From a virus: a DNA stretch of 42,915 bases. Under the pieces are notes generated by a model that did no database searches, was not told the origin of the DNA, and saw only the letters and a list, made by a program, of their open reading frames with translations. Below are positions 1-42,915 of this stretch, in pieces (position 1 is the first letter of the stretch; every line of letters starts with the position of its first letter). Location of the stretch: positions 1 to 42,915 of IMG/VR virus record IMGVR_UViG_3300042691_037676; one strand, 5' to 3'. The translations under genes were made by a program, and so were the position numbers.

Positions 1-1099
1 CTTGATGGAATTCTGATAAATGAACTGGTGTTGTATCAAACGCTGAAATAGATTCAGATACTAAATATCTCACCATCAAATTACTATTAACCAAGTCGTT
101 TTTAGATGAAATATCTAATAATTTGGTTGCATAATCTTCATAATTTGTTGTGTTGAAATCAATATTATAACCATCGGATACTGGCCAAGTTATTGTATCT
201 GTAATATATAAAATAATACCAGAATCTGATTTAACTGGGTACTTGAATATAGCTGTGTATAAAGGAATCACATCACGACTTAACAAATAATATTCAAAAT
301 CTGGTAATGAATTAAAAAAAATATCAGTTTGTATTTTTTCTGGTTTGATATGATAATTAACTTTTGACGTTGTTCCTAACCCAGAGAATGGGTTTCCTTG
401 TACTTCCAAATATAAGTAATCATTAATTGTTTTTGTCGCTGCTGTTATATTTAAAATTGGATATTCTTGATTATCATAATAAACAACATATGATTGATAA
501 TTAACTGTAAAATTTCTTAAATTATTTGTTGCGTTGAATGTATTGACTATCGAACCATTTTGTAAATAATTCAATTCAAATTTGTTATTGATAAAATTAG
601 TAGGTATTCTAAATGTAGAAATCTCAGTTAATGAATCATATATATAATTCTCAAAAGTATAACCATTTACTATTTGACCCGTACTTGTTTGTGTGTATGG
701 TGTTGTATACAATGAAGCTGGCCATTTAGTAATAATATCTTCTAAAGAAACCCTCACAAATTCGGTTAATGAACCAAACCTAGCGTAGTAATTTAAATTA
801 GTTTTATCTAAGTTTAAAATTACGGTTGCGTTATTATTTAATAATTCAGCATTAAGTGTTTCAGTAACCTTTAAGTCAGATAAAGTTAAAAAATTTGAAT
901 ATTTGTTTGATACGAATGTTTTAGTTACTCTGGGTTCTAAGTTAGTAGTAATGTTAAAGTTACCCATGGTAAATAGCGGTGTGCCGCCATTACTAGCTAA
1001 TTGAAAACCTACAAGGTCTGGAGTAAAATTTCTGTATTCTATTCCGTCACTATATTTTATTTTTTGTGCATATCCTAAAATTTTAACTTTATTGCTCAT
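1..1099 (-). CDS. Structural-operon protein, 3' part cut by window edge
   Basis: An open frame of 366 codons runs without a stop from an ATG at 1099 to the left edge, so the C-terminus lies outside the window. The start is MSNKVKILGYAQKIKYSDG and lies 2 nt after the stop of the gene upstream, which implies co-transcription and translational coupling. The visible part is rich in N, T, Y and F, with beta-strand-like alternation, no signal peptide and no membrane segment. I recognise no domain. Its place at the end of a run of baseplate and tail genes (gp25, gp6 and followers) suggests a virion protein, perhaps a baseplate or tail-fibre component. That role is inferred from position only. Confidence 0.75.
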   Translation of the reverse strand, partial: MSNKVKILGYAQKIKYSDGIEYRNFTPDLVGFQLASNGGTPLFTMGNFNITTNLEPRVTKTFVSNKYSNFLTLSDLKVTETLNAELLNNNATVILNLDKTNLNYYARFGSLTEFVRVSLEDIITKWPASLYTTPYTQTSTGQIVNGYTFENYIYDSLTEISTFRIPTNFINNKFELNYLQNGSIVNTFNATNNLRNFTVNYQSYVVYYDNQEYPILNITAATKTINDYLYLEVQGNPFSGLGTTSKVNYHIKPEKIQTDIFFNSLPDFEYYLLSRDVIPLYTAIFKYPVKSDSGIILYITDTITWPVSDGYNIDFNTTNYEDYATKLLDISSKNDLVNSNLMVRYLVSESISAFDTTPVHLSEFHQ

Positions 1100-1101
1100 T
1101 T

Positions 1102-2025
1102 TTAAATTGTTGTTACGCTATTAAATGATTTACTAAAATCAATACTTGCTCTTTCTTCTCGAACTTCAAATAAAGGTTTACCTGTAAACCTATCTTTGAT
1201 TTCGTATAAATTGTATTGTTTATAAATTTCGTTATTAAAGTTGTAAATGGTATAAATACCGTCTTCAAGCGATTTTGTTTGATTTCCAAATATACCAAAC
1301 GCTAATGTTTCTATATCGTGTTCAACCATCTCCACCTCAAGCATTATTGGGTTAAAAAATGTGTTTGTAATAATAACTTGTTGATTTGGTTGACCTATAT
1401 ATGGAAACGCATTTGGTTTTACATTCGATGCAGAAGCTGGTGATAACGTACAAAATGTTAATGTTGAGTTATCATTAAAACGGTAACGAATTGCTTTTTG
1501 ATTCGAATTAGTTAAATTTTGATTAACTGGTTCGGCTCTATTGTTTGACGTTACAACCTTAAATAAATTGTTAATTTTAGCATCACTAGCTGAAGTGTTG
1601 GTGCTTAAGTATTCAATTCTGTAACCAACTAAACCGTTATTCTCAAATTTAGTTAAAAAATTTTGTGGGATTGACGAGATATCGAATAAAACACCTACGA
1701 TATCTGGATATGCTGATAAAACACCGACATCAACTATTTTTGTTCTAATTTCAATTGGTTTTATTACGATTGTATAAATCCCCTTTAAACCAAAATTCGC
1801 TACGGGTAATTTTAATGTATATAAACCACCAAAAGCTTCAAATCCAACAATATTTGATTGAGTTTTATTTGGGTTATCAATTTTGCTTAAAACCTCATTA
1901 GAATTTAATTTAATTAAAGTTGTATTACCAACTTTATCTCTTGAAGGTGTGTAATGATAAAAAATCTCTACATCATCTGGAGATAAATCAGCTGGTCTTA
2001 TAGTTCCGAAAACGCCTGTTGCCAT
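1102..2025 (-). CDS. Putative virion structural protein (307 aa)
   Basis: I do not recognise this protein. It has 307 residues, starts MATGVFGTIRPADLSPDDVE, and reads as a mostly beta protein with many N, T and hydrophobic residues; no membrane segment, signal peptide or catalytic motif is visible. The ATG at 2025 follows an A-rich leader (AACAAAAAAAAAC), the usual pattern of this genome. The gene lies 11 nt below the 291-aa gene and 2 nt above the partial gene, inside a tightly packed run below gp25 and gp6. The likely role is a baseplate or fibre component, by position only. The corresponding T4 interval holds gp8 to gp12, but I see no sequence resemblance to any of them. Confidence 0.7.
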   Translation of the reverse strand: MATGVFGTIRPADLSPDDVEIFYHYTPSRDKVGNTTLIKLNSNEVLSKIDNPNKTQSNIVGFEAFGGLYTLKLPVANFGLKGIYTIVIKPIEIRTKIVDVGVLSAYPDIVGVLFDISSIPQNFLTKFENNGLVGYRIEYLSTNTSASDAKINNLFKVVTSNNRAEPVNQNLTNSNQKAIRYRFNDNSTLTFCTLSPASASNVKPNAFPYIGQPNQQVIITNTFFNPIMLEVEMVEHDIETLAFGIFGNQTKSLEDGIYTIYNFNNEIYKQYNLYEIKDRFTGKPLFEVREERASIDFSKSFNSVTTI

Positions 2026-2036
2026 GTTTTTTTTTG

Positions 2037-2912
2037 TTATTCTTTTGTTATTTTATAAAAACCATTACCATATCTTTGTAATTCACCCAAATTTTTTATT
2101 TCTGACATCCTTACATGTTTATCGGTAACGCTTAATACACCTCTCTCTATAAATACATCATTTTCAATTTCTGGTTTACTAACCACACCAAATAAATATT
2201 CTTCTTTTGTTAAAGCTGATAAAGAAATGTTTGTTTCGTTTCTACCATCACCTTTAAAGTTAAAAGTAGTTATAGGTACCACATATATAATATCATCAAT
2301 GATGATTGTTTTTGTTATACCAGTGTAATCTTTATAATATATACCATTTTGCTGATTATTGGTTCCAATATTAATATCTGAAACCGCATCAAAAGCATAG
2401 GTTGTTGGTTCGCCAAGACTTATAACCTTACTTACACCATTTATTAACGAGTTTTGGAAGTTATAATAGTCTTCTGTTGAGATGTTAAAACCTGGAATGT
2501 AGGTTTGTGTCTGTTTATAAGACTTTAATTCATCAATTTTACTATCAGTTGTTCCAGAAATCCTATTACTACCATAAAAATAGAAATCAGATTCCTCTGC
2601 ACCAACTTCTCTAATGGTTAATTTCTCTGTTTGGTTTAAATTATCTATAATTGGTGGTGTTGAACCATTCATAAATGGAAAATTGTAACCATTCGATATT
2701 AATTTACTAATTAAAATGGAATAATCAACTGAATTTGAGTTTGTGTCACCAGAAATAAATGTTATATCTGTGAATAAACCCATATCATCATAGTTTTGTG
2801 TCAAAAAAACATTAATATAAAACGTTGTAGCTGTTAAATCACCCCATTTTTTACTACCATTAATTCTATTCGTACTATTTTCTAGTAAAATTTTATATTT
2901 TTGTACCTCCAT
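2037..2912 (-). CDS. Putative virion structural protein (291 aa)
   Basis: Unrecognised 291-residue protein (MEVQKYKILLENSTNRINGS...). Its ATG shares its A with the TAA stop of the gene upstream (TAATG at 2914-2910), so translation is probably coupled by re-initiation. The composition is N, T, S, I and Y rich with no membrane segment. The middle contains a Y/N-rich stretch (around residues 120-200) and the C-terminus is mixed charged. It belongs to the same run of small beta-rich proteins as its neighbours at 1102-2025 and 2912-3736, which are plausibly baseplate or fibre parts. No specific T4 equivalent can be assigned from sequence. Confidence 0.7.
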   Translation of the reverse strand: MEVQKYKILLENSTNRINGSKKWGDLTATTFYINVFLTQNYDDMGLFTDITFISGDTNSNSVDYSILISKLISNGYNFPFMNGSTPPIIDNLNQTEKLTIREVGAEESDFYFYGSNRISGTTDSKIDELKSYKQTQTYIPGFNISTEDYYNFQNSLINGVSKVISLGEPTTYAFDAVSDINIGTNNQQNGIYYKDYTGITKTIIIDDIIYVVPITTFNFKGDGRNETNISLSALTKEEYLFGVVSKPEIENDVFIERGVLSVTDKHVRMSEIKNLGELQRYGNGFYKITKE

Positions 2913-3736
2913 TATAAAGCATTTACCTCAAAAAGTGTTATTGTTACCAAATCTGATGTATATTCTACATTATTTGGGGTACCAGTTGTTTTCCATTGAT
3001 AAGAGTCATCTATCGTGTAATAGTATCCATTGTTGTTCCTTACTAGTATATATCTAGTATATAGTTCATGGACTAATTCATCTATAGGCAACGCAGTATC
3101 CTTAACCATTAAATTTGTTATTCTACCAGTTTTAGCGTTCCTAAAATTAGCCCTCATATACAAATATTTAGGAACATTTAATAAAAGTTCGTCCTTATAA
3201 TTGTAAAGATAATACCCTTCGGTAATACCTAAAGGATTTGTTAACTCATTTTCTAATTCAAAAGTTAAATCAATTTGATTTGCTGGTTTAGGTATACCAA
3301 TATTACCCGTTGCTTGTAAATCACTTAGTTTTAATTTAGAAAATAATGTCACAAATGATACCAAATTTTGTGACATAGGGTTATCCGAATCATAAAAAGC
3401 TAATTCAAGGTATGTTTGTTTAAATGATTCTTTTTTAAATTTAATATCGTCATCTGTAAAACCAACACTACCATAAGTCATCCCACTAAATAAATTCAAT
3501 TTATAAACAACTTTATTTATTTGATTATCATTTTTAATTGGTGATAATCTTACTTTTTCGTAATCAATTATTGGGTTTACAGCCTTTTTCATTTCAACAT
3601 CAACAAAAACACGTTCAACTAATTCACCTTGGTCAACAATTTGAGATTCTAAACTCATAGGTATATTGAAGGTTAAAGTTGAAGCCGAACCTATTGTATT
3701 TAAATTTATTTTGAAACTATTAGCAAACATCGTCAC
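2912..3736 (-). CDS. Putative virion structural protein (274 aa)
   Basis: Unrecognised 274-residue protein. It begins MTMFANSFKINLNTIGSAST; an internal ATG at the third codon is an alternative start. The start overlaps the end of the 591-aa gene by 17 nt, and its stop shares an A with the next ATG (TAATG), so expression of the three genes is tightly linked. The sequence is acidic to neutral, beta-like and without membrane segments or cysteine clusters. The N-terminal third has alternating hydrophobic residues typical of phage beta-sandwich proteins. A virion role is inferred from the operon, not from a motif. Confidence 0.7.
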   Translation of the reverse strand: MTMFANSFKINLNTIGSASTLTFNIPMSLESQIVDQGELVERVFVDVEMKKAVNPIIDYEKVRLSPIKNDNQINKVVYKLNLFSGMTYGSVGFTDDDIKFKKESFKQTYLELAFYDSDNPMSQNLVSFVTLFSKLKLSDLQATGNIGIPKPANQIDLTFELENELTNPLGITEGYYLYNYKDELLLNVPKYLYMRANFRNAKTGRITNLMVKDTALPIDELVHELYTRYILVRNNNGYYYTIDDSYQWKTTGTPNNVEYTSDLVTITLFEVNAL

Positions 3737-5495
3737 TTGTATTAAAGTTAAATTTATCTGTCATTCTATCACCTATTGGGTCAGCTGGGAATTGATTATA
3801 AAATAAATTCCAATTGTCAAATGGGTCTTGTCTTCTGACATAGAAGCAATGATTATTATAAATGTAATGACAACCATTTAAAAACGGAAAATCTATTGAT
3901 GAACCATTTGCTTGGTTAAACCCAATTGGAATTAAATCCCTCCAAATAATTCTACCATCACCCAAATTAGTTGCATAATCTGGAATACCTTCCGTAAACT
4001 CATCACCTTGTTCAATATAATCTGAAAATTCTCTAATTTGAATCAAATGATGTGCGTTGTAAAAATAACCTTCTTGTCTTGGTCCCAATGTCGTAGTACC
4101 AGTTATTGGAGGCGTGTTTGCTTGTGCATTACCAAGTGAAATATTATAATTTACAGAAGGTGCAGATTCCCTATTTAATGTGTTAAAACGATGTGAAACA
4201 ACAGCCAATACTGTTTCATTCAATAAATTAGTATTATATTCAACTAAATCACCATAAAAAGAAGCATCATTTATACTCACATTTGTATTTAATGGGTTAT
4301 GTGAAATAAATGGTGATGAACCACCATTATGTATTTTATTTATTGCTGGAATGTCTAATAAATAAGGTAAAAAACTACTATTATTTAATTCTGGAATATA
4401 AGGTGTTTCAATACCAGAAGAAACACTACCAAATAATTCATTTGGGCTAATACCACTAGGTGTTTTAATAAATGTTATGTATATTTGTGACAATGGACGA
4501 CCTAAATTATCTTTAAGACCTTCGATATTAATATCTTCATTAAAAACATATTGTGCGTTTTTATCAGTATAAACATTTTCACTAAACGCTAATTTATATA
4601 CATCATAATCACTTTTATCAATCGTACCATTATTTCTAGTTTCAATTTTTTTGAATATTCTGAAATAATATTCAGACTCTACACCACCTATTAATTTTTT
4701 TATTCTTGAATTGCCACTTACAATACCTGTTGGTGGTAAATCAATCACAAAATAATAATCTTTTAAATCACCATTATCTAAGCCCAACCTTATTACAATA
4801 TGGTCACCTTCATAACCACTGGTACCAGTTATTCTAACAACATCACCAACTGATAAGTTATGTAAACATGCCATACCAAAAGCAACCATAGGTTTTGTTG
4901 ATACTGTTGCTGGGGTTGCCTCTACAATCATTAAACCACCATTAACCATTTGGTGTGTTTTGTCAGAACCATAAGGATATGTAATTGTTATTTCCCAATT
5001 TTTAATTGTTCCATTAGCGTTATTAAATGGGTTACTATCTGGAACAAATGAAAACCTTTGTGGTTTTGGTTCCATGTAATTAAATGTTGAAGCGGTGTTT
5101 GATAGAAGACCTGGGTTGTAGTAACCAAACCAACCATTTTTTTCATCTAAATTTTTTAAAGCTTTTGGGTAGATTGCTTCATAAAATCTATAAATTTGAT
5201 TAGATTGGTCTTGATAATTAAAACCCTTCCAAGTATATAAATCGGAATATGCGCTATCATCTAAATTAAACAAAGCGTTTGAAACGTTTAAATTCACACT
5301 ACCTAAAACCCTATAAAATGGACTTTCTTGTCTCTCTTTGTTAAATTGTTCACTAACATTAAGAATTCTATTCATCTCATCTGGTGGCAATAATTTACTA
5401 GTACCTTCAAGATTTATCTTTAATAAGGTATCAGTATTTACAGCCTTTTTAGATGTTGCTGAGTTAAGTATTTGTTTAATTCTATCTGTGCTCAT
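3720..5495 (-). CDS. Putative baseplate/tail structural protein (591 aa)
   Basis: A 591-residue protein starting MSTDRIKQILNSATSKKAVN. It has a short charged, helical N-terminus (to about residue 50) followed by a long aromatic and N/G/P-rich body with no membrane segment. The start lies 1 nt below the stop of the 1375-aa gene. The region around residues 55-170 has many Tyr, Phe and Asn, as is common in phage fibre and wedge proteins. No known domain is recognised. In T4 the genes after 6 and 7 encode wedge and short-fibre proteins (8, 10, 11, 12), so a peripheral baseplate component is the natural guess, but it rests on gene order alone. Confidence 0.72.
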   Translation of the reverse strand: MSTDRIKQILNSATSKKAVNTDTLLKINLEGTSKLLPPDEMNRILNVSEQFNKERQESPFYRVLGSVNLNVSNALFNLDDSAYSDLYTWKGFNYQDQSNQIYRFYEAIYPKALKNLDEKNGWFGYYNPGLLSNTASTFNYMEPKPQRFSFVPDSNPFNNANGTIKNWEITITYPYGSDKTHQMVNGGLMIVEATPATVSTKPMVAFGMACLHNLSVGDVVRITGTSGYEGDHIVIRLGLDNGDLKDYYFVIDLPPTGIVSGNSRIKKLIGGVESEYYFRIFKKIETRNNGTIDKSDYDVYKLAFSENVYTDKNAQYVFNEDINIEGLKDNLGRPLSQIYITFIKTPSGISPNELFGSVSSGIETPYIPELNNSSFLPYLLDIPAINKIHNGGSSPFISHNPLNTNVSINDASFYGDLVEYNTNLLNETVLAVVSHRFNTLNRESAPSVNYNISLGNAQANTPPITGTTTLGPRQEGYFYNAHHLIQIREFSDYIEQGDEFTEGIPDYATNLGDGRIIWRDLIPIGFNQANGSSIDFPFLNGCHYIYNNHCFYVRRQDPFDNWNLFYNQFPADPIGDRMTDKFNFNTSDDVC

Positions 5496-5496
5496 A

Positions 5497-8400
5497 TTAA
5501 ATATTTACCGTACAACCTACGCTATCTTTTACTGAAAAAGGTTGAAATGTAATAGTTGCACTACTACCATTATTTATTGGGTCTGATGGGGTTCCAGTAC
5601 CTTCACTATTAGGATAAAAAGTAATACTACCAATACCACCACTTGTCGTTACATCCCAATAATTCGTATTACTTGTATTTTGTGTTTTAGTTGCTGTTAA
5701 TTGAGAATTAGGTAATGTCATAAGGTTTTTTGGTATTGACGTATTATTACTATAACATGGGCCACCACTAGTATTACTAAATCTAGCAACAACGCTTGAT
5801 GAAACCAAATTTCTAGGGACTGCTGGTAGTGTTATTAAATGAGTAGAACTTGTTACACTATAAGGTATTGGTCCATTCCAAGTTGTTCCACTACTATCAA
5901 TTTTATATTCTACATAAACATCTGGCCCATATTGTTGATAATTATAATTATTAATATAAAAAGCTGGTATATAATTATTTGGGTTACATTGTTTTTCCAA
6001 AACGCTTAATGGTGCTGCCGAGGTTATTAACTGTGGTGCCGAACTGATAATGTTATTGGTTGTTTGCGCTGTTGTACCAAATGAATCAACTACGGTTGTT
6101 GTATAAGAACCAACAATTAAATTGTTTATAATTGCTTGTGTTGTATAAGTATTCGGACCAGTTGTATTTAAACTATATGGTGGAACACCACCAGTAACAT
6201 CAATAACCAAACTACCATTATTACCATTATAACAACTAACATTAGTTGGTGTTACACTTAAATTAATCGCTGATGGTCCAGTTATTGTTAAACCAGTAGT
6301 TATACAATGATTTGACGCAGAATCTACTATATAAACTGTATAAACACCTAAACCTAAATTCTCAAATGTGTCTAACTGTGTAACTGGGCCAGTAGAACTT
6401 TGAATTGATGAACCAGAAAAAGTGTATGTGTAAGGTGATTGTCCTCCACCTAATGATGTTACAGTTATTTTTCCGTCACTAACACCTAAACCGCTTATAT
6501 TTTGTGTTACACTAACTGAACAATATAATGAAGGTGGTCCAGTTACCGATACTTCTTTTACTACTGGGTTACCTAATGAATCAGTTGCACTAATAACATA
6601 TATACCCTCAGCCAAACCATTTATTGTTATTGTTCTATTGTCAAATGTTGTTGTACCATCATCAATAAGCTCCCCATTTGAATTAGTTACGGTATACGTA
6701 TATTCTGGAAATCCACCATCAAATGTAAATGTAATTGAACCAGCGTCAGTTGTTAAACCAGTATTAGGTGTTGTTGATGTATCAATGATAATATCAGAAA
6801 CCTCAACAAACTTACATTCATTAAAATATTTAGTATTCATTTTTTCTAATGCTGATTTTCCTGGTAACAAGCCAAAATACATAAAAAAAGAATGTTTTGG
6901 CTGATTATAATTTGTTAAAGCTGTTGTCGGAATATAACCTCTAAAATCAATATATTGTGGACCATTATCATTAGTTGTTGTAAAATCATAATATCCAAGG
7001 TTAGGTATTTGTGTATTAAAATCTGTGTCTATAGTGTTAGTAAAAATAGGGTTAACTGTACCATTGTTTAAAAGAGTGAAAACATCCCTAAATTCTTTAG
7101 AAATCTCATTTATATCGCTAGAACCTATAATACAATCAGCTACAGTTATTGAACCTGTAATTGGGTCTTCGGTTGATTCGTCAGTATCTACACCAAATTC
7201 ACATATATGTCTAATATTTAAACATTGGTCTCTATTAACGTGTAATCCAAGACAATTTATACCGAAAAATAATCCTTTAGTGTTTCCACCAATATCAACC
7301 ATACCGCAACTTAATAATGAATTATTATCATCAAGTTCTTGAATTTCTGGTGGTATTTTATAAGTTGATGGAATCAAGTAACTCTGCAAATTAGGTACAC
7401 CTTGCCAATCATCTTTTAAAATAGAACCTAAACATATTATATCAGTTGCAAATAATCTATAAGCTGCATTATGTGTTGTAGCGGCATAATAAAATTCATT
7501 TTCATATTTTTTAACTAACCCTTCTCTTAAAGTACCGCTTTCAGTTTTTTCTTTTTGTACGTTATCATCCGTAGGTGATGCGTAACCGACTACACAACTA
7601 TCTAATAAAAAATTACTACGGCAATTATTGTCTGGGTTTCCATTTTCATTACCATCAACACCAGAATAATTAGATTCACCCACAAAATCATCACAATCGT
7701 ATTCACAGAATTTTTCTTGACTTCTACGACGTTTTTTATATTTCAATAAAAAACTATACAATGAACCATTTACCCAATCATTATAAAAATCAAATTGGAA
7801 CATGTTTAAGGATTGAGCCATTTGAAAAGCCATACAATCATCTAAACCAACAGCATTGTCAATTAACGTACAAATATGGTCTTCAGAATCATCACAATAA
7901 TAATCTGGTTGTGGTTCAGCAGCATTAAAAGCCTCACCACCATCTAAACCACCAGTTGGTTTACAACCAGGCGCAAAATATGATGGGTCATCATCGGTTG
8001 GACATTTAACTGTTAAACAACCTATGTAATTAATCTCATTAAAAATTATTGGTGATAACCCACAACTTGGTGCTAAAGGGATATAATTAATCAAATCACA
8101 AACAAACGATATAATTTGATTAACTATATCTACTATACCACCAATAATTGTATTTAAAATTTTAAAAACAGCGTTAATTGCTGGTATGATAAATGAATTC
8201 ATCACATAAATTAAAAACGCAATAATTTTTATTATCAAACAAATAATACTAAATATCGGATTAACATCAGTATCTACTCTATTAAACGGAAATGGTGTTT
8301 TGTCTCCAGCACAATCATCTACGTTTTTCATTCCAATCATGTTTTTATTGTTTACACCACCAGCCGTTTGAAATCTTGAAATGAAATTTGAAACAGTATA

Positions 8401-9624
8401 AATTTTGTTCCAATATAAATCTTTAAAACTATTTGGTTTTGTTTTTGTTCCAAAATTATAATCTATATCATTTTTACTATAAGGATTATTAGGAACCAAA
8501 AACTTAGCTCTAGTCCTTAATCTTCCTTCACCACCAGTTTCATTCATCCCTATTTTAAACCTAACACTTGCTCTAGTTGGTATGCCGACATTCTCATCAT
8601 CGGAAGGAACTAAATTACCTTCTTCATCAGTTAACATATAATCCAAATTCATAGGTACTTGATAAGCCCAAGTTCCATTATCGTCAATTAACTGGCCACC
8701 TTCAATGTCAAAATCTTCTATTTCACCATTGATGTTTTTGCGAATCATTTCTATCGTACCAGGACCAGTTACCTGTTCACAAAATAAACCAATTTTTTTT
8801 CTTGGTCTACAACGCTTATTAATACTATTTTTTGCTTGGTCACCAAAAATACCACCCATAAAGATAGCTGAAGGTGTTACTGTATAATTCAAATTAGCAT
8901 CAGCTCTGGTAATACCAATTTGACATGTTTCTGGGTCACCCCAAAATGGTTGAACGTTTACACCAACATTTACGGTTTTAATTTGAGGCATTTTATCCAA
9001 ATTATTACCACCTTTAAATTTATTAGGTGAATCAAATAGTTTGGGTGAACTACCTTCTCTTATTAAATCATAAGGTCTTTGTGAGATTGAACCTATATCA
9101 GAAATATCAGCATCAATGTGTAATATGTGGTTTCCTAGTGGAACACCAAATATCATAAAATCACCAGCATTATTTGTTGTGGTTGTAAACTTGTAATATT
9201 TACAATACAAACTCAACATTGTTTCATTATCTAACATTTCTCTTTTAGAAGGAAATGTACCAACTGGTGTAAAACATTTATTATTTGTATCGTTAGTGTT
9301 GGTTAAAAGATTATAACGAATTCCATCTGAATTTTTATCTATTACTACTTCGTATGGATATAATGCTTTAAGTGTTGGATTTTGAGAATCAACTTCATCA
9401 ATAGGTATAAATATACTAACCTTGGCGTTTGGAACACCAAAACCATTATTTACTATTACTCTACCTACAACAACTCCATAATCAGAACAATAATTTCTAT
9501 AAGCTTCTTCTTGTGATATTTTAAGTGACAAAATTTCAATAAAATCAAAATCTTGTTTTAAATTTACTTTTAAATATTTATCATTTCCGTTTGGGGTTGT
9601 TCTTATCCTAACTGAATTTCCCAT
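5497..9624 (-). CDS. Large virion protein with carboxypeptidase-regulatory-like and SprB-type repeat domains
   Basis: A 1375-residue protein in the position T4 gene 7 takes after gene 6. Residues about 50-190 look like a carboxypeptidase-regulatory/Ig-like fold (GRVIVNNGFGVPNAKVSIF, later NAGDFMIFGVPLGNHILHID). A strongly hydrophobic stretch lies around residues 450-520, rich in I, F and V and unusual for a virion protein. Residues about 520-900 are cysteine-rich (CEYDCDD, CLNIRHICE). From about 950 to 1190 lie three tandem repeats with the signature of SprB adhesin repeats of gliding Bacteroidota: a D/N-G x I T V/F T segment, a GG-x-P-Y-x-Y/L turn, then GxYTV-x-V-x-D-S. The C-terminal 180 residues are further beta-rich sequence ending in FSVKDSVGCTVNI. 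The SprB match suggests contact with the host surface, but the function is inferred. Its stop is 1 nt before the next gene. Confidence 0.82.
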   Translation of the reverse strand: MGNSVRIRTTPNGNDKYLKVNLKQDFDFIEILSLKISQEEAYRNYCSDYGVVVGRVIVNNGFGVPNAKVSIFIPIDEVDSQNPTLKALYPYEVVIDKNSDGIRYNLLTNTNDTNNKCFTPVGTFPSKREMLDNETMLSLYCKYYKFTTTTNNAGDFMIFGVPLGNHILHIDADISDIGSISQRPYDLIREGSSPKLFDSPNKFKGGNNLDKMPQIKTVNVGVNVQPFWGDPETCQIGITRADANLNYTVTPSAIFMGGIFGDQAKNSINKRCRPRKKIGLFCEQVTGPGTIEMIRKNINGEIEDFDIEGGQLIDDNGTWAYQVPMNLDYMLTDEEGNLVPSDDENVGIPTRASVRFKIGMNETGGEGRLRTRAKFLVPNNPYSKNDIDYNFGTKTKPNSFKDLYWNKIYTVSNFISRFQTAGGVNNKNMIGMKNVDDCAGDKTPFPFNRVDTDVNPIFSIICLIIKIIAFLIYVMNSFIIPAINAVFKILNTIIGGIVDIVNQIISFVCDLINYIPLAPSCGLSPIIFNEINYIGCLTVKCPTDDDPSYFAPGCKPTGGLDGGEAFNAAEPQPDYYCDDSEDHICTLIDNAVGLDDCMAFQMAQSLNMFQFDFYNDWVNGSLYSFLLKYKKRRRSQEKFCEYDCDDFVGESNYSGVDGNENGNPDNNCRSNFLLDSCVVGYASPTDDNVQKEKTESGTLREGLVKKYENEFYYAATTHNAAYRLFATDIICLGSILKDDWQGVPNLQSYLIPSTYKIPPEIQELDDNNSLLSCGMVDIGGNTKGLFFGINCLGLHVNRDQCLNIRHICEFGVDTDESTEDPITGSITVADCIIGSSDINEISKEFRDVFTLLNNGTVNPIFTNTIDTDFNTQIPNLGYYDFTTTNDNGPQYIDFRGYIPTTALTNYNQPKHSFFMYFGLLPGKSALEKMNTKYFNECKFVEVSDIIIDTSTTPNTGLTTDAGSITFTFDGGFPEYTYTVTNSNGELIDDGTTTFDNRTITINGLAEGIYVISATDSLGNPVVKEVSVTGPPSLYCSVSVTQNISGLGVSDGKITVTSLGGGQSPYTYTFSGSSIQSSTGPVTQLDTFENLGLGVYTVYIVDSASNHCITTGLTITGPSAINLSVTPTNVSCYNGNNGSLVIDVTGGVPPYSLNTTGPNTYTTQAIINNLIVGSYTTTVVDSFGTTAQTTNNIISSAPQLITSAAPLSVLEKQCNPNNYIPAFYINNYNYQQYGPDVYVEYKIDSSGTTWNGPIPYSVTSSTHLITLPAVPRNLVSSSVVARFSNTSGGPCYSNNTSIPKNLMTLPNSQLTATKTQNTSNTNYWDVTTSGGIGSITFYPNSEGTGTPSDPINNGSSATITFQPFSVKDSVGCTVNI

Positions 9625-9629
9625 TTTGT

Positions 9630-9956
9630 TTATTTTATTTCTTCCACCTCTAGAGGTATTAAATCTTTTTCATCATATAATGTAATATCATCATCATCGT
9701 ATTCTTTTTCTTCTCGTTTGAATTTATTACCAATAGCCATTAATAATGGTTTAAAATCAATATTTTCATTCAAAACCAACATCTTAAACATAATCCAAAT
9801 AATAAACATCATTATTATTGGTGATGCAGCCAAAGCTATTAAAAATACAAATGATTTTAAAACATATTTTCCTATATTTATTTTTTTGTCTCCATTTGAT
9901 TCTTTTTGTAACATATCATCGATTTTGTTACCATTTTTACAATTACAATTTCCCAT
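9630..9956 (-). CDS. Small membrane protein in the baseplate operon
   Basis: A 108-residue protein with a Cys/Asn/Lys N-terminus (MGNCNCKNGNKIDDML), a long hydrophobic span at about residues 30-62 (one long or two short membrane helices) and an acidic C-terminus with a run of Asp (EYDDDDITLYDEKDL). It has no cleavable signal peptide. The ATG at 9956 follows an A-rich leader (AAACAAAAATAAAAAAAAA), which supports the start. It lies between the gp6-like gene and the 1375-aa protein that also carries a hydrophobic segment, so the two may meet at a membrane. The composition resembles no T4 baseplate protein. It could be a host-membrane protein made late in infection or a minor virion component. 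No homologue is recognised. Confidence 0.72.
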   Translation of the reverse strand: MGNCNCKNGNKIDDMLQKESNGDKKINIGKYVLKSFVFLIALAASPIIMMFIIWIMFKMLVLNENIDFKPLLMAIGNKFKREEKEYDDDDITLYDEKDLIPLEVEEIK

Positions 9957-10005
9957 TTTTTTTTTATTTTTGTTTAATATAGTTAAAATTTACTATAAAG
10001 CAATA

Positions 10006-11826
10006 TTATTTAACTCTAACACGTATATCAGTATTAGGGAATTTTACTTCAAATAAACTTACTGGGTCACCGAAAAGTGTATAGTCTTCTGAGATATCAA
10101 TTTGTCTGGTTGTTTCATCCAAATATGGTTGTTGTATTTCATTCACACTATACTTACCCTCACCAACTTTATTAAATACTCTTAAATCTATAACATTTAA
10201 TACACCACCAACATTATTTATATTCTCTATCAAATTAGATAAATAAATATTATCACCCATTTGAAATTTATTGATATCCATGTAATTTTGGATATTAGTA
10301 ATTACTTGACTCATTATTTGTGATTGTGGTGTTTTTTTATCTACAAATAAATCCACTTCAAAACCTAAATTAATAATTTTGCCGTTGTTTACAACAACAT
10401 AATCATTAAGCATTCTATAGTTTGATAAATATGTTCCTATGTTATCCCTTAAAGCACTTGTAGAAGTATTTGTTAATTTTGAATCACCATCCAAACCTAA
10501 GATATAGATATTAATCTTATTTTGTTCTTCAAACACACCACATCTAAATGGCACACCAAATTTACCGTCCATTAAAGCAATTCTTGATTGATAATCTTTA
10601 ATTGTAACAGCTCTGTTTTGAGAAGAAAAATTATATCTAACTAAATTTCTAATTTCTTCTACACTTGGTTCGTTTTTACCACCTAAAGCTGGAAAAGCAT
10701 TATTTACAACTAATGAATTTTGAACAGCGTTATTCATTGTTGTTGATGGACCATTAATAATTATATTTACAACACCCAAACTAGTCAACACATTTGGTCC
10801 TAGATTGGTATCTGAACCACCACCAACTCTATATCTAATAAACATAGTTGTGTTTGCTGTAGGTGTTTCACCTAATGAAAGGTTATTTACAAAATCACCT
10901 ATTTGTTGAACTAAAGCGATGTTAGAATCAAAGTCACATAAACTACTAGTATCTTGATTACCACCACCTAATATTAGTTTTATAAAACCCTTGTCGGTAT
11001 ATTCGGTAATAAAACGTTTTGTTATTGCTGTCCATTTTCCTGGTTTAACACCAGCATTATCACTTACTTTTGAATTATCTTCAATAAAGACTTCATTTTC
11101 AGCTAAAGCACTTACTTCATACCATGTTTTATCTGGGTCTAAGAATTGCTCATATGATGGGTCTCTAGTGTAATTAGTACCATCTAATGTGATAACAGAA
11201 TCAATTGATAAAACATTATTTTCTGGTAAAATAATTTCTAAAAATGGTCTTACATCAGAAGGTGTGATAACTCTTTTAAATATTTTTGAAAAACCATTTA
11301 ATACAATTTCTCTTTTTGTTAATGTGTAGTTTGTTAAATTACCATTAGAATCAAAATTAGGTATTATCAATCTATTTGGGATACCACCAATAGTAAAAGG
11401 ACTTGAAAAATCAATATCATTTGTGGTTTCGAAGATTTTACCAGCACCACTTACTTGTGAACCAGCAATAATCAATGGTGCATAACTAATATCAAACGTA
11501 TTACCAAATGGTGGTACTGTTACTGAAAAATCAACTATTGTGATGCTTGGTCTTTTTCCTGGTATTTTTAAACCAAATGTTCTAGCCATTGAAAGAACCG
11601 AACTTCTTTGCTGAGCATAATCTATTTGAGTTTCTTGGAACATTCTATCGGTATTGAATGATAACATATCACCAACAGCCGCATTTAATTCTAATAACAT
11701 CATACCTACCGAAGCATCATTAAAATCATTAAAGATGTCTGGGTAATATTGTCTGACCATATTAACTAACTCCGACCTAATGTCAGCGTAGTTTCTTGAA
11801 ATATAATTTATACCTTGGTTTGCCAT
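10006..11826 (-). CDS. 6: Baseplate wedge protein, T4 gp6-like (baseplate J family)
   Basis: A 606-residue protein close in length to T4 gp6 (660 aa), the wedge subunit that forms the iris ring around the hub. The N-terminus has the family pattern: a YADIRSELVNMVRQYYPDIF helix, then NDASVGMMLLELNAAVGDML and Q/S/A-rich helices through RTFGLKIPGKRP at about residue 95. The middle holds beta domains, and SVEEIRNLVRYNFSSQNRAVT (about 385-405) followed by the DYQSRI motif is the typical baseplate-J junction. The C-terminus ends in GDPVSLFEVKFPN. It lies 1 nt below gp25, as gp25 and J-type proteins often do in contractile tails. The assignment is confident at family level. Confidence 0.93.
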   Translation of the reverse strand: MANQGINYISRNYADIRSELVNMVRQYYPDIFNDFNDASVGMMLLELNAAVGDMLSFNTDRMFQETQIDYAQQRSSVLSMARTFGLKIPGKRPSITIVDFSVTVPPFGNTFDISYAPLIIAGSQVSGAGKIFETTNDIDFSSPFTIGGIPNRLIIPNFDSNGNLTNYTLTKREIVLNGFSKIFKRVITPSDVRPFLEIILPENNVLSIDSVITLDGTNYTRDPSYEQFLDPDKTWYEVSALAENEVFIEDNSKVSDNAGVKPGKWTAITKRFITEYTDKGFIKLILGGGNQDTSSLCDFDSNIALVQQIGDFVNNLSLGETPTANTTMFIRYRVGGGSDTNLGPNVLTSLGVVNIIINGPSTTMNNAVQNSLVVNNAFPALGGKNEPSVEEIRNLVRYNFSSQNRAVTIKDYQSRIALMDGKFGVPFRCGVFEEQNKINIYILGLDGDSKLTNTSTSALRDNIGTYLSNYRMLNDYVVVNNGKIINLGFEVDLFVDKKTPQSQIMSQVITNIQNYMDINKFQMGDNIYLSNLIENINNVGGVLNVIDLRVFNKVGEGKYSVNEIQQPYLDETTRQIDISEDYTLFGDPVSLFEVKFPNTDIRVRVK

Positions 11827-11827
11827 A

Positions 11828-12211
11828 TTAAATTTGAATTATTACAAAATCGTTAGTTGTGAACACTTCATCGGTTATTGTATAATCTAACCTTACAACA
11901 GCTGCGTGTTCACTTTCTTCAGATTGTTCAACTATTATGTTATTAATTTGTAATTTTGGTAAATATTTTTTAACTGTTGAATGAATTTCTTCTTTGATTT
12001 TAGATAAGGTTAACCCATCTTCTGGTTCAAAAATAAAACGAAGTAAGTCAGTACCAAAATCTGGTTTATAAAGTCTCTGCCCTTTTCTCGTAAGAATTAA
12101 GTGTAATAAATCACTCTTTATAGCATCGGCATCAACGCTATTCAATTCAATAAAAAATCCATTAACACTATTTTGAAAAGGATATCTAATATTTATATAT
12201 TTACTCGCCAT
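11828..12211 (-). CDS. 25: Baseplate wedge protein, T4 gp25-like
   Basis: A 127-residue protein, close to T4 gp25 (132 aa), which nucleates sheath assembly on the baseplate. It shows the gpW/gp25 family hallmarks: an N-terminal IRYPFQ segment, LLHLILTRKGQRLYKPDFG near residues 36-54, and the conserved E-P-x-D type motif in IFEPEDGLTL (about 60-69), then a KYLPKLQINNIIVE strand. The ATG at 12211 is preceded by a 60-nt AT-rich gap below the nrdA terminator. A TATTTAT box lies at 12230-12224 with a partial upstream match to the candidate late promoter seen elsewhere, so this gene probably starts the second baseplate operon. Confidence 0.93.
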   Translation of the reverse strand: MASKYINIRYPFQNSVNGFFIELNSVDADAIKSDLLHLILTRKGQRLYKPDFGTDLLRFIFEPEDGLTLSKIKEEIHSTVKKYLPKLQINNIIVEQSEESEHAAVVRLDYTITDEVFTTNDFVIIQI

Positions 12212-12266
12212 ACTATTTTAATCATAAATATAATAGTAAATCGTTTTTTTAAGTAAATAAGTAAAT

Positions 12267-12296
12267 AAAAAAAGCCCCTTTAATAGGGGCCTTTTA
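12267..12296 (-). terminator. Intrinsic terminator after nrdA
   Basis: A 6-bp perfect stem GCCCCT/AGGGGC (12274-12279 and 12285-12290) with loop TTAAT. On the minus strand it is followed by seven T residues (12273-12267); on the plus strand a T-rich stretch also follows, so it could work both ways. It lies directly after the nrdA stop and ends the gp32-to-nrdA cassette before the gp25 operon begins. Confidence 0.85.
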
Positions 12297-12298
12297 TT

Positions 12299-14458
12299 TT
12301 AAGTTGTGCAACCAAAGCATTCAAATTGACTATCTTTTGGTTTTTGTTTTATATTAGTTGTTATTTGTCCAGTTGCTAATTTTGAGTTAGCTTCTAATTT
12401 TGACTTGGTTCTGGTATAATAAACACCAGTTTTTAATCCACCCTTCCATGCATACATCAAAGCACTAGCAATTTTACCATATTTTGCTTCCGCATGATAA
12501 ACATTTAATGATTGTGATTGGTCAATAAATTTATTTCTGATAATTGACAAATCTAAAAGAGTTTTTTGCGGTATTTCCCAAACATCTTTGTATCTAAATC
12601 TAATATCTTCTGGTATTTCAAGAATATTTTGAACACTACCTTTATTTTTAATGACTTTATCAATCATTTCATCATTCCATAGGTTATTTTCAATTAAATC
12701 ATTAACCAAATACTTATTAATAACTAAAAATTCACCTTGTCCAACTCTTCTAGTAAATAAATTATTGGTAGCTGGTTCAAAAGATTCAAAGACACCCAAT
12801 AAAATTGCTGATGAAGCAGTAGGCATATCAGCTAAACCAAGGCTATTTAACATTGGTATAGGTTGACCTTCTGGTAAAGGTGACCACCCTTCAATATATG
12901 TTTCACCTTTTGAATAACGGCTACCTTCCCATGCTGGATAATTTTCACCTTTTTCTATCGCCAATTTCATTGATTCATTAACAAATGCTTTATACATTGT
13001 TTCAGAAATATCTTTATTCCATTGTTTAGCTTCTTCACTCTCGAAAGATATTTTTTTCTTAGCAAAAAAATCAGCTAAACCAGCTATACCTATAGCTAAA
13101 GCTCTTTGGTCTAAACCAGCCGCTTCACTCCATTCGTCAGACCATTTGTTTTTGTCTATAACTTCATTTAAAGCTTTAACTAAAACTTTAGTTGTTTTGG
13201 CTATACTTTCTAAGTTATCATGTTCTGATAAGTTTACAGATGCTAATGTGCATTGTGGTGTGTATTTAGGTTTAGAAGCTTGTAGGATTTCTATGCACAA
13301 ATTGGATTGTTTGATTGGACCAATATTGTCTTGCATGTTACGTTTATTCGCATTGTCTTTGAACATAACATATGGTCTTCCGCTTTCTACTTGTGATTTA
13401 ACTATTGAATCAAAAATATCTTTTGGGTCTACTTTTTTACCCAAACCCATTGCAATAGCTTTTTCATACTCAGCATTAAATTCATCACCCCAAAGGTCAT
13501 AAAATGGTCTAAGCCCAGCTTTTTTAATATCATTAGGGCAAAATAGATACCAGTCTTCACCTTTTTCTAATTTTTCCATAAAAAGGTCATTGATAACTAC
13601 TGACGTAAATAAATCACGTGTTCTTAATTGTTCATCACCAATGGGTAATGTAAGTTCTAAAAAATCAAATATGTCTCGGTGCCATAAAGATAAATATAAC
13701 GCACAACTTCCAGAACGAGAACCTTGTTTGTAGAATCTCATTTTACCTTGTACCATATCGGCTAGTCTTACCACACCACCAGCATTACCTTGAAACGACT
13801 CTACGATGCTTTCCTTGCTTCTAAGTGGGTCAATTAATAAACCAATACCAGAACCTTCTTTTGATGCAGCAGAAATCTTAGAAAGAGTGTTTTCAATACC
13901 TTCAAATGAATCATCTTCTAAATGGGTTAAATTACAACTAATCATACCACCTCTTTTAGATATACCAGCATTAGTATAAGTTGGTGTGGCAAAATTACCT
14001 CTTTTAGCTTTTAATTCCTCAAGTAATTCAGCTTTATCTGTTTCGTTGTCATCATAAAGATGTTGAGCAACACGTTCATACATACATGAAGGTAATTCAA
14101 TTGGTGTTTTATTATCATCCCTCATTGAATACTTTTGTAAAAATGTTGTTGCTGCAAAAAAATCATAAGTCATATCAACCGCTTGTAATTCCTTATTAAT
14201 TAATTTTGATTGACGACTAAGAAGAATTCTACCACCTAATAATGAATAATCTGGGTGTTGAATAATCTTATCAGCCGCTTTAAAAGCTATAATTTCATCA
14301 ATTTCTGTTGTTGTTATATTATCACTAATTAAAGGAATCACCTCTTGAAATAACAAGTCGCAATCAACACTAAGACCATTTGCTTGTGTTTTTATTCTTG
14401 TTAATATTTTATTAGGCATGAACGCCTGTGTTGTTTTATCTCTTTTTAAAATTCTCAT
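12299..14458 (-). CDS. nrdA: Ribonucleoside-diphosphate reductase, alpha subunit (class Ia)
   Basis: A 719-residue class I ribonucleotide reductase large subunit, which reduces NDPs to dNDPs for phage DNA synthesis. The N-terminal 85 residues resemble an ATP-cone (ILKRDKTTQAFMPNKI...). Catalytic residues are in order: C175 in MISCNLTHLED and C403 in CTLASVNL (the redox pair), and N386-C388-E390 in SNLCIEI (thiyl radical cysteine and its partners). The radical-transfer tyrosine pair is seen in GVYYTRTKS, and the C-terminal redox motif is CFGC (C714, C717). The length is close to T4 NrdA (754 aa). It lies 8 nt after nrdB, so the two subunits are co-transcribed, and the terminator follows its stop. 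All key residues are present, so it should be active. Confidence 0.97.
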   Translation of the reverse strand: MRILKRDKTTQAFMPNKILTRIKTQANGLSVDCDLLFQEVIPLISDNITTTEIDEIIAFKAADKIIQHPDYSLLGGRILLSRQSKLINKELQAVDMTYDFFAATTFLQKYSMRDDNKTPIELPSCMYERVAQHLYDDNETDKAELLEELKAKRGNFATPTYTNAGISKRGGMISCNLTHLEDDSFEGIENTLSKISAASKEGSGIGLLIDPLRSKESIVESFQGNAGGVVRLADMVQGKMRFYKQGSRSGSCALYLSLWHRDIFDFLELTLPIGDEQLRTRDLFTSVVINDLFMEKLEKGEDWYLFCPNDIKKAGLRPFYDLWGDEFNAEYEKAIAMGLGKKVDPKDIFDSIVKSQVESGRPYVMFKDNANKRNMQDNIGPIKQSNLCIEILQASKPKYTPQCTLASVNLSEHDNLESIAKTTKVLVKALNEVIDKNKWSDEWSEAAGLDQRALAIGIAGLADFFAKKKISFESEEAKQWNKDISETMYKAFVNESMKLAIEKGENYPAWEGSRYSKGETYIEGWSPLPEGQPIPMLNSLGLADMPTASSAILLGVFESFEPATNNLFTRRVGQGEFLVINKYLVNDLIENNLWNDEMIDKVIKNKGSVQNILEIPEDIRFRYKDVWEIPQKTLLDLSIIRNKFIDQSQSLNVYHAEAKYGKIASALMYAWKGGLKTGVYYTRTKSKLEANSKLATGQITTNIKQKPKDSQFECFGCTT

Positions 14459-14466
14459 ATTCTTAA

Positions 14467-15420
14467 TTAAAATTCTTCATCAAATATACCTTCCATAGTC
14501 GTTGGGATATCAACTCTAGTATATTCACCTTCTCTTTTTTCAAAAAAATTATTTTTTGATGATAACCCAATTCTTGACATATATTCCAATGGATTACTTA
14601 CTTTAAACTCGGTTGCACAACCAAAGTCGTTCAATACTACGTCAGTGACATATTGAACATATTTAACCATATCTTCTTTTGTAATACCTTGAAGTCCATC
14701 TGGCATACTTTCTTCAACAAAAATCTTTTCTACGTCATAACAACCTAAAATTATTTTTCTCAATTCATCAGCTGATAATTTGTAATCGTCTTTAAGATAA
14801 GTCTTGTAAAGATTCAAAGCAAATTCGTAATGAAATGTTTCATCTCTTAGGATAAGTTCATTCATAGAAGCTAAACCAGGCATCTTATTACGACTTCTAA
14901 ACCAAAATACACCAGAAAATACACTTGAAAAAGCAATACCTTCAACACATGCAAAAGCAACTAATCTATGTGCAAATGATGGGTGTTGAATCCAGTTCTC
15001 AGCCCAATCAGCTTTCTTAGAAACAGCCACATTGGTTTCCATTGAATTAAATAACTCATCCTTTTCTGTTAGATTTTTGATATACGTATCTATAAGAAGA
15101 GAATAACCATTGGCATGTACTTGTTCGATAAATGTTTGGTGTCCATAGAAGTATTGTGCTTCTAATACTTCAACTTCATTCAAGAAATTAGTGGCTAGGT
15201 TATCAATAACCAAACCATCAGAAATTGCAAAGAAAGCCAAGATATTTTTTAGATAAGTTTTTTCATTATCTTTTAATTCATCAAATTTATCCTTACTCAA
15301 ATCAGTTTCTTCAGCGACCCAAGTTTGTGATTCCGCTTTTTTATACATTTGCCACAAATCATTATGAATGATTGGAAAAATAGAATATCTTTTTTTTAGT
15401 GTTTTATCTTTTAAATACAT
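14467..15420 (-). CDS. nrdB: Ribonucleoside-diphosphate reductase, beta subunit (class Ia)
   Basis: A 317-residue radical-bearing subunit partnering NrdA. The di-iron and radical residues match the E. coli spacing exactly: D68, E99, H102, Y106 (tyrosyl radical), E160, E194 and H197. Y106 lies in EQVHANGYSLLID and E194/H197 in RDETFHYEF. The C-terminus is acidic (GIFDEEF), as expected for the tail that docks into NrdA. The ATG at 15420 follows an A-rich leader (AATAAAAAAAA). The gene is 9 nt below the helicase gene and 8 nt above nrdA, within the replication cassette. The tyrosine and metal ligands argue for a standard class Ia enzyme rather than a Mn/Fe or tyrosine-less variant. Confidence 0.97.
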   Translation of the reverse strand: MYLKDKTLKKRYSIFPIIHNDLWQMYKKAESQTWVAEETDLSKDKFDELKDNEKTYLKNILAFFAISDGLVIDNLATNFLNEVEVLEAQYFYGHQTFIEQVHANGYSLLIDTYIKNLTEKDELFNSMETNVAVSKKADWAENWIQHPSFAHRLVAFACVEGIAFSSVFSGVFWFRSRNKMPGLASMNELILRDETFHYEFALNLYKTYLKDDYKLSADELRKIILGCYDVEKIFVEESMPDGLQGITKEDMVKYVQYVTDVVLNDFGCATEFKVSNPLEYMSRIGLSSKNNFFEKREGEYTRVDIPTTMEGIFDEEF

Positions 15421-15429
15421 TTTTTTTTA

Positions 15430-16869
15430 TTAAACTTTTTCTAATTCACCTTCAGTGTTATTCAACACATTTTTTCTAGCTTGAAAAGCTGTTAAAACAG
15501 TAGCGGCACGTTCAGTTTCATTAGTCTTCTTATCTTTCTCATGTTGTGAAAGAGTTTTACCACCACCACTTTGGCCCATATCTATTTGTATATTAGCATT
15601 GTTGAAAACGATGTTTTCAAATACAACACCATCAATACCAAAACGTGATTTTAAAATAGCCATAGTTGCTCTTCCTTCTAATTTTTGGTCAAGATTTTTA
15701 GCAATAGAAACTATAAAATGACCAATTTGTCCTTTCTTTATTGAACCACCCATTTGGTCTGATTGTACTATATTTGAACCAATAGAGCTTCTATTACCTT
15801 GAACAGCAGTCCACCCAGCAATATCTAATTCAGCCAACATCGACTCAAATTGTCTCATTACAGCACCTTCACCAACATATGTATCATCATAGTGTTTTGA
15901 AGGAACTATACAATCAATATAATCTAATAAAATAATATCTGGTCTAAAACCTTCAGCAATTCTTTTCTTAATGTATTGACGTATCATTGGCATCGTTGTA
16001 CCATCACTAGAGAATTTTTTAAGTTTTAATTCTCCAACCCTACCTGTAATACCAACCTTAGTTTTTTTCTCTTCACACATCTGAATCAATTCGTCTTTGT
16101 GATTTGATAATGAATTTAATTCATACCCAGACCAACAAGACAAATGTTTTCTTTGAATTACTTTTGGATTATCTTCAAAAAATATTTGCAAAACATTATA
16201 ACCATCATTTACAGCAGTATTTGCTATCTTTGTAATCATTGTGGTTTTTCCAATACCAAAAGGAGCCAATATTAAAGCCAATTCACCCTTTGATAAACCA
16301 CCATCCATGATTTCATCTAACCCTTCAATACCTGTTCTAATAGGTTTTCTGAAATCAGCTTGTAATACTTCACCGATATTATCCATAACACTAACACCAT
16401 CATCATCAACATTACCATGTTCAATCGCCTTTTTTAATATGGCAACCAATTCTTCGTAATTCTCATCTTCACCTTTATCGATAATACCTTGAATTTTTTT
16501 TACTGATTTCTTAAGCTCTTGTTGTTTACAAAAACGCATAGCTATTTCTTGCACCTTTTGATAATCGTATAGGTCAACTTCTTTAATCTTAGCTAAGGTT
16601 CTAACAATAAATTTTTGTTGTGCTACATCAGTAACTTCTTCTAAGATTCTAAATTCAATACTACCCATATCTGGTACAAAATCTTCCTTAGCTTTAACAT
16701 CTTTTAAATGAGCAACTATCACCCTCACGAACGGTTCTTCAAAATAATTAGGGTCAATTATATCTATAATTGAAGAAGCAAATTTTCTGTCGATAAGTAG
16801 TTGCGAAACTAAACGATATTGATACTCAATACCTAAATGAGAAAGATTTTCTTTAATTACTTTTTCCAT
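15430..16869 (-). CDS. 41: Replicative DNA helicase, T4 gp41 / DnaB family
   Basis: A 479-residue hexameric replicative helicase, nearly the length of T4 gp41 (475 aa). An N-terminal helical domain (about 1-150) precedes the RecA-type motor: Walker A APFGIGKTT at 202-210, Walker B IILLDYID at 312-319, and a downstream Q-x-N-R segment (VQGNRSS) before KSRFGIDG. A C-terminal tail of about 45 residues is charged and Gly/Lys rich. It unwinds the fork 5' to 3' ahead of the phage polymerase. No primase (gp61) is found in the window. It is co-transcribed with the 159-aa gene upstream (13 nt) and nrdB downstream (9 nt). Confidence 0.93.
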   Translation of the reverse strand: MEKVIKENLSHLGIEYQYRLVSQLLIDRKFASSIIDIIDPNYFEEPFVRVIVAHLKDVKAKEDFVPDMGSIEFRILEEVTDVAQQKFIVRTLAKIKEVDLYDYQKVQEIAMRFCKQQELKKSVKKIQGIIDKGEDENYEELVAILKKAIEHGNVDDDGVSVMDNIGEVLQADFRKPIRTGIEGLDEIMDGGLSKGELALILAPFGIGKTTMITKIANTAVNDGYNVLQIFFEDNPKVIQRKHLSCWSGYELNSLSNHKDELIQMCEEKKTKVGITGRVGELKLKKFSSDGTTMPMIRQYIKKRIAEGFRPDIILLDYIDCIVPSKHYDDTYVGEGAVMRQFESMLAELDIAGWTAVQGNRSSIGSNIVQSDQMGGSIKKGQIGHFIVSIAKNLDQKLEGRATMAILKSRFGIDGVVFENIVFNNANIQIDMGQSGGGKTLSQHEKDKKTNETERAATVLTAFQARKNVLNNTEGELEKV

Positions 16870-16882
16870 AATTATAAATATC

Positions 16883-17362
16883 TTAAGCCATTAATTTATT
16901 TGAAGAATCTTGCGATAAATGATATTTAATTTCCGAAATAATATTCGGAATTATTTCTTTGATATCCACAGCATATCTAACCCTTGGTGGGTAATAAGTT
17001 GCGCTAAAAGCAGTTTTCATAATGGTTCTTTTCTTAACCTTGATTTCGAATTGAAATTCATCATTTTTTTCTGGTTGATTTTTAATATCTTCTTGGTTTT
17101 GAATAACATAAGGGTTATAATTATCCCAAAGGTATTCATAGGTTTTATTTTTAAGGTGTAAGGGTATTATACCTGGTAAACCGTATTCACCATTACTGAT
17201 ACCACACACTGCATCAGCAAGTTCTTTTAAGTTTGAAAAATGGGTTGTGTTTTCATTCAAACCTTTAATGTTAAAAAATCTTTGACAGATAATTTTGTTA
17301 TTAATACTAAGGACGAATTCATATGGAAGTTCGTCAAATTTTTTTGTTTCTAAATTACTCAT
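16883..17362 (-). CDS. Unknown protein between RNase H and helicase (159 aa)
   Basis: An unrecognised 159-residue protein (MSNLETKKFDELPYEFVLSI...). The first four bases of its ATG overlap the TGA of the RNase H gene (ATGA), so it is translationally coupled to it. It is a soluble, mixed alpha/beta protein with two Tyr/Pro-rich stretches (YLWDNYNPYVI and TYYPPRVRYAV) and a basic patch KVKKRTIMKT. No Walker, zinc or nuclease motif is visible. Sitting directly upstream of the helicase gene suggests a replication accessory such as a helicase loader, primase partner or assembly factor. T4 gp59 (217 aa) is longer, and I see no match to it. The role is inferred from neighbours only. Confidence 0.75.
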   Translation of the reverse strand: MSNLETKKFDELPYEFVLSINNKIICQRFFNIKGLNENTTHFSNLKELADAVCGISNGEYGLPGIIPLHLKNKTYEYLWDNYNPYVIQNQEDIKNQPEKNDEFQFEIKVKKRTIMKTAFSATYYPPRVRYAVDIKEIIPNIISEIKYHLSQDSSNKLMA

Positions 17363-18414
17363 AAAATTATGTTACGTTCTCTTGTTATTAGTTTTTTAAA
17401 GGGTAAAAGGTATTCAGCATATCTAGCTTCACCTAATAATTTATCTAAACCATCTCTCTCCATCATGGTAAAGACATTTTTTAGTTCCCTATTTGTATCT
17501 TCGAGGGTACCGTTAATTAATTGGTCCAATTCTTCAATACTTCGTTTAGTCATAATTGGTGTATTTAAATTCATCAATTTATCGTTGATTTCGTATAACA
17601 TACCTTTATGAACACCATCAGTAACACCATCTATAATGTTTTGATAAACTTTAAGTGGTTTTTTCTTTTCTTCCTTTCTTTTTGATTGCTTTTCTTTAGC
17701 AATTTCTATAATATCGTTTAAGGTTAATACTTGTTGTCCTAATTCTGGAAATTCATTTTTAAGTGTTGTATCACCAAGACCTTTTACCCCCTTTATACTA
17801 TCACCACTATCTCCAATTAATATCTTTACTAACAAAGAATTCTCTTGTCTGTACCAAAAATACTTATTAAAATTATCTTTTCCAACATAATCTCTCAAAT
17901 CCAAAAAATAAATTCTTATATCATCAGAAATTAATTGGCAAAAATCTCTATCTAATGAAGCAATTGTTATCGATTCATTATAATCTTTGTTAAGGCAATA
18001 GTATGCTATGAAATCATCAGTCTCAACTACTTCATCTTTTAATTGTCGGATATACATTTCATTAATGTATTCCCAAACTATTTTTCTTTGAATTAATTCT
18101 GAATCATCTACTGGGTATGTACCATTAATGTAATCTTTACCTCTATCAGATTTATATGCTGAGTAAAAATCATAACGTAATTTACCACTTAAATTACCAT
18201 CCCAAAAAATAAACACCTTGTGGTATAAATCTTCAGTTAATAATTTTCTTAACGTGGTTAAAAACGCATATAGACCTCCCACATGAACCCCTTTATAATT
18301 GTACTGATTCTTGGCCCCAAAAAAACCAAATTTAAAAAGGGCATTACCATCAATCAAAAGAGTGTGAGTCTTTTCTTCTTTTTTTTCACCATTACGTGGT
18401 GGCCTTCTATTCAA
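17359..18414 (-). CDS. rnh: 5'-3' exonuclease / T4 RNase H (FEN-1 family)
   Basis: A 351-residue flap-nuclease family protein that removes RNA primers and 5' flaps from lagging-strand fragments. The metal-binding acidic residues are in the family order: D22 (LLIDGNALF), D72 (FIFWDGN), the E131/D133/D134 cluster (VVETDDFIAYY), D155 and D157 (IASLDRDF), and D202/D205 (LIGDSGDSIKGV). GDSIKGVKGLGDTTL is the helix-three-turn-helix DNA-binding motif. It is somewhat longer than T4 RNase H (305 aa), mainly through a basic Lys/Glu insert near residues 230-250. It overlaps the 159-aa gene by 4 nt and lies 26 nt below uvsX. Confidence 0.93.
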   Translation of the reverse strand: MNRRPPRNGEKKEEKTHTLLIDGNALFKFGFFGAKNQYNYKGVHVGGLYAFLTTLRKLLTEDLYHKVFIFWDGNLSGKLRYDFYSAYKSDRGKDYINGTYPVDDSELIQRKIVWEYINEMYIRQLKDEVVETDDFIAYYCLNKDYNESITIASLDRDFCQLISDDIRIYFLDLRDYVGKDNFNKYFWYRQENSLLVKILIGDSGDSIKGVKGLGDTTLKNEFPELGQQVLTLNDIIEIAKEKQSKRKEEKKKPLKVYQNIIDGVTDGVHKGMLYEINDKLMNLNTPIMTKRSIEELDQLINGTLEDTNRELKNVFTMMERDGLDKLLGEARYAEYLLPFKKLITRERNIIL

Positions 18415-18440
18415 TTCATTTATTTTAAATGGTTAATATC

Positions 18441-19553
18441 TTAATCTTCAGAATCTTCTTCTTTTTCAGATGAAGAACCAGATGATTGTAGTTTTTCAAT
18501 TAAAAAGTCTGCATACTCTTTTTTATAATCTTCCAACTTATCTGGATTCCAATAACCATGAGCAGTAGAAGCTATTTGACCTTGTTTTTCAATACCATTA
18601 ACATGATTTTTAAAACACTCAATATCAACCACAATTCCGTAGTTATAAGTTTTACCATTCCTTGTAACCTCTTTCTTTTTTGATGATGATGTGGTTTTAC
18701 CACCTAAATGGAAATTTAAACGAACACCATATTTAAAACCCTCACCACCATTTTGCATAATTGTTGGTTGACCAACAGGGTTTGGTTTTAACCAAATTTT
18801 TTGTACTGTAACAAAGGTATTAATAAAAGGTGATGTTTCTCTACGAGATGCTGGAATTCTAAAATTTAAAATAGATTCAAACTCTCTTTTTAACGCACCA
18901 GCCGTCCACATATTATTGTTTGTGTTGGACATAGCACCTTGAAAACACCCAATTGAACCTATAGAATCCCAAACAAATGTAATATTTCGTTGTAATTCAC
19001 CTTTAGCTTGTTTGTCTAAAATTAAATTCATTGCTCTAGCGATATCTTCAACAACAGGCACAAACCTTAACGGTTTTGTTGTGTCTTTACTAGCAGAATA
19101 ATCATACGTTGAAAACATATTCAATAAATCACTACCATCAAAATAAATAAAATCATCACCGTCATAAGCCGTAATTTCTCCAGTTTCTTCATCAACTATT
19201 TCATCAAATTTAAAACCAACTAATTTAGCGTGTTCCCAATCAAAACTTTTTTCAGTATCAAATATTACAATATAGTCACCTAATTTTTGACCACCAACAA
19301 TTGTTTCATAAATACCAGTTGATTTACCGACATCCGAAAACCCCCTAAATTGTGTCACATAGCCACGAGGAACACCTGGAAGTCCAACAGCGTCATAAAA
19401 CCCTTGTTTAAAAGGAATCCAACTTAATTCTTTATCTTTTACATTTTGACCTTTTAACCCCAAAGAGTTTTTAATATCTTTATTATCAAAAGGTTTTTTA
19501 TTTATAGGTGATTTATTTTCACCATCTTCATTTTTACTAGGTCTTTTTGCCAT
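18441..19553 (-). CDS. uvsX: UvsX/RecA-like recombinase
   Basis: A 370-residue recombinase, close to T4 UvsX (391 aa), that forms filaments on single-stranded DNA and drives strand exchange and recombination-dependent replication. Walker A is GFSDVGKST at 71-79, followed by the catalytic-glutamate segment IVIFDTEKSFDWEHA. The Walker B-like strand is NITFVWDSIGSIG. A Gln-containing segment (TFVTVQKIWL) fits the RecA switch region. The N-terminal 40 residues are basic and low-complexity, and the C-terminus is acidic (SSSEKEEDSED), as in RecA and UvsX, where it tempers DNA binding. A terminator-like hairpin lies between gp32 and this gene. Confidence 0.93.
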   Translation of the reverse strand: MAKRPSKNEDGENKSPINKKPFDNKDIKNSLGLKGQNVKDKELSWIPFKQGFYDAVGLPGVPRGYVTQFRGFSDVGKSTGIYETIVGGQKLGDYIVIFDTEKSFDWEHAKLVGFKFDEIVDEETGEITAYDGDDFIYFDGSDLLNMFSTYDYSASKDTTKPLRFVPVVEDIARAMNLILDKQAKGELQRNITFVWDSIGSIGCFQGAMSNTNNNMWTAGALKREFESILNFRIPASRRETSPFINTFVTVQKIWLKPNPVGQPTIMQNGGEGFKYGVRLNFHLGGKTTSSSKKKEVTRNGKTYNYGIVVDIECFKNHVNGIEKQGQIASTAHGYWNPDKLEDYKKEYADFLIEKLQSSGSSSEKEEDSED

Positions 19554-19569
19554 ATTCTTTATATTTTTG

Positions 19570-19603
19570 TAAAAAAAAAGGGCAATTCCTCACCCCTTTT
19601 TTT
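19570..19603 (-). terminator. Hairpin terminator between gp32 and uvsX
   Basis: A 10-bp stem of seven A-T pairs plus GGG/CCC (19573-19582 with 19594-19603) around an 11-nt loop, followed on the minus strand by a T run within the stem. Lying just after gp32, it may end most transcripts there and let a fraction read through to uvsX. That would fit the much higher demand for gp32. Confidence 0.7.
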
Positions 19604-19631
19604 AGTTTATTTTTAAAATTTATTTACCATT

Positions 19632-20525
19632 CTAAAAAGGCAAATCATCGGTTTCATCTTCTTTTTCGTTAGAAGTTTCAGCTGTACTGGTTGATTGAAT
19701 AATGTTTTGTTTAACATTTTCAATACCCATTGTTGTTTCTGATTCAGACGCATCAACAGGCTTGCCATCAGATTTCTTTACAAAACAACCTTTTTCTTTA
19801 TCCCAAACTGGTGTACCGCCTTTTACAACGATTTCCATATACTCGTAGTTTTTCACTGGGAAAACAAATTGCCATGTTTTATCGTGTGATAACCAAGCTT
19901 GTTTTGTTGCTTCGTCAGTGTGTAACGGTGAAGGGTCTATTTGTGCTACTGATGTAACAATAGGAACACCATTTTGGTTTCTACCAACTGTTAAAACTAA
20001 ATCACGACCAGTTTCTGGGTCAGCAATATCTTTTTTAATCGCATTAATAACACCAAAAATTTTGTCATAAATCCCCTCTTTACGACCATCATGGTTAAAT
20101 CTCCAAAATTTAACACCATGTGCTTCGTTATCACGGTCAATAACCTTAACAACGTAAGTCAAACGTGGTGCATATTTACCAGCTAATTTAGCATCATCTT
20201 TATCACCAGTTGCATATAACGCATCTTTAGCTTCACAGAAAGGACATGATTCACCTTTCAATTTTTGTAAACATGCAAATGTTTTAGATTTACCGTCTAC
20301 ATCACCTTTGTGTGTCCAAACTTCTACAAACGGAGAACCATTTGCTACTGGTAAAATACGGATTGTTTTGGTTGCAGAATTTTCACCATCTTTTAACATA
20401 TGACTGAAATAAAGATTCTCGTCATACTTAAACGCATCTGCTGATTTTGATTGTTTAGGTGCTGTGTTTTTTTGGTACTGTGCCATCATAGCATCTAACG
20501 TACTTGTTTGTGTTTCTGTACTCAT
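19632..20525 (-). CDS. 32: Single-stranded DNA-binding protein, T4 gp32-like
   Basis: A 297-residue protein, nearly the length of T4 gp32 (301 aa), which coats single-stranded DNA and organises replication and recombination. The zinc site matches gp32: H72, C85, C94 and C97 (T4 uses H64, C77, C87, C90). The N-terminal part (TLDAMMAQYQKN) matches the gp32 cooperativity domain in position, and FKYDENLYFSHMLKDGENSA opens the core. The C-terminus is acidic and ends DETDDLPF, close to the D-D-x-P-F tip of bacterial SSB. A host-like promoter and an A-rich leader precede the ATG at 20525. It heads the replication cassette. Confidence 0.94.
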   Translation of the reverse strand: MSTETQTSTLDAMMAQYQKNTAPKQSKSADAFKYDENLYFSHMLKDGENSATKTIRILPVANGSPFVEVWTHKGDVDGKSKTFACLQKLKGESCPFCEAKDALYATGDKDDAKLAGKYAPRLTYVVKVIDRDNEAHGVKFWRFNHDGRKEGIYDKIFGVINAIKKDIADPETGRDLVLTVGRNQNGVPIVTSVAQIDPSPLHTDEATKQAWLSHDKTWQFVFPVKNYEYMEIVVKGGTPVWDKEKGCFVKKSDGKPVDASESETTMGIENVKQNIIQSTSTAETSNEKEDETDDLPF

Positions 20526-20580
20526 TTTTTTTCTTGTTTATTTAATATATATGTTATTTATTTTCTCTTGTTTTCTTTTA

Positions 20581-20610
20581 CTAATATACTAAAAAATACA
20601 AAAAAGTCAA
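20581..20610 (-). promoter_or_regulatory. Promoter of gp32 cassette (host-type)
   Basis: Reading on the minus strand, TTGACT (20610-20605) is 16 nt from TATATT (20588-20583), a good sigma-70-type pair. Seen as a Bacteroidota promoter it is TTG-N19-TATATTAG, one base off TAnnTTTG. The predicted start near 20577 gives a leader of about 50 nt, A-rich and without Shine-Dalgarno. It sits between the terminator at 20703-20730 and gp32. This is the only clear promoter of the replication cassette. Confidence 0.65.
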
Positions 20611-20702
20611 GCGATTTTTTTAATTTTTTTTGTATGTTTTTCATTACAAAGACAATAAAACTAAACATTTTTTAAATAAACAAGTATTTACTAAAATAAA
20701 TT

Positions 20703-20730
20703 AAAAAAGCCCCATAATTGGGGCCTTTTT
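20703..20730 (-). terminator. Intrinsic terminator upstream of the gp32 cassette
   Basis: A 6-bp stem GCCCCA/TGGGGC (20709-20714 and 20719-20724), loop TAAT, followed on the minus strand by TTTTTT (20708-20703). It overlaps the stop codon of the 257-aa gene and closes the upstream tail operon. The stem is almost the same as the nrdA terminator. Confidence 0.85.
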
Positions 20731-21502
20731 AGATATCTTCTTCTTCGAAATCGTTAATGGTTTCCTCAAAATAAAGGTTCTCATTTAGATTGAACGAATC
20801 TCTAACTCCAAGAGAATTATATGTATTATCAACATCTGATTTTGTTAACACATATTCCTTTGGTTTATTATCCATAACATCATAAACACCTTCTTTGTCA
20901 GACCAATAATCACTTAATTTTTGGTTAAATGGATATGAATCAAGTGACCTCATTTCAAGTTTTTCAACTGGTGTTGGGTTTCTTTTTATCATTTCTTTTT
21001 CTAAACCATCAATTTTATCACTAATAGCCGACATATTAACTAACCTACGTTCTAAATCACTTAATTTTTGCATTAATAATTCAGTATTCTTTGTTGCACG
21101 GTCAGCCGAATCTTTAGCTTCTTTCGAACCCTTAACAATTGATGTTACATCAACTTCTACTTCATCTTCAGCTGGTAATTGAGGTAAAGGTGGGTTATTT
21201 TCTGTGCCGCTTTCAGCATCACCCCCAGCTTCATTTCCAGCATCATTTCCAGCATCACCCCCAGCATCATTTCCAGCGTCATTTCCAGCATCATTTCCAG
21301 CATCATCAAGACCTATTTCAGATGCGATATCTTCAGCGGACGATTCTAAATCTTTTGGGGTATCACCCTCTTCTTCGTCAAGTGCTTTATCACCCAATAT
21401 TAATGGCTTTTTATCATCACCAGTAATAAAAGTGTATTCAGAAATCATTTTAAACTTCTTAAGTTCTTGTTCAAATATTTCTTGATTGAATTTTTTTCTC
21501 AT
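20729..21502 (-). CDS. Acidic protein with DAGN/DAGG tandem repeats (257 aa)
   Basis: An unrecognised 257-residue protein with three parts. Residues 1-65 are helical and charged (MRKKFNQEIFEQELKKFKMI). Residues about 66-100 are a repeat tract built from tetrapeptides DAGN, DAGG and EAGG (seven 12-bp units in the DNA) plus a Pro-rich linker. The C-terminal 150 residues have a heptad-like coiled-coil span (SADRATKNTELLMQKLSDLERRL, cut short here at about residue 155) and an acidic tail EETINDFEEEDI. Its ATG shares an A with the stop of the 65-aa gene (TAATG). The acidic, flexible middle and coiled coil suggest a scaffold or assembly protein, but no homologue is recognised. Confidence 0.78.
   Translation of the reverse strand: MRKKFNQEIFEQELKKFKMISEYTFITGDDKKPLILGDKALDEEEGDTPKDLESSAEDIASEIGLDDAGNDAGNDAGNDAGGDAGNDAGNEAGGDAESGTENNPPLPQLPAEDEVEVDVTSIVKGSKEAKDSADRATKNTELLMQKLSDLERRLVNMSAISDKIDGLEKEMIKRNPTPVEKLEMRSLDSYPFNQKLSDYWSDKEGVYDVMDNKPKEYVLTKSDVDNTYNSLGVRDSFNLNENLYFEETINDFEEEDI
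21217..21300. repeat. Seven 12-bp in-frame tandem repeats
   Basis: Seven units of 12 bp, consensus CATCATTTCCAG on the plus strand, with the variant CATCACCCCCAG at units 1 and 4 and single changes at units 2 and 6. Each unit encodes D/E-A-G-N or D/E-A-G-G in the 257-aa gene. The unit length is a multiple of three, so copy-number change by slippage keeps the frame. Confidence 0.92.
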
Positions 21503-21699
21503 TAGAATAAAAGTTGTCTTCCGTCTTCAGTTATTATTTTTTTATTTACACGTTCAATAATACTCTTATCACCTTTAATAACGCATACACCACTTGTACA
21601 ATCAAGTTCTGGATTTTGAGTTTCTAACATAGAATCTAACGCTTTTTTTAAATCTTTTTCTTGGTCGTTAGTAATATTATTTGTTTTTACTGTTTCCAT
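21502..21699 (-). CDS. Small unknown protein (65 aa)
   Basis: A 65-residue unrecognised protein. The N-terminal half is helical and acidic (DQEKDLKKALDSMLETQ). A short CTSGVC pair of cysteines near residues 34-39 could bind metal or form a disulfide, and the end is basic to neutral (KKIITEDGRQLLF). Its stop overlaps the start of the 257-aa gene (TAATG), so the two are coupled. A TATTTAT box lies 17 nt before its ATG, without a clear TTTACAAAA partner. The size and codon pattern match the neighbours, supporting a real gene. Confidence 0.68.
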   Translation of the reverse strand: METVKTNNITNDQEKDLKKALDSMLETQNPELDCTSGVCVIKGDKSIIERVNKKIITEDGRQLLF

Positions 21700-21733
21700 A
21701 ATTTATAGTTTTATTAATAAATATCAGAAAAAC

Positions 21734-22126
21734 CTAAAAAATACGCTCTATATCTAAAATTGATAGTTCATTATCTTTAAGAAAAATAACCTTATTTTTA
21801 TATTCCGACCAATTTATCATAATTGTTTTTTTGTCTACATCAGAAGCACCAATTAATTCTTCTATAAGCTTATTTAACGCATTAATAGTATAAAATGTAC
21901 TTACTTTCTTATGTATAGTTAAGAACTGTGGAAATTTTGTTTTCAAATTAATGTTGGTTTTAGTTAAATCTAACTTAAAAGTAACCAAGTATTTATTTTC
22001 ATCATTTAAAATATTGAAACAAAATACTTTATTCTTGGTAATATTAAAATTATCAAGTAAAAAAGAAATAAACGAATCTATTCTTTCTTTAAAGACAAAT
22101 ACAGCTATTAATTTATTGGTTTTCAT
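21734..22126 (-). CDS. Unknown protein (130 aa)
   Basis: A 130-residue protein with no recognised domain (MKTNKLIAVFVFKERIDSFI...). It looks like a compact alpha/beta protein: strands at 5-12, 45-55 and 100-118 separate helices, and the central phrase FLTIHKKVSTFYTINALNKLI gives helix and strand features that would suit family searches. It has no membrane segment. It overlaps the end of the 200-aa gene by 14 nt, so translation is coupled. With that gene it forms a pair between the giant baseplate protein and the small genes before gp32. No function is proposed. Confidence 0.72.
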   Translation of the reverse strand: MKTNKLIAVFVFKERIDSFISFLLDNFNITKNKVFCFNILNDENKYLVTFKLDLTKTNINLKTKFPQFLTIHKKVSTFYTINALNKLIEELIGASDVDKKTIMINWSEYKNKVIFLKDNELSILDIERIF

Positions 22127-22715
22127 TTTTTATTGAATACAAAAGTGGTAAAAAATACTCTTTGTTTCCGAGCACTTGTATTTCTCTTTTGTAATTAATA
22201 AATATAGTATCTTCTTGTAAAAAAGTTAAACTTTTTAATTTAATTTTTGATAATAATTTATCTACGTTAAACCTCATGTATCTTAACATTTCCAAATCCA
22301 ATCCAAAGATTAAATTTTCTAAATAAATAAATACATTATCCTTATATTGAACCGATATTACTTTTTCAGCTGAAAGAATCTTTCTTAGTATTCTCTTTAA
22401 CTGTTTTGGTTTATGTAATAAGAAATCGACATGTAAATATTTGATATTATTAGTTAATTTAGAATAAACCACCTGTGTAAACTTAGATAAATCCTCTTCG
22501 TATTTATCTCTTTTTTCTGTACGTTTAAATGTCCAATATGAATTGGTGTCCACCTTAAACTCCAAAATATCAAAATCTGGATATAACTCACAAATCAAAT
22601 CAAAACCAACAATCAAGGTTGGTAACGTCTTATCTATATCGTTAATTGATTTAACAACCTTGAATATTTCAGATACCTTAATTTCATCCTTACAAACTAT
22701 ATTACCTAATATCAT
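22113..22715 (-). CDS. Unknown protein (200 aa)
   Basis: A 200-residue protein of unknown family (MILGNIVCKDEIKVSEIFKV...). It is rich in Leu, Ile, Lys and Asp with alternating helix and strand, no signal peptide and no membrane segment. The segment TLPTLIVGFDLICELYPDFD followed by YWTFKRTEKRDKYEEDL (about residues 30-75) is the most distinctive part. It lies 27 nt below the 2064-aa baseplate gene and overlaps the 130-aa gene by 14 nt. Co-transcription with late tail genes suggests an assembly or packaging role, but the sequence gives no direct sign of one. Confidence 0.72.
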   Translation of the reverse strand: MILGNIVCKDEIKVSEIFKVVKSINDIDKTLPTLIVGFDLICELYPDFDILEFKVDTNSYWTFKRTEKRDKYEEDLSKFTQVVYSKLTNNIKYLHVDFLLHKPKQLKRILRKILSAEKVISVQYKDNVFIYLENLIFGLDLEMLRYMRFNVDKLLSKIKLKSLTFLQEDTIFINYKREIQVLGNKEYFLPLLYSIKNENQ

Positions 22716-22742
22716 TTGGCAATTATACCATTAATTTTTCAA

Positions 22743-25700
22743 TTAAGCAACATTTGAAAAATTTGGACTATTTGAAGCAATTGGATTTTTTTTACCATAT
22801 GCTATTGAACTTGGGCCCACAAACCAACCAAAAATTTGATTATCTCTTTCAACTAAACCAACCCTACCATTAAGTGGTATTCTATCTTTTATTGTATTTG
22901 AATAAAAGTCGGTTCTACCACCTATAAATTGTTTAGATGAATTAACTAATGTTGTGTTTTTCAAAGCTTTTACAGATTTTTCTATTTCATTTTTAGCAAC
23001 TTGTTCAGAAACATTTTTAGATTTCATAAAAGCTTTAATCGCAGTATTTTTATTGTTTATACTATTAAACTCTTGTACAGCTCTATCTACTGGTTCATAT
23101 TGGTTTTTTGCTATTATTAACCCTTTTATTGTATTTGAACCATATAGTTTAGAATCTAATCTGTTATATATTGATTGAGCAACATCACACCTACCTTGGT
23201 CTGTGCCATTTTCTAATGCACAAATCGCAACTAAGGACCAATAATCAGCGTCTGTACCTGTCGCTACTGTTCCAGAATTAGAACTAATATCGACACCAGT
23301 TCCTATTAATTTTTTAGAATTGTAATAAAAATTATTTGTTTTTTTAACTAAAATTTTATATTCACTAACAGGTTGATTTAAATAACCATTATCTAAATTA
23401 ATCTGTTTAAGTTGGATTGTGTTGGCTATGTTACCACCGACTATATATGCTTTATTATTTTCTACATTATATATAACGTCACAATGACTAGCAGTATAAC
23501 TTCCGCTTCTTTTATAACACATTAAATCACCAATTTCTGCTTTTATTTTTAACCCAGAATTTAATGAAAAAGCTTCATATCCGTTTTTTCCTTTCATTGC
23601 ATTGGTAACATAATCATAATGCATTGGTGATTTTGGAAAACTTTTATCACCACCTAACATTAAATAAGAGGTAAAAACAGCACTCCATGGTGTTGTATCA
23701 TTAGCTGCGCTTTCAGAAGATATACCTGGAACTTCTTTAACGTATACATCTAAAAATTGTACACCATCTTGTTCTTTAATACTTCCATTTTTCCAATTAG
23801 AAATTTCTTGTAACGCTCTGTCTGTTAAAGCTTTTTTATTTGGTAATTGACTATTTTCTATTGTTTTTACTGCTGGTGTGTTTAATAATAAATCATTGTA
23901 ATAATCATCAATATAGTTTTTACCATTTACGCTATTCGTGTTTACTGTTTCATCTATACCATCAATACCAATAGATTCTAATAACGACATATAAAATTCA
24001 GATTCTTTCATTAATTTAGTCTCAATATTTTTAATTCTAACACCAGTAAATGATGTGCTCATATGGTTAGGTTTTATATTATGTTTAACATGGGTAATCA
24101 TATACGCACCATGGAACATGGGTATATTATTCAATTGAAAATACATCATAGGTTGAATCATGGCATTGCCCATCATTTCAACTTCAGCTTTGTAACTTCT
24201 TACAGAATAAACGTTAAATATGTTTTGACCACCATATGTTCGACGATTTTCAGAACCCTTTGTAGCTATATCATCTACTATTTTTAAAGATTCGGCTGTT
24301 TCAGAAAATTCATTTTGGTCCAATATAATATCTTTAAAAATATTTTGATTTTGCTGTGAGTAATTAACAGCAAATACTGCAACGTTATTTTCATGAGATT
24401 CTTTTTCTTGATAAAAATCTTGAGCTAAAGAAGTTTCTAAATTACCCTCAGAATCACATCTAAAATCAACACCATCATTTGGGTATTCAGAAGCATTAAA
24501 ATTTAAATTCTTTGATGTTTGACCAACATAAACACAAACAAATGAAGGACCTATTTCACCATTATCAAATGCTTCTAAGGTTGTCATTGGTGTAAACATT
24601 TTAACTAAATTTTTTTCATTAAAATTTATAAATGACGGTAAAGCAATAAAATCAAAATTATTTGAACTCAATAAACTACCAACAACATCATAAAAACTTG
24701 AATTTTGGTTTTCTTTTAAATAACTAATAATTGGTGTTGGGTTGATAATGAATTCATCACCTATATCTCTAAATGACCTATTGACAAATCGGAAACTATC
24801 AATTAGTCTTATTTCCTTTCCAACACCAGCCAATTCTTTATCTAACCCATTTCTAAACTCATTTTTACCAAACATTAAATTAATTAAAGAATCGGTACCC
24901 CCAATCCATTTATCATAAATGTTTTTACATGTTCTATATAGTTGAAATTTAATTACAATATCACTATCACTGCCAAATATTTCATTTTTTTGTTGTTTCT
25001 TTTTTTCATCAACTGTTTGACTGTTTTGTTTAGAAAAATTACTGGTACAAGTTGAAATAAATGTGTTTAAATCATCATCACTAACAAAAATATTACTCAT
25101 TTTTTCATAACAAGTGTTGCAGAATGTTTTTTCTTGTTGCCAAATTCTATAAGTTGTATTAGCTATATATACTTCTTGAGTCATTAATTCTAATATCATA
25201 TTAACACCATCTGAATTATCTTTTAATTCAGTCATGAAATTGTATTTAAAATCATCATTATCTTCATATGGTGAAAATATGATATAATCATTTAAAACTT
25301 TTTTACCGTTATTTTCCGCATTAAATAATGAAAACATTTTTTCTTTTCTAAGCGTACCATCTGAATATAAACCACCACCAGCACTTATATTTGTTAATAA
25401 TCTATTATATGTATTAACCCAAGTTGTTGCTGTTGTTGGTTTAAATACCTCTAACTTATTTTTTAAAATCGACCAATCTGATTCTCCATCTCTTAATTTT
25501 ACAAAATCAAAAAATACTTGTTTAAATTCATTTTTAACTTGGTCTGGTAATTGCAATAATGTATTATCTAAATCTATAAAATCATCATCTTCATCCTGTG
25601 GAAACACCATAGAACCAAATTTATAAATACGATTATCATCAGAATCGTGTTTTAGATATTGTAATTTTTTTGGTGTTACAGTTGAAACATCCCAAGTAGG

Positions 25701-28700
25701 GATTAGTGATTCTGTTCCTTTAGTCCAGTTTATTGGGTCTGAATTACCAGAACCACCACTTTTTATAATATTTGTGCCTTTATGGAAAATTGGTTTTGAT
25801 GAGTCAGCTCTCCATAACATTCCACCAATAAACGCAACCCATAATTTAGGTGCCGAAATAAAACCAGCCCTATTTCCAAAAGTATTTAATATTTCATTAA
25901 CATTAAAAATGCCTTTTGGTTGGTTATCATTTTCAGAAGAGTATAAACCATTCCAAGGTAATGTATGTAAAAACAATAAAGCTTTAGCATAATCACCATC
26001 AAATTTAAGAAATATATTACCTATTTGTTCATTATATAAACGACTACCAAATAAACCAATTGGTGCACTATCTGAATCAGAAAACGCAGAAATTTGAAAA
26101 CCAATAAATGGATATGAAACATTATCGCTTTTTTCTTCAATAAAGCTTGATAATAAAATTCTATTTTTACCTAAAGAATCATGTGTTGTTTGCTTACCTA
26201 TCGTATATTTAACCGCATCTTGTATTTTTTCAAATTGTTTTATCTTATCACTACCTATATCGTAAGGTGTTATTTTTTCTTTTCTTTTATAACAAACAGA
26301 ACCCATAGCGAAAGGTTCATAATTAAAACCACCTTCTTTAATATCGCTAAAGAACATAATTCTATATTCAGCTTTATCCATTTTATCAACCCCATAATTT
26401 AAAACTTTATAGTCTTGTATTGAATATGGACCAGAATATTGATTAAAACCAACTTCATTAAATTGTTTATTAAACTTTTCTTGTGGTAATTTTAAAACAT
26501 CTAATAACAATGTACTGCTTTCATTTACAACACTAGTTGATTTTATAGATGATTTATACGTGTCTGGTGAAATAATTTTAATATATACACCACCATCATC
26601 TTCTTTTTGATTAATCGTATTATTTGGATTTAAATAATTAGATGATGTATAATTTGTCAAAAATAAGTTTCCTTCTTCTGCTTTATTTTTTGTGTTCTCT
26701 AAAAAACTAAATTGATATTCAAATTTGTTATCATTAGTTGTTATTGGTAATATTTTTTTTGTTTGTGAATCATAAATAAAATTATAATACCAATCATTGT
26801 TTAATTTTTTAATTAAAGAAACACTTTCATTATTATTTTTAGCTTTAACATCAACAAAATCTTCTTTTTTTAATTGTGATAATGATTTTTTAATAACATC
26901 ATTATCAATCAAAGATAATATAGCTTCACTTTCTTTATTTGCTATATCAACAATTTCTTCTTTTGAAAGTTTATAGTTAGTGTATCCAATATAAATAAAA
27001 GCTCTTTCCATTAAAAGAGCAATAACTTCTTCTTTTGTGTTAGCTTGAATTCTTTTATAAGGAAATGAATCAATAAATAATCTTGTATCTATTGGATTTA
27101 TTGGAATCCAATTAGAATTATTTAGTTCTGATGCAATTTCTATATCAGCTATTTTTTTAGCTGATTCGATAAAAGCTTTTAATAAATCATCAATAAATAT
27201 TGTCTCATCTATTTTACTTGCATCTAATACATTGGAGTTACCTAAATATTTTTCAACATAAGCACCTTTATTAACTGCATCTGGTTCCCTATACTCTGGC
27301 CATGGATAAAAATTTTGATTTAATTTGCTTGAAGCGTCATTATTTGTTGTTTTGTTTACACTTGTTGATTTATAATCAAATGAATTAATAAATTTTTTTT
27401 CTAATTCGGATTTTCTAATTGGGCTTGTTGTCGCTTCAGTTGCCACATCATATAATACATGCATAAAAAGTTCAACGGCAGCTGTAAATGAACCAACAAT
27501 TGCTCTAATTGTTGGTTCAAATTTTATTTCTTGTGTTATATTGTTTCTTAAAGTATTAGCAACCTCAATCTTTAAATTATTACCTTCTTGTTTTAAATTT
27601 GTTTCAGTTTCATTTAAAATTCTTAATTGTTCTCTGAAATCATAAACATCAAACACCTTTTCAAAAGCAATGTTATTTTGACTACCGTAAATTTTTAGTT
27701 CCTCTCTTGTTTTAACTTTATCTAAAGCTTGAGACAATTCGCTTGTTAAAGTATTAGTTGAATTTAATAATCTTAAACTTAAACCTTTATATGTTTTAAC
27801 ATTAGAAAAACTTAATTCTTTTTCATTTAATGAAATATCTGAAAACATTTCAGTATTAAAAAGTTTTACGTTTTCTGCTATATTTTCGTTGTAAGTTTTT
27901 ATAGCATCATTTAATTCCGTATTTGTAGTTTGTGCAAAAGGGTTTGCAAAAGGGCTTGTTGTTTGTTGTTCAGTTTGTAATGGAGCAAAAATTAAAGGCC
28001 CAACTTGTGTGTTAGTTGTAAAATTATCTTTAAGTACAAATTTAAAATCGGTTGCATCTTTATTAATATTAAAATCACTTTGTCCAAATGTGTTTATATT
28101 CGATTTAAGTGTTGTTATTAATTCCAATTTAGAATCTAATTTTTTTAAATCAGCAACATTTGGGTCTGAATCTTCTAATTTTTTTACTCCTTCATCAATC
28201 TTGCTAATTTTTTCAGCTAACTCATCTAATGTATATAAATTACTTCTAGTTTCTTTTATTTGTTCCCATTTTTCTTTGCCTTTTTCTGTATATGGTATTG
28301 CTCGTAAATAACCAATTAACATATCTGAAAGCATAGCATATGTATACCCAATAAAATTAGCTGTTATTTCAAAATTACCAGTTTGTGAGTTAAATCTTGC
28401 ATTGAATTTAGTTAAATGCAAATTATACTTAACAGGCATACCATAATACCCCTTAACCGTTAATGTGAATATAGGGTATGGTAAACTGAAAAATTCAGCA
28501 TATTTGTTTTGACCATTAGCTATAAATTCTTCATTTTGAAAAATGGCTGAACCTCTTAAATCAATAAAATTAATTACTATCAACGGTGCGTAAGATGAAT
28601 TAAAATCAATATCAATAGATGAAATACCCAATGCTTGTTGAACATTTGGCTCGTTTAAATTAGTTGTTAAATCAGTATAACTTGTTGTTAATGCTTTTTT

Positions 28701-28937
28701 ACCAGCAACCTTATCACCTTCAATAAATGTAACGTAAGAACCCTCTGTTGATATAAATGTGCTACTTATGCCATTACTATTTAATATTGTTCTAGCTTTT
28801 TTTGTTGTTTCTAATTGAACATAGATTGACAAATCTTCTAATGGTACAGAAATATTATTTGATAAATTTTGTCCATCAAAATCATTAGGGTCTATTAATA
28901 ATGTTTTCTTGGAACTACATGAAATCTTATTCGCCAT
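22743..28937 (-). CDS. Giant baseplate protein with two cell-wall hydrolase domains
   Basis: A 2064-residue protein, by far the largest here. The N-terminal third reads as a baseplate or hub structural region (PLPYPIFTLTVKGYYGMP-like strands near residues 150-175, then YTYAMLSDMLIGYL), with coiled-coil stretches around 230-300 and 400-470. The middle is long beta-rich sequence with one CNTCYEKM cysteine pair. At about 1700-1870 lies a DUF2272-like domain (PWSAVFTSYLMLGGD, later GDLMCYKRSG and HCDVIYNV), and at about 1895-2050 a SleB-like hydrolase (ICALENGTDQGRCDVAQSIY, then NQYEPVDRA). Both are linked to peptidoglycan degradation, so the protein probably combines the roles T4 gives to gp27 and gp5. 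It overlaps the gp53-like gene by 11 nt. Confidence 0.85.
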   Translation of the reverse strand: MANKISCSSKKTLLIDPNDFDGQNLSNNISVPLEDLSIYVQLETTKKARTILNSNGISSTFISTEGSYVTFIEGDKVAGKKALTTSYTDLTTNLNEPNVQQALGISSIDIDFNSSYAPLIVINFIDLRGSAIFQNEEFIANGQNKYAEFFSLPYPIFTLTVKGYYGMPVKYNLHLTKFNARFNSQTGNFEITANFIGYTYAMLSDMLIGYLRAIPYTEKGKEKWEQIKETRSNLYTLDELAEKISKIDEGVKKLEDSDPNVADLKKLDSKLELITTLKSNINTFGQSDFNINKDATDFKFVLKDNFTTNTQVGPLIFAPLQTEQQTTSPFANPFAQTTNTELNDAIKTYNENIAENVKLFNTEMFSDISLNEKELSFSNVKTYKGLSLRLLNSTNTLTSELSQALDKVKTREELKIYGSQNNIAFEKVFDVYDFREQLRILNETETNLKQEGNNLKIEVANTLRNNITQEIKFEPTIRAIVGSFTAAVELFMHVLYDVATEATTSPIRKSELEKKFINSFDYKSTSVNKTTNNDASSKLNQNFYPWPEYREPDAVNKGAYVEKYLGNSNVLDASKIDETIFIDDLLKAFIESAKKIADIEIASELNNSNWIPINPIDTRLFIDSFPYKRIQANTKEEVIALLMERAFIYIGYTNYKLSKEEIVDIANKESEAILSLIDNDVIKKSLSQLKKEDFVDVKAKNNNESVSLIKKLNNDWYYNFIYDSQTKKILPITTNDNKFEYQFSFLENTKNKAEEGNLFLTNYTSSNYLNPNNTINQKEDDGGVYIKIISPDTYKSSIKSTSVVNESSTLLLDVLKLPQEKFNKQFNEVGFNQYSGPYSIQDYKVLNYGVDKMDKAEYRIMFFSDIKEGGFNYEPFAMGSVCYKRKEKITPYDIGSDKIKQFEKIQDAVKYTIGKQTTHDSLGKNRILLSSFIEEKSDNVSYPFIGFQISAFSDSDSAPIGLFGSRLYNEQIGNIFLKFDGDYAKALLFLHTLPWNGLYSSENDNQPKGIFNVNEILNTFGNRAGFISAPKLWVAFIGGMLWRADSSKPIFHKGTNIIKSGGSGNSDPINWTKGTESLIPTWDVSTVTPKKLQYLKHDSDDNRIYKFGSMVFPQDEDDDFIDLDNTLLQLPDQVKNEFKQVFFDFVKLRDGESDWSILKNKLEVFKPTTATTWVNTYNRLLTNISAGGGLYSDGTLRKEKMFSLFNAENNGKKVLNDYIIFSPYEDNDDFKYNFMTELKDNSDGVNMILELMTQEVYIANTTYRIWQQEKTFCNTCYEKMSNIFVSDDDLNTFISTCTSNFSKQNSQTVDEKKKQQKNEIFGSDSDIVIKFQLYRTCKNIYDKWIGGTDSLINLMFGKNEFRNGLDKELAGVGKEIRLIDSFRFVNRSFRDIGDEFIINPTPIISYLKENQNSSFYDVVGSLLSSNNFDFIALPSFINFNEKNLVKMFTPMTTLEAFDNGEIGPSFVCVYVGQTSKNLNFNASEYPNDGVDFRCDSEGNLETSLAQDFYQEKESHENNVAVFAVNYSQQNQNIFKDIILDQNEFSETAESLKIVDDIATKGSENRRTYGGQNIFNVYSVRSYKAEVEMMGNAMIQPMMYFQLNNIPMFHGAYMITHVKHNIKPNHMSTSFTGVRIKNIETKLMKESEFYMSLLESIGIDGIDETVNTNSVNGKNYIDDYYNDLLLNTPAVKTIENSQLPNKKALTDRALQEISNWKNGSIKEQDGVQFLDVYVKEVPGISSESAANDTTPWSAVFTSYLMLGGDKSFPKSPMHYDYVTNAMKGKNGYEAFSLNSGLKIKAEIGDLMCYKRSGSYTASHCDVIYNVENNKAYIVGGNIANTIQLKQINLDNGYLNQPVSEYKILVKKTNNFYYNSKKLIGTGVDISSNSGTVATGTDADYWSLVAICALENGTDQGRCDVAQSIYNRLDSKLYGSNTIKGLIIAKNQYEPVDRAVQEFNSINNKNTAIKAFMKSKNVSEQVAKNEIEKSVKALKNTTLVNSSKQFIGGRTDFYSNTIKDRIPLNGRVGLVERDNQIFGWFVGPSSIAYGKKNPIASNSPNFSNVA

Positions 28938-29247
28938 ATAATGTTCTATAATTTTCTATTTCATTTGTATATCTAGTTATCGCACTTTCAAAAGGAAATG
29001 GAATTCTTAATACGGTTAAATCTGGTATGTTAAATTCTAACCCACCAAATTCTGGATTAGCTAATTCTATTAACCAACCACTATATGGGTTATTGTAATA
29101 CGTTTCACTGATTTTGTCAAGTCTACTAACACCTTGTTTGTAAATAGCACTCTTATCGGATGATAATGGTGGTATTTTTATGCCTGGAAGTGGTAGAATA
29201 TTACCATTGGTTCTAAATTTGCTATATCTATCGAAGTAACTACTCAT
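28927..29247 (-). CDS. gp53/LysM-like baseplate protein
   Basis: A 106-residue protein with a LysM-like baseplate signature: SRLDKISETYYNNPYSGWLI (about residues 41-60) followed by ELANPE, then a hydrophobic strand NIPDLTVLRIPFP. Small proteins of this type join wedge and hub in contractile tails; T4 gp53 (196 aa) is the nearest functional analogue, but this one is shorter, and P2-type tail protein X is another option. The ATG at 29247 is 15 nt after a TATTTAT box of the candidate late promoter. It overlaps the 2064-aa gene by 11 nt, as expected for partners. Confidence 0.66.
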   Translation of the reverse strand: MSSYFDRYSKFRTNGNILPLPGIKIPPLSSDKSAIYKQGVSRLDKISETYYNNPYSGWLIELANPEFGGLEFNIPDLTVLRIPFPFESAITRYTNEIENYRTLYGE

Positions 29248-29262
29248 TGTTTTTGTTTTAAT

Positions 29263-29293
29263 ATAAATATAATTTTAATATTTATTTTGTAAA
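29263..29293 (-). promoter_or_regulatory. Candidate phage late promoter (copy 1)
   Basis: On the minus strand TTTACAAAA (29293-29285), 15 nt, TATTTAT (29269-29263), then 15 nt to the ATG of the gp53-like gene. The same two boxes with the same 15-nt spacing precede the 1361-aa and 237-aa tail genes. No terminator separates it from the upstream gene. Confidence 0.6.
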
Positions 29294-29295
29294 TA

Positions 29296-32200
29296 TTAAT
29301 TATAACCCCATGGACTTCCAGCACCACCACCACCAGGTAATCCTCCTTCAAATCCTCCAAATTTACCCTCCCACTGTTCCTGTTCTTTCTTTGATATATA
29401 GTTAGAAATCCAAGGAGAGTCACCAAATTTATTACCTAATACTTCAATTGAAATATAATAAAGATATGATTTTTTATACTTTAAACCATCATAACTATTA
29501 GCAAAAAAATATTTTTTACTTGTGTTACTTCCAAGAACGCCAACACCTAATTCTCGTTTAAAAAATGAATTTAATGGGTCAATTAAATATAATCTAAAAT
29601 TATAATTTTTACTTAATGTATTAGATAAAACAATTTCTAATTCACCTATAAAATAATCACCACTAAGTTTTTTTGATTCGCCATATTTAACAGATATTAT
29701 TTTATTGATATCTGGTTGTGTTTGAGTAATTAAAGGAATATTTTTTTTTATTGCTTCATCATTTGCTTTCTTTTGGTCAATAATTGGATTTGTATCATCA
29801 ACATTAATTGGTGGTATTACTTCTTTTTTTACTTCTTCTTTTATTGAATCATTTTTTAATTGGTTTTTATCTATATAGTCAGCTCTTGGGTCATATACTT
29901 GTGCGTTAGCATAATAATTAAATGATAATGCATTTTGTAATTTTTGAATTGGACCCATTAATGAACTACCACCAATAAATTTAAATGACATATTGACATT
30001 AGCTATCATTGGTTGTACCCCAATACCCTCTGGATTTAAATCCCAAACTAGTGGTTCATAATCAAATGCGATATTATCAATAACAATTTTCGTATTATAA
30101 AAATCACCTAATCTTAAAATACATACTGGTGCTCTACCAAAAGCCAAATTGTTAGCACCCTGTTTTTCAAGTGTTGGTCCTTGTCTAGTACATTGATGTA
30201 AGAATGTTAATCTAGAATTTAGTCCTTCTGGTGTTGTAGAATGAAAAGCTGGGTGAAAATATCTAATTTTTTCTCTGAAACTATCAAAAACAAATTTATC
30301 TTTATCTGTTAATTGTTCAAAATACCTACTTTCATCATACAATCTATTTTTAATTTTTGTGTTGATGTCTCGTGTTGATGTTGTTTGTTGAATTGGTTCT
30401 GGTTGAATTGTTTCTGAAGCGGCTAATTCATTACTAAATTCAAAAACAACACTACTTCTCCTATCAGATTTACACGCAAAAGTATCTGTTGCTGCACTTA
30501 TTCCTGTGATACATTCGCTTTGATTGGCCGTTAAAGCTGTGTTTTTAGGTGTTGCAAAACGTTTGGCTATATAGTCTTGTGTTTTCCCGTTAAATATCCC
30601 TAAAGTATTTATTAAATATTTTTTTATACTTTCTGTTCTTGCGTCAGCTAATTTTTTATTAGAATCTGGATTACCCTGTGGGCTGGCATATGATGTTATT
30701 CTGATGATACAATGTGGACATTTTTCATCTAAATATTTTGCTAATGCTGGACCATAATTTGGGTCGGAAAATCCGCTATAACTAATCCCATCTAACTCAA
30801 CGATTCCACCTCGCCAACCATTTAAACCATAATTATGGTCATCAACCCATGGTGTTTGTGATGTCACACCACCGACATATGAACCAATACCATAACCAGA
30901 ATCATAAACATTATAATCTATCTTTTCTGTTGGTGTTGGTGAACCATTTTTTAAACCATTCTCATAACCCTTAGAAATTATGTCAGTAATATTAGAACCA
31001 TCATTAGGGAAATAAACTGTAAAACTATCTGGTGCTATTTCGGGAGCAATAACAACTTCTTGTGTTGTTATTTTTTGTGTTTCAGCACCATCACTTTTTT
31101 CAGAAACGGTTAATTTATCAGCAAATTTACTTGCTGGGTCAATACAACCAGCAAAAAATGAAGCTACGTAGTTATCATCTGGACCATTAGGGTTCCTAAA
31201 TCCATTAATGTAGCTAGGGTGGTCAACTATAATACTAAATGATAAATTACCACTTCTTTCAGTGTTATTATAGGTATATATTGGTTCACCTCGACCAATA
31301 AAATTAGTACTTTCCCAATTTACGGCTGATGTTTCATTAAATTGAATATTATATGGTGGAAACCACATTATTCTACCTTTTTTACCACTTAATAAATCAC
31401 CCATTCCTATTTCAACTGGTGGTAAATTAGGACTTTCATCAGCCCAAGCTAAGTTTTCAATTGAAAACATAAATTTTTTTGGGTCAGCCCCAACATAACC
31501 ATTTTTATCTTTTGTATATGGTGCTATTTTAGGAAAACCGTATTCATCTAAAGTTAAATTTTCAGTTTGAAATCTATATGGGACTGTATCACCAGTATAT
31601 ACCCCCTTGTGTCTTATTAAATTTTTAACACTATCATATCTACCAATTGTTGTCCAACTTCTACAAAAAGTAGAATCTGGGTTTGACAATACATTTACAT
31701 AACCATTTACATCATATAAATTTTTACTTAAAACAGCACTACCCTTAGAAAGTGTTTTATTATTACTTGTTAAAATTTGACTTGAGCTAACATTAGCTTC
31801 TCCTTTTGCTGTTACTATATTTTTCATACCAGCACTTCTAAATAATTTTTGTGTTTTTACTAATAAAGAAGTCTTTGGTAAAATAGCCCCAGTAATATCG
31901 ATTAAATCAGCTCTTGGTGCACCTTCATCATCTTCATTGATTGTGTTTACCGTACCACCAACATCTGAAGTCCATGTAAAACCAACATCACTTAACTTTC
32001 TATTATCATAACCAGTATTACCTTTTGGTCCAGTAAATGTTTCTTCTGGTCCTTTAAAACCATATTCACTAATCATCGCTGAACGATTATAACTAATGCT
32101 TGGTATTAATCCATCAGCATTTAAAAAATTTAAAATAGTACCCTTGGTTTTATCATCATAAAAAGCATAAAGATTTGGATTAATTGCTTTTTGACCTTTG

Positions 32201-33381
32201 TTGTTTAAATATCCTGGTGCGTAACCGCTTCTAAATTGTGTATTTTCTGGTTTATCAAAATCACCACTACCCGTTAAATTAGCATTGGCATTAGCAATCA
32301 AAGCCAATGCTTGTCCTTTACCAGTATTTTCAATCATACTATTGGCTCTTTCAATATTACCAGATTGATTTTCTGATGAAAAAATTGAACCAGCTTCAGA
32401 TAAATAACTTTTTGGTATTGTAAAACCTAATATTCTTGCTGTATAATCACCAGTTTTTCCTAAAGCTCCAGAAGGCATTGTAATTTTATAGTTTGGTCTA
32501 AGTCCTGGAAGTGGGCCACCTTTTACCAAAGCTAATAAATTTTCACCAATATTTAAACCACCAAAAAGAATTTGTTCAGCATTAAAAGCAGCATTATTTG
32601 CTAACGCTAAAGCTAATTGTTGTCCACCAATTAAACCTAATTTTGTATCATTTACTAAACCAGTTGAACCTAATACTCTACCAGCTAAACTAGCTCTAAA
32701 ATCAAAATTGGTTACAACACCACCTTTAGCTAATCCTAAGCCTTGACCATTTAATACACTTCCAATTATATTTACAGCTTGAATACCATTTGTGTTACCT
32801 CTATTTAAACCACCATAAACATCAGCATATCCTTGTATTTGTTGTGCAAAACCAGCTGGTTGAAGACTGATAAAATCAGCCATATCAATTTGTTTACTTG
32901 AATCTAAATATAAATTATAAAGTGTACTTTTCTTTCTAAAACCAGCATGTTCTGTTTTACCAATAATACCAACTTCTTTGATTTGTTCATTTGATGATTG
33001 TGGATATGATTGAATACCATTTGGAAATTGAATATCTCCAAAAACACCTTCATTTTTTTGAACATAATCAATATTTTGTAATACAGCTGCATCATCACCA
33101 TAATTCTTAAATTGATTTGGAAGAACAGCTAATTCATATCTTAAAATACCTTCAACTTCTAGTGGTAAACCAAATGGTGTAACATTAGCATTACCATTGA
33201 TTGATGTATCCAATACGGGTTCACCAATTCTTGGACTACCATTTAAAGATGTTGAAATTTGTGGATATACAGGTAATAAATTCTTATTTAATAAGAAGTC
33301 TCTAGCCCCATACGTAACAGCAATATCTGTTATATTATTTTTTGTACTTGGTGTTGGACTTGAAGTATTATAAAATGGCAT
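29296..33381 (-). CDS. Large baseplate protein with an OmpA-like domain
   Basis: A 1361-residue protein. Its N-terminal 600 residues are Gly, Asn and Ala rich. A baseplate-type module appears at about 660-720 (MWFPPYNIQFNETSAVNW, FIGRGEPIYTYNNTERSG) and seems to resume at about 1050-1165 (APVCILRLGDFYNTKIVID, MSFKFIGGSSLMGPIQKL). Between them, at about 845-985, lies an OmpA/MotB-like domain: IRITSYASPQGNPDSNKKLA, then ADARTESIKKYL and a closing DRRSSVVFEF strand. OmpA domains bind peptidoglycan, so this tail part may grip the cell wall after the outer membrane is crossed. The last 200 residues are linker and a beta domain ending in Gly-rich sequence. The candidate late promoter stands 14 nt before the ATG. 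Confidence 0.82.
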   Translation of the reverse strand: MPFYNTSSPTPSTKNNITDIAVTYGARDFLLNKNLLPVYPQISTSLNGSPRIGEPVLDTSINGNANVTPFGLPLEVEGILRYELAVLPNQFKNYGDDAAVLQNIDYVQKNEGVFGDIQFPNGIQSYPQSSNEQIKEVGIIGKTEHAGFRKKSTLYNLYLDSSKQIDMADFISLQPAGFAQQIQGYADVYGGLNRGNTNGIQAVNIIGSVLNGQGLGLAKGGVVTNFDFRASLAGRVLGSTGLVNDTKLGLIGGQQLALALANNAAFNAEQILFGGLNIGENLLALVKGGPLPGLRPNYKITMPSGALGKTGDYTARILGFTIPKSYLSEAGSIFSSENQSGNIERANSMIENTGKGQALALIANANANLTGSGDFDKPENTQFRSGYAPGYLNNKGQKAINPNLYAFYDDKTKGTILNFLNADGLIPSISYNRSAMISEYGFKGPEETFTGPKGNTGYDNRKLSDVGFTWTSDVGGTVNTINEDDEGAPRADLIDITGAILPKTSLLVKTQKLFRSAGMKNIVTAKGEANVSSSQILTSNNKTLSKGSAVLSKNLYDVNGYVNVLSNPDSTFCRSWTTIGRYDSVKNLIRHKGVYTGDTVPYRFQTENLTLDEYGFPKIAPYTKDKNGYVGADPKKFMFSIENLAWADESPNLPPVEIGMGDLLSGKKGRIMWFPPYNIQFNETSAVNWESTNFIGRGEPIYTYNNTERSGNLSFSIIVDHPSYINGFRNPNGPDDNYVASFFAGCIDPASKFADKLTVSEKSDGAETQKITTQEVVIAPEIAPDSFTVYFPNDGSNITDIISKGYENGLKNGSPTPTEKIDYNVYDSGYGIGSYVGGVTSQTPWVDDHNYGLNGWRGGIVELDGISYSGFSDPNYGPALAKYLDEKCPHCIIRITSYASPQGNPDSNKKLADARTESIKKYLINTLGIFNGKTQDYIAKRFATPKNTALTANQSECITGISAATDTFACKSDRRSSVVFEFSNELAASETIQPEPIQQTTSTRDINTKIKNRLYDESRYFEQLTDKDKFVFDSFREKIRYFHPAFHSTTPEGLNSRLTFLHQCTRQGPTLEKQGANNLAFGRAPVCILRLGDFYNTKIVIDNIAFDYEPLVWDLNPEGIGVQPMIANVNMSFKFIGGSSLMGPIQKLQNALSFNYYANAQVYDPRADYIDKNQLKNDSIKEEVKKEVIPPINVDDTNPIIDQKKANDEAIKKNIPLITQTQPDINKIISVKYGESKKLSGDYFIGELEIVLSNTLSKNYNFRLYLIDPLNSFFKRELGVGVLGSNTSKKYFFANSYDGLKYKKSYLYYISIEVLGNKFGDSPWISNYISKKEQEQWEGKFGGFEGGLPGGGGAGSPWGYN

Positions 33382-33395
33382 AGTATTATTTCTAT

Positions 33396-33426
33396 ATAAA
33401 TACTATTCTACACCAATTTTTGTAAA
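33396..33426 (-). promoter_or_regulatory. Candidate phage late promoter (copy 2)
   Basis: On the minus strand TTTACAAAA (33426-33418), 15 nt, TATTTAT (33402-33396), then 14 nt to the ATG of the 1361-aa baseplate gene. It is immediately downstream, in transcription order, of the tandem AT repeats at 33437-33520. Confidence 0.6.
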
Positions 33427-33436
33427 AATAAATAAA

Positions 33437-33472
33437 TTTATAATAATATTTATAATAATATTTATAATAATT
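33437..33472. repeat. Three 12-bp AT tandem repeats
   Basis: Three copies of TTTATAATAATA (last base T in copy 3). On the minus strand the array contains two copies of TATAAATA (33454-33447 and 33466-33459), which is the T4 late promoter consensus. The array lies in the 199-nt gap between the tape measure and the 1361-aa gene. Confidence 0.88.
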
Positions 33473-33478
33473 AAAGTA

Positions 33479-33520
33479 TATCTTTTAAATAATATCTTTT
33501 AAATAATATCTTTTAAATAA
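33479..33520. repeat. Three 14-bp AT tandem repeats
   Basis: Three perfect copies of TATCTTTTAAATAA, followed by a degenerate fourth (TATATTTTATAC). The array is 6 nt from the 12-bp array, so the gap holds two adjacent, unrelated AT-only iterons. No stem is strong enough for a normal terminator. Confidence 0.88.
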
Positions 33521-33580
33521 TATATTTTATACAAAAATACCGTTTTTTTTTGACAAAAACAAGTGTTTTGTAAAATATAT

Positions 33581-35677
33581 TTAATTTTTTCCACCATTTA
33601 TTGCTTTTTCTGTTTCAGAATGTATCATTGCAGTCAAGTTTCTTATAAAAGTAGGGTCTTTGGTAATCTCAACAGGTATATTACCACCACCAGGAAGACT
33701 CAACATTAATGTACCGTTAATATTGACATCATCAAAAATATGTTTAATAATTTGTGGTTTTTCAACCTTAGATTTTAAACTCTTATCAATAATACCATTT
33801 GGTTTCATTGCCAATAAATCATCTTTATTATCAATAGGTGTTACTGTGCCATTTTGTACAATAGCATTTCCTTTTGAAAAATCAGAACCGTAATTCTTAC
33901 CCATTTCAAATAAACCATCATGTGTTGGTTGGTTCATAGCATCACCAATTATTTTACCACCCAAACCACCAGCTAAACCACCACCAGCTGCTGCTGCTAT
34001 TACAAGCGGTGTTGCTAAACCTCCAGTTGCTGCTATTGCTGCTGCACCAGCAGCAAGTCCTAAACCAGCCATCCAAGCAGCTTTATCACCTTCTTTTGTT
34101 GATTCGTTACCTTTAGTTTCAGAAAACTTACCACCAAGATATTTTCCAAAAGAAATAGCACCTAAAGCAGTGGCAACACCAGCTAATCCAATAGCTATTG
34201 GGCCTAACGCAGCGGCCAATGCTGGTGCGGCAGTTGAAAAAGCACCAAAAGCAGAGACAATACCACTTGCTGCACCAGCAATAGTAGCACCAATACTAAG
34301 TACCTTAGAAGCAACTATAGCTAAAAGGAATGTCTTAGGAAAATCAAGTATTATACCCCCAAAAAATGATATAACTTTACCAACCATACCAGCAAAAGCA
34401 GCAATTTTTTCACCCCATTTTTCTGTTTTAAATTTTTTGACAAACCCATCAATTTTAGGTAATAATTCTTGATTAATTGTTTCAATAATTGGTAGTAAAA
34501 ACACTTTCATACCATTAATTGTATTAGTTAAAGCGTCATCAAATGTTCTGGCCGCTTTAGCTCTTTCTTCAAGCCCTTTCTTTTCAGCTACTTTACTAGC
34601 TAACATAGTCTTATCAGCGGATGATAATGTTTTAATTAGTTTAGGTGTGCCATCAATATTAATATAAGCTTCACCTTTTTCATTAAATTGCGACTTATTA
34701 GTTAAATATTCGGCTAATTCTTTATCTTCTTTACTACCACTAAGACTAAAATTCATTTGTGATTTAATCTTGGTAAATTTAGCCGCATTTTTACCAGCTT
34801 CAGCTAATTCATCATAAGAAACACCCATTTGCTCAGCTACTTTACGAAGTCTATGCATTTCCAACCCAGAAATTTCAAATTCACCATTTTCCTTGTTAAA
34901 ATGAACAGCTGATTTAGCTGCTTCTCCAAGTGCTGCTGTTAACCCTTCCATATCGTTACGAGCCATGTACATCAATTTGAATGGGTCAGCCAATTTAGCC
35001 CATTCACCACCCATAACTTGCAACTGCGATGACATATCAACAGCACCTTCAATATCAAATAACTTTTCGGCCATATTAGCGGCAAAGTTCATATCAACAC
35101 CTAATTTAGTTGTTGTTTCTGCCATCTTAGCCAATCCTTTTGCACCACCCTTAAAATTGTACTTATTCAACATTTTTATGTTTTGTTGAATATTTTTAAC
35201 AACCTTAGATGCATTAAGACCCATTTTATGTGAATCATTAAGTGTTTTTTCAACAAAATCACGAGTACGCTCAGCTGAATATCCTTGATTCTCCATATCA
35301 GCAGCCATACTAGCTGCGCCTTCAGCTCCAAGACCAGTTGCGACTGCCAATTGACTCATGGCTTTAAGACCATCTTGAGTTAGGATGACATTCCTACCAA
35401 TCCCATCAGCATAATCTGACTGCATCTTAGCTAATTGTTCTATATTAACACCAATCTGATTAGTCTCCCAAGAAGCTGATTTGATACCCTCATAAAAACC
35501 ATTAGTTTCTTTAGATAATAAACCCATGGATAGAGCAGATTTTTTCATATCTGAATCCATCTTAAATAATTCTTTAAAAGGTATTACACCTTTAAATTCA
35601 GCTTTTATTGAATTTAAATTACTTTGTATTCTACTAGTAAGTTTTTGAACAGCTGATAAATTAGTTTGCCAACTCAT
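33581..35677 (-). CDS. Tail tape measure protein
   Basis: A 698-residue protein with the expected tape-measure design. Residues 1-390 are helical and charged (LNSIKAEFKGVIPF..., MGVSYDELAEAGKNAAKF). Residues about 400-600 are strongly Ala/Gly-rich with hydrophobic spans (ISFFGGIILDFPKTFLLAIV, GLGLAAGAAAIAATGGLA), which may insert in the host membrane during ejection. The C-terminus (GTLMLSLPGGGNIPVEITKD) is a short beta region followed by an amphipathic helix. If the common 0.15 nm per residue holds, the tail would be about 100 nm. It lies directly below the chaperone-like genes, the normal order. T4 gp29 (590 aa) is the functional equivalent, but sequence similarity is not obvious. Confidence 0.85.
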   Translation of the reverse strand: MSWQTNLSAVQKLTSRIQSNLNSIKAEFKGVIPFKELFKMDSDMKKSALSMGLLSKETNGFYEGIKSASWETNQIGVNIEQLAKMQSDYADGIGRNVILTQDGLKAMSQLAVATGLGAEGAASMAADMENQGYSAERTRDFVEKTLNDSHKMGLNASKVVKNIQQNIKMLNKYNFKGGAKGLAKMAETTTKLGVDMNFAANMAEKLFDIEGAVDMSSQLQVMGGEWAKLADPFKLMYMARNDMEGLTAALGEAAKSAVHFNKENGEFEISGLEMHRLRKVAEQMGVSYDELAEAGKNAAKFTKIKSQMNFSLSGSKEDKELAEYLTNKSQFNEKGEAYINIDGTPKLIKTLSSADKTMLASKVAEKKGLEERAKAARTFDDALTNTINGMKVFLLPIIETINQELLPKIDGFVKKFKTEKWGEKIAAFAGMVGKVISFFGGIILDFPKTFLLAIVASKVLSIGATIAGAASGIVSAFGAFSTAAPALAAALGPIAIGLAGVATALGAISFGKYLGGKFSETKGNESTKEGDKAAWMAGLGLAAGAAAIAATGGLATPLVIAAAAGGGLAGGLGGKIIGDAMNQPTHDGLFEMGKNYGSDFSKGNAIVQNGTVTPIDNKDDLLAMKPNGIIDKSLKSKVEKPQIIKHIFDDVNINGTLMLSLPGGGNIPVEITKDPTFIRNLTAMIHSETEKAINGGKN

Positions 35678-35680
35678 ACC

Positions 35681-35908
35681 TTATATTGATTTATTAATTT
35701 TAATTATCGTATCTTTAGTTTCTTCAAGAGTTTTATTAAAATCTATTTGTGATTTATTTTGTGAATTAATTAAATCAATTTTTTTTAGTTCTTGACTTAA
35801 AATTTCTTTATTAATGCTTTTAATTTCCTTAATAATATTAAGTGTTCTATCAAGAGCAATATTAAATTTTAATTGAAGTTCAAGTTGTTCTTTTGAAATA
35901 TTATCCAT
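35681..35908 (-). CDS. Small coiled-coil protein upstream of the tape measure
   Basis: A 75-residue, almost entirely helical protein (MDNISKEQLELQLKFNIALD...) rich in Lys, Ile, Glu, Leu and Asn with heptad-like hydrophobic spacing. Its stop is 3 nt above the tape measure ATG, so the two are co-translated. The gap upstream (35909-35976) holds a strong hairpin terminator and then two overlapping TATTTAT boxes 19 and 25 nt before the ATG, without a clear TTTACAAAA partner. A partner or chaperone of the tape measure is a reasonable guess. No family is recognised. Confidence 0.7.
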   Translation of the reverse strand: MDNISKEQLELQLKFNIALDRTLNIIKEIKSINKEILSQELKKIDLINSQNKSQIDFNKTLEETKDTIIKINKSI

Positions 35909-35943
35909 GTTAGTTATGTTTATATCTATAAATATAAATATAT

Positions 35944-35978
35944 AAAAAAATTACCCACGAATTGTGGGTAATTTTTTT
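35944..35978. terminator. Strong bidirectional hairpin terminator
   Basis: A 15-bp perfect stem whose core is ATTACCCAC/GTGGGTAAT (35944-35958 with 35964-35978) and loop GAATT. It is flanked by A and T runs on both strands. It overlaps the stop of the 106-aa frame and separates the chaperone genes from the coiled-coil and tape measure genes. Confidence 0.9.
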
Positions 35979-36297
35979 ATATAGGTAATTTACCATTATT
36001 TATTTGGTTTTTAAGTGCTTGTCCACTTACTTTAGTTGTTCTAGAACCTTTATAATTATTAGATTTTGAGTTTTTTTTCATATCTTCCATTTTTTCTTCT
36101 TGTTCTGACATTCTTCTATGATGTCTGGCAAGATAAAAACGTCGTTCGTTAGTGGGCATGTTCATTACGCTGTCATAAGTAAAATTTTGCATTACCTGTG
36201 TACAAACGTAAATTTCCTCCCATAAATGGTCCTTATACTCGGAAGTTAGGCCAAAAAAAGTTGACGTTAAGGGGAAGAAAGGTAGTAATAGACCCAC
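35977..36297 (-). CDS. Second frame of tail-chaperone pair (probable frameshift extension)
   Basis: A frame of 106 codons if read from a GTG at 36297. That start lies inside the end of the 416-aa gene, has no spaced ribosome-binding site, and the first in-frame ATG is only at residue 36. The conserved-looking part begins at about residue 20 (YKDHLWEEIYVCTQVMQNF, then YDSVMNMPTNERRFYLARHH) and resembles small chaperone-like domains found next to tape-measure genes; it ends in a basic, Lys/Asn-rich tail. It is in the +1 frame (equivalently -2) to the upstream gene and shares a T7 run with it. I therefore think it is made as a C-terminal extension by ribosomal slippage; the fusion would have 501 residues. 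An independent product cannot be excluded. Confidence 0.62.
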   Translation of the reverse strand: MGLLLPFFPLTSTFFGLTSEYKDHLWEEIYVCTQVMQNFTYDSVMNMPTNERRFYLARHHRRMSEQEEKMEDMKKNSKSNNYKGSRTTKVSGQALKNQINNGKLPI

Positions 36298-37483
36298 CTC
36301 CAGGAGTCTGAACCTTAATATTTAAATCCACACCGCTTTCAATTTCATCAACATAATTAAGAAAAGCTTGAGAATCTTTAATCCTCATTGACTCTGAAAT
36401 CGTGTTTATTGTTTGTTCACTTGTATCGCCATTAACCGAAACAATCATTCTTCTTAATTTGTAGATGTTACTATTATTGACTGGAATACCATTTAAACGG
36501 TCTTGTTCAACCATTTCATCAATTTCATCAACAACACCACAAGTTAAAAACTTGAATTTTAATTCTAATTTTGATAACGGTAATGTAAAATTAAATAACC
36601 CTTGAGAATCTGGTTCTACACCCAATTCCTTATATTTCAAATCATTTAAATTGATTTCAGTATCAAATGGTATTTCATTCTCATCTAATACAGTTATTGG
36701 ATACATTTCACCATAACTTGTGGCTCTAAGCCATATCATAATAGCATTTCTATCACCAAGATGTAAATTTTTGTATCTTAAACTTGGTTCTAAGATTTTC
36801 CTATCCATTAAAACTTCCAAGAATAAACCACTTTGAAGTAAATTAGGACTTGTTAAAATGTTTTCATCGGCTGTTGTCATATAACCGACTTTAATTGAAC
36901 TTTTTTTCATTGGATATAATTTACCTTTGGATGGTAATGGGATAACATCATAAGGTGAATTAAAATTTGGTTGACTCAAATTAATAATATACTGTTTTAA
37001 TTTGTCATCATTTGGTTCGTTCATATTGTTTAATGTATTTGTTGGTGGTTTAATTGGTGGCACATTCGCTGGTGGCTCAACCTTTGGTGGTTCATTCATC
37101 ACAGTTTTTCTGTTTTGAGCCTCACTAAATTGTTGTTGATATTTATCAATCATTCCATTATTTTTAGCGATTTGTTCGTCACGCAAACGAATTTGTTCTT
37201 CGTATCTTTTTTGTGATTCACTTTTTTCAATTAAAGATTCGTCTTTTACGAAACCGAATTCTTTTTTTTGATTCATTTGTTCTTCAGTCCTTTTACGCAT
37301 CATTTCGACAGCACTCATTTGGCTACCTTCTTCAACGTTACGATAAACTTCTTCAACAGCTACTTTTTTTCTAGCTTCATACTCTTCTAAAGATTTAGCT
37401 GTATATTGTTCAATATCTTGGCTATTATTAGAATTGGTGTTAGTTTCCGCTTTATTTGGAAATACATTTGGCTTTTGTTCCAT
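36233..37483 (-). CDS. T4 gp26-like baseplate hub / tail assembly chaperone protein
   Basis: A 416-residue protein in two parts. Residues 1-165 are charged, helical and Gln/Glu-rich with a Pro-rich linker (PPKVEPPANVPPIKPP). Residues about 170-416 match the pattern of the T4 baseplate hub assembly family (gp26-like): YDVIPLPSKGKLYPMKKSSI, then TTADENILTSPNLLQSGLFL, and an LGDRNAIMIWLRATSYG helix. The N-terminal region is extra relative to T4 gp26 (208 aa). It lies between the tube paralogue and the tape measure, where tail assembly chaperones with frameshifts sit in many phages, and its last 65 nt overlap the second frame. Its own stop is a TAA at 36235. Confidence 0.72.
   Translation of the reverse strand: MEQKPNVFPNKAETNTNSNNSQDIEQYTAKSLEEYEARKKVAVEEVYRNVEEGSQMSAVEMMRKRTEEQMNQKKEFGFVKDESLIEKSESQKRYEEQIRLRDEQIAKNNGMIDKYQQQFSEAQNRKTVMNEPPKVEPPANVPPIKPPTNTLNNMNEPNDDKLKQYIINLSQPNFNSPYDVIPLPSKGKLYPMKKSSIKVGYMTTADENILTSPNLLQSGLFLEVLMDRKILEPSLRYKNLHLGDRNAIMIWLRATSYGEMYPITVLDENEIPFDTEINLNDLKYKELGVEPDSQGLFNFTLPLSKLELKFKFLTCGVVDEIDEMVEQDRLNGIPVNNSNIYKLRRMIVSVNGDTSEQTINTISESMRIKDSQAFLNYVDEIESGVDLNIKVQTPGGGSITTFLPLNVNFFWPNFRV
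36253..36259 (-). other. Candidate ribosomal frameshift site (T7 run)
   Basis: Seven consecutive T residues on the minus strand, read AAC TTT TTT TGG in the 416-aa frame at residues 408-411, 18 nt before its stop. Slipping of Phe-tRNA by +1 (or by -2) on this run enters the open downstream frame at GGC. This is the only homopolymer of this length in the overlap. Confidence 0.55.
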
Positions 37484-37484
37484 T

Positions 37485-38198
37485 TTAATATCTTAATTTT
37501 ATGTTTTTAGGTGTTATTTTTACTTTAATTGTTGATATAGAATCATCTTTATATTCTAATTTACCATAGTTTATTGATTTTATAGTACAATCGATAATAT
37601 CCCATTTTTCTATATTAACACCAGTTGGGTCTAATAAATATAATTCAAAATTAAAACTTTTAAATGGTTTTTCTAAATTTAATAATTGAAAATGTATTGT
37701 TTGTGCACTAGATGGTCCAATAGGGTCGTAAACCTCAAATTCAATATCATCCCATTTATATTCTCTTTTATAAGTAAAACCAAATACCCTCTTTTCAATC
37801 AATTTAATTGATGGTCTAGTAATATTTTTAAAAACCCAAGAAGGTAAAGTATCCTTTTCAAAATTAACTATAAAACGATTATTTAATTTAGGTTCATATG
37901 GTACTGGCATTTTATTTAGTAATGAAATTTTTTCATTATGAACAGATTGTTTTAATAATGGATTTGGTTTACCAGTTAATTTTTCATATTCTGGATTTGG
38001 TTCACCAGTATATGGGTCATATAAGGGTATTTCATTTTTCTTTTTCTCCAAAAAATCATTTATTGATGTTGGGTAGTCTTTATCTTCTAAAAATTTAGAA
38101 TTAGTATTTTGATTTGCTGGTGGTAAATTTTTATAAAAACTTGATATACCACCTAAACTCTTTACTTCAGTAAACCCACTTAATTTATCGTTTTCCAT
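37485..38198 (-). CDS. Tail tube paralogue with N-terminal extension
   Basis: A 237-residue relative of the tail tube protein at 39239-39727. Residues 97-237 align with it: MPVPYEP against MPLPYEP, DPIGPSSAQ against DPIGPSAAQ, and LDPTGVNIEKW against LDPTGVVIEKW. The 96-residue N-terminal extension is Pro/Asn-rich and unlike anything in the tube protein. Contractile tails have tube-like adaptors at the baseplate end (T4 gp48 and gp54), so it is probably a tube initiator or adaptor. It lies 1 nt above the gp26-like gene, and the candidate late promoter stands 16 nt before its ATG. Confidence 0.82.
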   Translation of the reverse strand: MENDKLSGFTEVKSLGGISSFYKNLPPANQNTNSKFLEDKDYPTSINDFLEKKKNEIPLYDPYTGEPNPEYEKLTGKPNPLLKQSVHNEKISLLNKMPVPYEPKLNNRFIVNFEKDTLPSWVFKNITRPSIKLIEKRVFGFTYKREYKWDDIEFEVYDPIGPSSAQTIHFQLLNLEKPFKSFNFELYLLDPTGVNIEKWDIIDCTIKSINYGKLEYKDDSISTIKVKITPKNIKLRY

Positions 38199-38214
38199 AT
38201 AATAACATTTATCG

Positions 38215-38245
38215 ATAAATATACAAATTGAATTTTTTTTGTAAA
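38215..38245 (-). promoter_or_regulatory. Candidate phage late promoter (copy 3)
   Basis: On the minus strand TTTACAAAA (38245-38237), 15 nt, TATTTAT (38221-38215), then 16 nt to the ATG of the tube paralogue. Its upstream box overlaps the -33 end of the divergent plus-strand promoter at 38239-38269. Confidence 0.62.
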
Positions 38246-38269
38246 TATTAAATTAAATTAGTATATTTG
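38239..38269 (+). promoter_or_regulatory. Bacteroidota-type promoter of the HTH gene
   Basis: TTG (38239-38241), 20 nt, TATATTTG (38262-38269), an exact fit to TAnnTTTG. The predicted start is about 4 nt later, at or 1 nt before the ATG at 38274, so the mRNA would be leaderless or nearly so. Confidence 0.68.
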
Positions 38270-38273
38270 TAAA

Positions 38274-38909
38274 ATGAGCGTATTAAATAAAAAACAACAC
38301 AAAATAATTATCAACCTTAATAATAATGGGTTATCTAGTGGTAAGATTGCTGAAAAATTAAACTTAACTAGACAAAGAGTCTGTCAAATATTAAAAATTT
38401 ATAATATTGATAGTAGAGCAAATAGACGTGAAAAAAAGTTAAATTCACTATCAATTAAAGTATTAACCATGTTAAATGATGGTTTAACACCACAAATGAT
38501 TAGAAGTAAATTAAATATTACCAATTATCAAGTTAATAAATTATTGAATAAAAACATAGATTTAAGAATTCTTGATAAAGAAAAGATTAACACTAGAAGA
38601 AAATTGATAACTGATTTATACAAAAAAGGTAAAACAGCATACGAAATAATTGATATTTTAAACCCAATTTATCCAAGTGTTAAAGTACCAAATGATATTT
38701 ATAAAGATGTTGATTATAGTAGAATATCTGTAAATAGAGCTAATACTAGAGTAAAAGGGGGTAAGGAATTAAGAAAAATAATAAAAAAAGTTGGAAGTAA
38801 ACACACGCTTTACGAAACCTTAAATATAGTTAAAAATAAAGGATATAAAAACCTTAATGGTGGTGATTTAAAATTTCATTCCGTTGTTAGATTCTATTAC
38901 GATAATTAA
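38274..38909 (+). CDS. Helix-turn-helix DNA-binding protein, likely regulator
   Basis: A 211-residue basic protein with repeated helix-turn-helix units. Unit 1 is at about 15-41 (NNGLSSGKIAEKLNLTRQRV) and unit 2 at about 66-91 (NDGLTPQMIRSKLNITNYQV), clearly related to each other; a weaker third is at 111-130 (LYKKGKTAYEIIDILN). The C-terminal 70 residues are basic and without a recognised fold. Unit 1 resembles the region-4/Trp-repressor-like HTH common in phage regulators and homing proteins. It runs opposite to the tail operon from a host-type promoter that overlaps the divergent late promoter, so it may regulate that site. Its target is unknown. Confidence 0.78.
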   Translation: MSVLNKKQHKIIINLNNNGLSSGKIAEKLNLTRQRVCQILKIYNIDSRANRREKKLNSLSIKVLTMLNDGLTPQMIRSKLNITNYQVNKLLNKNIDLRILDKEKINTRRKLITDLYKKGKTAYEIIDILNPIYPSVKVPNDIYKDVDYSRISVNRANTRVKGGKELRKIIKKVGSKHTLYETLNIVKNKGYKNLNGGDLKFHSVVRFYYDN

Positions 38910-38941
38910 TGTGGCACACCACTTAATATTGAAAATTATTT

Positions 38942-39154
38942 ATGTTAACAAGTGATATAATTAGCTTTGGTGATTTTATAATATATTGTGCTGAAGCTGA
39001 TATACCAAAGGAAAAGGCAATTGATTTGATGTTTATACTATTAGATGATAAAACAATAGATTCAAAAGAAAGAATAAAAGAAACACTAAATGAACATCTA
39101 TCAATTGACGCTTATATTAGTATGGTTAACAAACTAAATTTAAATTACCAATAA
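38942..39154 (+). CDS. Small acidic unknown protein (70 aa)
   Basis: A 70-residue acidic, helical protein (MLTSDIISFGDFIIYCAEAD...) without a recognised domain. It follows the HTH gene by 32 nt, in a gap with a small GTGG-CACA-CCAC stem at 38911-38922 and no obvious promoter, so it is probably co-transcribed. The leader before the ATG is AT-rich (GAAAATTATTT). A convergent hairpin terminator lies just after its stop. Small acidic proteins beside a regulator sometimes act as its partner, but this is only a suggestion. Confidence 0.68.
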   Translation: MLTSDIISFGDFIIYCAEADIPKEKAIDLMFILLDDKTIDSKERIKETLNEHLSIDAYISMVNKLNLNYQ

Positions 39155-39157
39155 ATA

Positions 39158-39201
39158 AAAATTCCTTTAATACATTTTTAAAAATATACTAAAGGAATTT
39201 T
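39158..39201. terminator. Hairpin terminator between convergent genes
   Basis: A 12-bp perfect stem AAAATTCCTTTA/TAAAGGAATTTT (39158-39169 and 39190-39201) around a 20-nt loop that is itself partly self-complementary. It lies between the plus-strand 70-aa gene and the minus-strand tail tube gene and can serve both directions. Confidence 0.75.
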
Positions 39202-39238
39202 AAATTAGTTAACTATTTGATAAACAAGTAAATAAAAA

Positions 39239-39727
39239 TCAAAAAAGTAATATTGCTCTATCAAAACGTAAAGTTGCAGTAATTTCAGCAATACCGTCAT
39301 CATCCATTGATAAGTCACCGAAACCAACGTTTGTTAACATTGTAGCATCAAGCAACCATTTTTCGATAACAACACCCGTTGGGTCAAGCATCTCAAGTTC
39401 AACTGGACGTTTATAACCAGCTGCATAACCTTGACGACCTGTAATAGATTCTGAGTGTAAACGAACCCATTCCATAACAGCTTGTGCTGCTGAAGGACCA
39501 ATTGGGTCACGGAAAGTAACATCAATCGGTTCCCAAGTAAATCTACCAATAACCCAAGTAGATGTATTTAAGAAAGGAATTTCAACTTCATTTTGTGTTA
39601 TTGAAGGTCTTGCCGCTGAAGCTAACCACCATTGTTGGATACCTAAGTCAGCTGGGAATGTAATTAACCAACGATTCTTTTTCTTAGGTTCGTAAGGCAA
39701 AGGCATTTTCATTAATAAATCGGCCAT
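39239..39727 (-). CDS. 19: Tail tube protein, T4 gp19-like
   Basis: A 162-residue protein, equal in length to T4 gp19 (163 aa), forming the stacked hexameric rings of the inner tail tube. Conserved parts include MPLPYEPKKKNRW at the N-terminus, a WWLASAARPS segment, EPIDVTFRDPIGPSAAQAV and the LDPTGVVIEKW loop. The sequence is richer in Ala, Gly and GC-containing codons than its neighbours, as often seen for abundant virion proteins. The ATG at 39727 follows an A-rich leader (AAAAAAACAAGAAAAT). No late-promoter boxes are found here, although the gene must be strongly expressed; transcription may come from beyond the homing-endonuclease insertion or from an unrecognised site. Confidence 0.9.
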   Translation of the reverse strand: MADLLMKMPLPYEPKKKNRWLITFPADLGIQQWWLASAARPSITQNEVEIPFLNTSTWVIGRFTWEPIDVTFRDPIGPSAAQAVMEWVRLHSESITGRQGYAAGYKRPVELEMLDPTGVVIEKWLLDATMLTNVGFGDLSMDDDGIAEITATLRFDRAILLF

Positions 39728-39733
39728 ATTTTC

Positions 39734-39764
39734 TTGTTTTTTTAGATATTTATTAGTACATTTG
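39734..39764 (+). promoter_or_regulatory. Bacteroidota-type promoter of the endonuclease gene
   Basis: TTG (39734-39736), 20 nt, TACATTTG (39757-39764), an exact TAnnTTTG match. The last element lies inside a palindrome, GTACA-TT-TGTAC (39756-39767), a possible operator. The predicted start near 39768 is 8 nt before the first ATG and 35 nt before the second. Confidence 0.65.
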
Positions 39765-39775
39765 TACTCATAATA

Positions 39776-41296
39776 ATGTTATTTAATAATAAATATACAG
39801 AAATGGAAAAACTAACAAAAAAAGATAAGTTTATTTTAAAGTGTAAAAATAAATTTGGTGATAAATTTACATATGGTGATTATATAAATTCACAAACAAA
39901 AATTTCTATTTTATGTAATTTACATAAAGAATATTTTTTACAAGTACCAGCTGAACATCTAAGAGGAAAGAATGGTTGTAAATTATGTACTAATAAACAT
40001 GAGGTTAAACCTATTAAAAAAATATATGATTATAAAAATCAAAATAAAATTTATAATAATGAAAAATTCATAAGTTTAGCTATAAATAAACATGGAGATA
40101 AATATGATTATTCAAATGTTAAATACACAAAATCAGATTCAAAGATTAAAATAATATGCTCAATCCATGGCGAATTTGAACAATATCCTTATTCACATTT
40201 AAGAGGAAAGGGTTGTAAAAAATGTGGTAAAGAAGTTACAAAAAATAAACTTAGTTTAAATGTTGAAGAATTTATTAGTAAATCTAAAAAAACACATGGT
40301 GATAAATATAATTATTCATCTGTTGACTATAAAAATAGTCACACTAAAGTTAATATTATTTGTGATAAACATGGTATGTTTGAACAATTACCATATGACC
40401 ATATAAGTGGACATGGTTGTGAGAAATGTATTTCAACAATATCAAATCAAGAGTTAGAAATAAATGAATTTTTAAAATCATTGGGGTTAAAAACAATTAC
40501 ATCATCAAGGTCAATTATAAAACCAAACCAATTAGATATTTACATACCATCTCATAATTTAGCAATTGAATATAATGGCCTTTATTGGCACTCTGAAGAG
40601 TTTTTAAATAAAGATTATCACTTAAATAAAACAATTGAATGTGAAAAACAAAATATACGTTTAATTCATATATTTGAAGATGAGTGGTTATTTAAACAAG
40701 ATGTTGTTAAAAGTAGATTAATGAATATGTTAGGATTAACTAAAAATAAAATTTATGGTAGGAAATGTGTTATTAAAGATGTAACTTTAAAAGAATCAGC
40801 ATTGTTTTTAGAGAAAAACCATATTCAAGGAGTTGTAAATTCATCAATAAGAATTGGGTTATATTATAATGATGAATTAGTTTCGTTAATGTGTTTTAAT
40901 AAACCAAGACTAGGTATTGGCACCACATATGATGGTTATGAATTAAGTAGATTTTGTAATAAATTAAACACAAATGTTATTGGCGGTGCAGACAAATTAC
41001 TTAAATACTGCATCAAAACACACCAACCAAAAGAAATAATTAGTTATGCTGATAAAAGGTGGTCACAGGGTGATTTATATGAAAAATTAAGTTTTATTAA
41101 ATCCCACATAAATAAACCAAACTATTATTATGTTATTGGTAAAAATAGAAAACATAGGTTTGGTTTTAGAAAAGAAATACTTAGAAAACAAGGATTTGAC
41201 ACTAAAAATAAAACTGAACATGAAATTATGATGGAAAGAAAAATATATAGGATTTATGATTGCGGTACAATAACATATAAATTAAACTTGACTTAA
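39776..41296 (+). CDS. Homing-endonuclease-like protein with three zinc-binding repeats
   Basis: A 506-residue protein with three related repeats (about 19-71, 98-150, 166-218), each with a GDKY/F-x-Y core, a C-x2-H knuckle (such as IICSIHGEFEQ) and a closing CxxC, as in DUF723-type domains. These may bind DNA. After them comes a Vsr-like/PD-(D/E)XK-type nuclease domain, about 225-506: LDIYIPSHNLAIEYNGLYWH (D and E residues), then LIHIFEDEW, ALFLEKNHIQG and SYADKRWSQGDLYEKL. This combination is typical of free-standing phage homing endonucleases. The first ATG (39776) or the second at 39803 (codon 10, MEKLTKK) could be used; the second has a better A-rich leader. It was probably inserted beside the tail tube gene. 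Confidence 0.82.
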   Translation: MLFNNKYTEMEKLTKKDKFILKCKNKFGDKFTYGDYINSQTKISILCNLHKEYFLQVPAEHLRGKNGCKLCTNKHEVKPIKKIYDYKNQNKIYNNEKFISLAINKHGDKYDYSNVKYTKSDSKIKIICSIHGEFEQYPYSHLRGKGCKKCGKEVTKNKLSLNVEEFISKSKKTHGDKYNYSSVDYKNSHTKVNIICDKHGMFEQLPYDHISGHGCEKCISTISNQELEINEFLKSLGLKTITSSRSIIKPNQLDIYIPSHNLAIEYNGLYWHSEEFLNKDYHLNKTIECEKQNIRLIHIFEDEWLFKQDVVKSRLMNMLGLTKNKIYGRKCVIKDVTLKESALFLEKNHIQGVVNSSIRIGLYYNDELVSLMCFNKPRLGIGTTYDGYELSRFCNKLNTNVIGGADKLLKYCIKTHQPKEIISYADKRWSQGDLYEKLSFIKSHINKPNYYYVIGKNRKHRFGFRKEILRKQGFDTKNKTEHEIMMERKIYRIYDCGTITYKLNLT

Positions 41297-41318
41297 TCAA
41301 TTTAAAATAGTATATTTA
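41288..41318 (+). promoter_or_regulatory. Bacteroidota-type promoter of the small-gene operon
   Basis: TTG (41288-41290), 20 nt, TATATTTA (41311-41318), one base from TAnnTTTG. The ATG at 41323 is 4 nt after the element, the same distance as at 38274, again predicting a leaderless mRNA. It lies at the end of the endonuclease gene. Confidence 0.6.
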
Positions 41319-41322
41319 TTAT

Positions 41323-41616
41323 ATGAAACTACCTTTAAATAAAGAAGAATTATATACAATTTATCAAGAAAGGATTGATAAATTGGTTGAAGAATGTGAT
41401 TGGGTCACGGTTATCAATAGTGATATGATTGCTGGTTTTGTCTCTAAAATATTATCAGAACATGATATCCACATTGACTCAGATAAAATTGATGAGCTTT
41501 ATTCAAACAAGATTAATAGCTTGAATTTAACACTAGAACAATGGAGGGATGAATACGCTTCAAATGTACCTAAAATCATACATTTGATACATGAAGAAAT
41601 AGAAAATAAAATATAA
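41323..41616 (+). CDS. Unknown helical protein, first of a small-gene operon (97 aa)
   Basis: A 97-residue acidic, helical protein (MKLPLNKEELYTIYQERIDK...) with no recognised domain, signal peptide or membrane segment. It is the first of six plus-strand genes packed with 1-3 nt gaps or overlaps (41323-42909) under the promoter at 41288-41318. The predicted transcription start falls at the ATG, so translation would begin from a leaderless end. Such small acidic early proteins in T4-like phages often act on host machinery, but nothing here points to a target. Confidence 0.68.
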   Translation: MKLPLNKEELYTIYQERIDKLVEECDWVTVINSDMIAGFVSKILSEHDIHIDSDKIDELYSNKINSLNLTLEQWRDEYASNVPKIIHLIHEEIENKI

Positions 41617-41619
41617 AAT

Positions 41620-41997
41620 ATGGAAGATATATTAAAAGATTTTAAAGAAAATTGGTTTCTTGATGAAACTAATACTGGCATCGCTAAAGAACATTATAAA
41701 GAAGAAGGTTTTAAACAAACCATACTTTTTAAAATAGAAATAAAGGAATTAGATGGAAAGTATTTTGAAGAATGTTTAAATACAATTAAACCATTACTAA
41801 GTAATGAAAACTTAGTCGTGTGTAATACACCAGTGGTTCGTTATCAAACAAATGTTTATGCTGTTGATGATATTACTGATGTTGAAACTATTAAAACTTC
41901 AATAAAAAATGGTTTTATTGTTTTATTATATAAACCAATAGTTGTAGATGGTGAATTGAAATATAAAACACATACAATAATAAATAGCGATAAATAA
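41620..41997 (+). CDS. Unknown protein (125 aa)
   Basis: A 125-residue protein without recognised domain (MEDILKDFKENWFLDETNTG...). It is alpha/beta with an acidic N-terminal half and alternating strands (LVVCNTPVVRYQTNVYAVDD near 68-87). The ATG follows the previous stop by 3 nt. It has no cysteine cluster and no membrane segment. It is part of the small early-type operon and shares the AT-rich codon use of the phage. Function unknown. Confidence 0.68.
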   Translation: MEDILKDFKENWFLDETNTGIAKEHYKEEGFKQTILFKIEIKELDGKYFEECLNTIKPLLSNENLVVCNTPVVRYQTNVYAVDDITDVETIKTSIKNGFIVLLYKPIVVDGELKYKTHTIINSDK

Positions 41998-41998
41998 A

Positions 41999-42229
41999 AT
42001 GGAAGAAATTTACACAAATATCATTCATCATAAACCAGTCCCATTCACTGAGTTTAAATCAACATCGCCAATGATGAACCCAATCACTTATGAATTAATC
42101 AACCCAGAATTATGGGAAGATGGGTTACATTTACAACCAAATTTAATGGATGAAAATCTAAAAATAAATATGGTATTTGAAGTTAAAGATGGTAAAGTAA
42201 TTAGGGTATATAAATCTAAAATAGAATAA
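41999..42229 (+). CDS. Unknown protein (76 aa)
   Basis: A 76-residue protein (MEEIYTNIIHHKPVPFTEFK...) with His and Pro in its first half and a short beta segment (INMVFEVKDGKVIRVYKSKI) at the end. Its ATG is 1 nt after the previous stop. No domain is recognised and no metal site is certain, though the HHKP motif could coordinate metal. Codon use matches the phage. Confidence 0.66.
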   Translation: MEEIYTNIIHHKPVPFTEFKSTSPMMNPITYELINPELWEDGLHLQPNLMDENLKINMVFEVKDGKVIRVYKSKIE

Positions 42230-42230
42230 A

Positions 42231-42404
42231 ATGAATGAACAAGAAATGCGTGAATATTTAAAGGGTAAATCTCAAGAAGAAATTAGAGAATTTATTATTG
42301 ATAGGTTAAAAAAAATCTGTGAAGAAGCTGAAAAATTATCCGTTAATGATGAAGATTACGAAATGGCTGGTGAATTATTGAAAATTAAAAACAGATTAAA
42401 GTAA
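42231..42404 (+). CDS. Small charged helical protein (57 aa)
   Basis: A 57-codon gene from ATG 42231 to TAA 42404, 1 nt after the previous stop. The protein is fully charged and helical (MNEQEMREYLKGKSQEEIRE, then DRLKKICEEAEKLS and DYEMAGELLKIKNRLK). The second half resembles the short UVR (UvrB/UvrC) helix-hairpin motif in its E/A/K/L pattern, but this is too short to be sure. Its stop shares its A with the start of the next ORF (TAATG). Close packing and coding bias support it as real. Confidence 0.62.
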   Translation: MNEQEMREYLKGKSQEEIREFIIDRLKKICEEAEKLSVNDEDYEMAGELLKIKNRLK

Positions 42405-42526
42405 TGAATGTAACACTTACACATAACGGTTTGCAGCTATACGCAGTTGTGGGTTGGCTTTGTGTGTTGGGGAAATTGCGTATAGGTGCTGTTATAGGTA
42501 GTGCGGTTAAATTAGATAAAACTTAA
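42404..42526 (+). CDS. Possible 40-aa hydrophobic peptide in atypical sequence
   Basis: A 40-codon frame from ATG 42404 (TAATG overlap with the 57-aa gene) to TAA 42526, 2 nt before the next ATG. It encodes a hydrophobic peptide (LQLYAVVGWLCVLGKLRIGA). The DNA is visibly richer in G and C than the rest of the window, with words such as TAACGGTTTGCAG. It could be a real coupled small gene or a remnant of inserted host-type sequence that happens to be open. I favour neither strongly. Confidence 0.35.
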   Translation: MNVTLTHNGLQLYAVVGWLCVLGKLRIGAVIGSAVKLDKT

Positions 42527-42528
42527 AT

Positions 42529-42909
42529 ATGGAAAATAAAATTTTTGCCGTTAAAAGGCTGACAAACTTTAGAGAAAAGGAATACAAATGGTGGAGTGTT
42601 ATTGACTGTGGAGAAACAAAGACAGGTGGCATGACAGTTGGCAACTTTTGGAACAACCATTTTAAAAAGGATGGTAGGACTTATAGATATTATGCTGAAT
42701 TATTTATGCCACCTACCGACTTAATAGAATGGCAAGAAATAAAAACGATTGATAAAATGGTTACAGTAGTTGATGCCAATGGAAATGCTTTTGAAGGATG
42801 GGAAGATAAGGAAGATGGAGGATTAGAAGTATTGATAAAGTTTGCGAAGTTGCTTGGCAAAAATTTGACTATTGATGAAGTGAAAGTTTTAATCGGAGCA
42901 GAAAAGTAG
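42529..42909 (+). CDS. Unknown protein (126 aa), less AT-rich
   Basis: A 126-residue protein (MENKIFAVKRLTNFREKEYK...) with many Trp and Tyr in the first 70 residues (KWWSVIDCGE, GNFWNNHF, RTYRYYAELFMPP) and a helical acidic C-terminus (LLGKNLTIDEVKVLIGAEK). No domain is recognised. Codons such as CTG, GGC and GAC are more frequent than in the neighbours, so together with the preceding 120 nt it may have come from a different source. It stops 6 nt before the window edge. Confidence 0.68.
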   Translation: MENKIFAVKRLTNFREKEYKWWSVIDCGETKTGGMTVGNFWNNHFKKDGRTYRYYAELFMPPTDLIEWQEIKTIDKMVTVVDANGNAFEGWEDKEDGGLEVLIKFAKLLGKNLTIDEVKVLIGAEK

Positions 42910-42915
42910 CATTAC

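Follow-up and report, generated by a model that had tools for sequence, protein, structure and literature searches.

The window (the whole 42,915-nt stretch of DNA analysed, IMG/VR virus record IMGVR_UViG_3300042691_037676) contains a putative baseplate wedge cluster on its minus strand, in which a gp25-like gene is followed by a gp6-like gene, a gene for a 108-aa protein and an ORF for a 1375-aa protein, the subject of this analysis (Table 1). Ribonucleotide reductase, DnaB-like helicase, UvsX-like and SSB genes also lie upstream, and tail-tube and baseplate-hub matches are found farther along the window. The 1375-aa protein matched no PHROG family, and neither Pfam nor PHROG returned a match for the four conserved genes downstream of it. 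Elsewhere in the window, an HNH/homing-endonuclease-like ORF (39776–41296, +), possibly a mobile element at a structural locus, lies beside two tail-tube-like (gp19) genes (37485–38198 and 39239–39727, −), which flank a regulator-like ORF. Two giant proteins, encoded at 22743–28937 (2064 aa) and 29296–33381 (1361 aa), both on the minus strand, are without an informative PHROG family.

Table 1. Features of the baseplate locus and of the 1375-aa protein in the window
Feature	Position	Strand	Basis
gp25-like baseplate wedge protein	11828..12211	-	PHROG 261, E 5.1e-21
gp6-like baseplate wedge protein, upstream neighbour	10006..11826	-	PHROG 219, E 4.7e-18; synteny
108-aa protein between gp6 and core, kept in most close loci	9630..9956	-	synteny
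1375-aa baseplate-locus protein, core plus SprB-domain extension	5497..9624	-	ORF call and translation, family searches
Core, residues 1-937, closing motif YFGLLPGKSALEKMNTKYF	6814..9624	-	homolog alignment, AF2
N-terminal carboxypeptidase-regulatory/transthyretin-like beta domain with insertion, residues ~48-250	8875..9483	-	VIA
Strongly hydrophobic predicted helix, residues 456-514	8083..8259	-	AF2 model
SprB-family domain D1, residues 942-1028	6541..6801	-	Pfam, phage-domain profile, AF2
SprB-family domain D2, residues 1029-1115	6280..6540	-	Pfam, phage-domain profile, AF2
SprB-family domain D3, residues 1116-1199, best Pfam score	6028..6279	-	Pfam, phage-domain profile, AF2
Terminal all-beta tail, residues 1200-1375, diverges fastest	5500..6027	-	AF2 secondary structure, identity, dN/dS
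Four conserved downstream genes (591, 274, 291, 307 aa)	1102..5495	-	synteny

This gene order recurs in relatives of the window. The core lies 335–1322 bp after gp6 in all SprB-positive loci in which both were found (84/84), and gp6 is likewise upstream of the core in SprB-less relatives. The first-pass annotation had spoken of a phage virion protein, a designation that now has the gp25–gp6 neighbourhood directly upstream in its favour and was otherwise an assumption. Since nothing among solved structures is convincingly related to the core, it is from gene order that we infer a location in the virion, at the baseplate.

The AF2 model of the core (pLDDT 85.8, pTM 0.83) begins with a domain that resembles carboxypeptidase-regulatory/transthyretin-like folds (VIA Z up to 7.1 over ~82 residues), and CarboxypepD_reg was a sub-threshold Pfam match in core relatives. 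Searches of solved structures returned no match by sequence and weak partial matches only by fold (Foldseek, VIA). The core does share its fold with A0A8S5LA66 (BFVD: E 2.9e-81, TM 0.74, 31 % identity), a predicted protein of 994 aa from a metagenomic virus, Myoviridae sp. ctPuP5. In its position directly downstream of gp6 in the wedge cluster, the core is reminiscent of the T4 baseplate wedge protein gp7, also a large product encoded right after gp6; however, the window protein matched no PHROG family, no gp7 appeared among the Foldseek and VIA matches listed, and gp7 is not known to carry SprB domains. The ~59-residue hydrophobic helix could insert into a membrane or form the core of an oligomer; every SprB-clade member examined retains it, whereas L001 lacks it.

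Three tandem SprB-type repeats at about residues 950–1190 had been noted from the sequence, and a search against the Pfam SprB family (PF13573) bore this out: the protein scored 36.6 bits (E 3.6e-9) over three stretches, above the curated cut-off of 28 bits, and the domains extend from residue 942 to 1199. The interval first marked, 5900–6790, takes in nearly all of the three domains (6028–6801) plus some of the tail that follows. Scanning the DNA gave separate matches at 6172–6255 (39.3 bits), 6412–6513 (24.4 bits) and 6676–6777 (17.5 bits), so that D3 is the sole domain above the cut-off by itself; the Pfam model has 37 positions, about half of each ~86-aa domain. The same scan found SprB matches in none of 14 control genomes. 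A profile built from the phage family detects all three domains (D1, residues 943–1028, E 1.9e-20; D2, 1029–1115, 7.1e-19; D3, 1116–1199, 5e-21), with E values that give boundaries rather than independent significance, the window being among its training sequences. The SprB consensus across the phage homologs consists mostly of fold motifs.

The domains have clear counterparts in bacteria. A tblastn search of 72,556 plasmids with the three domains hit nine records, all from Bacteroidota (best E 7e-18), and in four of the proteins so found, from Runella, Emticicia, Spirosoma and Aureispira, the phage-only profile detected long tandem arrays with a period of ~75–80 aa, one of the four being annotated with a T9SS sorting domain. 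Reciprocal profile matches place the phage and bacterial arrays in register. With plasmid sequence matches confined to Bacteroidota, convergent generic Ig-like repeats are disfavoured, and the same repeats did not turn up, in the collections searched, in phages lacking a link to this phylum. AF2 models the extension as all beta (pLDDT 89), and the top three Foldseek rows are GhpA of Aureispira. In VIA, GhpA fragments (Z 9–10.6; 9fls, 10.6) are tied with fibronectin FN3 strings; fold alone would therefore not single out SprB, whereas sequence does. The phage protein thus shares with GhpA and other Bacteroidota surface proteins homologous beta-sandwich domains of ~78–86 aa in tandem, but has three of them fused to a phage core, whereas the bacterial arrays examined have 7–25 copies. 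Unlike those adhesins, it shows by eye no hydrophobic signal peptide at its N-terminus (MGNSVRIRTTPNGNDKYLKV) and no T9SS C-terminal sorting domain above the Pfam cut-off; Por_Secre_tail reached 15.7 bits against a cut-off of 27, overlapping D1. The proposal of a motility-adhesin module accordingly holds for the family and not for motility: what the phage domains match in bacteria are surface proteins of a general kind or proteins secreted through the T9SS, and ‘SprB’ is here the name of a widespread Bacteroidota adhesin domain rather than a sign of gliding as such.

Searching phage collections with the domains yielded only one significant record, LR756502, which is a second reason to disfavour convergence. 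This 642-kb phage-labelled record (LR756502.1; L009:6159–11171) has a 1670-aa ORF with a signal-peptide-like start, 13–14 matches to SprB, one PKD domain and a type IX secretion signal (CHU_C); from these features the ORF appears to encode a host-type secreted adhesin, on a record labelled as a huge phage. No relatives of this adhesin were confirmed among viral contigs.

In IMG/VR, a search with a two-row core alignment returned at least 548 relatives of the core. None was confirmed in GTDB genomes, and used alone the core matched no cultured phage; another search of cultured phages matched one record, in the repeat part only. Homology of the core to gp109 of Flavobacterium phage immuto, or to a Microcystis phage protein at a similar position, was considered and rejected, as neither matched. 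Most close core relatives carry the SprB part. Across 41 non-redundant complete homologs and the window, an extension follows the motif YFGxxPGKTALxKMNxKYF, with a SprB match at E≤0.01 in 39 of the 42; among large contigs, 7/11 exceed the family cut-off and 10/11 have E≤0.01. The recurrence of this single ORF across dozens of contigs, drawn from different samples, rules out a chimeric assembly or chance ORF. One subclade (L085, L087, L088 and L091) has, a few kb downstream, an extra gene of 359–386 aa whose product carries one SprB-like domain (e.g. L087:14594–15670).

The closing motif of the core, YFGLLPGKSALEKMNTKYF, is the C-terminus in distant homologs, which end within a few residues of it (scan centred on a distant homolog). 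On the core tree (68 rows, first ~470 residues, midpoint root), the SprB label needs one change, and the base of the SprB clade has an SH-aLRT of 84 %, rising to 97 % when the long row L124 is removed; four rows end differently or are short at this end, among them L159, which has a different extension. With this root, the single change reads as one old C-terminal fusion, kept by the whole clade. The first-pass annotation had suggested seeing whether the phage repeats cluster with one host lineage. Instead, D1, D2 and D3 group by position: their labels change 6 times on the tree, compared with a mean of 91 after shuffling, a signal far from chance although the tree has few columns. Because of this grouping and the single gain, the three-domain string was already present in the ancestor of the clade and has been inherited vertically since; the same two observations rule out an acquisition from a single host lineage in recent times.

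Divergence increases along the chain. In pairs with N-core identities of 0.85–1.0, median identity falls to 0.65–0.71 in D1–D3 and 0.57 in the tail, and at N-core identities of 0.6–0.7 the domains and the tail are at 0.30–0.33 and 0.25, respectively. In close pairs with unsaturated synonymous sites, dN/dS likewise rises from N-core to domains to tail (e.g. L069/L070: 0.02, 0.12 and 0.47; L063/L067: 0.16, 0.27 and 0.49). A conserved N-terminal part with a faster-evolving C-terminal part is also seen in phage receptor-binding proteins, and the gradient agrees with a distal part that is exposed and subject to selection of a weaker or diversifying kind. The data do not demonstrate positive selection on the tail, as high ratios are confined to pairs with saturated synonymous sites; given that no reliable pair has a tail dN/dS above 1, relaxed constraint accounts for the gradient equally well as diversifying selection.

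The closest annotated phage relatives of the window's NrdA infect Cellulophaga and Tenacibaculum, and the best matches of its gp6 include Flavobacterium phage immuto, a Microcystis phage record and a huge phage. Based on these relatives, a Bacteroidota host is likely, in agreement with the plasmid matches and with the Bacteroidota link first proposed; a search for NrdA in bacterial genomes gave no match from which to infer the host. The Microcystis record (phage Mel-JY01, L102), whose gp6-like gene ranks with the closest relatives of the window's gene in cultured phages, also carries a ‘major paralogous domain’ protein. We take such proteins to be associated with Bacteroidota/Fibrobacter, which may bear on the stated Microcystis host.

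Taken together, we favour, with a probability of roughly 0.55, a protein whose core is anchored in the baseplate and whose three SprB domains form a stalk, with a variable distal tip in contact with the host envelope. The conserved N-terminal two thirds would dock into the baseplate wedge beside gp6, leaving the protein peripheral in the baseplate. At the original C-terminus of this core, one fusion event would have given the ancestor three beta-sandwich domains of the SprB family, the kind from which giant surface adhesins of Bacteroidota are assembled, with the variable beta tail after them. The string would be stiff, keeping the tail away from the baseplate; in this role the SprB domains would probably be a stalk that holds out a rapidly evolving tip towards the host cell. 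If the protein is virion-borne and points outwards, its tail and exposed stalk loops would touch the host envelope first, most likely at glycans or surface proteins of Bacteroidota. The hydrophobic core helix has no place in this model, and it also counts against the model that phages can often do without their accessory Ig-like domains.

That the domains merely brace baseplate parts, binding nothing outside the virion, is improbable: their conserved order and number and a consensus dominated by fold motifs suit a structural spacer, but divergence far faster than that of the N-core, and fastest in the tail, is unusual for internal contacts. It is somewhat more conceivable, if still unlikely, that the string is an accessory, not the specific receptor binder, and retains virions near hosts by binding glycans of mucus, algae or particles; one of the four downstream genes could then encode the true receptor binder. 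Bacterial SprB-type proteins are surface adhesins, and for phage Ig-like domains an affinity for mucin glycans has been proposed, e.g. in Flavobacterium myophage FCL-2 (PMC6867891); T4 Hoc likewise has three Ig-like domains (PMC10385173). Hoc and other phage Ig-like accessory domains resemble the window protein in forming short strings on a conserved anchoring part. However, Hoc is a capsid protein with a C-terminal anchor and domains of another family, whereas the window gene is in a baseplate locus and descends from a single ancestral fusion, its SprB array being fixed throughout the clade rather than sporadic.

Receptor binding or binding of SprB partners had also been offered as a purpose of the repeats. 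Resistance of T9SS/gliding mutants to phages, including F. columnare gld/spr mutants (PMC9233685), and the proposal that SprB/RemA are phage receptors in Cellulophaga (PMC13288928) make adhesin mimicry an attractive idea; as the mechanism of adsorption, with captured domains engaging the host's SprB-type adhesin system through homotypic or partner binding, it would nevertheless surprise us greatly. A virion that contacts SprB or motility partners and rides the gliding track, or uses SprB as its receptor, is equally hard to credit, since SprB-family domains are general Bacteroidota surface-protein domains, as the plasmid matches indicate, and the hosts are not known to glide. Nor do we know of homotypic binding among SprB domains.

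Phage structural proteins with Ig-like accessory domains are already known. No description of SprB domains in phage virion proteins was found in the openly accessible published literature searched, and as far as that literature shows, the fusion of a string of SprB-family domains to a baseplate-locus protein, ancestral to a large uncultured clade, is new. The gene is a marker, and its product a candidate host-contact device, for phages outside every PHROG family. Through a putative structural gene, a large uncultured phage clade, with its 548 or more core relatives in IMG/VR, is tied to Bacteroidota, and a host-type adhesin module is seen to have been gained cleanly, a single time, at the C-terminus of a protein of the baseplate locus.

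Follow-up and report, generated by a model that had tools for sequence, protein, structure and literature searches.

The signal seen upstream of tail genes in this viral DNA is real, but it consists of one conserved box, TATTTATA, rather than two. The box is specific in strand and position, recurs in related phages and is accompanied by no general -35 element; related phages also encode an unannotated protein, here called sigma B. We consider it most likely, with a probability of roughly 0.7, that each box on its own forms a late promoter of the T4 type, read by sigma B as a phage-encoded, gp55-like sigma factor. The box is shared by a large set of T4-like phages, which for the most part probably infect Bacteroidota.

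TATTTAT boxes in the window

The window, meaning the whole stretch of DNA that was analysed, is a 42.9-kb virus contig (42,915 nt). It encodes gp25-like and other baseplate wedge genes, a hub-like gene, two tail-tube-like genes, a ribonucleotide reductase, a DnaB-like helicase and a UvsX-like recombinase, a gene content that marks it as part of a T4-like phage genome. The tail-tube-like genes, of 237 and 162 aa, occupy positions 37485-39727, and the 237-aa copy was found in just one of the relatives searched (L033). Amid the tail genes, the opposite strand carries HTH and HNH endonuclease genes (38274-41296, plus strand), and a 2064-aa protein (22743-28937) combines DUF2272 with a weak cell-wall hydrolase match.

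Table 1. TATTTAT boxes and upstream elements in the window
Feature	Positions	Strand	Remarks
TATTTAT box before 237-aa tail-tube-like gene	38215..38221	-	exact match
TTTACAAAA upstream element (-35 position) of the 237-aa gene box	38237..38245	-	sole promoter with the element conserved
TATTTAT box before 1361-aa gene	33396..33402	-	exact match; kept in all listed orthologs
TTTACAAAA upstream element at 1361-aa gene	33418..33426	-	exact match
TATTTAT box before 106-aa gene	29263..29269	-	exact match
TTTACAAAA upstream element at 106-aa gene	29285..29293	-	exact match
TATTTAT box before gp25-like baseplate wedge gene (12211)	12224..12230	-	12 nt to ATG
TATTTAT box before 65-aa gene (21699)	21717..21723	-	17 nt to ATG; kept in orthologs
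TATTTAT box before 75-aa gene (35908)	35928..35934	-	19 nt to ATG; overlapping second TATTTAT at 35934-35940
TATTTAT box before 162-aa tail-tube gene (39239-39727)	39789..39795	-	61 nt before the gene

Exact copies of TTTACAAAA-N15-TATTTAT occur three times in the window, all on the minus strand (29263-29293, 33396-33426 and 38215-38245), with gaps of 15, 14 and 16 nt to the ATG. None arose in 200 order-2 simulations of the window, bearing out the three identical copies with fixed spacing and 14-16 nt to the ATG that a preliminary description of this DNA had reported. When up to three mismatches are allowed, 21 matches are found against 14.3 expected, indicating that only the exact copies stand out. 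Equal frequency inside genes, which the same description had named as a sign against the motif, is not what is seen for the box: TATTTAT reaches 11.2 per kb in upstream gaps compared with 0.57 per kb inside genes. The boxes described before the gp25-like, 65-aa and 75-aa genes are likewise present (Table 1), and one that had been overlooked precedes the 162-aa tail-tube gene, within the start of a divergent HNH endonuclease ORF; at the orthologs of this gene the box is conserved in most relatives. That all three copies precede tail genes holds in part: the 237-aa protein matches a tail-tube family, whereas no family could be named for the 1361-aa and 106-aa proteins, which count as tail proteins by position only. 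In the relatives, the promoter matching 38215-38245 directly precedes the baseplate-hub gene. The orthologous 1361-aa promoters have other A/T-rich upstream sequence, such as TTTATAAA or TTTTCAAA, and the relatives' orthologs of the 106-aa gene have no TATTTAT box.

Spread and anatomy of the box in related phages

Named phages gave no match by megablast with the right part of the window or by tblastn with the 1361-aa protein, and relatives were therefore drawn from viral contigs; a search with the 1361-aa protein yielded many, of which 80 were kept. Since statistics from the window alone were too small, the large relatives (82-369 kb) were read in pieces, with genes called by a simple ATG-to-stop procedure and upstream 7-mers counted against a second-order model. 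TATTTAT was the top-ranking upstream 7-mer in 10 of 12 relatives and near the top in G005 and G002, with 33 occurrences against 4.6 expected in G001, 35 against 5.0 in G013 and 68 against 16 in G015. The cultured Flavobacterium phage immuto (NC_055915) gave 26 against 4.2. Densities were 3.4-11.2 per kb in upstream gaps and 0.14-0.57 per kb inside genes, a difference of roughly 10- to 40-fold, and the distance to the ATG peaked at 14-16 nt. The reverse complement is rarer or not comparably enriched upstream in most genomes; G009, in which sense and antisense densities are equal upstream, counts against our preferred reading. With the same pipeline, ATAAATA and TATAAAT came out on top in the T4 late region, used as a positive control, and two negative controls with Bacteroidota hosts showed no enrichment (Cellulophaga phage phiST, 1 against 1.55; Tenacibaculum phage pT24, 5 against 3.1). 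Microcystis phage Mel-JY01 carries the box (9 against 1.6) at 17-40 nt from the ATG. The top upstream 7-mer of Rhodothermus phage RM378 (L383) is TATTTAA, one base off TATTTAT. As far as the partial library searched shows, TATTTAT late promoters have not been reported in such phages.

A pooled alignment of 251 sites from 13 genomes, each required to have two or more A residues at +11 to +13 (251 of 288 pass), gave the consensus aTATTTATaa with AAA at +11 to +13, and TATTTAT is followed by A in about 72% of the sites. The A-triplet keeps a fixed position relative to the box, not to the ATG, whatever the distance between the two. At the -35 position none of the pooled sequence is conserved, the information at -24 to -22 being at most 0.05 bit. 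The same procedure recovered the -33 TTG of a host-type class, TTTG-N20-TAccTTTG, in G005 and G013 at 82-95%, indicating that the method could have shown a -35 element. In the relatives, a terminator-like hairpin with its T-run at -19 to -13 stands immediately before many late boxes; a T-tract at -18 to -13 was considered as a promoter element and rejected, as such sites more often fold into terminator-like hairpins (51% versus 13% below -6 kcal/mol).

In immuto, boxes stand before the genes for terminase, portal, sheath, tube, hub and tape measure, and small genes at 60-78 kb have another motif, GTTG...TATTTAGG. TATTTAT[AT] is found at 15 of 56 genes versus 3 of the 44 genes at 60-78 kb (p=0.017), and TATTTAGG at 0 of 56 versus 13 of these 44 (p=7e-6). 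This second immuto (L290) class, found before those 13 small genes, can be written aGTTGcc-N-TATTTAGGtatcaataattaaaa. In G005, the TATTTAT and TAC/TATCTTTG classes lie largely in different parts of the genome. Judged by the annotation of the genes behind them, the TATTTAT sites look like late promoters that differ in kind from the Bacteroidota TAnnTTTG consensus, and they would act late.

Sigma B as candidate reader and the alternatives

Searches with Sigma70_r2 revealed two kinds of sigma factor in the relatives. One is RpoD-like and occurs in most of them (for example L111:4519-5346(+), L099:8776-9606(+) and orthologs). The other, sigma B, is an unannotated protein of 232-264 aa ('hypothetical' in immuto, gp118) with a weak region 2 match (4e-5). 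A sigma B profile matches immuto (3.6e-107), Mel-JY01 (4e-46) and RM378 (2.5e-6), with no match in T4. Sigma B is present in 7 of 14 contigs (G001, G002, G005, G013, G014, G015 and, in two pieces, G016); its gene is absent from the 42.9-kb window fragment, and no sigma B was found in the partial contigs G003, G004, G009, G011, G012 and G020, all of which have the box. Since no other sigma factor was detected in immuto and Mel-JY01, sigma B is the best candidate reader. Two phages count against the pairing: RM378, which has a sigma B relative yet favours TATTTAA, and pT24, which has a weak sigma-2-like match without box enrichment. The phage-encoded sigma factor suggested in the preliminary description is the likely reader, with sigma B of the related phages as the candidate.

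The G014 copy of sigma B matched the gp55 family phrog_234 at 1e-5, one of 37 copies doing so at E<=0.01, and HHalign of sigma B against gp55 gave E about 1e-3 at a probability of only 18-23%, a profile comparison that is suggestive only; for most copies the tie to gp55 is weak. In an AlphaFold model, a low-confidence linker joins an N-terminal helical domain to a C-terminal helix-turn-helix (pLDDT 71.1 and a low pTM of 0.40 with a broader alignment; pLDDT 63.5 for the first model). The structural neighbours of the model are mostly sigma factors with weak E-values, those from Foldseek against the PDB all exceeding 0.1, and in PDB sequence searches neither sigma B profiles nor the RM378 copy had a significant match. 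Pfam scans found no gp47-like gene near sigma B in G005 or immuto, indicating that there is no gp55-style synteny there. Families for gp33 and gp45 (Pfam PF16805, PF02916) were found in T4 and not in the tested relatives, whose contigs are partial, immuto being listed as complete; remote versions could escape such a search. Multisubunit RNA polymerase beta is absent, with good controls, and single-subunit RNA polymerase was not detected in a search without a responding control, so its absence is not established.

We infer from these sequences that the boxes mark transcription starts used late in infection and read by sigma B. TATTTATA would occupy the -10 position, which would place the start in the A-run, some 12 bases beyond where the box begins and within the conserved A-triplet; at most genes the leader would then measure roughly 8-10 nt. 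Sigma B, probably related to T4 gp55, would bind TATTTATA and redirect host RNA polymerase to the structural genes late in infection, and TTTAC(AAA) at the -35 position would be an optional element at a few promoters. More tentatively, and at somewhat less than even odds, late transcription may be carried out by a single fused sigma, in which a gp55-like domain 2 is joined to a C-terminal helix-turn-helix replacing gp33 on the polymerase flap, without gp33 or gp45.

A true two-box promoter, in which a phage sigma factor reads TTTACAAAA and TATTTAT together as its general late element, appears unlikely. Besides the three exact copies in the window, it is favoured by TTTACAAA-N16-TATTTAT, which is conserved at the baseplate-hub promoter of most relatives, by TTTAC, which has its peak precisely at -24 in each of two data sets that exclude the window (5 versus 1.0 and 3 versus 0.29 gene clusters), and by the predicted C-terminal helix-turn-helix of sigma B, which could read a -35 element. 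However, the 251 pooled sites have no conserved upstream box under a procedure that makes the host -33 TTG visible, TTTACAAA with up to two mismatches is no more frequent at -24 than the mean (8 versus 8.7 gene clusters), and the upstream element is missing at four of the seven boxes listed for the window. The preliminary description's general two-box element is thus not upheld across the 13 genomes; TTTAC(AAA) is partly real, as a minority -35-like element found chiefly at the baseplate-hub promoter. That the box is instead an mRNA or translation signal strikes us as barely plausible. The peak distance of 14-16 nt to the ATG and the A-rich leader would suit such a signal, but the A-triplet tracks the box and not the ATG, many boxes lie directly 3' of terminator-like hairpins, and at several genes of Mel-JY01 a purine-rich, Shine-Dalgarno-like sequence stands between the box and the more distant ATG.

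The RpoD-like sigma factor (about 272-303 aa; regions 1.2, 2 and 4) is an improbable reader. Most large relatives encode it in full, but it was not found in immuto, Mel-JY01, G001 or G014, all of which have the box; in several genomes its gene lies behind a conserved, host-like TTGAC...TATATTTG promoter, suggesting early expression, and by sequence it is a primary sigma factor, a better fit to the TAccTTTG class. It is very unlikely that the boxes are host promoters read by a primary or alternative Bacteroidota sigma factor. The box does share T/A-rich letters with the TAnnTTTG -7 box, but the motifs of F. psychrophilum include none described as TATTTAT (PMC9723704), phiST and pT24 lack enrichment in spite of their Bacteroidota hosts, and host-type promoters form a class of their own in G005 and G013. 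Provided that the host recorded for it is correct, the box in the Microcystis phage Mel-JY01 argues against a purely host-determined box as well as against a translation signal.

Comparison with known systems

The late promoter of T4 has one 8-bp box and no -35 element, and it is read by gp55 together with gp33 and the clamp protein gp45 (PMC2988020). Our preferred reading, late promoters recognised by sigma B, resembles this system in its 8-bp T/A box at the proposed -10 position, in the lack of a general -35 element, in an A/T-rich start region, in the location of the box before structural genes (here those of immuto) and in a sigma-2-type candidate reader. It differs in the box itself (TATTTATA here, TATAAATA in T4), in the greater length of sigma B, whose C-terminus is a predicted helix-turn-helix, and in that the gp33 and gp45 families were detected in T4 and undetected in the relatives.

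The motifs of F. psychrophilum comprise TAnnTTTG variants, a sigma-54 type, TAnnTTGY and a CGT-box type, and the sigma-A pattern of Flavobacterium pairs a -33 TTG with a TAccTTTG-type box (PMC9723704). Bacteroidota primary sigma promoters (TTTG...TAnnTTTG) have their like in the second class of the same phages, which in G005 lies mostly outside the TATTTAT-rich part of the genome; they have a conserved -33 TTG and another -7 box, whereas TATTTAT is without a conserved -33 element. The difference claimed in the preliminary description stands with respect to the Bacteroidota TAnnTTTG consensus, but the box is not unrelated to that of T4, from which it differs at 2 of 8 positions. RM378 is likewise T4-like and has a sigma B relative beside a helicase gene; it departs in the seventh base of its motif, TATTTAA, and in a sigma B similarity that is weak (2.5e-6).

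If correct, this reading would provide a readable late-gene map for a large set of T4-like phages that have not been cultivated, the majority of them probably with Bacteroidota hosts, and would name an unannotated protein family as their likely late sigma factor; the cultured immuto, grown on Flavobacterium sp. LMO8, makes the system testable. A review of T4 states that no fused late sigma is on record and asks why such a protein does not exist or has escaped detection (PMC2988020); sigma B is a candidate for it. The proposal also bears on whether late transcription can run without gp33 and gp45, and it would offer a natural comparison for a shift in gp55-type recognition from TATAAATA to TATTTATA.
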